A stretch of DNA of 37,344 nucleotides from the IMG/VR virus record IMGVR_UViG_3300006641_000078, positions 1 through 37,344 of that record, one strand, 5' to 3'. A program made the translations under genes and the position numbers. Below, one piece after another: positions 1 to 37,344 of the stretch; positions within the stretch are counted from its first letter, which is position 1; every line of letters begins with the position of its first letter. The notes under the pieces are model-generated. The model was not told where the DNA came from and did not search any database. It was given only the letters and a program-made list of their open reading frames with translations. The DNA is from a virus.

Positions 1-8
1 ATCTGATC

Positions 9-173
9 ATGGCAGTTCCTACAGTGCAACCCGCACCTTCTATCGTACAGTACGAGCTGTACTCCCAGAACGGCCCGCTGCCCCTCGGCCAAGGCATCTA
101 CATCACTGAAGATGGCTACATCGAGGTGGACGGTGGTAACATCCCAGGCGTCATCAACTGCGGCACTTTCTGA
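9..173 (+). CDS. Small hypothetical protein (54 aa)
   Basis: A short ORF starts at the first ATG in the window, three bases after an in-frame-1 TGA (positions 4-6) that may be the stop of an upstream gene. The product begins MAVPTVQPAPSIVQYELYS and ends in NIPGVINCGTF. It has no membrane segment and I recognise no domain. The frame is also open to the window edge, so a longer upstream start cannot be excluded. Its place just before two C1q-like virion proteins suggests a small structural or accessory protein, but that is inference only. Confidence 0.6.
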   Translation: MAVPTVQPAPSIVQYELYSQNGPLPLGQGIYITEDGYIEVDGGNIPGVINCGTF

Positions 174-195
174 TTAGCGATACGGTATCCGTCAC

Positions 196-711
196 ATGTT
201 CTATCCTTACAAGAAAGGCAATGGCGAGTGGACCAACACGGTCCCTCTCAACCAGGAGCAAACTCCGTACACCCCATTGTGGAGCTCAGGTGACGGATAC
301 CAAACCAACAATCTGTTCATAGTCCGGGCTAGTGACACGATTGTCACTACTCCGGCGACAGCCTACACTTCGGAGCAGGTGAACTACAACACAGCCATCG
401 TGGATGACACGGATTGGTTCAATACCGAAACCTGTGTTTGGACTCCTACCGTGGCTGGTTGGTGGCAAATCATCGCCGGCGCCATCAACTCCGCTCCTTC
501 GTCTGCCGAGAACATTGTCAGTATGTCCGGAGCAGTGTACGCTCAGCAGGACACAGTCGGCCTTAACTGCGCCAACCTCTCCGGATTCGGGTACTTTAAC
601 GGAACCACTAGCAGTGTTCAGGTCAACATAGCGACAGGCCAAGCTGGTCCGATCAACCACCAGCAGAACCCTCAGACCTCCATCTTCCAAGCGATCTACT
701 TGCGGCCATGA
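196..711 (+). CDS. C1q/TNF-like fold virion protein
   Basis: 171 aa. The central pattern WTPTVAGWWQIIAGA and the C-terminal IFQAIYLRP are what I associate with C1q-like jelly-roll domains at the tips of phage fibres, where a beta-rich domain trimerises and may bind the host surface. There is no signal peptide or membrane segment. The gene starts at ATG 196 after a 22-base gap and ends inside the ATGA overlap with the next gene, so the two are probably translationally coupled. The next gene is a diverged paralogue with the same GWWQI and YLRP landmarks. The fold is assigned from motif memory, and the role as a fibre or decoration protein is inferred. Confidence 0.65.
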   Translation: MFYPYKKGNGEWTNTVPLNQEQTPYTPLWSSGDGYQTNNLFIVRASDTIVTTPATAYTSEQVNYNTAIVDDTDWFNTETCVWTPTVAGWWQIIAGAINSAPSSAENIVSMSGAVYAQQDTVGLNCANLSGFGYFNGTTSSVQVNIATGQAGPINHQQNPQTSIFQAIYLRP

Positions 712-1193
712 GTGAGATCCCTCTGATTTCCCAAGGTGACGGTTTCGTCTACAACGCCTTGATCGCGGGTATGGGTGCTAGCTTCACAGGGTCCAACGTC
801 TTCACTTGGCCTGGACCGAACGTTTGGTATCGTGTTCCGCTTCTTTCGGCGATGCCGGGACCCACTAGCTCACCTCCCTTTCAATACTCGACCCCTGACG
901 GTGGTTTTAAGCCACCGATCGCAGGTTGGTGGCAGATCACAGTAGAGGCTCGTTGTTATGCTGGTTCCGGTTTATGGAGCCACTGGGCGGGATTGTTCCT
1001 CAACTCCGAGCTTCAGGTACCCTTTTATAAGATTGGCGGTTGGCGGGCCATCCAAATTAACGGATCTGTGAATGTGTACTTGAACGGCAATGACACCGTC
1101 TACATGCAGTTCCTGACCACCCGAACTGGCATCAGCACAAGAAACTTCTCCGCCAGTCAGACTTATATTCAGGCACATTACCTCCGCCCATAA
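708..1193 (+). CDS. C1q-like virion protein, paralogue of preceding gene
   Basis: 161 aa. It shares the layout of its upstream neighbour: a low-complexity aromatic N-terminal part, a central PPIAGWWQITVEARCYAG segment (compare PTVAGWWQIIAGA) and a C-terminal YIQAHYLRP (compare FQAIYLRP). The two probably arose by tandem duplication and may assemble as related or mixed trimers. The start at ATG 708 overlaps the previous stop as ATGA, and the stop lies three bases before the next start. A receptor-binding or head/tail decoration role is inferred from fold type, not shown. Confidence 0.65.
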   Translation: MSEIPLISQGDGFVYNALIAGMGASFTGSNVFTWPGPNVWYRVPLLSAMPGPTSSPPFQYSTPDGGFKPPIAGWWQITVEARCYAGSGLWSHWAGLFLNSELQVPFYKIGGWRAIQINGSVNVYLNGNDTVYMQFLTTRTGISTRNFSASQTYIQAHYLRP

Positions 1194-1196
1194 CCA

Positions 1197-2435
1197 ATGC
1201 AGCTATATACCATCTCTCGCATCGAGCAGTACATCTGTGACGCGCTGATCTCCTCTCCGGAGATCCCCCTCAGCGTGAATGTGCTGCGTCTCGCAGATGC
1301 GATCGACAAAGAGGGCGTGGTCCAGAACACCAACAACATCGTGGTGCGATACGTGAGCTCGTTCTTCAACGTGCTCACTCGCATCCCCCTCGTCTACGAG
1401 AGAGCGCTCACTTTCGAGCTCAACTTCTCGTGCCAGAATTATCTCTCGAGCTCCGGCCACGACTTCGCTACGCAACTGCTGGCTGGTGCTCTCAACACTC
1501 TCGTCAATGGCGTGCCTGGAGATGCCGGCGTCCAGGTGGCGGAGTCATTCACGCTCCAGTCCGAGACATTCACGGGCATCACCGAGAACTCCCAATACAC
1601 CTACACCCAAGTCTGGCAGTGCACCCTCTCTGAGACCGTGCCCTACGTGGCACTGGACCCCTGCGTCCAGCGAGGCGACTGCTCCCAGATCTTCCCAGGT
1701 CGCTACACTCGGACGAGCCTGCCACTGGCTGGCGTCGTCGACAACGAGGGTAGGATCTTCGTGCCCGCCCTCCCGGACGGTACATGCGCCGACGTCCCTG
1801 CAGCCGACTCCAACAACGGTGGCAGCATCGAGTGGGAGAACCAGGTCGCCCGCAACGGCAACATGGTGTACGCCTGCGACCGCAACCAGGTCTTCCTCCC
1901 CGCAAACCTCATCGACAAAGTCCGCCTCACGTGGACGGGTCAGTACCTGGGTGACGACCAGAACAAGATCATGGTCGCCATCACCGATCTCGAGACGGGT
2001 GAGACCATCGCTGAGGTCATCTACTGCGGCCTCAACGACATCGACGGCTACCCGCAGTACCTGATGCGCTACCAGATCGAACTCTGGCGCTCCAGCATTG
2101 GCAACATCACCAACGAGAACCGAGGTAAGTCGGTGCTCACAGACACTTGGCAGACATCCACGAATGCCGGCATCCTCGCCATCGTCCAGAGCAACGCCCA
2201 GCCTATCTACATCGATCCAACCAATCCCCAGGCCCCTCAGAGGATGGTCGACGGTGGCATCGTCATCGGTATCATGCCCCACGTCTACATCCAAGTCGGT
2301 CCCGACCGCTACGTGATGGTCGGCCAGTCCCCTGTCGGAAGGGGCTGGATCAAAGACACTGCCATCGTCCCCACGTCTGTCAACGAGCTGTGGAAGCTCG
2401 GATGCCCGACCTGCCGCCCAGAGATCTGTCCCTGA
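1197..2435 (+). CDS. Virion structural protein, possible tail-completion-type N-terminus
   Basis: 412 aa. The first ~150 residues (ISRIEQYICDALIS..., FFNVLTRIPLVYERALTFEL, then HDFATQLLAGA and TQVWQC) recall the Gp37/DUF1834-type domain of tail-associated phage proteins. That assignment is from memory and only moderate. Residues ~155-412 form a second, beta-rich part ending in a CPTCRPEIC cysteine cluster that could bind metal. No membrane segment is seen. The TGA stop is followed after one base by the first GGGTAAGA element. This gene closes the first block of the window and sits directly before the packaging genes. Confidence 0.6.
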   Translation: MQLYTISRIEQYICDALISSPEIPLSVNVLRLADAIDKEGVVQNTNNIVVRYVSSFFNVLTRIPLVYERALTFELNFSCQNYLSSSGHDFATQLLAGALNTLVNGVPGDAGVQVAESFTLQSETFTGITENSQYTYTQVWQCTLSETVPYVALDPCVQRGDCSQIFPGRYTRTSLPLAGVVDNEGRIFVPALPDGTCADVPAADSNNGGSIEWENQVARNGNMVYACDRNQVFLPANLIDKVRLTWTGQYLGDDQNKIMVAITDLETGETIAEVIYCGLNDIDGYPQYLMRYQIELWRSSIGNITNENRGKSVLTDTWQTSTNAGILAIVQSNAQPIYIDPTNPQAPQRMVDGGIVIGIMPHVYIQVGPDRYVMVGQSPVGRGWIKDTAIVPTSVNELWKLGCPTCRPEICP

Positions 2436-2436
2436 C

Positions 2437-2444
2437 GGGTAAGA
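2437..2444 (+). promoter_or_regulatory. GGGTAAGA element 1 (putative late promoter)
   Basis: The octamer GGGTAAGA lies one base after the TGA stop of the preceding gene. It is the first of nine such sites in the window and heads the packaging block. The nearest ATG (2449) is only four bases downstream, far closer than at the other eight sites. If the element is a promoter, the first efficiently translated gene here may be the one starting at 2552. Confidence 0.45.
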
Positions 2445-2448
2445 CATC

Positions 2449-2622
2449 ATGAAACGAAACCAGCCGCCCAAGTGCTTTCACTTCCTCTTCTCGGACCAAG
2501 CGTCCGGCGAATGGCGGGAAACCTACGAGGCCATCTCCGAATGTGAGAACTATGAGAGAGAATCCCCAGCTCTGGGCTCAGTACTACCAAGCGCTCGCAC
2601 AGGGAGACACCTCGCGAGCTAG
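2449..2622 (+). CDS. Small hypothetical protein overlapping the next ORF
   Basis: 57 aa, starting MKRNQPPKCFHFLF. Codons up to about position 2550 have the GC-rich third positions typical of this phage, which supports real coding in this frame. After 2552 the neighbouring frame takes over, giving a 71-base overlap. The C-terminal ~23 residues (…SVLPSARTGRHLAS) look like shadow sequence. The start lies only four bases after the GGGTAAGA element. A frameshift joining this frame to the next ORF would give a single ~90-residue protein. No domain is recognised. Confidence 0.4.
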   Translation: MKRNQPPKCFHFLFSDQASGEWRETYEAISECENYERESPALGSVLPSARTGRHLAS

Positions 2623-2713
2623 ACAAATCCTTTCCATGATCAACCAACGCCCAGCAGACAGCCACCCCATCCCGGGCGCTGGCGGCTGCTGCAACCGGAG
2701 ATTCCCACGATGA
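2552..2713 (+). CDS. Small hypothetical protein (53 aa), Cys-containing tail
   Basis: The product begins MRENPQLWAQYYQALAQGD, continues through a helical TSRARQILSMIN stretch and ends in GAGGCCNRRFPR. Its stop overlaps the next ATG (ATGA at 2710), the same coupling used throughout the window, which supports it as a real gene. Small proteins with a LWAQYYQAL-type start occur upstream of terminase in related phages as far as I recall, but I cannot name a function. It may be part of the packaging apparatus or a small virion protein. Confidence 0.55.
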   Translation: MRENPQLWAQYYQALAQGDTSRARQILSMINQRPADSHPIPGAGGCCNRRFPR

Positions 2714-2985
2714 AAAAGGCTGAAGACATCCTGAAGACAAAGGAGGCCCTCGCTGGTGACGCCCTCAAGGTGGCCACCGAGGCGCTGGGCTACATCGAGG
2801 ACGCACTGCCTGACGCCGGCATTCGCGACCTCATCAGCATCTTCAACTCCGCCATCAAGACCCACCGCGAACTGTGCGGTGACATCCTCGACCTGACCGC
2901 TCCCAAGGAGAGCGAGTCCGAGGTGAAGCTAGCGAAGGAGTACAACGGCAAGGTGGATGAGCTGCTGAAGCGCTTCTCCTCATGA
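2710..2985 (+). CDS. Hypothetical protein; positional candidate for small terminase subunit
   Basis: 91 aa, almost entirely helical (KKAEDILKTKEALAGDALK..., then IRDLISIFNSAIKTHREL), acidic and lysine-rich, ending in LLKRFSS. It lies immediately upstream of the large terminase with an ATGA overlap at 2982, the usual location of a small terminase subunit, and its size is at the low end for that role. No clear helix-turn-helix DNA-binding domain is visible. The assignment therefore rests on position alone, and it may instead be an unrelated small protein translated with terL. Confidence 0.6.
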   Translation: MKKAEDILKTKEALAGDALKVATEALGYIEDALPDAGIRDLISIFNSAIKTHRELCGDILDLTAPKESESEVKLAKEYNGKVDELLKRFSS

Positions 2986-4715
2986 CGCGTCCCATCATCA
3001 CGCACGTCTCCCAACTCGAGGAGCACTCGTCCTGGCGCCACTACCAGAGAGGGTTGAAAGAGCTCGTGGTGATGGAAGCTCCGAAGAGCATCATCCACGA
3101 ATACAAGCACAAAGCCGCTCGCGACTGCTTCCTGGCCTTCGCCGACATCATGAAGGGCGGCGACTTCCAGTGCGCCCCCTTCCACGAGATCATCGGTTCC
3201 GCCTTCGAAGATCTGGCGACACGCCGGCAGAGGCGCCTCATCATCTCGTGCCCTCCTCGTTCGGGCAAGTCGATGCTCGCCACAATGTTCGTGGCGTGGC
3301 TGCTCGGACGCGACCAGAAGACGCAGCACGTCATCGCCTCCTACGGTCAGCAACTCTCTGGCAAGTTCCACAGGGAGGTTATCACGATGATGAAGTCGCC
3401 TTCCTTCAAGAAGATCTTCCCAGAGTTCCTCGGTTTCAGCCCAGACTCGAAGTACGACATGCTCGGCGGCGGTTACATTCTCGCCACATCCGTGGGCGGG
3501 GTGCTGACCGGTTTCACAGCCGGAACATCTGACATGACATCACCTGGCGTGGGTGCTATGGTGATCGACGACCCGCTGAAGTCCTCCGACTCGAAAGCCG
3601 CTCTGGAGACGCTCGAGTCGTGGTGGGCTGAACAGGCGTCCACCCGTCGAACGAACAACTGGTGCCAGATGGTGATCGCCACCCGATTCCACGAGCGCGA
3701 CCTCCACGGTGTGCTGATGGAAGGCGACGGCCTCTATGACGCCGAAGAGAACCCATTCGGCTGGCGCTGGATCAACATCCAAGGCCTGTGTGAGGACGTG
3801 CCAAACGACCCTCTGGGTCGGCAGTTCGGTGAGTCACACTGGCCTGAGAACACCGCTTTCACTGTGGACATGCTCCAGTCGCAGAAGAAGGCGATGGGCT
3901 CATTCAAGTTCGCAGCTCTCTACCAGGGTGTTCCCAAGTCCGACGAGGGCCAGATCATTCGCCCCGCCTGGATCAAGCGCATCGACGCGGACAAGGTGCC
4001 AGAGTTCGATGTCACGTGGCTGGCGGTCGACTGCGCTTTCTCAGAGGAGCAGATGGCGGACGAGACCGCCGTGGCGGTGTGTGGCATCAACAAGGAGGAC
4101 CCGACGCACGTCTACCTGATCGAGATCATCACCGGACGCTGGGCGTTCCCGGATCTCATCGAGGCGGTCAAACACCTCTACAAGCTCTACAAGGCGCGAG
4201 TGCTCTGCATCGAGAAGGCGGCGTCTGGCCAGTCTCTCATCCAGGTGCTCAGGCGTGAGGCCAAGATCCCCATCGAGGAGTTCAAGCCCCTCAAGTCGAA
4301 GACCATCCGCCTCCAGGCCGTGAGTCCCCTCTACGAGCAGGGTCGTGTGACCTTCGTCGACGGGCCGTGGCTCGACCCGTTCGTGAAAGAACTGACGCAG
4401 TTCCCGTTCGTGGCACACGACGACCGGACTGACGCCATGGTTTGGGGGCTACACTACTTCCTGACCAGCATCGACACCGGCAACCGCATGCTGGCGGAAT
4501 CGATCATGAACCACAGGAAATTCCTGGGCTCCACACGGCGAGCCGACCTCGACGACTCGGCCGCATTCCCCACCTTCGGCCGTTCCGGTCGCAGGGCGGA
4601 GACTCCAGACGGTTGGAACTTCGGTGCAAGCGACTCGATCGACAGCACTAGCGAACGCCTCATCCGCGGCCGTCGTGGGCGTGGGCGTGGCGTGATGTGG
4701 GAAGGTGGCGGCTGA
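2982..4715 (+). CDS. terL: Terminase large subunit (ATPase and nuclease)
   Basis: 577 aa, full length for the family. It is the DNA-packaging motor: it hydrolyses ATP to drive DNA into the prohead and cuts the concatemer. The ATPase half carries Walker A PPRSGKS at residues 91-97, Walker B MVIDDP at 193-198 and an ATR motif (VIATRFHERD) near 231-240. The RNase H-like nuclease half has plausible metal ligands D350 (WLAVDCAF), E411 (LCIEKAASGQS) and D484 (AHDDRTDAM). The layout fits the Terminase_6 / psiM2-ORF9 type rather than T4 gp17. The C-terminus is Arg/Gly-rich (RGRRGRGRG) and may bind DNA. The start overlaps the upstream gene, and the stop is followed after one base by a GGGTAAGA element. 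Confidence 0.95.
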   Translation: MTRPIITHVSQLEEHSSWRHYQRGLKELVVMEAPKSIIHEYKHKAARDCFLAFADIMKGGDFQCAPFHEIIGSAFEDLATRRQRRLIISCPPRSGKSMLATMFVAWLLGRDQKTQHVIASYGQQLSGKFHREVITMMKSPSFKKIFPEFLGFSPDSKYDMLGGGYILATSVGGVLTGFTAGTSDMTSPGVGAMVIDDPLKSSDSKAALETLESWWAEQASTRRTNNWCQMVIATRFHERDLHGVLMEGDGLYDAEENPFGWRWINIQGLCEDVPNDPLGRQFGESHWPENTAFTVDMLQSQKKAMGSFKFAALYQGVPKSDEGQIIRPAWIKRIDADKVPEFDVTWLAVDCAFSEEQMADETAVAVCGINKEDPTHVYLIEIITGRWAFPDLIEAVKHLYKLYKARVLCIEKAASGQSLIQVLRREAKIPIEEFKPLKSKTIRLQAVSPLYEQGRVTFVDGPWLDPFVKELTQFPFVAHDDRTDAMVWGLHYFLTSIDTGNRMLAESIMNHRKFLGSTRRADLDDSAAFPTFGRSGRRAETPDGWNFGASDSIDSTSERLIRGRRGRGRGVMWEGGG

Positions 4716-4716
4716 C

Positions 4717-4724
4717 GGGTAAGA
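4717..4724 (+). promoter_or_regulatory. GGGTAAGA element 2 (putative late promoter)
   Basis: GGGTAAGA lies one base after the terL stop and 29 bases before the phoH start at 4754. It is followed by GTTCAACG, which shares a TCA within eight bases with several other copies of the element. It would separate the packaging block from the phoH block. Confidence 0.5.
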
Positions 4725-4753
4725 GTTCAACGACCGATTCTCGTCTATGAGAA

Positions 4754-5581
4754 ATGGACCCCCTCTACCGTACAGGAGGTGGTGAGTGGCTTAAACGGAC
4801 CCAAGTACTCTCGCTCCGCGAGATCCCCAAGAGTTTCACGACCCCTTATTGTATGGCAGTTAGCGCAAGAGAGAAGCGTAAGCTTCGTCGTCAAGTCGAG
4901 ATGATCGAGACGAAAATGGGTTACGAGTCACGTGGGATGGACATCCTCCCCGTGAAGTTCCAGACCCATCGTCAGGAAGAGTTCAACCACCTCATCAGAA
5001 CAAACACCGTCACCATCGCCCACGGTTCAGCTGGAACAGGCAAAACCCTGTTGGCACTGTGGACCGGCCTCAGCCTTGTCGCCAAAGGCGACTTTGACAA
5101 AGTCGTCTACATTCGCTCCGACGTCGGAGTGGAGTTTCAGCGAGGAAGAGGCGCCTTACCAGGCGACATGAGTGAGAAGATCGCTCCGCTCCTTGGACCC
5201 ATCCTGGACAACATCCCAGTGTGTTGCAGGTCCCACGGAGCCGCTAACTATCTGTTGGAAAAGGGCATCGTCGAGCCACTACTGCTCGAAGACATCCGAG
5301 GACGTTCCCTGAACAAGTCGTTCGTCATCGTCGACGAAGTTCAGAACTTCCTTCCGATCCATGTAAAGACTTGCCTCACCCGCGTGGGATCCGAGAGCAA
5401 GATGGTGTTGATCGGAGACACCAAACAAGCTGACCTTGACGTCTTCCGCCGTGAGAACGGTCTGGTTGACGCCATCTACAGGCTCCGCCACCTCCAGGAC
5501 GTGGGCATCCTGGAGTTCCACAAGGAGGACATTGTTCGCAACTCTGTCATCGCCCACATTCTAGACCGTTACGACGACTGA
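4754..5581 (+). CDS. phoH: PhoH-family ATPase
   Basis: 275 aa. PhoH proteins are P-loop ATPases widespread in bacteria and marine phages, linked to phosphate stress and RNA metabolism; the phage role is unsettled. Visible motifs are Walker A GSAGTGKT at residues 91-98, RGRSL at 182-186, Walker B VIVDEVQN at 191-198, the sensor-like GDTKQAD at 221-227 and a C-terminal DIVRNSV basic motif. The core spans about residues 65-270, the usual size. An in-frame ATG at 4853 (M34) is an alternative start that would drop an undistinguished 33-residue leader. The gene heads a block of four genes behind a GGGTAAGA element, and its stop overlaps the next ATG (TGATG). Confidence 0.93.
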   Translation: MDPLYRTGGGEWLKRTQVLSLREIPKSFTTPYCMAVSAREKRKLRRQVEMIETKMGYESRGMDILPVKFQTHRQEEFNHLIRTNTVTIAHGSAGTGKTLLALWTGLSLVAKGDFDKVVYIRSDVGVEFQRGRGALPGDMSEKIAPLLGPILDNIPVCCRSHGAANYLLEKGIVEPLLLEDIRGRSLNKSFVIVDEVQNFLPIHVKTCLTRVGSESKMVLIGDTKQADLDVFRRENGLVDAIYRLRHLQDVGILEFHKEDIVRNSVIAHILDRYDD

Positions 5582-6033
5582 TGAGATCATCGACACGTTG
5601 GAATCGATCGCCTTCCCACGAGCTCGACGCGATGGTGATGGCTCCGGCCCTCCCCAATCTGCGGCCGATGGGCGTGAGAAGCGCCGACAACAATCCCCCT
5701 CCGTCCAAAGCGAAGGTCGATACCGGCGTGTCAAACCACGCTGAGAATGAGGACATGGTGAGTGTTGATCTCAAGGATCAACAAGCCCTCGGCATCTGGA
5801 ACATGTTCAAGCTCGCCGAGGACCCCTCCCATGTCTCTCACCTCTACCGCCAGTACCGCGACTCGAAGAGTTGCTCGGTGCCGAAGAACCACCTGAGGCG
5901 CATGCGCGACGTCATGATCGCCGACATGAAGGAGAAGAACCAGGAGGCGAAGAACCCGAGGAGGCAGACACAGAGAGGTAAGAATGCCCCGACGTGGAAC
6001 GACCCCCAACTTCACATTCGCCGAGGAGCCTGA
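5581..6033 (+). CDS. Hypothetical protein (150 aa)
   Basis: The N-terminal ~55 residues are Pro/Ser-rich and probably disordered. The middle (GIWNMFKLAEDPSHVSHLYR and NHLRRMRDVMIADMKEKN) is predicted helical, and the C-terminus is very basic. The start at 5581 overlaps the phoH stop as TGATG; in-frame ATGs at 5632 and 5638 are alternatives. It overlaps the next ORF by about 50 bases if that gene starts at 5984. No family is recognised. A nucleic-acid-associated role would fit its basic tail, but that is speculation. Confidence 0.6.
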   Translation: MRSSTRWNRSPSHELDAMVMAPALPNLRPMGVRSADNNPPPSKAKVDTGVSNHAENEDMVSVDLKDQQALGIWNMFKLAEDPSHVSHLYRQYRDSKSCSVPKNHLRRMRDVMIADMKEKNQEAKNPRRQTQRGKNAPTWNDPQLHIRRGA

Positions 6034-6370
6034 CATGGCCGGAACACCTGACTACACGATCCCCTGTGCCAAGTCGCAAGTGCATCCCGACGGAGTGTGC
6101 CGCAAGAAGCTCCACAAGAACATCGGCGGTGGCTTCCACCGTCTCCACCAGCGCATGGCTGAGGAGGAGATGAAGGAGCAGATGGCGCAGCAGAAAGCTC
6201 AGTTCGACGAGCAGCGGCGCCAGATCGATCTCCAGGAGAAGATGATGGGCGTTGGCATGGGGACTCACCGTGTCATCAAGGACACTCGCAAAAACAAGCC
6301 TGCCCACACGCCATTCCTGCCAGGCGCAGGTGGCCAACCCAACAACACCAACAAAGGTAAGCAGAAATGA
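5984..6370 (+). CDS. Hypothetical protein with Cys pair and coiled coil
   Basis: 128 aa. A Cys pair (YTIPCAKSQVHPDGVCRKK) resembles the short Cys-pair modules of the 6.8-14 kb region. It is followed by a charged coiled coil (HQRMAEEEMKEQMAQQKAQF, then EQRRQIDLQEKM) and a Gly/Asn-rich tail. Two starts are plausible: ATG 5984, preceded by GAGAGG with five bases spacing, and ATG 6035 (M18), preceded by GAGGAG with six bases spacing and placed one base after the previous stop. The second avoids the overlap. Its stop forms ATGA with the next gene. No function is recognised; a minor virion protein is a guess. Confidence 0.6.
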   Translation: MPRRGTTPNFTFAEEPDMAGTPDYTIPCAKSQVHPDGVCRKKLHKNIGGGFHRLHQRMAEEEMKEQMAQQKAQFDEQRRQIDLQEKMMGVGMGTHRVIKDTRKNKPAHTPFLPGAGGQPNNTNKGKQK

Positions 6371-6759
6371 ACGGCTTCTTCCAACCCGAGGCCCTCGAAG
6401 CGCTCCAGAAAGCGTACGAGATGCAACTCACGCCCGATGAAATGGACATCGACCAGGTGACCGGTCTGCCCACAAACCAAGTCAGCAACACGTCGCCGTG
6501 GCACGGTAGCGTTGACCTCTGGAAATATCCGGACGGCAAGAACAAGCTCGAGACCTCCCCGATCATGTACCGGGTCGATGAGGATGCCGAGGATGAGATC
6601 GAAGAGGACTACAACGACGAGATCGTGGACGAGTATGGCGATGAGCCCTCTGGCGAGATCGAAGCCGACTACGACTCGGACGATGAGGAGGAGACCCTCA
6701 CTGAGGAGGAGATCGACGCTCTGATCGAGGAGCTTCTGACTTCTGACGAGGACGACTGA
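6367..6759 (+). CDS. Acidic small protein with shared N-terminal signature
   Basis: 130 aa. It opens with MNGFFQPEALEALQKAYEMQ, matching the signature seen at the starts of the genes at 8502, 8984 and 9808 (hydrophobic-Gly-x-Phe, a helix with Leu, then A-Y/H). The C-terminal half is extremely acidic (runs of D/E such as DSDDEEETLTEEE), like some phage internal or scaffold-associated proteins. There is no membrane segment. The gene ends the phoH block, and its TGA is directly followed by GGGTAAAA. Its role is unknown; a capsid-targeted internal protein is the hypothesis suggested by the shared N-terminus. Confidence 0.65.
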   Translation: MNGFFQPEALEALQKAYEMQLTPDEMDIDQVTGLPTNQVSNTSPWHGSVDLWKYPDGKNKLETSPIMYRVDEDAEDEIEEDYNDEIVDEYGDEPSGEIEADYDSDDEEETLTEEEIDALIEELLTSDEDD

Positions 6760-6767
6760 GGGTAAAA
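6760..6767 (+). promoter_or_regulatory. GGGTAAAA element 3 (putative late promoter)
   Basis: GGGTAAAA directly abuts the TGA stop of the preceding gene and lies 21 bases before ATG 6789. It is followed by CACTTCAG. The 21-base leader has no clear Shine-Dalgarno sequence. The site heads the block of small charged proteins. Confidence 0.5.
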
Positions 6768-6788
6768 CACTTCAGTTTCCAGCGTCAA

Positions 6789-7496
6789 ATGGGCGACGTA
6801 GTTCTGCCAGGTGTCGGGGGCATGATCAATGCCTCCAACTCCCAATCGGGTCCTGGCCTCAAGAAAGAGAACCGCGAGCGTCGCAAGTGGGGCGCTGGTG
6901 TCAACGAAGAGGGCTTCATGACCATCGGCAAGACCGATCACAACGAGATGCGCCTCGCCAATCACAAAGAGCGGCGTGAGAAGCGCGTGAATCTCATCAA
7001 CCGTGACATGAATGAGTACGCCGACGGCGGTCAGGCCATGTCCGAAATCGTGGGTCGCAAGAACCTGCGCGCGGCCCAGTACCGCGAACTGAAGAGCAGC
7101 GAGTACAAGTTCTCCGAGCAGGAGGACGAGTACATGGCCATGGGCTCGTTCATGCCCACCTTCGACGAGGGATGCGGCTGTGGCAAGAGCTGCAACTGCG
7201 CGTCGTGCCGCGCCAAGAAGAAGGCTGACAGCGACTACCGCGAGTGGAGCACCGAGAAGCGCAAGGAGCTCTCGAAGGGTGAGGTGAAGGGCAAGTTCGC
7301 TGGTCCAGACCAGAGCTTCCCAATCTCGAATGCCACCGACGTGAAGGCCGCGTGGTCCTCCGCCGGTCGTGCCAAGAACCCCCGCGCTGTGATGAAGAAC
7401 ATCATTCGCATCGCAGAAGAAATGGGCCTCGAATCGGCTCTGCCCGAGAGCGTCAAGCAACGTCTTGAAAACGGAGAGTCGGGACTGCCAGGCTGA
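6789..7496 (+). CDS. Structural-type protein with Cys cluster and DUF6582-like C-terminus
   Basis: 235 aa. Residues 1-115 are charged and helical. A compact Cys cluster follows, with Cys at 129, 131, 135, 137 and 140 (EGCGCGKSCNCASCRAKKK), a likely zinc-binding knuckle. The C-terminal ~65 residues (KFAGPDQSFPISNATDVKAA, then SAGRAKNP and SALPESV) match my memory of the small domain now called DUF6582, often appended to phage prohead proteases and other head proteins. The gene is the first of its block, and its stop overlaps the next start (TGATG). Its role in the head is inferred from the appended domain only. Confidence 0.7.
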   Translation: MGDVVLPGVGGMINASNSQSGPGLKKENRERRKWGAGVNEEGFMTIGKTDHNEMRLANHKERREKRVNLINRDMNEYADGGQAMSEIVGRKNLRAAQYRELKSSEYKFSEQEDEYMAMGSFMPTFDEGCGCGKSCNCASCRAKKKADSDYREWSTEKRKELSKGEVKGKFAGPDQSFPISNATDVKAAWSSAGRAKNPRAVMKNIIRIAEEMGLESALPESVKQRLENGESGLPG

Positions 7497-7792
7497 TGGA
7501 TCCAACGGTTTTGGGCTCCATCATTGGAGTTGTAGGTTCTCTCGTTATCGGCGGCATCAGCTGGCTGGGGAAAACAAACAAAGACTCAATGACCCAGATC
7601 ACCGCCTCCGTCACCAATATCGAAGGCCAAGTCACGGCACTCCGCATCGAGCTCCCTACCAAATACGTCACGAAGGAGGAGATGCTCCGGCACATCAGCT
7701 CCGAAGAGGGCTGGCAACGCCACATCGACGCCCAACTGCGTGAAATTCGCGAAGAAATCTCCTCAGTCCGAGACTGGACACACCGCTCATGA
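7496..7792 (+). CDS. Small membrane protein with coiled coil; holin/lysis candidate
   Basis: 98 aa. One strong hydrophobic segment covers residues ~5-25 (VLGSIIGVVGSLVIGGISWL). It is followed by a polar helical part (QITASVTNIEGQVTALRIEL, REIREEISSVRDW) likely to form a coiled coil. It carries no lysine or arginine before the membrane segment and has a long soluble C-terminal tail. Single-pass proteins of this size can be holins, spanin-like lysis proteins or membrane-anchored adsorption factors, and nothing here decides between them. No endolysin is seen next to it. It is coupled at both ends (TGATG at 7496, ATGA at 7789). Confidence 0.65.
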   Translation: MDPTVLGSIIGVVGSLVIGGISWLGKTNKDSMTQITASVTNIEGQVTALRIELPTKYVTKEEMLRHISSEEGWQRHIDAQLREIREEISSVRDWTHRS

Positions 7793-8499
7793 ACCTCGAA
7801 GACTACGACTTTGACCGCCTTCTGGGCCTTGGCTACACCGAAAAGGCCACAGGCGAGCTGAAGGAAGCCTGCTGGAAAGGCTACACAGCGGTGGGCACCA
7901 AGAAGAAAGGTGGTCGCACAGTCCCCAACTGCGTGCCGATCAAGAAGTCGGACCACGCTGAGGAGATGAAGCGGAAACCGTTCATCGCTGGGCCGAGCGC
8001 AGGATCCCCTTCCTTCGCTGAAGGAGAGGATGAGACTTTGGACTTCACTCGTTGTGAGCGTCCTAATGGCACCGCTTATGGCACCGGAGGCAAGTGCCGC
8101 AAGGGAACAGAATCCAAAGCTCCCGTTGCCCCCGCTCCCCCTAAGTCGGCGATGACCAAAAAGGATCCGGTAGCCGAAGTCCTGAAATCGCAGGAAGAGC
8201 TGAAGAAGTTTAACAAAGAGGAGAATAAGCGTCTAGCGAAGGATAAGCCAGAGTTGGCCATTGAGTCGCTGGCGGTCAAGATGCGGAAACTCTCTGAGGA
8301 ATATAAGCGGCTCGCGGGTGATCCCTCTCAGGCTTCTCGGAGAAAGGAGATCATGGATAAGACGGCTGAACTCGCCAAGAAACAGCAGGAACTGATCAAT
8401 AAGAGGAACGCGTCTGTTCAGGGGCCGCAGCGGAAGGCTGATACATCACCTCTAGCCAATATGCGCAGGGCCAGTGCGGCTGCCCGAGCGGAGGATTGA
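7789..8499 (+). CDS. Protein with two phage Cys-pair motifs and coiled coil
   Basis: 236 aa. Residues 28-48 carry CWKGYTAVGTKKKGG ending in PNCVP, a short motif I recall from many phage structural proteins. Residues 89-103 carry a second pair (RCERPNGTAYGTGGKCRKG), with a preceding SFAEGE, related to segments in the 9808 and 10583 proteins. The rest is a lysine- and glutamate-rich coiled coil (residues ~120-210). In the 3' half the third codon positions look less GC-rich than in neighbours, perhaps a different origin. Start by ATGA overlap. The exact function is unknown; a virion protein is likely. Confidence 0.7.
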   Translation: MNLEDYDFDRLLGLGYTEKATGELKEACWKGYTAVGTKKKGGRTVPNCVPIKKSDHAEEMKRKPFIAGPSAGSPSFAEGEDETLDFTRCERPNGTAYGTGGKCRKGTESKAPVAPAPPKSAMTKKDPVAEVLKSQEELKKFNKEENKRLAKDKPELAIESLAVKMRKLSEEYKRLAGDPSQASRRKEIMDKTAELAKKQQELINKRNASVQGPQRKADTSPLANMRRASAAARAED

Positions 8500-8501
8500 C
8501 C

Positions 8502-8984
8502 ATGTTCGGCTCCTTCCCAAGTGAACTGCTTGAACAGTTCAAGCAAGAATACGCAGAGCGCTCAGGTAAGCCCTGTGGCGGCTCCCATATTCCGGCGGCC
8601 CACACCTGCCATGTCGGTGGTGAGAGTGGCTACAAGGACGTCACCGAAGCCATTCGTCAGGACGCAGGCGCAGCGTTCGACGACGCCCACGAGAAAATCT
8701 TCCGGGATCGTTACGCGAAGGCCAAAACGGCCAAGGAGCTCGGCACCATCCACAGGAAGGCCATCAAGGATCTCGACAACGACGATCTGGACGCCAAGGA
8801 GGGAGTGCTGAACGCCATGAAGAAGGCGATGGCATCACACCTCGAGGTGAACATGGCGACGGGCCAGGGCGCGAAACGCGCAGCTGAGCTGGCTGCGATG
8901 AGCCCTGAGGAGCGCCGTCGTGCCGAAACCAAAGACGCCATCGAACGCGGCATCAAGAACAAAGTCGTGAGCGGGAGACGCTGA
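8502..8984 (+). CDS. Small protein with shared MFGSF signature and GKPCG Cys motif
   Basis: 160 aa. I chose ATG 8502 rather than the TTG six bases upstream because it begins exactly with the signature MFGSFPSELLEQFKQEYAER, shared with the next gene. Residues 23-36 (GKPCGGSHIPAAHTC, Cys-x10-Cys) match the N-terminus of the 630-aa kinase-like protein at 11905. The remainder is helical and charged (KTAKELGTIHRKAIKDLD, AAMSPEERRRAETKD). The gene sits two bases after the previous stop and overlaps the next start (TGATG). It is probably a virion-internal or capsid-associated protein; that is inference from the shared modules. Confidence 0.75.
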   Translation: MFGSFPSELLEQFKQEYAERSGKPCGGSHIPAAHTCHVGGESGYKDVTEAIRQDAGAAFDDAHEKIFRDRYAKAKTAKELGTIHRKAIKDLDNDDLDAKEGVLNAMKKAMASHLEVNMATGQGAKRAAELAAMSPEERRRAETKDAIERGIKNKVVSGRR

Positions 8985-9352
8985 TGTTCGGTTCGTTCCC
9001 AGAAGATCTCCTCGCTGAATTCAAAGAGGCATACGAGGAACGCCGCCAGGCGATGGCCATCGGCTATCCTCAGCAGTCCTACACCGACAAGGCCGAGATG
9101 CCGTGCAACAAGCCGAAGGCGGAGACACACAATGGGAAATCGCATGTGGTGAAGGCTTGCTACGACGGCGCTCCTGAAGGTGGGAAACTCATCCGCTTCG
9201 GCCAAGCAGGCGCCTCCACTGCTGGTAAACCCAAAGAGGGTGAGTCGGATCGCATGAAAGCGAAGCGTGCTTCCTTTAAGGCCCGTCACGGCCGAAACAT
9301 CGCGAAAGGCCCAAGTTCAGCGGCCTGGTGGTCTGACAAGATTAAGTGGTGA
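8984..9352 (+). CDS. Small protein with MFGSF signature and SAAWW-KW terminal domain
   Basis: 122 aa. It starts MFGSFPEDLLAEFKEAYEER, nearly identical in pattern to the preceding gene. Residues ~51-122 form a conserved-looking basic domain: KSHVVKACYDG, LIRFGQAGAS, KRASFKARHGRNIAKG and the terminal SAAWWSDKIKW. I recall this domain as recurrent in phage proteins, usually without known function; the alternation of basic and aromatic residues suggests nucleic-acid or protein binding. The last codons contain the -35 element of the promoter for the inserted HNH gene. Coupled to the previous gene by TGATG. Confidence 0.75.
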   Translation: MFGSFPEDLLAEFKEAYEERRQAMAIGYPQQSYTDKAEMPCNKPKAETHNGKSHVVKACYDGAPEGGKLIRFGQAGASTAGKPKEGESDRMKAKRASFKARHGRNIAKGPSSAAWWSDKIKW

Positions 9353-9361
9353 TGCTATACT
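9333..9361 (+). promoter_or_regulatory. Sigma70-like promoter for the HNH gene
   Basis: CTGACA (9333-9338), a 17-base spacer and TATACT (9356-9361) make a near-consensus -35/-10 pair with one mismatch in each hexamer. Predicted initiation near 9368 gives a ~17-base leader to ATG 9385. It overlaps the end of the upstream coding region and is the only such pair I noticed at a gene start. It would let the HNH gene be transcribed by host RNA polymerase independently of the surrounding late genes. Confidence 0.6.
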
Positions 9362-9384
9362 AGCGCCAGCACAAACAAACTCAA

Positions 9385-9807
9385 ATGGCTTACGGAGACG
9401 GCTTCAAGAAACACCCTGAACGCTACGCAGAACGAGCATGTCCGAAGTGCTCAGGGGTAAGGTTAGTTCGCAGAGACCAGCCTCTCGATAAACTCTGTAA
9501 GTCTTGCTCACAAAGAGGAAAGACGTGTGTTCAAAAGAAGCCCTCACCACGGCACTCTCCAGAGACACGGGGGACTTGGAACAGTTATTGGAGAGCAAAA
9601 CGACGCTGCGAAGAAAGTCCCTACTACACCGAAGTCGAGTTCAGATTTGACGATTTCGATGAGTGGTTCACTGAACTTGGTCCTCGTCCCGAGGGTTGCT
9701 CAGTTGATCGCATTGACAACCTAGGGCACTACGAGCCCGGCAATGTTCGCTGGGCTACACACAAAGAACAGTGTAACAATCGCCGCCGTCGAAGAACGGC
9801 TCTCTAA
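9385..9807 (+). CDS. HNH homing endonuclease with zinc-ribbon N-terminus
   Basis: 140 aa. Residues 19-41 carry paired CxxC motifs (C19, C22, C38, C41), a probable DNA-binding zinc ribbon. Residues 105-135 show the HNH signature of phage free-standing endonucleases: SVDRIDNLGHYEPGN followed by VRWATHKEQCNNRR, preceded by the usual GTWNSYWRAKRRC helix. Such enzymes cut unoccupied alleles and spread by repair. Unlike its neighbours it is not start/stop coupled upstream: it follows a 32-base gap and has its own sigma70-like promoter. This, with lower GC, marks it as an intruder in the structural block. The next gene begins directly after its stop. Confidence 0.9.
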   Translation: MAYGDGFKKHPERYAERACPKCSGVRLVRRDQPLDKLCKSCSQRGKTCVQKKPSPRHSPETRGTWNSYWRAKRRCEESPYYTEVEFRFDDFDEWFTELGPRPEGCSVDRIDNLGHYEPGNVRWATHKEQCNNRRRRRTAL

Positions 9808-10575
9808 ATGTTAGGACATTTTTCCCCTGAAGCCCTCCGCACCTTCGCCGAGGCCCACAATTTAGACACTGGCAATCAGGACTTCTCTGAAGGAGTGTTC
9901 GATTTCAAAGTGTGTCAGAAGCCCGATGGCAAGTATTTTGGTATCAAAGATTCGGCGAAATGCACCCCACCAAACAAAGAGGCTAAGCAAAGGCCTGATA
10001 CGGGTTTCTTCAACACTCAAGCTGGTCGCGGGATAAACTATGACACCGCGAAACAGCAAGGAGATGTTAAAACCTATTGGGAGAAGATTGGTTTCAAACC
10101 TCCCTCACCCCCCACAGCCGCAGACAAGGAGGCTGAAAGGCGTAGAGCTGTACAGAGGGATAAGGAGCTGGAGGCCTTGGCCCGAGCTGAGGATCGAGCT
10201 GCGGATCCAAACGAGAGCGTACTGTATCGCGGGCGATACATGCCGCGCAAGATGAAGTGGGCCATAGAGGACACTGACGCACGCCTAGGAAAGAGAATGT
10301 CCCAGGATGATGTCAACAAGATGGTTGACAACTCTTACCGGCCAGGCCAGAATCAGCCGACTGCAGCAGTGAACCAAGCAGCTCCTAAGCCTAAATACTC
10401 TGACGCTGACTCCTACACCAAAGGCCGAGATTTGTACAGGATCTCCCGCAATGCGGGGAATAGCCACCTGATGGCTAAGAACAAGGTGCGGACTGCCTTG
10501 GAGGCAGTTGGTATGAACCCAGACGCACTTGCGCCTGAAGACTGGCAACAACTTCGCCAAATGTACGGAGACTAA
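9808..10575 (+). CDS. Protein with shared N-terminal signature and Cys pair
   Basis: 255 aa. It starts MLGHFSPEALRTFAEAHNLD, a diverged copy of the MFGSF signature. Residues ~26-52 (DFSEGVFDFKVCQKPDGKYF, then C52) repeat the F-[AS]-[ED]-G linker plus Cys-pair arrangement found in the 7789 and 10583 proteins. The rest is charged and helical, with low-complexity Pro/Ala stretches. Third codon positions look less GC-rich than in neighbouring genes, as in the adjoining HNH gene, hinting at joint acquisition or relaxed selection. It starts immediately after the HNH stop. Likely a virion protein of unknown function. Confidence 0.65.
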   Translation: MLGHFSPEALRTFAEAHNLDTGNQDFSEGVFDFKVCQKPDGKYFGIKDSAKCTPPNKEAKQRPDTGFFNTQAGRGINYDTAKQQGDVKTYWEKIGFKPPSPPTAADKEAERRRAVQRDKELEALARAEDRAADPNESVLYRGRYMPRKMKWAIEDTDARLGKRMSQDDVNKMVDNSYRPGQNQPTAAVNQAAPKPKYSDADSYTKGRDLYRISRNAGNSHLMAKNKVRTALEAVGMNPDALAPEDWQQLRQMYGD

Positions 10576-10582
10576 CCCTATC

Positions 10583-11185
10583 ATGAACCCTTTTAACCTC
10601 CCATCTGTCGACCACCTCGTTGAGGGTGTCCATTACCGTCTCGTCGACTGGTCCTTCGCTGAGGGCCACGAACGCGACCGTGGTCTCCAGACCAACATGC
10701 CATCCCGTGGCATGGTCTCCTCCTTCGCTGATGGCGAGTGTCCCGAAGGCGAGAAGATGGTGTTTGGAATGTGCAGGAAGCCCGGAGAGAAGCAGGGCGA
10801 GAAGGAGTTTGACTCCTCCAAGAAGACCAAACAGGAGGAGGAAGGCGAAGCCGAAGCCAAGAAGCAAGGCTCTGACGTCAAGAACAACAAGATGATCAAG
10901 GATGTCAAGTCGGGCAAGAAGCTCGGCTGGGCGATCAAGGACGGCAAGCCGGTCCTCGTGGAGTGGGGATCTGTCGCTGGGGAGAAAAAGGTCGGCGCCA
11001 AGAAGCCGACGGAACCACCCAAGCCTCCCGCAGGCGCATCCCGCTCTGGCGTGACTGACGCCACTCGTTCCGGTCAGCGTGCTGGCAACGACGCAGCTCG
11101 TGCCGGTCAGGTGAACACCGCGGGTCTCGCCGCCCAGGATGAGAACCGCCGCAACATCGAAGCCCAGGCGCGGTCCGCAGGGTAA
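10583..11185 (+). CDS. Lysine-rich protein with FADGE/Cys-pair motif
   Basis: 200 aa. I place the start at ATG 10583, seven bases after the previous stop; a TTG 54 bases upstream would overlap that gene. The N-terminal part (MNPFNLPSVDHLVEGVHY) is only loosely like the shared signature. SSFADGECPEGEKMVFGMC gives a Cys53-x10-Cys64 pair in the same setting as in the 7789 and 9808 proteins. The remainder is Lys/Glu- and Ala/Gly-rich and probably disordered (KKTKQEEEGEAEAKK, PTEPPKPPAG). Its TAA stop lies inside the GGGTAAAA element. Probably virion-associated. Confidence 0.65.
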   Translation: MNPFNLPSVDHLVEGVHYRLVDWSFAEGHERDRGLQTNMPSRGMVSSFADGECPEGEKMVFGMCRKPGEKQGEKEFDSSKKTKQEEEGEAEAKKQGSDVKNNKMIKDVKSGKKLGWAIKDGKPVLVEWGSVAGEKKVGAKKPTEPPKPPAGASRSGVTDATRSGQRAGNDAARAGQVNTAGLAAQDENRRNIEAQARSAG

Positions 11186-11187
11186 AA
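11180..11187 (+). promoter_or_regulatory. GGGTAAAA element 4 (putative late promoter)
   Basis: The octamer contains the TAA stop codon of the preceding gene (11183-11185), and ATG 11213 follows after 25 bases. It is followed by CTCGTTCAAAAG. It heads the block that contains the kinase-like gene. Confidence 0.5.
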
Positions 11188-11212
11188 CTCGTTCAAAAGT
11201 CCTCCCAGAATA

Positions 11213-11905
11213 ATGCGCAAAGACTCCATTGCCGAAGGAGCCTACCAGAAGGCTCTGGAGATGTACCAGTTTAGCGAGCGTGGCTTCCACGGCTCAGGCG
11301 TTGACGCCGACGATGTACCCGTGCTCGCTCCTCAGGTGAGCAAGCTCAAGAAGGAGGACGCTCCTTGGAATCCTGAGTCGGCCTTCTACGGCAACAAGCC
11401 CCGTGGGAGTGGTCCTCCGTCATTCAACTACACGGAGGAGACCGGCACAGGCGAGTACAATGCCATGGAAGCCGAACTCGTCCGCCTCATGCAGATCCAG
11501 GACAACCTCGGCGGTCAACTCCGCCGTGCTCGCCAACTCGGGGCTTTCCAGGAGGAGCACCGCATCGTGCAGGAGCGCAACGACATCATGAAGGCGATCT
11601 CCGCTGTGGAGGCCCAGATGATGGTGCTCGACAACGGCCGCTTCCGCCGTGGCATGAACGATGGCATGATGTACGAGTCGCAGGACCGTGACGAGTTCAG
11701 CGAGTACGTCAGCGCCATCGAGGAGAACGACGAGAAGATCGCTCGCCTCGAAGCCGCCCTGCTCGAGTTCGCTGAGAAGATGAAGGGCAAGGACATCAAG
11801 AGCACCGGTGGAGACGCCGCTGCCGACCCCGGTCAGTCGTACGACACGGCTGATGACGAGGAAGACGACGAGGACATGGACGAAGAGGAACTCAGAGAAG
11901 GCTGA
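11213..11905 (+). CDS. Coiled-coil protein with acidic tail; scaffold-like
   Basis: 230 aa. The N-terminus (MRKDSIAEGAYQKALEMYQF) is a helix loosely like the shared signature. Residues ~85-195 are a long heptad-rich coiled coil (AMEAELVRLMQIQDNLGG, IAAL-type repeats around EENDEKIARLEAALLEF). The last ~25 residues are nearly all D/E. Acidic coiled-coil proteins of this size are common as scaffolds or internal head proteins, but no specific family is recognised. It is first in its block and overlaps the next start (TGATG at 11905). Confidence 0.65.
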   Translation: MRKDSIAEGAYQKALEMYQFSERGFHGSGVDADDVPVLAPQVSKLKKEDAPWNPESAFYGNKPRGSGPPSFNYTEETGTGEYNAMEAELVRLMQIQDNLGGQLRRARQLGAFQEEHRIVQERNDIMKAISAVEAQMMVLDNGRFRRGMNDGMMYESQDRDEFSEYVSAIEENDEKIARLEAALLEFAEKMKGKDIKSTGGDAAADPGQSYDTADDEEDDEDMDEEELREG

Positions 11906-13797
11906 TGGCAGGGAAGGGGAAGCCGTGCGGCGCGTCATTCATCGCCGCTGACAAACAGTGTAAAATAGGTCTCTCCGTCCAGCTCAACGCCAAGGCGCTC
12001 AAGAACGCCGACATCGGGAAGCTGCGGGAGTGGGCTGGCAAAGCCCCGTTCAAGTACCAGCGCGACAAGATCGAGGCCGAGATCGCCAAGCGTCAGGGTG
12101 ACGCTGGCATCGTCAAGATTCCCTCTGGGAAGACGAACCGTGAGCTCGCCGCAGAGAAGAAGAAGCTCGACGACGAGCAGCAGAAGCTCCAGAAGGAGCT
12201 CGACCGACTGGTCGCCATCCGCGACGCTCAGGCGAAGGGGAAACCCTCGCAGAAGATCAACGCTGGCTTCCTGAAGAAGGCCACCACGCAGAAGCTCGAG
12301 GAGTACATGCTTCGGGCTCCGTACCAGTACCAGCGTGAAGCCATCAAGGCCGAGCTGGATCGACGAGGTGCCGGAGGGGGCGGGGCCAAGCCAGGGGTTA
12401 AAGCGACCGCTGACCTGAAGAAGGAGTGGCAGGCGATCCAAGATGATAAGATGAAGAGGATCGACCGGGGAGAGTACGAAGCGGCCGTAAAGCTGGCTGG
12501 GCAGCAGAGAGCTATCAAGGCCGAACTCGATAGGAGAGAAGCAGGCGGTTCCGCTAGAGAGGTCAAGATCGACAAGATCCTTCAGCTCGCGCCTCCCCCT
12601 CCGAAAAAGGAACCCGGCGTCAACCGCCCGTTTGCCAGTCAGAACGACGACCAGCTCAAGGGCAAGATGGAAGCCGCGTGGGCTCTCGGAAAGGATGCCG
12701 ATTACAGGGCCATGCGCGCTGAGTACCAGCGTCGCATCGCAAATGACGAGACGAAGAAGCGGATCCTGGGCATCGACGAGGACATCCGCCGCGCCAAAGA
12801 GGCGAGGCAGCAGTATGTCAAGGCGGGCAACGCCGACCGTGTGAAGAAGGTCGACGACATGATCAAGGGCCTGGAGGCTGACAAACTCCGCGTGGGCAAC
12901 TCGGCCGTCCCCCAGGGCATGGGCAAGTACGAGAAGGATCGCCTCCAAGCAATTGACAAGCGCGTCGAAGACAACATGACCAAGAAGCTTGGTGACGGCT
13001 ACGATTGGCGTGACTCCGTCAGCAATGCCGACTCCAAGGTGCTGGGTGCGGGCGCCTACGGAACCGCCGTGCGTGACTCCGCCAGGAACGTGGTCAAGCG
13101 TGGCGCCATCGGTGAGAACGAGGGTGACATCCTCAAACGCGTCGGTGAGCTGGACCTCGGTCCGAAGCTCATCGCTGCCGAACTCAACGGTCGTGGTCCG
13201 ATGGCCGGAACAAAAGACGGCCGCGTGGCCATGACGCTCGTCCCAGGAAGCCCCATCGGAAACAAGAAGGGTCTCGAGCAGTCCTACTGGCAGGCTCGTG
13301 CCGCCCTCCACCGTGCGGGCATCGCCCACAACGACATGCACATCGAGAATGTGATGGTCGACAAGCAGAGGAAGGGTCGCTTTGTGGACATGGGCCTCGC
13401 CCAGGACAACCCTAAGGCCGCTCTCGCTGAGGCCATGGGCATGTTCGACCGGATGCCAGCCGGAGCCGTGAGAAACGGTGGCGAGGGTGACTGGCAGGTG
13501 AAGCGGTGGAAGAACATCGGTGGTCGTGCTATTCGTACTTTTGAGTATGGGAAGAATGCCAACGACCTCGAAAGGCTCCAGGCTGAGAGGGACTTTCCGA
13601 CCGTGGCGAGGGTTGTCCAGAACAAGGAAGCTGCTATAACGAAGTTGAAGAGCTATGGCCTGGATGACCAGGACGTGGCCAACATCATGACCCACGGCAT
13701 TCGCAAGAGTGAAGCCTCTTTCGAGAGGGGGTCGATGGCAAAGCTTACAAACGAACAGGCGCTCAGCGTCATCAACACCCTCTACGAAGGCATCTGA
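11905..13797 (+). CDS. Helical-repeat protein with protein-kinase-like domain
   Basis: 630 aa. Residues 5-19 hold the GKPCG...C motif (Cys8-x10-Cys19) shared with the 8502 protein. Residues ~25-340 contain diverged helical repeats: KLREWAGKAPFKYQRDKIEA and KLEEYMLRAPYQYQREAIKA are two clear copies. Residues ~378-500 look like a kinase fold: Gly-rich loop GAGAYGTA (381-388), VVK with Lys398, Glu404/406, hinge-like MTLVPG (443-448), catalytic loop HNDMHIENVMVD (475-486; Asp477, Asn482) and FVDMGLA (Asp495 in the DFG position). All core residues of RIO/LPS-kinase-like enzymes appear present. A C-terminal ~100 residues are uncharacterised. It may be packaged in the virion and act on host or virion proteins; this is inferred. 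Confidence 0.8.
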   Translation: MAGKGKPCGASFIAADKQCKIGLSVQLNAKALKNADIGKLREWAGKAPFKYQRDKIEAEIAKRQGDAGIVKIPSGKTNRELAAEKKKLDDEQQKLQKELDRLVAIRDAQAKGKPSQKINAGFLKKATTQKLEEYMLRAPYQYQREAIKAELDRRGAGGGGAKPGVKATADLKKEWQAIQDDKMKRIDRGEYEAAVKLAGQQRAIKAELDRREAGGSAREVKIDKILQLAPPPPKKEPGVNRPFASQNDDQLKGKMEAAWALGKDADYRAMRAEYQRRIANDETKKRILGIDEDIRRAKEARQQYVKAGNADRVKKVDDMIKGLEADKLRVGNSAVPQGMGKYEKDRLQAIDKRVEDNMTKKLGDGYDWRDSVSNADSKVLGAGAYGTAVRDSARNVVKRGAIGENEGDILKRVGELDLGPKLIAAELNGRGPMAGTKDGRVAMTLVPGSPIGNKKGLEQSYWQARAALHRAGIAHNDMHIENVMVDKQRKGRFVDMGLAQDNPKAALAEAMGMFDRMPAGAVRNGGEGDWQVKRWKNIGGRAIRTFEYGKNANDLERLQAERDFPTVARVVQNKEAAITKLKSYGLDDQDVANIMTHGIRKSEASFERGSMAKLTNEQALSVINTLYEGI

Positions 13798-13961
13798 TGG
13801 AAACCGAAGACGACAAGAAGTACATCGCCCTGATGGACAAGTACAAGAGGGCGCGCATGAAGGACGGCCAGGCGGCCATGAAGTACCTCGAAGCAGCGAT
13901 GGCTCTGAGGGAGATGGGCAAAGTCAGCGAGGATGCTGTCCTCGGTGGAGCCTACATGTGA
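13797..13961 (+). CDS. Small helical protein (54 aa)
   Basis: METEDDKKYIALMDKYKRAR, then a helical MKYLEAAMALREMG and the end DAVLGGAYM. The start overlaps the kinase-like gene's stop (TGATG) and the stop overlaps the next gene's GTG (GTGA), so it is embedded in a translationally coupled chain. No domain is recognised. It may be a small capsid or tail accessory protein. Support comes from coupling and codon use. Confidence 0.6.
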   Translation: METEDDKKYIALMDKYKRARMKDGQAAMKYLEAAMALREMGKVSEDAVLGGAYM

Positions 13962-14104
13962 ACGAGATCACTGCCAGAGCTGCGAAGATCGAGCTGCTAC
14001 GCCGGATGATCCTCAGTCTGGAAGGGGACGTCAAGCGGAGCCAGCTCCGTCAGCAGGCACTCTGGGAGTGGACTCGCCTCTCGTGCAGCAAGTGGCTCGG
14101 GTAA
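13958..14104 (+). CDS. Small helical protein (48 aa), GTG start
   Basis: The product MNEITARAAKIELLRRMILS continues as a basic amphipathic helix and ends in WEWTRLSCSKWLG. I chose the GTG at 13958 because it forms a GTGA overlap with the preceding stop, equivalent to the ATGA overlaps elsewhere. The TAA stop is contained in the GGGTAAGA element. Function is unknown. Confidence 0.55.
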   Translation: MNEITARAAKIELLRRMILSLEGDVKRSQLRQQALWEWTRLSCSKWLG

Positions 14105-14106
14105 GA
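14099..14106 (+). promoter_or_regulatory. GGGTAAGA element 5 (putative late promoter)
   Basis: The octamer contains the TAA stop (14102-14104) of the preceding gene. ATG 14152 follows 45 bases later. The leader holds a small hairpin, CCCGT-CATC-ACGGG (14117-14130), not followed by a T run, so it is not a standard terminator. The element heads the largest fibre gene. Confidence 0.5.
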
Positions 14107-14151
14107 GTACGCTAAACCCGTCATCACGGGATCGCACTAGCTCCTCAGCTC

Positions 14152-17100
14152 ATGGCCGTACGGATCACTCTCAAGCGTTCCAGCATCTACAACAAGCGAC
14201 CCAATCCAGACATCCTGGATCCCGGCGAGCTTGCGTTGAACACCAATTCTGAGACCCCGGGGTTGTTCTTCGAGACTGAGGACAACTCGGTAGTCAAGGT
14301 TGGTCCCACTGCCGTGGGCGTTCGTAATACAATCATCAATCCTTCCCTCGGGGAGACTTTCTTTAACAGTGTCACAAACGCGCTGAGCATCGGGGTCTAC
14401 GAGGATCAACAGAGGATTTGGAGGGACATCACAGGACCATATCTTGGCGGTACGAACGGCTACGTGGTGTTTGTGGCTCCAGAATTCCCCACAGCCACAG
14501 ACTCCCTAGACAATGACGGTCAGGCCTCTCCGTTCTCCACTCTCAATCGTGCCATCATTGAGATCGCCAAGCAGTCAATCGTTCAGGAGAACGAGAGCGA
14601 TCGCGAGGAGAGCAACCGATTCACAATCCTGATTCAGCCTGGGCTGAACGCCGCTTACAACGGGCCGGGTCTCCCCCTACCATCATCTACCAATACCGAC
14701 CAGGAGACTTTCCAGGTAAACTTCGACGAGTCACAGATCGTCTCTCCAGTCGTACTCACAGCATTTAATCCATCAACCGGCGGCCTCCTAATCCCGCGCG
14801 GTACGTCCATCTCCGGTCTTGACATTCGTAAGACCATCGTCACGCCGTCTTACATTCCCACCTACAAGGCCCCCTCTGGTAAGCCTAACACTGTCAACCA
14901 GCCACTGTCGTCCATCCTGAAGTGGACTGGGAACTCTTACGTCTCCAACGTCACCTTCAAAGACAAGATCATCACAAGCCAGATAGTCTCGGTTCAAGCT
15001 GATGCGGTGAGCGGTGCAGAGTTCACCACAGATCGGACGCATGGCCTCGCACTCAACGACGCGGTGGAGTACACTTGGGTCCCACGCGCGAATCAAATTC
15101 CCCCGACAGCGTCGAGTCCACCGGTCCTCAACGGCACATATTACGTCTATCCCACGTCTGAAAGGAGCTTCCGGCTGAGCTACACGCCGATCACTGCGTC
15201 GTCCTCTAACTACATCGAGTACTCCCAGGTCCCGGTGCAGTCCACAGGACTCGCCTTCTTTGCTGAGGTCACTTGGAATCCATACTCCCACGCGAAGCTC
15301 GCCTGTATTGACTCTGCCACCAAAGAAGAACTCAACGAGTTCTACACCAAGGTCCAGAGAGCCTTCCCCTCATTCTTCAAGGGAAGGGTGGACCAAGCGG
15401 AAGTTATCAATCCTGGCGAGACGGAGTATGTCGCCCCGGCCCCCAACACGCCATCCCTCCTCAGCAACAACTACACGAACGGTTCTCCTTACGCTTCGAA
15501 CGTAACCACACGTTCCTCTTACGGCCTCTGTGGTATCCGATTTGATGGCGATGCTGTCAGTGGATTCCGCTCGACTCTCGCACAGCAGTTCACCGTCGCG
15601 TCTCTTCAGAATGATCCTGAGGCGTACGCTGTCTACTCCACAGTAACTGATCCTGATTCTGGCACGTCCATCACTGGCTGGAATCCTCTCGCCTACGCGA
15701 CGTGGAACTCTCTTCCAGTCATCTCCCGTCCGCCGTACCCCTATCTGGTGCCTCGCGCGGCGCAGATGGAGTTCCTGAACTCAGTTCCGCTGAGCAGCGT
15801 CCGCTACTATTACGAGTCCCTCACGAACGAGAATGGTGATACCTACGGTATTGCTGATCCTGAGAATGACTTCCGTCACTTTGGCTTCAAGGTGATGAAC
15901 AGTGGCTACATGCAGTGTGACAGCACCTGGACCATCAGCTGCGCGATCGGCTTCTGGGCTATGAACGGCGCTAAAATGAGCGTCACCGGCTCCGCCAGCA
16001 ACTTCGGTTCCATGGCACTTCGAAGTGAGGGATTTGCCGGGCTCGGCAGTGTTACGGGGGCTACCTCGGCGGACACCGGCTTCTCCTTTGCCGGCATCCG
16101 CATGCCGCAAAAACTAAACGCTTACTACGTCAACAACTTCCACATCTTCTCCCTGGGTGCATCGGTAGAGTCGGTTGAGACCGATCCAGCGACTGGTGTT
16201 CAGACTATGACTCTGGGATCCGGTTTCGAGCCTATCACGCTCCTGCCGTACTCTCTCGCCCCCAATACCGCGATCTGGATCCAGTCTGGCAATACTTTCT
16301 ACCGTGGCTTCTTCATCGATGATGGCAAACCAACTGCCAAGTTCCTTCCCACCGGCCAATGCCAGCTGAGGATTCGAGCCATTGACTCCTCTATCCCTGA
16401 TGGGGTGGTTGGAGTGAACGCTTCCATGAACGATTGGGAGCCACCTTTCATTAAGCGCTTCCAGGACACACGTACTGTCGGACAGCAGGCGTACTCTCTG
16501 ATTCTTCAGAACACGTCTCCAGACCATCGCGACCCGTCTCCTGAGATGGTCCTCCGTCTCAACCAGAACGCCGTAACCACGTCCCAGTCAGTGTATGTAC
16601 GTCCTGGTGTACAGTTTGACCCGGGACCCTCAGGCGGTTGGGGGCGCGTATTTAAGGTCATCTACTCCCAAACGTCCAGTGACGGTGACGCTCCGCAGTA
16701 CAATGAGACTCTGCTCAACCGTCCGACCAGTAGTTACTACTACACGGCTCTCGCCCTTGTGGACGGGTCTCGTCCCTGGTTGGAGACCCTCGATCGTCCC
16801 CACGGAGCCTACATCACGTTCTCCAATCGTAACTGGTACGCCACCTGCAATGACGATTGGGACTTCGTCTACTTCTCTTCGAACGGAGCGGGACTCTCCA
16901 ATGAGAAGCTGATCCCTGAGAACTACGACTCTCCGTATGCCGGCTCAAGCTGTCTTGAAAACCAGTATCTGGTCAAAAAGACTTTCCAAGGCAAGTACGC
17001 CCCCGATCCGCTGAGAGAACTCTACTTTGAAGACGGTACGTATTTCCGTGGTTCCCAGACCACGCCTTCGAACTACGACTTCTCCGAGTTCTTCGACCAA

Positions 17101-18675
17101 GACAACGGCACACTGAACTTCGGCCTGTTGCGTCACGACGTCCCATCAGGCGTGAGCACCACCACAGACGGTGTCACCACTGTCGATACCGACCGAATCA
17201 AGGTCACTGACATTGACATCATCAGCAACAGTAGTGGCACCAACACCAAAAAGGACTTCGTGGTGGTCTCCCTCCACCGCCCTCAGGAAGAAGACCGCAT
17301 TGAGTACTGTCAGGTTGTTGGATACGACTTCTTCACCGACGAACTAGTTGTCGTTCGTGGGCTGTACGGAACCAAACAGGACAAAGAATGGTCCGACGGC
17401 ACTCTTGTCGACCTTCAGTCTCAGAACGTCATTGTCAATGACAGCGACTACGATCTAGACTGGGCTCCCTCCAAGACGGCGATGATCCGCTTCCTTGAAA
17501 TCATGGGCTTCTCAGCCACTGACATCAAGGCAATTCTCCAACCGCGGACCCCGTCCAAGCGGAACCTTCTGCTGAAAGACTTGGCAGTAGAGCCTAAAAA
17601 CGGTTACGCACTGGCGACCGGTGCGTGGGGTCTGGAGTTCAACATCGCATCATCGCTGCAGTGCGTTGGTCATCAGTTCCACAGTGTGGGCCACTACAAC
17701 CCCTCACGAGGTCTCCCAGCCAACCTTCGTAGTAACCTGAACACCAAGCAGTACTACGATTTTCTCGCTTCGGTGCTCTGGGGAGGTCAGCTGACCATGT
17801 TCGGTCAGGACGAGAACGGTCAGACGGTGCTAGAGGGCCTGATGACTCAGGGATTCACGGGTCGCCCGTACGGATCACTCTCATCCGAAATCACCGACTA
17901 TCCCAGGATCCAGGTTAACACTCGTGAAGACGGAGAGGTCACGTACGTTCAGCTTGTAGAGACAGGCGTCGGCCTGACAGGCGGTCCAATCACCGAGTCA
18001 GGCACCATCTCCCTGCTCCCAGCAACTAACAACACTATCGGCGGCGTCAAGCCTGGGTCTGGCGTCATCCTGGGGCCAGGCGGCGAGATCTCGGTCGACA
18101 CGTCCGGCTTCGGAACGGTAAGTTCGATCACAGCAGGCCTTGGACTAGACGGTGGGACCATCACCAAGTCAGGTACTATTAACCTGCTTCCCGCCACCAA
18201 TACGGTTATCGGTGGTGTCACTCCTGGGCTGGGGCTGTCCGTGAGCGCTGGCGGAGCACTCAACCTCCTACCTGCCACTGTCGCCACTTTAGGCGGAATC
18301 ACCCCAGGTACCGGATTAGACGTCAGTGTAAATGGCGCTCTGTCCCTTATGCCACCAAGTGCCGACGGAAACGTCATAGGCGGGGTCAAAGCCGGAGACG
18401 GGATTGTCATTGCTGCCGATGGCACGATCTCAGCTGCTAGCGGTCCGTCTGGTGTGCTTCGTTTGGATCCCCTCAACTTCAACGGGATTGCGTCAACTTT
18501 CACCCTCACATCAAACAGCAAACCAGTGTTCCCAGCGGACTCCAGTTACGTGCTCATAGTCGTTGGCGGCGTCGTTCAGACCACCCCAACATCTTACAGT
18601 GTCACGGGGTCCACGATCACGTTTACTGCTGTCCCTCCGGCAGGTTCCTCGTTCTACGGGGTGCTCTTCCTGTGA
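14152..18675 (+). CDS. Very large VrlC-like virion/tail-fibre protein
   Basis: 1507 aa. The N-terminus (LKRSSIYNKRPNPDILDPGE, then LALNTNSETPGLFFETEDN and VKVGP) matches the start of cyanophage VrlC-type virion proteins and of the next gene. Residues ~95-1250 form a long beta-rich body (VVFVAPEFPTATDSLDNDGQ ... SPFSTLNRAI) of the surface-exposed, possibly beta-helical kind. Residues ~1260-1420 hold four GLTGGPI/IGGV repeats of about 40 residues. The last ~85 residues are a module also seen in the 24500, 25599 and 30180 proteins, ending PPAGSSFYGVLFL. It is the only gene between two GGGTAARA elements, so it is probably expressed as its own unit. A baseplate or fibre location is inferred. Confidence 0.8.
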   Translation: MAVRITLKRSSIYNKRPNPDILDPGELALNTNSETPGLFFETEDNSVVKVGPTAVGVRNTIINPSLGETFFNSVTNALSIGVYEDQQRIWRDITGPYLGGTNGYVVFVAPEFPTATDSLDNDGQASPFSTLNRAIIEIAKQSIVQENESDREESNRFTILIQPGLNAAYNGPGLPLPSSTNTDQETFQVNFDESQIVSPVVLTAFNPSTGGLLIPRGTSISGLDIRKTIVTPSYIPTYKAPSGKPNTVNQPLSSILKWTGNSYVSNVTFKDKIITSQIVSVQADAVSGAEFTTDRTHGLALNDAVEYTWVPRANQIPPTASSPPVLNGTYYVYPTSERSFRLSYTPITASSSNYIEYSQVPVQSTGLAFFAEVTWNPYSHAKLACIDSATKEELNEFYTKVQRAFPSFFKGRVDQAEVINPGETEYVAPAPNTPSLLSNNYTNGSPYASNVTTRSSYGLCGIRFDGDAVSGFRSTLAQQFTVASLQNDPEAYAVYSTVTDPDSGTSITGWNPLAYATWNSLPVISRPPYPYLVPRAAQMEFLNSVPLSSVRYYYESLTNENGDTYGIADPENDFRHFGFKVMNSGYMQCDSTWTISCAIGFWAMNGAKMSVTGSASNFGSMALRSEGFAGLGSVTGATSADTGFSFAGIRMPQKLNAYYVNNFHIFSLGASVESVETDPATGVQTMTLGSGFEPITLLPYSLAPNTAIWIQSGNTFYRGFFIDDGKPTAKFLPTGQCQLRIRAIDSSIPDGVVGVNASMNDWEPPFIKRFQDTRTVGQQAYSLILQNTSPDHRDPSPEMVLRLNQNAVTTSQSVYVRPGVQFDPGPSGGWGRVFKVIYSQTSSDGDAPQYNETLLNRPTSSYYYTALALVDGSRPWLETLDRPHGAYITFSNRNWYATCNDDWDFVYFSSNGAGLSNEKLIPENYDSPYAGSSCLENQYLVKKTFQGKYAPDPLRELYFEDGTYFRGSQTTPSNYDFSEFFDQDNGTLNFGLLRHDVPSGVSTTTDGVTTVDTDRIKVTDIDIISNSSGTNTKKDFVVVSLHRPQEEDRIEYCQVVGYDFFTDELVVVRGLYGTKQDKEWSDGTLVDLQSQNVIVNDSDYDLDWAPSKTAMIRFLEIMGFSATDIKAILQPRTPSKRNLLLKDLAVEPKNGYALATGAWGLEFNIASSLQCVGHQFHSVGHYNPSRGLPANLRSNLNTKQYYDFLASVLWGGQLTMFGQDENGQTVLEGLMTQGFTGRPYGSLSSEITDYPRIQVNTREDGEVTYVQLVETGVGLTGGPITESGTISLLPATNNTIGGVKPGSGVILGPGGEISVDTSGFGTVSSITAGLGLDGGTITKSGTINLLPATNTVIGGVTPGLGLSVSAGGALNLLPATVATLGGITPGTGLDVSVNGALSLMPPSADGNVIGGVKAGDGIVIAADGTISAASGPSGVLRLDPLNFNGIASTFTLTSNSKPVFPADSSYVLIVVGGVVQTTPTSYSVTGSTITFTAVPPAGSSFYGVLFL

Positions 18676-18683
18676 GGGTAAAA
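18676..18683 (+). promoter_or_regulatory. GGGTAAAA element 6 (putative late promoter)
   Basis: GGGTAAAA directly abuts the TGA stop (18673-18675) and lies 42 bases before ATG 18726. It is followed by GTCTCAAAAGG. It heads a block of five fibre genes. Confidence 0.5.
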
Positions 18684-18725
18684 GTCTCAAAAGGCCCCAG
18701 TGGGAAATAGCTACTACTAGACCTC

Positions 18726-20219
18726 ATGTCCGTCTCAGCTACTCAGATTCAACTTCTTCGGTCTTCGGTTCCAAACTACAGGCCTGATCCAGGAAAGCTG
18801 CTCCCGGGGCAGCCTGCAATCAACACCTACAGTCTTGAACCAGGACTGTTCTTCACTGACTCCAACGGCCTGCTGACAAAGATTGGCCCCTGCGTTGTCT
18901 CGAGTGTCGCGCCTAACACCAATCCAGCTGGGACAGGCGGCAACTGTCGCGGCGAGCTGTGGTTCAGTCTCGAGGACCAGACACTCAAGATCTGGACGGG
19001 CTCAGCGTGGGTCGATTGCGATCCGTCTGAGATCGGTTACAGCAGAGTCATCATCCAGACGAGTCCTCCCGCTGTGGATGATTTCCCTAACGGGGCGATG
19101 TGGTGGAACGATGGGAACGGAGAGATGTATGTTCTCTACGAAGATCCCAACGGTCGCCAGTGGGTTCAGGTAGGTGCTGGTGGTTCTGGTGGTGGAGGTG
19201 CGGTTATCATCTCCGACCAGCAGCCTGATCCTACTATCACCGCTGTGGGAACACTGTGGTGGAACGACGACACCGGTGCTCTCTTCGTTCTCTTCAACGA
19301 CGGCGGCCCCACGAAACTCTGGGTGCAGATTGCTGGTGCCGGGGCAATCAACAGCGGAATGGGTGGCACGGTCACAAAGGTCGACGCGGGAGTCGGACTT
19401 ACGACCGCCAATGGTCAGCCCATCACCACTCAAGGGATGATGATGCTCAAACCCGCCACCGCGAATGAGATTGGCGGCGTGAAGCCAGGCCACAACATTG
19501 TGATCGACCCCGATGGCACGATCAACGTCATTGGTGACGGCAGCGGAACTGTTACCCAGATCCAGACCGGTCCCGGCATCACGGGTGGTCCAATCACCAC
19601 CACTGGGACCATTGGTTTGGCATCTGCCACCTCCTCGCAGATAGGCGGGGTGAAGCCTGGAGCTGGGGCTAGTGTCACCGGCGATGGAACTCTGTTCGTC
19701 GAGCCCGCTACCACATCTAGCATCGGTGGCGTCATCGTCGGTCAGGGCCTCAACATCACGGGGTCCGGCGTGCTCGCAGTTGACTCCGTACCACCGGGTT
19801 CTGTTCCAGCTGGTACGGTACAGTGGTTCGCTGGCTCCACCGCACCCACCGGCTGGCTGTACGCGAATGGAGCTACACTGGACACTGGAACCTACCCGGC
19901 GCTTTACGCGGCGATCGGTAGGGTCTACACGGGTGGTTCCGTGTCTCCGATCCAGTTCCAAATCCCGGACCTGCGCGGTCAGTTCCTCCGTGGCTGGGAC
20001 AACCGGGCGACCGGCGGCGTGGACAGCGGACGTGTGTTTGGTTCGTACCAGAATGACGACTTCAAGTCGCACACTCATACCTACGTGGACAACCTCGCTC
20101 CTGGCTACGGTCTGACCTCCACCGGCTACTCCGCTGCTCAGGACACCCAGACCGGCGCGACCGGTGGCTCTGAGACCCGGCCCAAGAACGTCGCCATGCT
20201 GCCCATCATTAAGACCTGA
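18726..20219 (+). CDS. VrlC-like N-terminus fused to tail-collar fibre protein
   Basis: 497 aa. Residues 8-58 repeat the VrlC-like anchor of the preceding giant gene ([38 protein letters not shown]). Two copies of a WWND...G.W.QV module follow (~110-200), then three GLTGGPI/IGGV repeats (~220-345). Residues ~355-497 are a phage tail-collar domain ([33 protein letters not shown]) with the typical end [16 protein letters not shown]. Shared anchor plus different distal domain suggests an alternative fibre mounted at the same site. It closes two bases before the next gene. Confidence 0.82.
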
Positions 20220-20221
20220 TT

Positions 20222-21805
20222 ATGCTCCCAGCTATTTCCTCTGCTGCTTACGTCTACAGCACGAACCAATCGGCTGTTCAGGTCACTTACGTGGACGCAT
20301 CCACTGCGATCGTCTACCCCAACGAGTTCACCGACCCCCGCACCCAGCAGCTGAATACCTGGGTGCGTAGTGGCGGCCAGATCGCGCCTTACGTGGCTCC
20401 TCCACGGCCGATTCCTGGCCCACCTCAGTACATCTCCTGTGCTCCAACAGCTGCGGTGCCTGGAATCACCAATGACCTGCTGATTACGAACTGGGCTGCG
20501 ACAGACTCCCTGGGTCTGACCACTGACGGCACATACGTCACTCTTCTGGCTGGCCGCACGTACGAGATCTCTTACTCGATCGGCGTCAACCAGATGTCAT
20601 CTCAGGCCTGGATGCGCTTCGGCATCGTGGACTCCTCAGGTGATTTGCTTCCCAACAACAGTTATCAGTACAACGTTCTGGTTTGGGGTCTGCCACCTGG
20701 GTCCGAGTCTGCCCAGAATGAGATCTCCAGCAACGCGTTCCTCTACACGCCCACAACAACTATTCAGGTCGGCGTCAAGTGCTTGTCCACTACGGATGGC
20801 ACCGTAACAGCCAGCATTCGACAAGACTTCACATCGTTCGTCATCACCGAGATGGTGGATGAGAGCATCTACGTGATGAAGCAAGGTCCTATCGGACCTG
20901 CTGGCCCTGCTGGACCCGTCGGACCCACAGGCCCTGCCGGACCGACCGGAGCCCAAGGCCCGACCGGAGTTGCCGGACCCGAGGGGCCCACTGGACCTGA
21001 GGGGCCTCAAGGTAATCCTGGCCCCGGTTTCCACTTCTTGGGCACCGTGGCGGATGAAGCCGCCCTCCCTTCCGGAGCCGTTCAGGACGACGGTTACATC
21101 ACGGCTGACACAGGAGACCTCTGGATCTACGACGGCACTCAGTGGAACAATGCCGGTGCTCTCCAAGGTGTTCAGGGTGTTCCTGGCCCCGCTGGCCCCC
21201 AAGGACCCACCGGACCTGCCGGACCTCAGGGTCCTGCTGGCCCCGCCGGACCTACTGGAGCAACTGGAACTCAAGGACCCGTTGGCCCTGCGGGACCTGC
21301 CGGCCCGACCGGGGCAACTGGAGCTACCGGTGCAACTGGACCTATCGGCCCTCAAGGACCTCAAGGCATTCAAGGTGCGACCGGACCTGTAGGCCCCGCT
21401 GGCGCAGCTATCGTTCAAGCAGGATCTTGGACTGGCGGTATGCCCCAGATGGCTCCCGGAGCCTGGGATACCGTTCAGACTATCAATCTTCCGGCAGGTA
21501 CCACCGCTTACAATGTGGTAGCCAACCTTCAGTGGCTGGCTAACGGGAACAATGGGTGGGGTGCCTACCAGACACAGATCGTGGTCACCAACTCTAGCAC
21601 CGGATATAGCAATACGTTCTACGGAACCGTGGCCAGCTGGCGAGTGATCAGCACCATGGCCTACCCGACGAACGGGGTCGTTATTGGTGGCGACAGCGGA
21701 CTGGTGAATGCCGGCACCTACGTCGTCTCTCTGCAGGTGTCCGGAAGCTATCAAGACTCCACAGACGGCAACGGTCAGTTCCAATACGCAGTGACTTCCT
21801 GGTAA
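20222..21805 (+). CDS. Collagen-like tail-fibre protein
   Basis: 527 aa. Residues 1-65 are an anchor shared with the 22619 and 23547 proteins ([30 protein letters not shown]). Residues ~70-215 form a beta domain. Two Gly-X-Y tracts follow: 16 triplets at 222-269 and 27 triplets at 316-396. They are split by a ~45-residue globular insert ([16 protein letters not shown] ... [17 protein letters not shown]) of a type seen in other phage fibres. The last ~130 residues are a C-terminal beta domain that may act as the trimerisation or binding tip. Proline is mostly at X and Thr or Ala at Y. It is coupled to the next gene by TAATG. Confidence 0.88.
20885..21409 (+). repeat. Collagen-like Gly-X-Y coding tract
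   Basis: Two in-frame runs of Gly-X-Y codons, 20885-21028 (16 triplets) and 21167-21409 (27 triplets), are separated by a non-collagen insert. [12 protein letters not shown] and GPE dominate. Such runs form triple helices in phage fibres, and their 9-base period makes length change by slippage or recombination likely. Confidence 0.9.
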
Positions 21806-22617
21806 TGGCAGCAATCCCCCAAAACCTCGGGGTGCCAACTGGCACCGTTATGTGGTCGGCAGCACCTGAAGTGCCTGTGGGCTGGCTTTTGTGCGACGGT
21901 CGTTTCGTGTCCCCAGGCGACTATCCCGCGCTCTACGCCAGCATTGGCAACATCTACGGCGGGGATGAAGTCACATTTCAGCTTCCGAACCTAGTCGGTC
22001 GTTTCATCCTGGGCGTTGGAGATCCTGGTCGTGATCCATTCACGTACGAGGACGGCATCAATGAGGAGCACATTCACGGCATGTACCCTCGCCAGACGCA
22101 CATCCATGGTGTGACTGACCCTGAGCACGAGCATCCCACTTCTTCGGGGTCCCACATTCACGCCACCACATCAGATCACGATCACACGAATATCACACAA
22201 CACCGCCACTCCACCTCTTGGGGTGGGTCGGGTAGCGATTACCTTCACGGTTTCGTAACCCACGACTACTGGCTCGTTGCCGGTGACTGTTCGACGGAGA
22301 CCTACGCTCCCGATCGGAGCACGGACCAGTATCAGCATTGCTCACGGAACCCGGACACCGACTACTTCAAGACCGTCAAATACGACTTCGACAACCCCAA
22401 CTACACCAACCCCCGGGGGAAGACGGGCATCACGATGGTGAACCCGAACGTGACGGGGACGACTGTTCAGATTGCCTACACTGGCGTCACACTCGCCCTC
22501 CAATTCACAGACATCACCCTCCAACTGGCCCTCTCCAACATGACGGTCGACGACTTCGGCGCAGTTGGCGGCCCGCGTCCGAAGAACATCGCCTTCCTGC
22601 CGATCATCCGAACCTGA
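21805..22617 (+). CDS. Tail-collar fibre protein with His-rich segment
   Basis: 270 aa. It begins almost at once with the tail-collar domain (VPTGTVMWSAAPEVPVGWLL, then LCDGR, LPNLVGRFILG) and has no separate anchor. A His-rich region follows (EEHIHGMYPRQTHIHGVTD, EHEHPTSSGSHIHATTSDHD), with several His-x-His pairs like those that bind iron in the T4 gp37 needle. The C-terminus (GGPRPKNIAFLPIIRT) matches the other collar proteins. Lacking an anchor, it may be a distal fibre segment that docks on one of its neighbours. TAATG overlap with the previous gene. Confidence 0.82.
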   Translation: MAAIPQNLGVPTGTVMWSAAPEVPVGWLLCDGRFVSPGDYPALYASIGNIYGGDEVTFQLPNLVGRFILGVGDPGRDPFTYEDGINEEHIHGMYPRQTHIHGVTDPEHEHPTSSGSHIHATTSDHDHTNITQHRHSTSWGGSGSDYLHGFVTHDYWLVAGDCSTETYAPDRSTDQYQHCSRNPDTDYFKTVKYDFDNPNYTNPRGKTGITMVNPNVTGTTVQIAYTGVTLALQFTDITLQLALSNMTVDDFGAVGGPRPKNIAFLPIIRT

Positions 22618-22618
22618 A

Positions 22619-23545
22619 ATGCTCCCAACAAACGTTCGAATCACGTCGGCTCGCTATGCCAACGCCCAAAACTCGCTCGTCTTCGTCCTTCTCGACACGG
22701 GCGAGACGTGGTTCGTCAACCCAAACAACGGCTCCGGACAGGCCAATGTCCTCGCAGCGTGGGTTCAGGACGGCGGGAACATCGGCCCCTACGTCCCGCC
22801 GGTGCCTGGCGCCGTCGTTCCTCCAGGAGCTCTAATCTGGCTGGCCACAAATCAGGTACCACTCGGCTACCTCCTCTGTGATGGCTCCACTGTCAAGCGT
22901 CTCCAGTATCCGAAGCTGTTCTCCACAATTGGCGTCACCTTTGGAGACGGCGACGGAGCGACCACGTTCAACCTCCCAGACCTGCGCGGAAAGATGATCC
23001 GAGGCTGGGGTCCGGTCAACTCCATCGACCTGAACAGGGAGTTTGGTAGCCTTCAAGACCACACACTAGGCGAGCACCGCCACAAGATCACGGATGGCGG
23101 CCACACCCACGGGGTGAATGACCCTGGCCACATCCACGGCGTGATTGACCCAGGTCACACTCACGGGGGCAACGACCCAGGCCACAACCACACCGTGACG
23201 GACCCTGGCCACGCGCACGGAATCAGCATGTACGAGGACAACCTCGGTCCCCCGGCCGTTCAAGTGGCCGCCAACCCCGTTGTCATCACCCCCTACTTCG
23301 ACAACAACGGGCCGGTCTACAACTACTTCTCTCCTGACACTGAGTACTCCACTGCCGCTCTGACGGTGAACACGGCCTCCGCCAACCTCGAGACGGCAAT
23401 CGGAGAGGCAAACGTCTCTGACCAACTCGGACTGACAAACATCTCGGTCGACCCTGCAGTCACAAACATCGTGGAAACCGACCCTCAAGGTGGCTACCGA
23501 ACGGCTCCCGCTAACCTGACCCTCCTGCCATTCATCCGCTACTGA
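22619..23545 (+). CDS. Tail-collar fibre protein with His-x-His needle
   Basis: 308 aa. I start it at ATG 22619, one base after the previous stop, which gives an N-terminus matching its paralogues; a longer in-frame start would overlap the collar end of the previous gene. Residues 1-60 are the YV-type anchor (NPNNGSGQANVLAAWVQDGG, IGPYVPP). Residues ~65-150 are a tail-collar domain (VPLGYLLCDGSTVK, LPDLRGKMIRGWG). Residues ~153-200 are six His-x-His pairs about ten residues apart (HTHGVNDPGHIHGVIDPGH...). The C-terminus ends LTLLPFIRY. It is probably a trimeric fibre with a metal-threaded needle, by analogy with T4 gp37. Confidence 0.85.
   Translation: MLPTNVRITSARYANAQNSLVFVLLDTGETWFVNPNNGSGQANVLAAWVQDGGNIGPYVPPVPGAVVPPGALIWLATNQVPLGYLLCDGSTVKRLQYPKLFSTIGVTFGDGDGATTFNLPDLRGKMIRGWGPVNSIDLNREFGSLQDHTLGEHRHKITDGGHTHGVNDPGHIHGVIDPGHTHGGNDPGHNHTVTDPGHAHGISMYEDNLGPPAVQVAANPVVITPYFDNNGPVYNYFSPDTEYSTAALTVNTASANLETAIGEANVSDQLGLTNISVDPAVTNIVETDPQGGYRTAPANLTLLPFIRY
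23075..23218 (+). repeat. His-x-His (DPGHxH) coding repeat 1
   Basis: Six His-x-His pairs, mostly at 10-residue (30-base) spacing with a DPGHxHGV core. In T4 gp37, similarly spaced HxH motifs coordinate iron along the fibre axis. The repeat is conserved at DNA level enough to allow recombination with the copy in the next gene. Confidence 0.85.
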
Positions 23546-23546
23546 C

Positions 23547-24458
23547 ATGGTGCCAATCAAGCTCGCTCAATACGCAGACGAGGAGAGGCTCCTCCACTTC
23601 GTTCAGTACGAGGATGAAACCCATGCGTTCATGTACCCGAGCGATGACACGCTCGAAGCGGCGCAACTCAGGGCCTGGATGCAAGCCGGAAACACAGTCG
23701 GCGATTACGTTCCAGTCATCTCTGGAGGCGTCATTCCCATAGCCACCATCATGTGGTTTTGCTCCCCTCGTCCTCCCAAAGGCTACCTCCTCTGTGACGG
23801 GAGAGAGGTACGACGCGCAGAGTACGCTCAGCTGTTTCGAGCGATCGGGGAGACTTACGGGGTGGGTGACGGGGCGACGACGTTCAATCTCCCAAATCTG
23901 GTGGGACGTTTCTGTCGAGGCTGGGGGCCAGTCAGTCCCCTCGACCCAGATCGCCAGTTTGGCTCCTACGAGGATGACCTCCCGGGTGTCCACAACCACG
24001 GCCTCCAGCCCATTCCCCACACTCACACGATCACAGATCCGGGCCACATCCACGGCGTGACCGATCCTGGCCACATCCACGACATCGTGGACAACGGCCA
24101 CAATCACACAATCACAGACCCTGGTCATACTCACTCCATCACGCAGGTGACGCACCAGGGATGGGACATCTTCTACAGCCGCAGCAACTCGGGTGTCATT
24201 CGTATGGATGTCGGCAGTGGATCAATCTACTACCGCAACATCAACTTCGTTCTGAGCACTGAGACAGTACGAATGTCAGTTGGAGTAGATCCCGCCAGGC
24301 TGCAACTGGCAAATGCTCAGTCGAATGTGACCGCCGGAAGTGCCGTCACGAACGTGACCATTGACGTCGCAGAGACCAATATTCCCTATACTGAGCTAAC
24401 AGGCTCAGCAGAGACCCGTCCGGACAACATCGCGCTTCTGCCGGTGATCCGCTACTAG
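23547..24458 (+). CDS. Tail-collar fibre protein with His-x-His needle, paralogue
   Basis: 303 aa. The architecture is the same as the preceding gene: YV-type anchor at residues 1-60 (HAFMYPSDDTLEAAQLRAW, VGDYVPV), tail-collar domain (PKGYLLCDGREVR, LPNLVGRFCRGWGPVSPLD), six His-x-His pairs at ~149-196 and a C-terminal domain ending SAETRPDNIALLPVIRY. It is clearly a tandem duplicate that has diverged most in the C-terminal tip, as expected for receptor-binding variation. The TAG stop shares its G with the following GGGTAAAA element. Confidence 0.85.
   Translation: MVPIKLAQYADEERLLHFVQYEDETHAFMYPSDDTLEAAQLRAWMQAGNTVGDYVPVISGGVIPIATIMWFCSPRPPKGYLLCDGREVRRAEYAQLFRAIGETYGVGDGATTFNLPNLVGRFCRGWGPVSPLDPDRQFGSYEDDLPGVHNHGLQPIPHTHTITDPGHIHGVTDPGHIHDIVDNGHNHTITDPGHTHSITQVTHQGWDIFYSRSNSGVIRMDVGSGSIYYRNINFVLSTETVRMSVGVDPARLQLANAQSNVTAGSAVTNVTIDVAETNIPYTELTGSAETRPDNIALLPVIRY
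23991..24134 (+). repeat. His-x-His (DPGHxH) coding repeat 2
   Basis: Six His-x-His pairs (HNH, HTH, HIH, HIH, HNH, HTH), most spaced ten residues apart and embedded in TDPGHIHGV-like units. It is the counterpart of the repeat in the preceding gene, with the same predicted metal-binding needle. Confidence 0.85.
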
Positions 24459-24465
24459 GGTAAAA
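24458..24465 (+). promoter_or_regulatory. GGGTAAAA element 7 (putative late promoter)
   Basis: The first G of GGGTAAAA is the last base of the TAG stop codon (24456-24458). ATG 24500 follows after 34 bases. It is followed by CTCCTCAAATG. It heads a block of three FPxNP-type fibre proteins and one small protein. Confidence 0.5.
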
Positions 24466-24499
24466 CTCCTCAAATGAGCCGTCCCGTCCGTAGAGCCGC

Positions 24500-25597
24500 A
24501 TGGCATACACTCCATACAACTTTCCAAATCAACCTTTCGATGGACAGCTGTACCCTAACCCTCCCGTCCCTGGCACTTTCCAGTACAAATGGAACCAGGC
24601 AAAGGGGGTGTGGATCATTGTCTCAGGGGCAGTTCTCCAGGTACTTGGCAATGCTCCCATTGTCATCACCGGAACGGCAACGGTTCCGGTAGTCAACATC
24701 CGCCCAGCCACACCAACCAGCGCTGGATCGTTATCTGCCGCGGATAAGGAGAAACTTGACAGTATCCCCAGTGTTGTGGGAAGTGTGTCCAGAGTCGCCA
24801 CTGGCGTCGGCTTGACCGGTGGCCCCATTACGCAGACCGGCACCATCTCCCTCGTCCCCCCTTCTGGCCCAAACATTGGAGGGGTTAAAGCTGGATCCGG
24901 CGTCACCATTCTCCCAGACGGCACGCTCCAAGCGTTCAGCGGAGTGGAGAGTATCACGGCCGGAACGGGCCTTGGCGGTGGAATCATCACCTCTACTGGA
25001 ACCATCTACCTCCTACCTCCCATCAATGGAGCAATAGGCGGAGTAAAAGCCGGAAACAACGTCACCATCTCCTCAGATGGCACCATTAGCGCTATCAACG
25101 GCGGTGCGGCCACTGGCGCGTTTGTGATCCTCGACGATATTTCCCCGCAATTTGACGGAGTGAGAACACAGTTCCAGATAAGGGTTTCAGGAAACATCCA
25201 AACGGTGTCTCAACCAGCTAATCTGTTCATCGTTCTTGGTGGTATCCTGCAGCCGTCTCCGGCTACATTCACCCTTATCAACAACACTGACCTCAAGTTC
25301 GTCAGCCCTCCACCCGTCGGAACCACCTTCAGCGGCCGCTGTTTCGTTCCGAGCGGGCAATCCTTCCAGCAACTCGACGACATCTCGTCTGGTTTCAATG
25401 GGGTTCAGACAACCTTCCCCCTGACAATCGGCGGTACTCAACCGTATCAGCCAGCGTCTCCGGCCTCGCTTTTCGTGGCGGTTGGTGGTGTTCTTCAGAC
25501 ACCAAACATCGCCTACAGTCTGTCAGGGGCTAACATAGTCTTCTCGTCACCGCCTCCCGCTGGTGCGACATTCAATGGGCAAGTGCTAGGTATCTAA
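24500..25597 (+). CDS. FPNQPFDGQLYP-type fibre protein
   Basis: 365 aa. Residues 6-40 are an anchor (YNFPNQPFDGQLYPNPPVPG, FQYKWNQAKGVW) shared with the 25599, 26366 and 30180 proteins and common at the start of cyanophage fibre proteins. A linker with SAGSLSAADKEKLDSIP follows, then two GLTGG/IGGV repeats (~95-205). The end holds two tandem copies of a ~80-residue module (LDDISPQFDGVRTQFQIRV... and LDDISSGFNGVQTTFPLTIG...), each closing with a PPP.G.TF.G pattern. I start at ATG 24500, which gives the anchor. A different-frame ATG at 24474 yields only shadow sequence. Confidence 0.8.
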   Translation: MAYTPYNFPNQPFDGQLYPNPPVPGTFQYKWNQAKGVWIIVSGAVLQVLGNAPIVITGTATVPVVNIRPATPTSAGSLSAADKEKLDSIPSVVGSVSRVATGVGLTGGPITQTGTISLVPPSGPNIGGVKAGSGVTILPDGTLQAFSGVESITAGTGLGGGIITSTGTIYLLPPINGAIGGVKAGNNVTISSDGTISAINGGAATGAFVILDDISPQFDGVRTQFQIRVSGNIQTVSQPANLFIVLGGILQPSPATFTLINNTDLKFVSPPPVGTTFSGRCFVPSGQSFQQLDDISSGFNGVQTTFPLTIGGTQPYQPASPASLFVAVGGVLQTPNIAYSLSGANIVFSSPPPAGATFNGQVLGI

Positions 25598-25598
25598 T

Positions 25599-26366
25599 AT
25601 GGCCCTGAACTTCCCAAGCAATCCGTACAACGGCCAGCTCTACCCGGATCCAGCGGTTGAGGGGTCACAACAATACATTTGGAACACCGAAAAGGGCACG
25701 TGGCTCACGGTGTTCAAGGGCGTGGAGAAGATCACCGGCGAGGTGCCGATCATCATCGACGGAGACCCCCAAGCGCCTGTTGTCACCATCCAGCAGGTGA
25801 CAGAGACTCAAGACGGCTACATGACAGCCGCTGACAAAGTCAAGCTCGACTCGCTCAGTTTCGAGGACGTACCTGGCACCGTCACATCAGTCACTGCTGG
25901 TGAAGGTCTTGGGGCCCCGTTCAGCGGAGTCAGTATCACCTCAGCTGGAACAATCAATCTCCTCCCAGCCACTGTAAGTCAGATTGGTGGTGTGAAGCCG
26001 GGGAATGGGCTCAATCTGGCTGCGGACGGCACAGTGTCGGTGGCCATAGCGAGCGAGAGTTCTCTGGGTGCGGTAAAACAGGGTCGTGGGATCAATATCA
26101 CGCCTGATGGCGCGGTAACTCTAGCCACCGGAAGCACCTACAATATCCTTGACAACATGTCTGGGCTCTTCAACGGAACACAAACGACTTTCCATCTGAG
26201 TGTACGGTCGACCTACTTTGCGCCGTTCAACATCAATTCGCTTCTCATCTTCCTTGACGGGATCCTTCAGATTCCAAATGTCTCCTATGAATTGAGCGGC
26301 TACAACATCACCTTCATCACCCCGCCGCAGCCGGGAACAACCTTCTACGGAGTCTCCCTCACCTAA
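25599..26366 (+). CDS. FPxNPxxGQLYP-type fibre protein
   Basis: 255 aa. The anchor LNFPSNPYNGQLYPDPAVEG, QQYIWNTEKGTW (residues 3-35) is followed by a YMTAADKVKLDSL linker, about two GLG/IGGV repeats (85-175) and one C-terminal LDNMSGLFNGTQTTFHL module ending PQPGTTFYGVSLT. It has the same layout as its upstream neighbour but is shorter, as if one repeat and one terminal module were lost. Coupled to the next gene by TAATG. Confidence 0.8.
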   Translation: MALNFPSNPYNGQLYPDPAVEGSQQYIWNTEKGTWLTVFKGVEKITGEVPIIIDGDPQAPVVTIQQVTETQDGYMTAADKVKLDSLSFEDVPGTVTSVTAGEGLGAPFSGVSITSAGTINLLPATVSQIGGVKPGNGLNLAADGTVSVAIASESSLGAVKQGRGINITPDGAVTLATGSTYNILDNMSGLFNGTQTTFHLSVRSTYFAPFNINSLLIFLDGILQIPNVSYELSGYNITFITPPQPGTTFYGVSLT

Positions 26367-27406
26367 TGGCTTACATCTTCCCCGTAAACCCGTACGACGG
26401 GCAGCTTTACCCCATTCCAGCGATTCCAGGTTCTCTCCAGTACCAGTGGAGTGCTGCTCTGAATGTGTGGCTGATCTACTCGCCCTTGGGAGTTCAGTCT
26501 GTAACTGGACTACTCCCCATTCAGGTTAACAACGGGACCAGCAATGCTGTGGTCTCAATACTGCCAGCGACTCCGAGTGCCGCCGGCTCGATGAGCGCCG
26601 CGGATAAAACGAAGTTGAACGGCATCCCCTCGGACGCTTCTTCTGGCACGGTCAAGTCTGTCACGTCTGGTGCCGGTCTCGTGCCTGGGGTGATCACCAG
26701 CACGGGAACGATCAACGCCGCTCCAGCTACCGCGAATGCTCTTGGTTCCGTCATTGTCGGAGAGAACATTGATGTGGGGGCAAACGGCACTATCAGCATC
26801 CCGGCCGCACGCTTTGGAGTAAACAGCATCAACCTGGGACCTGGACTGATTGGGGCCCCCAATCCCATCGTAAGCACTGGAACTATCTCCGCGGCTCTTG
26901 CGACACGTCTCACCGTTGGCTCTGTGAGAGTCGGCTCCGGCATTGCCGTTGCGCCTGATGGCACCATTTCCGTGGACGGAAGCCTCTCCCACGTGGGTGT
27001 ACTGGCGTGGGTGTCTGTGAGGGTCACCGCAAACGCGAGCCCGCCGCAGTTCACTGTGCTCGAAGGCTACAACGTCTCCTCTGTTCTCTGGGGCGGTACT
27101 TCCTCGGCACCACGAGTTCGTATCAACTTCCAGAATCCCCTAGTGAATAGCGACTACGGAGTGGCATGGGGAGCGGGATCCTACCAGACAGGGTCGGGTG
27201 CGGCACTCTGGCAGTGGAACCAGAACATCACCACTGGCTTCAAGAGCAACCAGTTCGTAGACCTTCAACTCGTCACCTTCGCCACTCAGGACTGGACTTC
27301 AGGCGCAGGCCAGTTCGTCTGGAACGAGTGGAGCAACTACTCCGGCTGGCCTTCCTCTGGCTTGGGCTCATTTGACGTCGCCATCCTCGACTCCCAGAAC
27401 TTCTAA
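26366..27406 (+). CDS. FPxNPxxGQLYP-type fibre protein with distinct tip
   Basis: 346 aa. The anchor YIFPVNPYDGQLYPIPAIPG, LQYQWSAALNVW is followed by GSMSAADKTKLNGIP and three GAGLxPG/GTI repeats. The C-terminal ~130 residues differ from the preceding paralogues: FTVLEGYNVSSVLWGGTSS, VNSDYGVAWGAGSY, ending SSGLGSFDVAILDSQNF, a beta-rich tip of its own. This supports tip exchange on a conserved anchor. Two bases separate its stop from the next ATG. Confidence 0.78.
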   Translation: MAYIFPVNPYDGQLYPIPAIPGSLQYQWSAALNVWLIYSPLGVQSVTGLLPIQVNNGTSNAVVSILPATPSAAGSMSAADKTKLNGIPSDASSGTVKSVTSGAGLVPGVITSTGTINAAPATANALGSVIVGENIDVGANGTISIPAARFGVNSINLGPGLIGAPNPIVSTGTISAALATRLTVGSVRVGSGIAVAPDGTISVDGSLSHVGVLAWVSVRVTANASPPQFTVLEGYNVSSVLWGGTSSAPRVRINFQNPLVNSDYGVAWGAGSYQTGSGAALWQWNQNITTGFKSNQFVDLQLVTFATQDWTSGAGQFVWNEWSNYSGWPSSGLGSFDVAILDSQNF

Positions 27407-27408
27407 TC

Positions 27409-27897
27409 ATGCAAGTCATCGTCTACGCGGACCCCGAAAATCCGGCACCATCCCGCCTCCAGGTGATGTACGCAGGATTGGACACTCTTGAGGAGTCCGC
27501 CTTCAAGTTTCTCGACCCGTTTAACATCCCGTACCTGATCGTAGACAGCACGGTCATTCCTGATTCTCCTTTCATCTACCACGCACAAACCGTCTCCATC
27601 ACTGATGGTGTGGCTACGTTCGGCTGGGACTTTCCTTACGCTCAGCAGCTTGCCACGAAGTACAACGCCAACTACTGGCAAAACCAGTACAACCAAGGTC
27701 TTCTGGGCACAGGCATCACCAACGACTACCAACTCCAGCTGGCGATCGCCACTCCGGAAGACGAGCGCACCGCCGAGCAAACCGCTGCCGTTGAGTTTCT
27801 CATTGGCATCAACGGTCTCCAGCAGTCGGTTCAAGACCAGATCGACGCCGCCACTACGGGCGAAGAACTAATTTCAATCCTAAGCAGCCTTGGGTAA
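27409..27897 (+). CDS. Small protein in fibre block; possible fibre chaperone
   Basis: 162 aa. The N-terminal half is mixed alpha/beta with aromatic residues (FKFLDPFNIPYLIVDSTVIP). The C-terminal half is helical (QLQLAIATPEDERTAEQTAA, LQQSVQDQIDAATTGEELIS). It carries none of the fibre repeats. Small helical proteins next to fibre genes are often assembly chaperones or C-terminal adaptors; the helical half resembles the C-terminal part of the 34055 protein in character (NEINAATSPADL vs QIDAATTGEELI). Its TAA stop lies inside the GGGTAAAA element. Function is inferred from context only. Confidence 0.6.
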   Translation: MQVIVYADPENPAPSRLQVMYAGLDTLEESAFKFLDPFNIPYLIVDSTVIPDSPFIYHAQTVSITDGVATFGWDFPYAQQLATKYNANYWQNQYNQGLLGTGITNDYQLQLAIATPEDERTAEQTAAVEFLIGINGLQQSVQDQIDAATTGEELISILSSLG

Positions 27898-27899
27898 AA
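27892..27899 (+). promoter_or_regulatory. GGGTAAAA element 8 (putative late promoter)
   Basis: The octamer contains the TAA stop (27895-27897). ATG 27921 follows after 21 bases. The leader contains GAGAAG just before ATG, a weak ribosome-binding sequence. It heads a block of two large fibre proteins. Confidence 0.5.
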
Positions 27900-27920
27900 C
27901 AGTCGTAACTGGTTGAGAAG

Positions 27921-30173
27921 ATGGCAAACGCTTTTACGAAAGCCCAGTTCATGGAGCCGCCCGGCAGCGGCACAGGAGCGGTCCCTATTGGTGCCGTGAA
28001 GGCGGGTGACGGGATCACCATTTCCGCTGATGGCACGATTGCCTTGAATGGTGGAAGTGGGATCATCAACAACATCATAGTCTCAAACGGTATCCAGGGT
28101 GGAGGTTCCAGCCCTAACGTCTATTTGAGTCTGGTCCCGCCCACTGACACCACTCTTGGTGGTGTCCGAACCATCGCGGGTTCGGGATGCTCGATCGACT
28201 CCAATGGGGTCCTCCGCGTCACCACCAACTACACCCTGATCAACGGTCCGGGTATCCTTCTCACAAATGTAACACCTGAAGGGTCCACTGTTTCTGCGGC
28301 GATCGCCGGTACGAACACAGCAGGGCGAGGATCGATCTACGTTGATCCGGCTGCCTTCCCGGGCCTCAAAGTCTCAGCTGACGGTGGTTTGTCACTCACA
28401 CCACCCACCAGTACGGGAATTGGCGGTGTTAAAGCAGGGACCGGAGTCACCATCGATCCTCTCACCGGCGTCCTCAACGCTACTGGAACAGGCGGTACGA
28501 TCACCGCTGTGGGCGCTGGCACGGGTCTTGGTGGTGGTGGAACTACAGGCGCTGTCTCTCTGTTCCTGAAGCCACCAAGTGGAACCACGATCGGTGGCGT
28601 CTATCAAGGCGACAACGTTGTCATCGAGCCAGACGGCAAGATCAGCATCGCTAACATGGCAGGCGTCCAAACGGTCACCAAGGCACCTGGAAGTGCCATC
28701 GATCTCACCGGAACGGCAACCAACCCTATCATTGGTGTGTTCCTTGCCGGAACACTTAGCACAGGCGTGTGCCGGCTCTACGATGGTATTGACGGCAACC
28801 CACCCATCCTGCCTTCGTCCACTGCAGCAACTCCTACAGCCGTAAAGACTGTTGCCGACATAGCCAATACCAAGCTCCCCCTTGCTGGGGGGATTATGTC
28901 AGGCCCGATTACCTTCACTGCGGGTCAGGTGTTCCCTGGCACAGTTAACTCGAGCACCTTCACTCAACTCGGCGGCATCCTTGTTGGTGACACTTCCCCT
29001 CCGGGCTACGCTCAGCTTCCCGTAGGAGCCGACGGCCAAGTCTTGTCTGCCAATTCCGCTAGTCCACTTGGCGTAGAGTGGGTTTCGACTGGTCAGGGAA
29101 CGGTCAACAATATCTCGGTTTCCGCCCCACTGACCGTCACCAATCCCTCAGGTCCGTCGGTCTCCTTAGGCATCAACGCAGCGAGTACCTCAACCAGCGG
29201 GACCGTTGTCCTGTACGACGGCACTGATGGAGGCGGCAGTTCTGACTCAGCCGCGACTCCGCTGGCTGTGGCGACCGCTTACAATCTTGCTGCCGCGGCT
29301 CTGCCGCTCTCTGGTGGAACGATGAGCGGCCTCATCGTCTTCGATGGCTCGCAGGTGTTCCCGGGTGTGCTACCGCTAGCTGGCGGCACGATGACCGGCG
29401 ATATTACATTCGCTGGCACTCAGACTTTCCCAGGAGTTCTCACTCAAGGCTCCCTCAGTGCTATAGGCGCTGTGGACATTGGCGGAACTCCATCTAACCC
29501 GATCATCTCGGTCGACACTGCAACCACCGCTCAGCTTGGTGTGGTTCAGCCTGACGGTACGACCATCACGATTGATGGCAACGGTGTGATCTCGGCCGCC
29601 CCCGGTGGTAGCTCTCTGCCACTTTCTGGTGGTACGATGACCGGCAACATCGTGTTCGCTGGAACCCAGGCATTCCCCGGAACTCTCCCACTTGCCGGTG
29701 GCACCATGACCGGCAATATCACATTCAATGCGGGTCAGACGTTCCCTGGCACCATTTCGTCCTCGCTGTTGGACGTCACAGGCGACATGGTTTACGCCTC
29801 GGCGGCCAACACTCCGGCTTCACTGCCTATCGGTGCTGCTGGTACGATCCTTGCCGTCAATGGTGGCGTCCCGGCTTGGCGGACTTCCGCTCAGTTGGGT
29901 CTGCTGACTTCGGCCGCCGCAGCAAGCACCTACGCTCCAGTCGACTCTCCGACCTTCACTGGTCCGGTGATAGTCAATGGTGGTGGATCCGCTGGTGCCA
30001 ACGCAATGACAGTTAGCGGCGGCAACCTTGTTCTGGCTACTGCTTTCACTCCCGCAAGCTCCAGCGCCCCCGGAAGTGTCGGCGAACTCGCGTGGGATAA
30101 CTCCGGCTACCTATACTTCTGCTACCTCCCCAACACCTGGGGTCGCGTTCAAATCGACCTGACTCCGTTCTGA
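27921..30173 (+). CDS. Large repeat fibre protein with LPLAGGTMTG units
   Basis: 750 aa. The N-terminus (AFTKAQFMEPPGSG, then GAVKAGDGITISADGT) matches that of the 32941 protein, defining another anchor type. Several GGVKAG/GTI repeats follow (~50-250). Five LPLxGGxMxGxIxFxxxQxFPG units occupy residues ~319-612, a repeat known from phage fibres as far as I recall. The C-terminus (SAPGSVGELAWDNSGYLYF, then CYLPNTWGRVQ) is the short end domain typical of cyanophage fibres. No membrane segment is present. Probably a long trimeric fibre shaft. Confidence 0.82.
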   Translation: MANAFTKAQFMEPPGSGTGAVPIGAVKAGDGITISADGTIALNGGSGIINNIIVSNGIQGGGSSPNVYLSLVPPTDTTLGGVRTIAGSGCSIDSNGVLRVTTNYTLINGPGILLTNVTPEGSTVSAAIAGTNTAGRGSIYVDPAAFPGLKVSADGGLSLTPPTSTGIGGVKAGTGVTIDPLTGVLNATGTGGTITAVGAGTGLGGGGTTGAVSLFLKPPSGTTIGGVYQGDNVVIEPDGKISIANMAGVQTVTKAPGSAIDLTGTATNPIIGVFLAGTLSTGVCRLYDGIDGNPPILPSSTAATPTAVKTVADIANTKLPLAGGIMSGPITFTAGQVFPGTVNSSTFTQLGGILVGDTSPPGYAQLPVGADGQVLSANSASPLGVEWVSTGQGTVNNISVSAPLTVTNPSGPSVSLGINAASTSTSGTVVLYDGTDGGGSSDSAATPLAVATAYNLAAAALPLSGGTMSGLIVFDGSQVFPGVLPLAGGTMTGDITFAGTQTFPGVLTQGSLSAIGAVDIGGTPSNPIISVDTATTAQLGVVQPDGTTITIDGNGVISAAPGGSSLPLSGGTMTGNIVFAGTQAFPGTLPLAGGTMTGNITFNAGQTFPGTISSSLLDVTGDMVYASAANTPASLPIGAAGTILAVNGGVPAWRTSAQLGLLTSAAAASTYAPVDSPTFTGPVIVNGGGSAGANAMTVSGGNLVLATAFTPASSSAPGSVGELAWDNSGYLYFCYLPNTWGRVQIDLTPF
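28875..29756 (+). repeat. LPLAGGTMTG fibre-shaft repeat region
   Basis: Five dispersed copies of a ~22-residue unit (LPL-[AS]-GG-[TI]-M-[ST]-G ... FPG). The last two are almost back to back, the others separated by other fibre sequence. Neighbouring copies are similar at DNA level (for example GGTGG.ACGATGACCGGC), so copy number could vary between relatives. Confidence 0.8.
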
Positions 30174-30179
30174 TAACCG

Positions 30180-32909
30180 ATGGCTCAGCTTAACTTCCCT
30201 GACAATCCAATCAATGGGCAGCTCTATCCCAACCCGTGCCCTCCAGGGACGACCCAGTACCGCTGGGATCAAAGCGTTGGGATTTGGCGGATAGTCGGCG
30301 TAGCAACGGAGATCGTTCCAGGAACGTACGGGGACGAAGTCACAGTCGGTCAGTTTACCGTTGACGTCACTGGAAGACTCACTGACGCTAACAATGTCCG
30401 TATCCGCGAAGCCAACCAGTTTCAGAGCGGCATCGTCAAGCTCACGTCCAGTCTTACTTCGGATTCTGACTACGAAGCTCTGTCGGGGAACGCCGGCCGA
30501 ATCCTACAGAACCAGATCGGCAATCTCGACGCTTGCACTGTCCCTCAGCATACAAACATTGTAGAGGCACTCAACTATCTTCAGGCTGGCCAGGATCAGT
30601 TGTTCACTGACGCTCTGGTGTGGTGCGGATACTACAATGCGGAAGAGGGATTCATCTCCTTTGTCAGCCTCACCGGTCTGCAGCATGGCTATCGGTTGGG
30701 TGAGCGTCTCCCGGTGCCTTCGAAAGCAAACGGCGGTGACATGTTCATCGTCAACAAACCTGGCAATCCCTACGTCGCCGGAGACTACAACGCTCCAGAC
30801 GTTCAGATCGAGAACGGAAACTGGATCGTCTCAGAGACCGTTCGCTGGTCAGAGGCCGTTTCCAAGGGGACTATTACCGCTTCCGAAGTTCAAAGCCTGC
30901 CGCAGGCTCCCCTAACATCCACTAACGTCCAGAGCGCACTCTACCAGATTACGCAGCTCTTCAGAACAGGCATTGGTGGTGCGACAATCTCCCCCACCAA
31001 ACCAGCCAATCCCTACCCTGGAATGCTGTGGTGGGACGACGACGACGGCATCTTCTATATCTTCTACACTGACATCAATAGCAGCCAATGGGTTGAGCTC
31101 GGCGGCGGCGGCTCTCAGGGGCTTAACGCAGGACGAGGCACCGTGTACGAGATCCGTACCGGGGTTGGTCTGCTGGGTGGTCCGATAACAACTGAGGGCA
31201 CTATCTACCTCCAGCCGGCATTCTACAATGCTCAGACTGAGTCGAGTAGCACAATCGGCGGTGTGATTCCCCGGAAAGGCTTTGACTACAGCAACACCAC
31301 AGGGTGGCTGGATCTCAGTATCACCTCGGACTTTAACGGCAAGGACCCCAACACCGCCTTCAGTCAGGAAGGCGCAAACATCCTGAACAGCAAGATCACG
31401 GCGGTTGCCGGTGTCAACATTCTCGCTGGCACCTACAACGCGAGATTTGGACGACTCGTTTACGCCACGCCCGCGGGTTTGAACAAGGGATTCGTGGTGG
31501 GTGAGAATCTCCCTCCTCCTTCCTCGTCGATTGACAACTACTATGTCATCGTGACCATCCCAGGTGACCAGGGTCCTGACGGGACTGGCACCTACGCTGG
31601 CGCTGGTGACTGGTACATCTGCCAAGCAGATTCAACTCCCGCTGTCTGGTTCCTCATCGACTACGAGAATGCCTCACAGCAGGCGGTAAACATCTCGGTT
31701 GTCCCTATCCCAGGCATCGAGTTCGCCGGAAATGTGCAGACAGCCTTAGAAGCTGTAGAACTGCAGGCGCAGGACCGGATTGAGTTCTGTGAGGCCACCA
31801 CAGACGGCTTACAGATCAAGGTCTCGCAGCCCCAACTGACGGACAATGACGGCACCACTCTCAGTCTCGGCTTAGACTACGCGTCTATTGCTGATAGAGG
31901 TATCGTTCAGCTCACGAACGACTTCACTGGTAACTCCCAGTCCCTCGCCATCACGCAGCAGGCGGCGAACCAGCTGAATGCGAAGATCGAGTCACTCGTC
32001 GGTGCCAACGTTCTCGCCGGAACCTACAATTCAAACACCGGTGTGGTCGTGTCCGTCACCGCAGCGGGTGCTAACGCAGGCTTTGTCGCTGGTTTCCAAG
32101 CCCCCCAAGCGGCGAGTGTCCCCGACAACTACTACGTCATTGTCATTGTCGGCGGGGGATTTGGACCTCCCGGAGCGGTTCTCCCAGCCTCCGGAGTCCA
32201 GTCCGGTGACTGGTTCATCGTGCAGAATGACACCGGCACCGCCGAGTGGATCACAATTGACTACGAGAGCCGTGACGTCGCGGCAGAGAACGTCAGCCTC
32301 TCCCCAGTGGCCGGTCTCTCTGCCACCAATGTCCAACAAGGCATAGAGCAAATCCAGGCGGAGTTCGATAGCGTCTACACAGACGTCTCCAGCACCAATG
32401 ACGGTATCGTCATTGTCACCACGGACGCGTTGACCTCCAACGGTCTCGGAAAGAAGGCATCTTTCACCCTCTCAACCGCTACCGCAACGGACATCGGTGG
32501 AGTATTCGTCGCACCAAACAACGGAATAGGCCTCACGCAAGCCGGCGGTATTTATCTGACTCCAGCAACCGCGACCGTCATCGGCGGTGTCAAGGTTGGC
32601 GCTGGTCTCAGAATTGATCAGGACGGTGTGCTCTCCGTTCCATCCGGTGGTGAGATCAAGCTCAAAATGCTGACTGACATAAGCCCCCAGTTTGATGGGG
32701 TCCAGACAGCGTTCGTCCTGACTTACGACGGCGGGAATCTCGGATTTGCAGGCGACACGGTCTCTCTCTTCATAGATATTGGAGGTGTCACTCAAGCCCC
32801 AGAAACAGCTTATAGCTACGACGGGCTCATCTCCATGATCACCTTCACATCTCCCCCGCCGCGCGGTGCGAGTTTCTCAGGCCGGGTACTCATCGGGGTT
32901 CTCACCTGA
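30180..32909 (+). CDS. Large modular fibre protein with threefold internal repeat
   Basis: 909 aa. The anchor LNFPDNPINGQLYPNPCPPG, TQYRWDQSVGIW is of the FPxNP type. A module of ~110 residues occurs three times (near residues 145-260, 415-535 and 615-730). Each copy runs from a TYN/YYNAEEG start through a G.RLGE/G.VVGE/GF.AGFQ segment and a DNYYVIV-like strand to a W.I.DYE motif and a TNVQ..L helix. A WWDDDDGIFYIFYTD module lies near 285-305, as in the 18726 protein. GVGLLGGPIT and IGGVKVG repeats are present, and the end is one LTDISPQFDGVQTAFVLT module. It looks like a fusion of every module type in this region. Confidence 0.8.
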   Translation: MAQLNFPDNPINGQLYPNPCPPGTTQYRWDQSVGIWRIVGVATEIVPGTYGDEVTVGQFTVDVTGRLTDANNVRIREANQFQSGIVKLTSSLTSDSDYEALSGNAGRILQNQIGNLDACTVPQHTNIVEALNYLQAGQDQLFTDALVWCGYYNAEEGFISFVSLTGLQHGYRLGERLPVPSKANGGDMFIVNKPGNPYVAGDYNAPDVQIENGNWIVSETVRWSEAVSKGTITASEVQSLPQAPLTSTNVQSALYQITQLFRTGIGGATISPTKPANPYPGMLWWDDDDGIFYIFYTDINSSQWVELGGGGSQGLNAGRGTVYEIRTGVGLLGGPITTEGTIYLQPAFYNAQTESSSTIGGVIPRKGFDYSNTTGWLDLSITSDFNGKDPNTAFSQEGANILNSKITAVAGVNILAGTYNARFGRLVYATPAGLNKGFVVGENLPPPSSSIDNYYVIVTIPGDQGPDGTGTYAGAGDWYICQADSTPAVWFLIDYENASQQAVNISVVPIPGIEFAGNVQTALEAVELQAQDRIEFCEATTDGLQIKVSQPQLTDNDGTTLSLGLDYASIADRGIVQLTNDFTGNSQSLAITQQAANQLNAKIESLVGANVLAGTYNSNTGVVVSVTAAGANAGFVAGFQAPQAASVPDNYYVIVIVGGGFGPPGAVLPASGVQSGDWFIVQNDTGTAEWITIDYESRDVAAENVSLSPVAGLSATNVQQGIEQIQAEFDSVYTDVSSTNDGIVIVTTDALTSNGLGKKASFTLSTATATDIGGVFVAPNNGIGLTQAGGIYLTPATATVIGGVKVGAGLRIDQDGVLSVPSGGEIKLKMLTDISPQFDGVQTAFVLTYDGGNLGFAGDTVSLFIDIGGVTQAPETAYSYDGLISMITFTSPPPRGASFSGRVLIGVLT

Positions 32910-32917
32910 GGGTAAAA
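32910..32917 (+). promoter_or_regulatory. GGGTAAAA element 9 (putative late promoter)
   Basis: GGGTAAAA directly abuts the TGA stop (32907-32909). ATG 32941 follows after 23 bases, with no clear Shine-Dalgarno sequence between. It heads the last plus-strand block, which ends with the three oxygenase genes. Confidence 0.5.
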
Positions 32918-32940
32918 TCATCCCACGATCCTAGAATGTA

Positions 32941-33735
32941 ATGGCTCTAAATAAGGCTCAACTCATGGACGTCCCTGGCGGTCCAGGGGTAACGGGCTCC
33001 GTCAAAGCCGGAGCCGGTATCTCCATCACCGCTGATGGAACTGTGAGTGTTGACTCCGCAACCAACACCACCAAGATCGTTGCTGGTAGCAACATCTCGA
33101 TCAGCCCCCCAAGCGGAGTTGGAGTTGTTACCATCTCCGGTTCCGCTGTTCCGGATCCTCCGATCCCGTCCGGAGCGAAGATGATCTTCATGATGGCATC
33201 CGCACCAACTGGGTGGGTCCAATCGACAGGGTTCGAGGGCAGGGCTCTCCGCCTCACCGACGGGCAAGGAGGAGGGACTGGTGGATCCGTCTCCTTCACA
33301 TCCGCCTTCACCAGTCAATCGGTGACCGGCTCGGTGTCTCTTTCCGGTCTCTCGGTCAGCGGGCAAACAAACGATGCGAACGTTACTTCCTCGGGTAACA
33401 TCAGTCTGGGTGGTCTGTCTGCGTCGCCGGCAACGGTTTCTGAGGGCCAGTTTGGTTCCCACAACCACCAGCTGTACAGCTGCACGTACGCCTCTCAGAC
33501 TAAGTGCCAAGCTAACGGAAACACTCAGGTAGGTGCTGGTAACATCGATACCAATGCCAAAGGCGGAAACGGAAGCCACTCTCACAGTGTGTCAGGAAGC
33601 GCGAACTTCAACGGCGGATCATCCTCACACTCACACGGGTTCAGCTCGGGCGTTTCTGGTTCCGCCGGATTCTCGGGGAATCCAATCAACCTCGCTGTCT
33701 CGTACGCTGACGGCATCATCTGCACCAAGACCTAA
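32941..33735 (+). CDS. Fibre-tip protein, collar-like, Gly/Ser- and HSH-rich
   Basis: 264 aa. The N-terminal anchor (LNKAQLMDVPGGPGVTGSVK, AGAGISITADGT) matches the 27921 protein. A short collar-like segment (IPSGAKMIFMMASAPTGWVQ) is followed by a Gly/Ser-rich SLSGLSVSG repeat region with His-x-His pairs (HNH, HSH, HSH) and the end NLAVSYADGIICTKT. This is the pattern of short collar/adhesin tips in phage fibres. It starts at ATG 32941 after a GGGTAAAA element. Likely receptor-proximal. Confidence 0.78.
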   Translation: MALNKAQLMDVPGGPGVTGSVKAGAGISITADGTVSVDSATNTTKIVAGSNISISPPSGVGVVTISGSAVPDPPIPSGAKMIFMMASAPTGWVQSTGFEGRALRLTDGQGGGTGGSVSFTSAFTSQSVTGSVSLSGLSVSGQTNDANVTSSGNISLGGLSASPATVSEGQFGSHNHQLYSCTYASQTKCQANGNTQVGAGNIDTNAKGGNGSHSHSVSGSANFNGGSSSHSHGFSSGVSGSAGFSGNPINLAVSYADGIICTKT

Positions 33736-33737
33736 AC

Positions 33738-34052
33738 ATGGCAAAAACCATCTGTCCACTACTACGGAAACCCTGTATCGAGCACGACTGCGCCTGGTAC
33801 ACAACGATTCGCGGTCACGATGTAAACACTGGTCGAGAGATAGACAATAAGCAGTGTATCGTGACCACCATCCCTCTCCTCCTGATCGAGAACTCTGCTC
33901 AGCAAAGGGGAACCAACGCTGCCGTGGAGAGCATGAGAAATGAGGTTGTGAAGAAATCAGACACTACCAACCACATCCTGGCTAACATGATTCTTCGTTC
34001 AGAAGTGTCTGAATTGCCACCAACCCCATTCATCGAACTACCCCCCGCTTAA
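33738..34052 (+). CDS. Conserved phage protein with CPLLRKPC Cys motif
   Basis: 104 aa. It begins MAKTICPLLRKPCIEHDCAW, with Cys/His spaced C-x6-C-x2-H-x-C and another Cys at residue ~40, a likely small metal-binding fold. It continues with IPLLLIENSAQQRGTNAAVE. I recall proteins with this CP..KKPC...C.WY start and LLLIEN segment in many phages near fibre genes, always without known function. The final ~20 residues are Pro-rich. Two bases separate it from both neighbours' starts and stops. Confidence 0.75.
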   Translation: MAKTICPLLRKPCIEHDCAWYTTIRGHDVNTGREIDNKQCIVTTIPLLLIENSAQQRGTNAAVESMRNEVVKKSDTTNHILANMILRSEVSELPPTPFIELPPA

Positions 34053-34054
34053 CA

Positions 34055-34780
34055 ATGGCTATTGTAGGAATGATCCCCAGCGACGGATCCGTCGTGATCG
34101 ACGGCATTGCCGCATTTGGGGTGGACTTTACAGGTATCGACCCCAGCATTCATGCTGTACAATGGAATGGTGTGGAAGGTTTTGTAGAGCCTGTCTACGA
34201 TCCATTCTCTGGAATCAAACCACCCAACGTACCAATCACATCGTTTGCTCCTTTCCAAACCTACTACAACCAAGCGCAGGCGATCATCTACGCTCAGCAG
34301 AACCCTGCATACTACTACTCCACCATTGACGACAACTACTACCAGGGTGTGGTCTACGACATTGGCGCTCAGATCGTCATCTTCACACCTAACCCAGTTC
34401 AGCCGCCATACACCACCATCACTCCGCCACCGTCTGTCGATCTGGAGTATCAGACCTTGCAGTGGACCGGCTCCACTTGGGTTGTCGCCTCTTTTACCTA
34501 CACTGAGAGCCTATCACAAGCCCAGAGCCAGCTGATTTCCCTCGTGCAGGAGAGCGGCGCTCAGGCTGTGGACAATGAGGCGCGGATCTATTCTGTGATC
34601 CAACTCCTGGGCTCCGCAAGTCCCGAGGACCTGCCTACAGCCGACTACTTGGGCTTGACCCTCGGTGGCTATCAGACCTATATCGACGGGGAAGTCACTT
34701 CGAAGACCAACGAGATCAACGCTGCTACTAGCCCCGCCGACCTCTACGACTTCAATCCAAACATCAATCCAGTCCCCTAA
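34055..34780 (+). CDS. Tail-fibre accessory/assembly-type protein
   Basis: 241 aa. The N-terminal half is beta-rich and aromatic (IHAVQWNGVEGFVEPVYDP, QTYYNQAQAIIYAQ). A Pro-rich hinge (PNPVQPPYTTITPPPSV) follows. The C-terminal ~90 residues are helical (LSQAQSQLISLVQESGAQAV) and end with GGYQTYIDGEVTSKTNEINA, the general form of DUF4376-like C-termini in phage fibre-associated proteins. I regard it as a candidate fibre assembly factor or minor tail protein. TAATG overlap with the first oxygenase gene. Confidence 0.65.
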   Translation: MAIVGMIPSDGSVVIDGIAAFGVDFTGIDPSIHAVQWNGVEGFVEPVYDPFSGIKPPNVPITSFAPFQTYYNQAQAIIYAQQNPAYYYSTIDDNYYQGVVYDIGAQIVIFTPNPVQPPYTTITPPPSVDLEYQTLQWTGSTWVVASFTYTESLSQAQSQLISLVQESGAQAVDNEARIYSVIQLLGSASPEDLPTADYLGLTLGGYQTYIDGEVTSKTNEINAATSPADLYDFNPNINPVP

Positions 34781-35514
34781 TGCTCAGGCAAACCGCTTTC
34801 ATTCAAAACGACACTATCAGAGAAGCTTCCAGAGTCAAGTCCCTTAGTGATGTGAGCGTAGAGGAGTTCACCCACGGGGACCACTGGAAAGTGTGGGTTC
34901 TTCACGACGTGTGGGAGAACCTGGACCTGTTCGATGAGGTCACTCAGCAGTGCCCCATATACGAGTCGAGTCCGGATCTCCACGGGGTCAACCCCTTTCT
35001 CAAGCAAGCCGTCATCTTTGACATGCTCCGTCCAATGGAGAATCTCCTGGCAGAGATGAACGAAAAGTATCTAGAGAGCGAGATCACTCCTAGGGCGGCG
35101 CGGCCGTGGGCGAACATTATGGTCGTTGATCCAGAGAAGAGGTTCCCGTTCCCATGCATGTTCCCTCACACGGATCAACTCTATACTAGTCGCAACAACT
35201 TGGTGGCAAACATCTGGCTTCACGAGGAGTCGGAGGGACAAGGAACTGCCTTCTGGAGGGTGCGCGAGAATGACTCGGCCGTAGACTGCCCAGAATTCCA
35301 AGCCCTCTGCAGCCGAGCACTGAGCCACGCCAACAAAAACTTCCCCTTCTTCAACTACGAAAGCGATGAGTATCTGGACAAAGTTCTGGTCACCCCAGCA
35401 AAACGAGGAACCGTCACAGTCTACACCGGTCATCAAATACACAGCCCCGTTTGTTCTACTGAGCCTGGACGAGTCAGACGCTCTTGGGTCGCCACCCTTG
35501 GTGAGCCTTTCTGA
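34780..35514 (+). CDS. 2-oxoglutarate/Fe(II)-type oxygenase, divergent
   Basis: 244 aa. The C-terminal half reads as a double-stranded beta-helix: H130-x-D132 (FPHTDQ), a core strand NLVANIWLHEE, TAFW, then VTVYTGHQIHSPVCSTEPGR with H218 or H221 as distal ligand and R231 or R233 as the likely 2-oxoglutarate anchor. Fe(II)/2OG enzymes hydroxylate protein or small-molecule substrates using O2. The N-terminal ~100 residues are helical and unassigned. It is the most divergent of three such genes in a row. Coupled to the previous gene by TAATG, and it overlaps the next gene if that starts at GTG 35501. Confidence 0.72.
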   Translation: MLRQTAFIQNDTIREASRVKSLSDVSVEEFTHGDHWKVWVLHDVWENLDLFDEVTQQCPIYESSPDLHGVNPFLKQAVIFDMLRPMENLLAEMNEKYLESEITPRAARPWANIMVVDPEKRFPFPCMFPHTDQLYTSRNNLVANIWLHEESEGQGTAFWRVRENDSAVDCPEFQALCSRALSHANKNFPFFNYESDEYLDKVLVTPAKRGTVTVYTGHQIHSPVCSTEPGRVRRSWVATLGEPF

Positions 35515-36094
35515 TCCCTACATCAAGGAGATACCCAACGCTCTAAGTGAGGAGTTCTGTGAGGGCCTCATCAAGAAATTCGAAGAAGATGATAGAAAGC
35601 ATCCAGGGTTAACGTTCAGCGGCGTGACCGGGATGAAAGTGTCCATGGACCTCTTCATCAGCGACATCGAAGACTATGCCGAAGAGGATGGCACGTTGTA
35701 CCGGTCCCTCTCAGAGCACACAGATGGATACGTCGCTGGCCTGCCCAACGGTCTGGGTCCGGAGATGCTTAACGTTCAGGACACGGGCTACAATATCCAG
35801 AGGACACGGGTCGGTGAGGGTTACGTGTGGCACGACGACTCTCACGTGACATCCGACGGAGACTCCCGCATTATCACGTTCATCTGGTACCTCAATGACG
35901 TTCACGAAGGGGGCGAGACTGAGTTCTCTTGCGGGGTGAGGGTAAAGCCCGAGACCGGGAAACTGCTCCTCTTCCCCGCAACGTGGAGCTACAAACACCG
36001 AGGTTGCAGACCGATCTCAAACGATAAGTACATCGTCACCGGCTGGTTCTACACCCAGAAGCTCATCACCACTCATGACACGGTCCTTCGCTGA
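35501..36094 (+). CDS. 2OG-Fe(II) oxygenase (prolyl-4-hydroxylase-like)
   Basis: 197 aa from the GTG at 35501, which gives a typical start (SLSDPYIKEIPNALSEEFCE) and a 14-base overlap. The in-frame ATG at 35366 would add 45 residues read out of frame from the previous gene and is less likely. The ligand set is complete: H111-x-D113 (YVWHDDSHVT), GGETEF at 137-142, distal H166 (SYKHRG) and K176 (KYIVTGW) in the 2-oxoglutarate-binding position. This arrangement is that of P4H-like 2OG oxygenases (PF13640 type) common in cyanophages. The substrate is unknown; collagen-like fibre protein is one candidate. Confidence 0.85.
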   Translation: MSLSDPYIKEIPNALSEEFCEGLIKKFEEDDRKHPGLTFSGVTGMKVSMDLFISDIEDYAEEDGTLYRSLSEHTDGYVAGLPNGLGPEMLNVQDTGYNIQRTRVGEGYVWHDDSHVTSDGDSRIITFIWYLNDVHEGGETEFSCGVRVKPETGKLLLFPATWSYKHRGCRPISNDKYIVTGWFYTQKLITTHDTVLR

Positions 36095-36644
36095 TCTCAA
36101 GAGGGACTACCTCTTTCCAATCTTCATCTACTCCACCCGTCTCTCTGTGGACTTGGAGGATGTTCGACGAGACTGTTTGGAATACCGACGGAACTGTCCT
36201 GGAGTACAGAAGAGCAATCTGGGCGGGTGGCAGAGTCCGACTCTTGAGGAGCCTCTGGAGGAGTACTCAGCTCTCCGAGATGTGATCGACGGGTGTCGCC
36301 AGTTCTACGAGGATGTCATCGTCCCAGAAGAAAATCTCGCCACTCGCCACTCGTCGATTGCGTGGTGGGCAAACATCAACAAGTACAACTCGTCTAACGC
36401 CATCCACAGTCACGGCGGATCCCTCGTGACCGCAGTCTACTACACGGACCTCCCGGACCCTAACGCTGTCCTCACCCTCGTGCGGACTGATGCGCACAAC
36501 GCCATCTACCCTCCGCAGCAGCTCGTCCATCAGGTGGTCCCCGAGGAGGGGCGGCTCTACCTCTTTCCGGGGCACATCCTCCACTCGGTGGAGCCCAACC
36601 TCTCTGAGAGGGATCGCATTAGTGTTGTCACCAATCTCTACTAG
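36075..36644 (+). CDS. 2OG-Fe(II) oxygenase, putative (2OG-FeII_Oxy_5 type)
   Basis: 189 aa. The pattern NAIHSHGGSLVTAVYYTDLP, then EEGRLYLFPGHILHSVEPN and RISVVTN fits the PF13759-type oxygenases frequent in cyanophages. The proximal ligands are H111 and H113 (HSH, not HxD), with distal H170 and Arg181 as the 2-oxoglutarate anchor. It starts by a 20-base overlap with the second oxygenase. Its TAG stop and the stop of the opposite-strand gene share the palindrome CTAG. Substrate unknown. This is the last plus-strand gene in the window. Confidence 0.83.
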   Translation: MTRSFADLKRDYLFPIFIYSTRLSVDLEDVRRDCLEYRRNCPGVQKSNLGGWQSPTLEEPLEEYSALRDVIDGCRQFYEDVIVPEENLATRHSSIAWWANINKYNSSNAIHSHGGSLVTAVYYTDLPDPNAVLTLVRTDAHNAIYPPQQLVHQVVPEEGRLYLFPGHILHSVEPNLSERDRISVVTNLY

Positions 36645-37344
36645 AAGTCGAGATCAATCTCATCATCCTCAGTCGGCTTGAATGAGCCGATGAGCTCTAC
36701 TGGCGTCGCATAACCTGCGGCGCCTTTTGACCTATTGGCCTTCGCGCACACGATTGCGAACCTGGCGTGTTCCAGGTGCCACTCCTTCCACGACTCCCAC
36801 AGAGCGTCTTCCTTGATCCTCTTCCCCGTCGGAGGCCCACAGAGTACAATGTCAGCGTACGTCAGCATGTTATGGCTCACCCACTCGTCAGCTATCTGGG
36901 CGAAAGGCTTCCCGTGGTGGTCGACGTCGACGCGCGTCCCCTTCCTGAGGAGACGGCCGGTGACCAGACACTCGATGGGATAGCTCGTGGTCGCCTTGTA
37001 GTCACGGAGCTGCTTCTCCACCCCGCGGCGCATCGCTGCCTTGACAGCGTTGAAATGCTTCTCCTCTAGCGTCGCGGAGGTCGCGATCTTCTTCGTGGGA
37101 TAGAGGGATTCCACGAGCTTGGCCTTGGGGATGGGCTGCTTCGAGCCTCCTCCCTCGAGGGAGATCATCTTCACCCTCCGGCCGCCGGCCATGTCGAAGT
37201 AGCGGAGGTAGACCTGCGTGTCGGTCTTCTGCGCCAGCTTCTCCCATCTTGGAGAGAGACGGCAGACTCGCAGGATGAAGTCGCGCGGCTCACCAATGAG
37301 ACGGGAATTTGCGCGGTTGTTGTCGATGATGCGCCCGACCTTCT
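36641..37344 (-). CDS. Phage protein with HNH-like / DUF3223-like C-terminal part (partial)
   Basis: Cut by the window end: the frame stays open to position 37344, and the ATG at 37192 is internal to a continuous protein-like sequence (DNNRANSRLIGEPRDFILRV..., LRYFDMAGGRRVKMISL), so the true start is outside. At least 234 residues are visible. The segment IECLVTGRLLRKGTRVDVDH, then HGKPFAQIADEWV is like the HNH-type C-terminal half of phage DUF3223 proteins, with one Cys and a VDHH core; this is from memory and tentative. The C-terminus is acidic (EDDEIDLDF). Opposite orientation sets it outside the late block. Confidence 0.7.
   Translation of the reverse strand, partial: KVGRIIDNNRANSRLIGEPRDFILRVCRLSPRWEKLAQKTDTQVYLRYFDMAGGRRVKMISLEGGGSKQPIPKAKLVESLYPTKKIATSATLEEKHFNAVKAAMRRGVEKQLRDYKATTSYPIECLVTGRLLRKGTRVDVDHHGKPFAQIADEWVSHNMLTYADIVLCGPPTGKRIKEDALWESWKEWHLEHARFAIVCAKANRSKGAAGYATPVELIGSFKPTEDDEIDLDF

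Follow-up and report, generated by a model that had tools for sequence, protein, structure and literature searches.

A common N-terminal tag as a putative capsid-targeting-type signal in relatives of the Synechococcus phage S-CBWM1

The IMG/VR virus fragment analysed here at its full length (37,344 bases, hereafter the window) encodes four proteins, starting at positions 6367, 8502, 8984 and 9808, that begin with a common tag, M-x-G-x-F-[SP]-x-[ED]-x-L. Comparison with related phages indicates that this tag is a separable, selected and lineage-wide N-terminal module and not a whole homologous domain. The preferred reading, to which we assign a probability of about two in three, is that S-CBWM1-like phages use it as a signal of the capsid-targeting type, by which proteins would be loaded into the prohead, cleaved at an F-x-E site and ejected with the DNA.

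Genomic context of the tagged genes

The terminase of the window is 54% identical to that of the Synechococcus phage S-CBWM1, and both genomes contain, in the same order, the terminase, PhoH, small unknown genes, a RIO-like kinase and baseplate/fibre genes. The S-CBWM1 genome is 139 kb in length, and related contigs reach 277 kb. In the window, a run of genes on one strand extends from upstream of the terminase gene to behind the kinase gene (2710–13961, plus strand, as are all features given below). Since these genes share a strand and overlap or are separated by gaps of at most about 40 bases, the cluster is probably co-expressed with the terminase. Promoter-like and terminator-like sites in this region were not more frequent than in shuffled sequences.

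Structure and conservation of the tag

All four starts reported in the initial annotation were located. They are MNGFFQPEALEALQKAYEMQ in an acidic protein (gene position 6367–6759; tag 6367–6426, 34.7 bits with the tag HMM), MFGSFPSELLEQFKQEYAER in the protein 8502–8984 (tag 8502–8561, 36.2 bits), MFGSFPEDLLAEFKEAYEER in the protein 8984–9352 (tag 8984–9043), whose body is phrog_7595, and MLGHFSPEALRTFAEAHNLD in the protein 9808–10575 (tag 9808–9867, 35.3 bits). The second of these genes starts with the ATG at 8502, and the TTG listed at 8496 is a mere upstream alternative. Orthologs of the protein 6367 are gp108 of S-CBWM1 and proteins of many relatives. The N-terminus-anchored BLOSUM62 scores of the six pairs among the four tags were 68, 36, 25, 23, 23 and 17, far above the background of 225 other pairs (mean −17.8, sd 10.2, maximum 22).

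The tag HMM consists of 20 columns and its best chance match scored about 10 bits. A search for the signature in related phages, proposed earlier, was fruitful: matches of 22–41 bits were found at exact N-termini of proteins of the window, about 20 relatives and S-CBWM1, and in ten whole records no tag was detected away from exact N-termini. The tag DNA of the four genes is identical at only 24–41 of 60 bases, and the pN/pS values of orthologous tags are 0.20 (8984 family), 0.17 (6367 family) and 0.17 (9808 family); judging by these sequence comparisons, the tag is thus under purifying selection, and what is conserved is the peptide and not the DNA.

A helix at residues 7–20 of the tag was predicted in two separate low-confidence models. 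The model of the tag with its module contained this helix, a flexible linker and a short hairpin (pLDDT 67), and that of the protein 8502 contained the same helix, a region of low confidence at residues 15–42 and a helical body (pLDDT 64). The start had been described as amphipathic, yet the hydrophobic moment was not significant for any of the four window tags (shuffle P 0.14–0.61).

The set of four genes is real, but it was found to be incomplete. The start of the protein 10583–11185 (MNPFNLPSVDHLVEGVHYRL, 10583–10642) is identified as a variant tag because its orthologs in tag form begin with MLGRFDIPSVDHL (L174) or MTGDFSVPNVDHL (L155). The protein 11213–11905 probably carries a further variant (MRKDSIAEGAYQKALEMYQF, 11213–11272): its relatives begin with MRKDxFTxEAL, which is followed by F-x-E and a two-cysteine module.

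Separability of the tag and the protein bodies

The bodies behind the tag proved as unrelated as first claimed. In total, 48 tagged proteins were collected, and the 44 whose bodies were long enough for comparison fell into 23 BLASTP sequence clusters by body, between some of which remote homology is possible. Residues 33–122 of the protein 8984 match positions 9–96 of the 96-position profile of phrog_7595 (E 4e-28). Unlike this protein, most of the phrog_7595 members examined have a different, mostly short start and no tag (73 of 90, which is not an estimate of abundance, as the 90 homologs were partly picked by the tag).

The body of the protein 8502 also occurs with several N-termini. In the window it lies behind its own tag and a two-cysteine module of the KPCG type, and in the loci L006, L008 and L085 behind an N-terminus like that of the protein 7789–8499 of the window. 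In L156, L157 and L162 it lies behind combinations of the tag, F-x-E and a module of the other type, DFTRC, and in L154 such a combination contains a longer insert. These results show that the starts are not whole homologous domains, which was one of the outcomes named at the outset as speaking against a tag.

An explanation without any targeting role, namely that the starts are left over from one ancestral protein, their bearers being paralogs, or resemble one another by chance, could draw on the adjacency of the genes 8502 and 8984, whose tags are identical at 41 of 60 bases of DNA. It is nevertheless barely credible in view of the number of body clusters, the purifying selection on the tags and the pair scores.

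The F-x-E site and two-cysteine modules

Three features go beyond the initial annotation: an F-x-E site, a two-cysteine module and the tag variants in the neighbouring genes. In an alignment of 39 proteins of the S-CBWM1 lineage, most relatives retrieved via the module had, behind the tag, F-[AS]-E, then G or E, then the two-cysteine module DFTRCVRPNGTAYGTGGKCRKG. In the window, the full arrangement is present in the protein 9808, which aligns with 38 other proteins across the tag, the F-x-E site and the module. Its proposed protease site, DFSEG (9883–9891), lies between the tag and the module DFKVCQKPDGKYFGIKDSAKC (9901–9963). The protein 10583 contains the site SFAEG (10655–10663) and a two-cysteine stretch kept in relatives (CPEGEKMVFGMC, 10739–10774), and FSE was found behind the probable tag of the protein 11213 (11270–11278). 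The protein 7789–8499 has a different N-terminus (MNLEDYDFDRLLGLGY), the one that precedes the 8502 body in L006, L008 and L085, and contains the motif CWKGYTAVGTKKKGGRTVPNC (7870–7932), the site SFAEG (8014–8022) and the module DFTRCERPNGTAYGTGGKCRKG (about 8041–8109).

The second module type, GKPCGxSFIxxxKxC, was found directly behind the 8502 tag (GKPCGGSHIPAAHTC, 8565–8609) and at the extreme N-terminus (11926–11961) of an untagged protein-kinase-like protein (11905–13797; Pkinase E 2e-4, below the Pfam cut-off). Some relatives of this kinase carry the DFTRC module instead of KPCG (L005, L008, L121); as the kinase can carry either, the two modules are interchangeable. In S-CBWM1, the KPCG-type module is located at the annotated starts of the kinases gp113, gp161 and gp162, or overlaps them and lies just upstream, and it was also found inside gp174.

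In IMG/VR, 63 loci matched the DFTRC module. The highest number of places matched by a 61-position profile was 15, in a contig of 277 kb, and many of these matches covered the module more than the tag. A scan for the module pattern in 84,980 prokaryote species, with one genome per species, gave six stretches and no relative, and short two-cysteine queries against named phages returned only S-CBWM1 and weak matches at E 3–4. A CWKGY motif was observed in 362 records, mainly of cyanophages.

Of 47 non-redundant junctions between tag and body, 25 contained F[AS]E, compared with 1.5 ± 1.2 after shuffling; these shuffles ignore sequence relatedness, near-identical segments having been removed first. 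The broader motif [FYL]xE was present in 58 of 69 junctions, where the commonest form was FSE or FAE with G or E as the next residue and a few sites had Y or L in the first position. Across the genome of S-CBWM1 alone, F-x-E is sparse and does not single out the tagged genes.

Head protease and scaffold

The genes of the head maturation protease and the major capsid protein are absent from the window, which is a fragment without that region. The protease of the lineage was attributed to phrog_976 (E 1e-67) and is fused to a long scaffold-like region. It was found in S-CBWM1, where it forms part of gp170, and in 11 of the 20 tagged contigs, and the S-CBWM1 major capsid protein was found in 14 of the 20, the near full-length copies being 64–69% identical. 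Nine protease fusions were compared. No F-x-E was found in their protease halves, whereas the scaffold halves of eight contained 5–10 each, compared with about 1.2 expected by shuffling; the ninth, from a locus that ends early, contained one. Two further fusions contained four and seven F-x-E in all. Recurrent scaffold sites were PFSFSE/E just after the protease domain, GGVFAE/E, and LEFSE/GE near the end (the slash follows the Glu).

Known prohead proteases cut behind the Glu that ends a three-residue motif, which is L/I-X-E in T4, S/A-X-E in phiKZ and A-X-E in SPN3US (PMC9026906, PMC7411985). By analogy, F-x-E would be a further specificity in this style. No other argument for head targeting is as strong as the occurrence of this motif in both the junctions and the scaffold, although it is an indirect one drawn from sequence.

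The same motif could be read differently, with the tag and F-x-E as short motifs for docking on a partner in the virion or the scaffold, so that multiple F-x-E contacts would hold the cargo in the head and it would be packaged uncut, with no proteolysis. Such a docking role is possible because many tags themselves contain F-S-E in addition to that at the junction, and it would suit the lack of a junction F-x-E behind three of the four window tags (6367, 8502 and 8984) and in gp39 of S-CBWM1. We consider it unlikely, since the location at the junction, the G or E that tends to follow the Glu and the scaffold site LEFSE/GE resemble the sites of glutamate-specific prohead proteases, and the first scaffold F-x-E is situated just behind the protease domain.

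Two other proposals were rejected. The major capsid protein of S-CBWM1 (gp175) has no long N-terminal propeptide bearing F-x-E and was not taken to be cleaved. An origin of the tag from a tag-like stretch in the protease N-terminus (RTFSPEDLQQVVDTYDP) is not claimed, as this stretch resembles an ordinary helix N-cap.

Cargo bodies

Several tagged bodies in relatives are enzymes. ADP-ribosyltransferase domains (PF03496, above the Pfam cut-off) were found in L130 (E 3e-12; Alt-like phrog_26651) and L145 (E 9e-7), the tagged body of L165 is a kinase, and gp39 of S-CBWM1 is an NMN adenylyltransferase with tag and module. The tagged body of L124 matched best to the C-terminal portion of a family of minor head proteins (positions 1121–1320 of 1440, E 2e-13). 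No window protein has an ADP-ribosyltransferase domain, and the only activity suggested within the window cluster is that of the untagged kinase-like protein 11905. No MuF or portal domain was found in the cluster proteins or the tagged representatives. The initial view of the cluster as a candidate set of host-takeover effectors gains support from the effector-type enzymes in relatives, some of which are known from other systems as host-takeover tools. Tagged genes are dispersed across whole genomes and do not form one cluster.

Published surveys conclude that phage heads often carry packaged ADP-ribosyltransferases and enzymes related to them (PMC9503650, PMC5512222). In MuF-fused and polyvalent effectors, such domains and other host-modifying ones are packaged in the head as fusions to a head structural domain (PMC5512222, PMC9503650); the L124 body provides a point of likeness, whereas the proteins described here are separate and have a common tag.

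The tag might instead direct proteins to the tail or baseplate, as cargo of the tube lumen or spike. This would fit the location of the cluster, which in both the window and S-CBWM1 lies between terminase/PhoH and the baseplate/fibre genes, and that of gp165 just upstream of the S-CBWM1 tail sheath gene. It is, however, improbable, given that F-x-E is common to the tagged proteins and the protease-scaffold, that the tagged gp39 gene is located at 26.7 kb, far from the tail genes, and that one body type is otherwise known from minor head proteins.

N-terminal helices also serve as encapsulation peptides for bacterial microcompartments, and the ordinary enzymes of an infection could plausibly include NMN adenylyltransferase and kinases. 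The tag could accordingly be an intracellular address in the infected cell, such as a host compartment or replication site, for proteins made and used after infection. This, too, is improbable: the tagged genes are co-linear with the terminase, and the F-x-E sites of the scaffold would be left unexplained.

Comparison with known systems

In T4, the internal proteins IPI-III and Alt carry a capsid targeting sequence that is removed by gp21. Like it, the tag is a short N-terminal sequence common to unrelated bodies, with a Glu-ending three-residue motif behind it and an ADP-ribosyltransferase among the cargo types (here in L130 and L145), and its lineage also encodes a head maturation protease. 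Unlike in T4, the junction motif is F-[AS]-E and not L/I-x-E, a two-cysteine module is added, the protease is phrog_976 fused to its scaffold, and up to 15 module-bearing places occur in one 277-kb contig. The signal is not that of T4, as had been supposed: a search of the T4 record with the profile A4 gave nothing at E ≤ 1. Of the initially suggested T4-like role, a separable tag on many bodies and a junction F-x-E that recurs in the protease scaffold stand. Because there is no sequence match and the motif differs, we liken the system to T4 capsid targeting and do not class it with it; the best reading of these sequences is that it would work like the T4 system, having evolved separately.

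Glu-directed head maturation and multiple cargo proteins are also characteristic of the ejection proteins of phiKZ and SPN3US, whose propeptides are cut at S/A-x-E or A-x-E. The propeptides of SPN3US can reach 111–130 residues, in contrast to the helix of about 20 residues common to dozens of proteins here. No published description of this tag system was found in open-access papers, although earlier notice elsewhere is possible, and no virion proteomics of the S-CBWM1-like lineage was found there.

Proposed mechanism and significance

Under the capsid-targeting reading, the tag helix would dock on the scaffold core and recruit unrelated proteins into the prohead, which, by analogy with T4, would form around the core and cargo. 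The statistics of the motif suggest that the phrog_976 protease would then cut the scaffold after F-x-E and, behind the tag, the cargo as well. The mature cargo would begin with the two-cysteine module, which may contact DNA, the portal or the conduit, and would stay with the DNA. The types of cargo suggest that it would leave with the DNA, enter the host and act there. The proteins 6367, 8502 and 8984 might retain their tags or be cleaved at another site. The kinases that bear the module without the tag were counted against this reading.

A broader proposal is that a two-part N-terminal code, consisting of the helical tag and the two-cysteine module with an F-x-E cleavage site between them, is a general address label, independent of T4, for a large, fast-swapped effector arsenal that would number up to about 15 proteins in a genome. 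We regard the case for it as evenly balanced. If true, the two-part code would be a means of loading effectors into the phage head with a logic comparable to that of secretion-system signals.

If the capsid-targeting reading is right, the tag marks candidate head-packaged and ejected proteins in a poorly understood group of viruses related to a Synechococcus phage, and dozens of unannotated effectors could be predicted by sequence alone. It would also provide a second, independent example of capsid targeting in which cargo choice can be tested, and possibly a route for directing proteins into the cyanophage head. Which proteins of a phage reach the host together with its DNA would then be answerable from a single virion proteome of S-CBWM1, a cultured phage.

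Gene organization in the related genomes

The gene encoding the major capsid protein was found as separated exon-like pieces in several relatives (loci L208–L219; contigs G019, G020, G021, G026, G027 and G031), which suggests that it is interrupted by introns or insertions in these phages. In the related Synechococcus phage S-CBWM1, the KPCG two-cysteine module was found in-frame, overlapping or just 5' of the annotated starts of the kinase genes gp113 (L086, 30,414–30,473) and gp161 (L088, 28,848–28,880), and the true starts of both genes therefore seem to be located upstream of the annotated start codons. Note that counts from contig 3300033604_000031 (40,250 bases; L148/L149) are doubled. 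Matches at one end of this contig are mirrored at the other (for example, 8862 on the minus strand and 31,252 on the plus strand), so it seems to represent a large inverted duplication, which may be an artefact of assembly.

Genes of the window

The CWKGYTAVGTKKKGGRTVPNC motif (window position 7870–7932), located within protein 7789, was present in 362 phage records, predominantly cyanophages, and its carriers among the matches listed were unknown proteins. In S-CREM1, the motif lies within a 783 aa protein whose gene neighbors a NadR-like gene. A free-standing HNH endonuclease gene (9385–9807) is located between the tagged genes 8984 and 9808 and was absent from the corresponding position in the close relatives that were read.

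The neighboring genes at 34,780–36,644 look like those of 2-oxoglutarate/iron oxygenases or their relatives, with matches of 35366 to PF13640 (E = 5e-16) and of 34780 to DUF6445 (E = 5e-6).

Four fibre-like proteins (24500, 25599, 26366 and 30180) share an N-terminal signature other than the tag, FPxNPYDGQLYPxPxxPGSxQYxWN, and a different one, LKRSSIxNKRPxPxxLxPGELALNTNxxxPGLFF, is common to proteins 14152 and 18726. Both signatures are probably virion attachment starts.

Follow-up and report, generated by a model that had tools for sequence, protein, structure and literature searches.

Kinases carried in phage particles are already known, since published mass spectrometry reports kinases in the virions of the cyanophages S-CBWM1 and S-CREM2. 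For S-CBWM1, APH, ChoK and Rio2 kinases are reported together with an NMN adenylyltransferase (NMNAT) (PMC10665884, citing earlier work), and the presence of NMNAT in these virions is stated in a second paper too (PMC9602691). For S-CREM2, ORF14 is represented by 21 unique peptides in CsCl-purified virions, and its neighbors ORF12, ORF15 and, by a single peptide, ORF13 were likewise detected (PMC10665884). Liu et al. caution that virion preparations may also contain non-structural proteins that co-purify because they are abundant (PMC10665884). In phage T4, the capsid targeting signal is a leader of about 10-20 residues that is removed by gp21 (PMC9958956, PMC7411985). The prohead protease of phage SPN3US cleaves after AXE, and phage prohead proteases cut after x-x-E motifs (PMC7411985). 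The kinases of polyvalent proteins have lost the C-terminal subdomain, and an insert separates their catalytic His from the Asp (Iyer et al. 2017, PMC5512222).

The window analyzed here is the whole of a 37,344-base IMG/VR virus record with a G+C content of 57% and no tRNAs. Gene order around its terminase follows that of the isolated cyanophage S-CBWM1 from gp101 to gp117, with ORFs 1197 (36% identity, gp101), 2710, the terminase 2982 (54%) and PhoH 4754 (53%) followed by 5581, 6367, 6789, the kinase gene P0001, and the fibre-like ORFs 14152 (33%) and 18726. P0001 occupies the slot of gp113, annotated as a RIO-like kinase. Because the best S-CBWM1 sequence match of P0001 is gp162, gp113 is its counterpart by position, orthology aside. 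That a cyanophage-like genome has a kinase among its late genes is the ordinary part of the finding. No DNA near-identical to the window was found among phage records, no member of the kinase family was found in 84,980 bacterial and archaeal genomes, and the kinase had zero matches in a plasmid collection. We favor, with some reserve, the interpretation that P0001 is an effector kinase, packaged as cargo in the phage head, ejected with the DNA and acting early on the host. Features of the locus are given in Table 1. An ORF on the minus strand (11935-13695) most likely just mirrors the kinase gene in antisense. Elsewhere in the window, ORF 36075-36644 is 2OG-Fe(II) oxygenase-like (Pfam 5.5e-14) and adjoins tail-fibre-like genes, and ORF 34780 matches DUF6445.

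Table 1. Positions of the kinase gene, its motifs and its neighbors in the window
Feature	Position	Strand	Description	Basis or remark
Neighboring gene	7789..8499	+	CWKGY..VPNCV motif; SFAEG site; type A tag (at 8053)	
Neighboring gene	8496..8984	+	Leader MFGSFP..; two-Cys B tag like that of P0001 (at 8574)	
Neighboring gene	9808..10575	+	Leader MLGHFSPEAL..; DFSEG site; divergent type A tag (at 9913)	
Neighboring gene	10529..11185	+	SFAEG site; CPEGEKM..GMC motif (at 10736)	
Upstream coupled gene	11213..11905	+	230 aa; F[SA]E site YQFSE near N-terminus	
Tagged kinase gene P0001	11905..13797	+	630 aa, ATG to TGA; ATG overlaps final base of upstream stop (11905), stop overlaps downstream ATG	ORF list and translation
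N-terminal Cys tag	11917..11970	+	Residues 5-22; two-Cys B form GKPCGASFIAADKQCKIG	Same form in ORF 8496, L003, L012
Helical repeat 1	11983..12093	+	Residues 27-63	Sequence; helices in low-confidence model
Helical repeat 2	12256..12366	+	Residues 118-154	Sequence; helices in low-confidence model
Kinase domain as modelled	12910..13794	+	Residues 336-630	AlphaFold pLDDT 92.2, pTM 0.90; structural matches
Gly-rich loop	13045..13062	+	GAGAYG, residues 381-386	Sequence, family alignment
ATP-anchoring lysine	13096..13098	+	Lys398 of VVK (396-398)	Invariant, 22/22
Catalytic loop	13327..13350	+	HNDMHIEN, residues 475-482	Asp477, Asn482 invariant
DMG (DFG equivalent)	13387..13395	+	Residues 495-497, within FVDMG 493-497	Alignment, model
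Conserved small partner gene	13797..13961	+	54 aa	Start overlaps kinase stop (TGATG)

A preliminary description of this DNA had proposed a kinase-like domain with GAGAYG, VVK, HNDMHIEN and FVDMG in order at residues ~381-497, and all four motifs are found there; Gly loop, beta-3 Lys, helix-C Glu, HxD Asp with its Asn, and DxG Asp are all in P0001, and each is invariant or nearly so in the 22 members of its family. A single-sequence Pfam search returned Pkinase (1.7e-4) and APH (3.2e-3), both under the gathering score, as might be seen for a pseudokinase or a decaying passenger domain without catalysis. We regard that explanation as highly improbable. A family search recovered kinase relatives encoded by 22 viral loci, and in their alignment Lys398, Glu406, Asp477, Asn482, Asp495 and Gly497 are invariant (22/22), such that none of these diverse homologues has lost the catalytic Asp, Asn or Lys, a loss that the preliminary description had set against its own claim. 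Furthermore, dN/dS is 0.07-0.28 in seven close kinase-domain pairs, and therefore the kinase domains of close relatives are under purifying selection. Searched against solved proteins, the 22-member family profile finds kinases at ~3e-8 (GCN2, MELK, CaMK1D and WbdD). The structure prediction and comparison that had been proposed gave a confident model of a kinase fold, and all structural matches among those listed are kinases, the best with Z 9.6 and an rmsd of 4.4 over 195 residues; YabT and the RIO-like TkArkI are tied at Z 9.6 and 9.5. Given the family profile, the invariant residues, and the model with its structural matches, the kinase observation is well beyond chance, and P0001 almost certainly has a kinase fold with an intact predicted active site.

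The type of kinase, given as RIO/LPS-kinase-like in the preliminary description, is less sharply drawn. P0001 does not match the RIO1 Pfam profile up to E = 1, a result that is compatible with membership of the family, and relatives L023 and L031 do match a RIO profile. The metal loop of RIO-type kinases is ID.PQ; this is absent in P0001, in which the sequence is FVDMGLAQ. Likewise, the Pfam Kdo profile is unmatched by P0001 and weakly matched by relatives L030 and L031, again a result compatible with membership. In the model, a helix begins ~8 residues past DMG, too soon to accommodate an ordinary activation segment. The lack of such a segment, the APH match of P0001, the APH-, ChoK- and RIO-like annotations in relatives and the place of TkArkI among the top structural matches would all suit an enzyme that shares the kinase fold but acts on a small molecule or RNA (similar to APH/ChoK or to the tRNA kinase ArkI) and is not a protein kinase. 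We consider this rather unlikely, as the solved proteins matched by the family profile are mostly protein kinases, a point that leaves the substrate unsettled. Such an enzyme could still be virion cargo, and to that extent this explanation overlaps with that of a packaged effector kinase.

The N-terminal half of P0001 is mostly helical in a full-length AlphaFold model of low confidence (pLDDT 54). The helical repeats noted in the preliminary description are confirmed, the two segments matching at ~45% by eye, and so is the Cys motif said to be common to P0001 and a neighbor, as the P0001 N-terminus (GKPCGASFIAADKQC) recurs in ORF 8496 (GKPCGGSHIPAAHTC). Homologues of the kinase carry this Cys tag in further forms: a two-Cys type A (C.RPDGTAYGTGGKCRKG) in L001, L002, L004 and L017-L019, and a four-Cys type B (C.KGKSCGAACI....C) in L014-L016 and L021-L023. 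Of the distinct type B motifs, 66 have both the first and the third Cys, 12 have neither and one has just one of the two, a trend and not a test given that the four-Cys motifs come mostly from a scan requiring the first Cys and that the rows are related. Two disulphides would be in keeping with such pairing. Searching with the two tag alignments identified 156 viral ORFs, typically with the tag 20-60 residues from the ORF start, the remainders of which fall into 33 payload clusters at the threshold used. Pfam assigned 16 Pkinase, four ADP-ribosyltransferase exoenzyme, two HNH and one zeta toxin domain among 86 tagged representatives; L046, for example, has an ADP-ribosyltransferase (1e-13) behind a type A tag, and a cytidylyltransferase-like domain is tagged in L018 and in the NMNAT gp39 of S-CBWM1. 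Several different kinases can occur in one phage, as in S-CBWM1 and L021. At the level of motifs and predicted domains, the scans show a portable tag on unrelated payloads. A limited literature search, with the key virion proteome papers outside its scope, found no description of the tag.

Several individual ORFs are worth recording. Additional type A tagged ORFs are found at L018:11748-12872 and L019:8400-9137, one with an APH-like match and one with only a weak kinase-like match (DAGK, 0.02). The 1460 aa ORF at L023:4897-9276 has three tandem kinase domains after one four-Cys tag, and the 1722 aa ORF at L031:1069-6234, in which DUF5872 and several Cys tags accompany two kinase domains, resembles joined tag-payload units. 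A tagged ORF in L001/L004 was read by eye as a GNAT; this was dropped when Pfam gave no support. When the type A form was scanned across the 84,980 bacterial and archaeal genomes, a single match was obtained (L191:307-387), located on a 16-kb contig of a Gemmobacter MAG that may be a phage contig binned with it. In the window, the CWKGYTAVGTKKKGGRTVPNCVP motif of ORF 7789-8499 (at 7870) is matched by five PHROG families at different profile places and is perhaps another shared module.

The 139 kb genome of S-CBWM1 permits a comparison of the tag with virion content. Seven of its ORFs carry the tag: gp39 NMNAT, gp106, gp113, gp161, gp162, gp165 and gp174. All four enzymes reported from its virions, which we equate with gp39, gp113, gp161 and gp162 by their annotated names, are among these seven; a fourth kinase, gp173, lacks the tag and is not named in that report (PMC10665884). 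The chance that four random ORFs of the 178 genes would all be tagged is ~1e-6, assuming that the published list is complete and unbiased. For gp113 and gp161, the tags are hidden by annotation because the deposited starts lie downstream of them: an in-frame Cys tag is found upstream of each (70404-70464 and 117860-117887 of L007, MG450654.1), and both genes very probably start earlier than deposited. In S-CREM2, ORF14 is homologous to P0001 (tblastn, E 8e-11 over residues 380-630). Its neighbor ORF12 (L008:9307-11916), published as a virion CRISPR-Cas9 nuclease, matches no Pfam domain, and that label looks doubtful.

It is conceivable that P0001 is a late protein that stays outside the virion, that detection of its relatives reflects carry-over, and that the tag is an ordinary metal-binding or stabilizing motif. 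The co-purification caveat of Liu et al. applies here, the S-CREM2 partner was detected by one peptide only, and the four-Cys B form would suit a metal site too. We nevertheless think this improbable, given that the tagged set includes gp174, annotated as a virion structural protein in S-CBWM1, that in some relatives the kinase is fused directly to a MuF domain, and that the four enzymes reported from S-CBWM1 virions are all found among only seven tagged ORFs. The virion mass spectrometry of S-CREM2 and S-CBWM1, the tag on the S-CBWM1 enzymes and the MuF fusions lend indirect support to the earlier suggestion that P0001 is a virion protein, and by analogy with the relatives detected by published mass spectrometry it is probably in the particle. 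More broadly, the published particle analyses of relatives suggest that tagged enzymes travel within the virion and enter the host cell from it.

Among type A proteins, many open with M.G.FS.EAL..F..L and show F[SA]E, or a near match to it, directly before the tag. Such a site lies no more than 15 residues before the tag in 33 of 51 type A proteins, versus 4.1 in shuffles. In the window, F[SA]E is found within the first 110 residues of six of the 13 ORFs between 5984 and 13797, but in none of the 25 others. In both counts the motif had been noticed beforehand, and the p-value is therefore only indicative. Since phage prohead proteases cut after x-x-E motifs, F[SA]E could be a processing site, and we put it forward as a candidate prohead-protease site on the basis of its sequence. 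P0001 itself starts MAGKGKPCGASF, with no leader and no F[SA]E site, and its lack of the leader counts against the head-cargo interpretation.

The kinase also occurs with other head-linking parts. In L024, L028 and L030, it is C-terminal to a Phage_Mu_F head domain (Pfam 1e-12 to 1e-15), and the layout of L025, L026, L027 and L029 appears alike by eye. The kinases of S-CREM2 and S-CRM01 have no Cys tag and instead carry an F..F..E leader, as do neighboring virion ORFs. In S-CREM2, this leader is found on virion ORFs 6, 12, 14 and 15 and on none of 21 others in the stretch, the pattern having been picked after the sequences were seen; in ORF 17, F..F..E is far from the start and probably there by chance. 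The kinase domains of L002 and L003 are 76% identical, yet one protein has an A tag and the other a B tag, a direct sign, as judged from sequence, of tag exchange. A single clade of the two-Cys B form on the kinase tree was rejected (AU p 5e-6), which shows a change of tag form, since both B forms are variations on a single motif; a single clade of form A was not rejected (p 0.09). Across all these cases, the kinase is retained and the module linking it to the head varies.

These same fusions are relevant to a different role in the virion, in which the kinase would act inside the phage life cycle, phosphorylating head or tail proteins at assembly and becoming trapped with no action on the host. 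The MuF fusions put the kinase at the portal, and P0001 is encoded in the midst of structural and late genes, coupled to the genes on either side. However, ADP-ribosyltransferase, zeta-toxin and NMNAT payloads under the same tag fit host-directed effectors better, and an assembly function sits poorly with several different kinases per phage; we judge an assembly kinase to be unlikely. For the effector interpretation, that P0001 is ejected and acts on the host has a little better than an even chance.

Directly after P0001 lies a small conserved partner gene. Its profile finds the immediate next gene in S-CRM01, S-N03 and S-CREM2 (1e-12 to 1e-14) and the next ORF in L023 and L024, as well as a convergent homologue directly after the kinase stop in L026, L028, L029 and L030, and weakly matches gp114 beside gp113 in S-CBWM1 (0.0025). 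The nearest precedent is that of the immunity genes of MuF toxins (PMC5576092), and our guess is that the partner is a silencer, chaperone or co-cargo.

The effector interpretation can be set out as a series of steps. The kinase would be made together with the structural genes, its N-terminal Cys tag would recruit it into the prohead, and the helical repeats may form a linker or docking region, with the 54-aa partner serving as chaperone, silencer or co-cargo. The kinase would then exit the head along with the DNA and phosphorylate a host molecule at the start of infection. That the tag is a packaging signal, that the kinase is ejected and that its substrate is a protein we infer only. The chances are evenly balanced that the Cys tag directs packaging into the head by a signal other than the T4 capsid targeting sequence, and that in S-CBWM1-like phages it is the mark of a modular system for delivering effectors, with exchangeable kinase, ADP-ribosyltransferase, zeta toxin, NMNAT and nuclease payloads, several per genome and partly behind a leader cut at F[SA]E by the prohead protease. 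The tag could also have a different function, for example in binding a metal or a partner. Head-borne enzymes act ahead of any phage gene expression, and there are few sequence-based ways to recognize them. If the tag is a packaging signal, it allows the injected effectors in a large group of aquatic phages to be catalogued from sequence, the majority of these effectors having no known function, and offers a route for loading foreign proteins into these phage heads. If true, it would also explain why unrelated enzymes co-occur in cyanophage virion proteomes. The tag makes the question of cargo versus contaminant directly testable for the cyanophage virion kinases.

P0001 can be compared with several described systems. 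OspG-type minimal effector kinases have a counterpart in relative L023, which matches Pfam OspG_kinase at 6.7e-12; like them, P0001 has no ordinary activation segment in its model, but unlike them, it has no OspG_kinase Pfam match, and its host is bacterial. Polyvalent-protein kinases, like those described here, reside in large, probably packaged phage proteins, with L031 joining two kinase domains and Cys tags, whereas in P0001 the HND is contiguous and about 130 modelled residues follow DMG. MuF (SPP1 gp7/Mu F) proteins with C-terminal effectors share their layout with kinase relatives L024, L028 and L030, known here from viral contigs, and the partner directly downstream of the kinase recalls the toxin-immunity layout of MuF toxins (PMC5576092); unlike these, P0001 has no Phage_Mu_F domain by Pfam. 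With T4 Alt and the internal proteins, in which an N-terminal signal addresses the enzyme to the prohead, the tagged proteins have the idea in common. The parallel to Alt drawn in the preliminary description is strengthened, as the same tag heads ADP-ribosyltransferase domains, and many type A proteins have a leader with F[SA]E. In contrast to the T4 internal proteins, P0001 lacks a leader, and nothing in the T4 signal corresponds to the Cys tag. The cyanophage virion kinases (S-CREM2 ORF14, S-CRM01 g130 and S-CBWM1 gp113, gp161 and gp162) have a kinase domain homologous to that of P0001 by tblastn, and P0001 shares with them the gp113 gene slot and a small partner gene alongside. Identity to them is only 26-33%, and the T4-like F..F..E leader of the S-CREM2 and S-CRM01 kinases contrasts with the two-Cys tag and helical repeats of P0001. 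What is new beyond these known virion kinases is the combination of one tag with many payloads and the exchange of the parts that link the kinase to the head.
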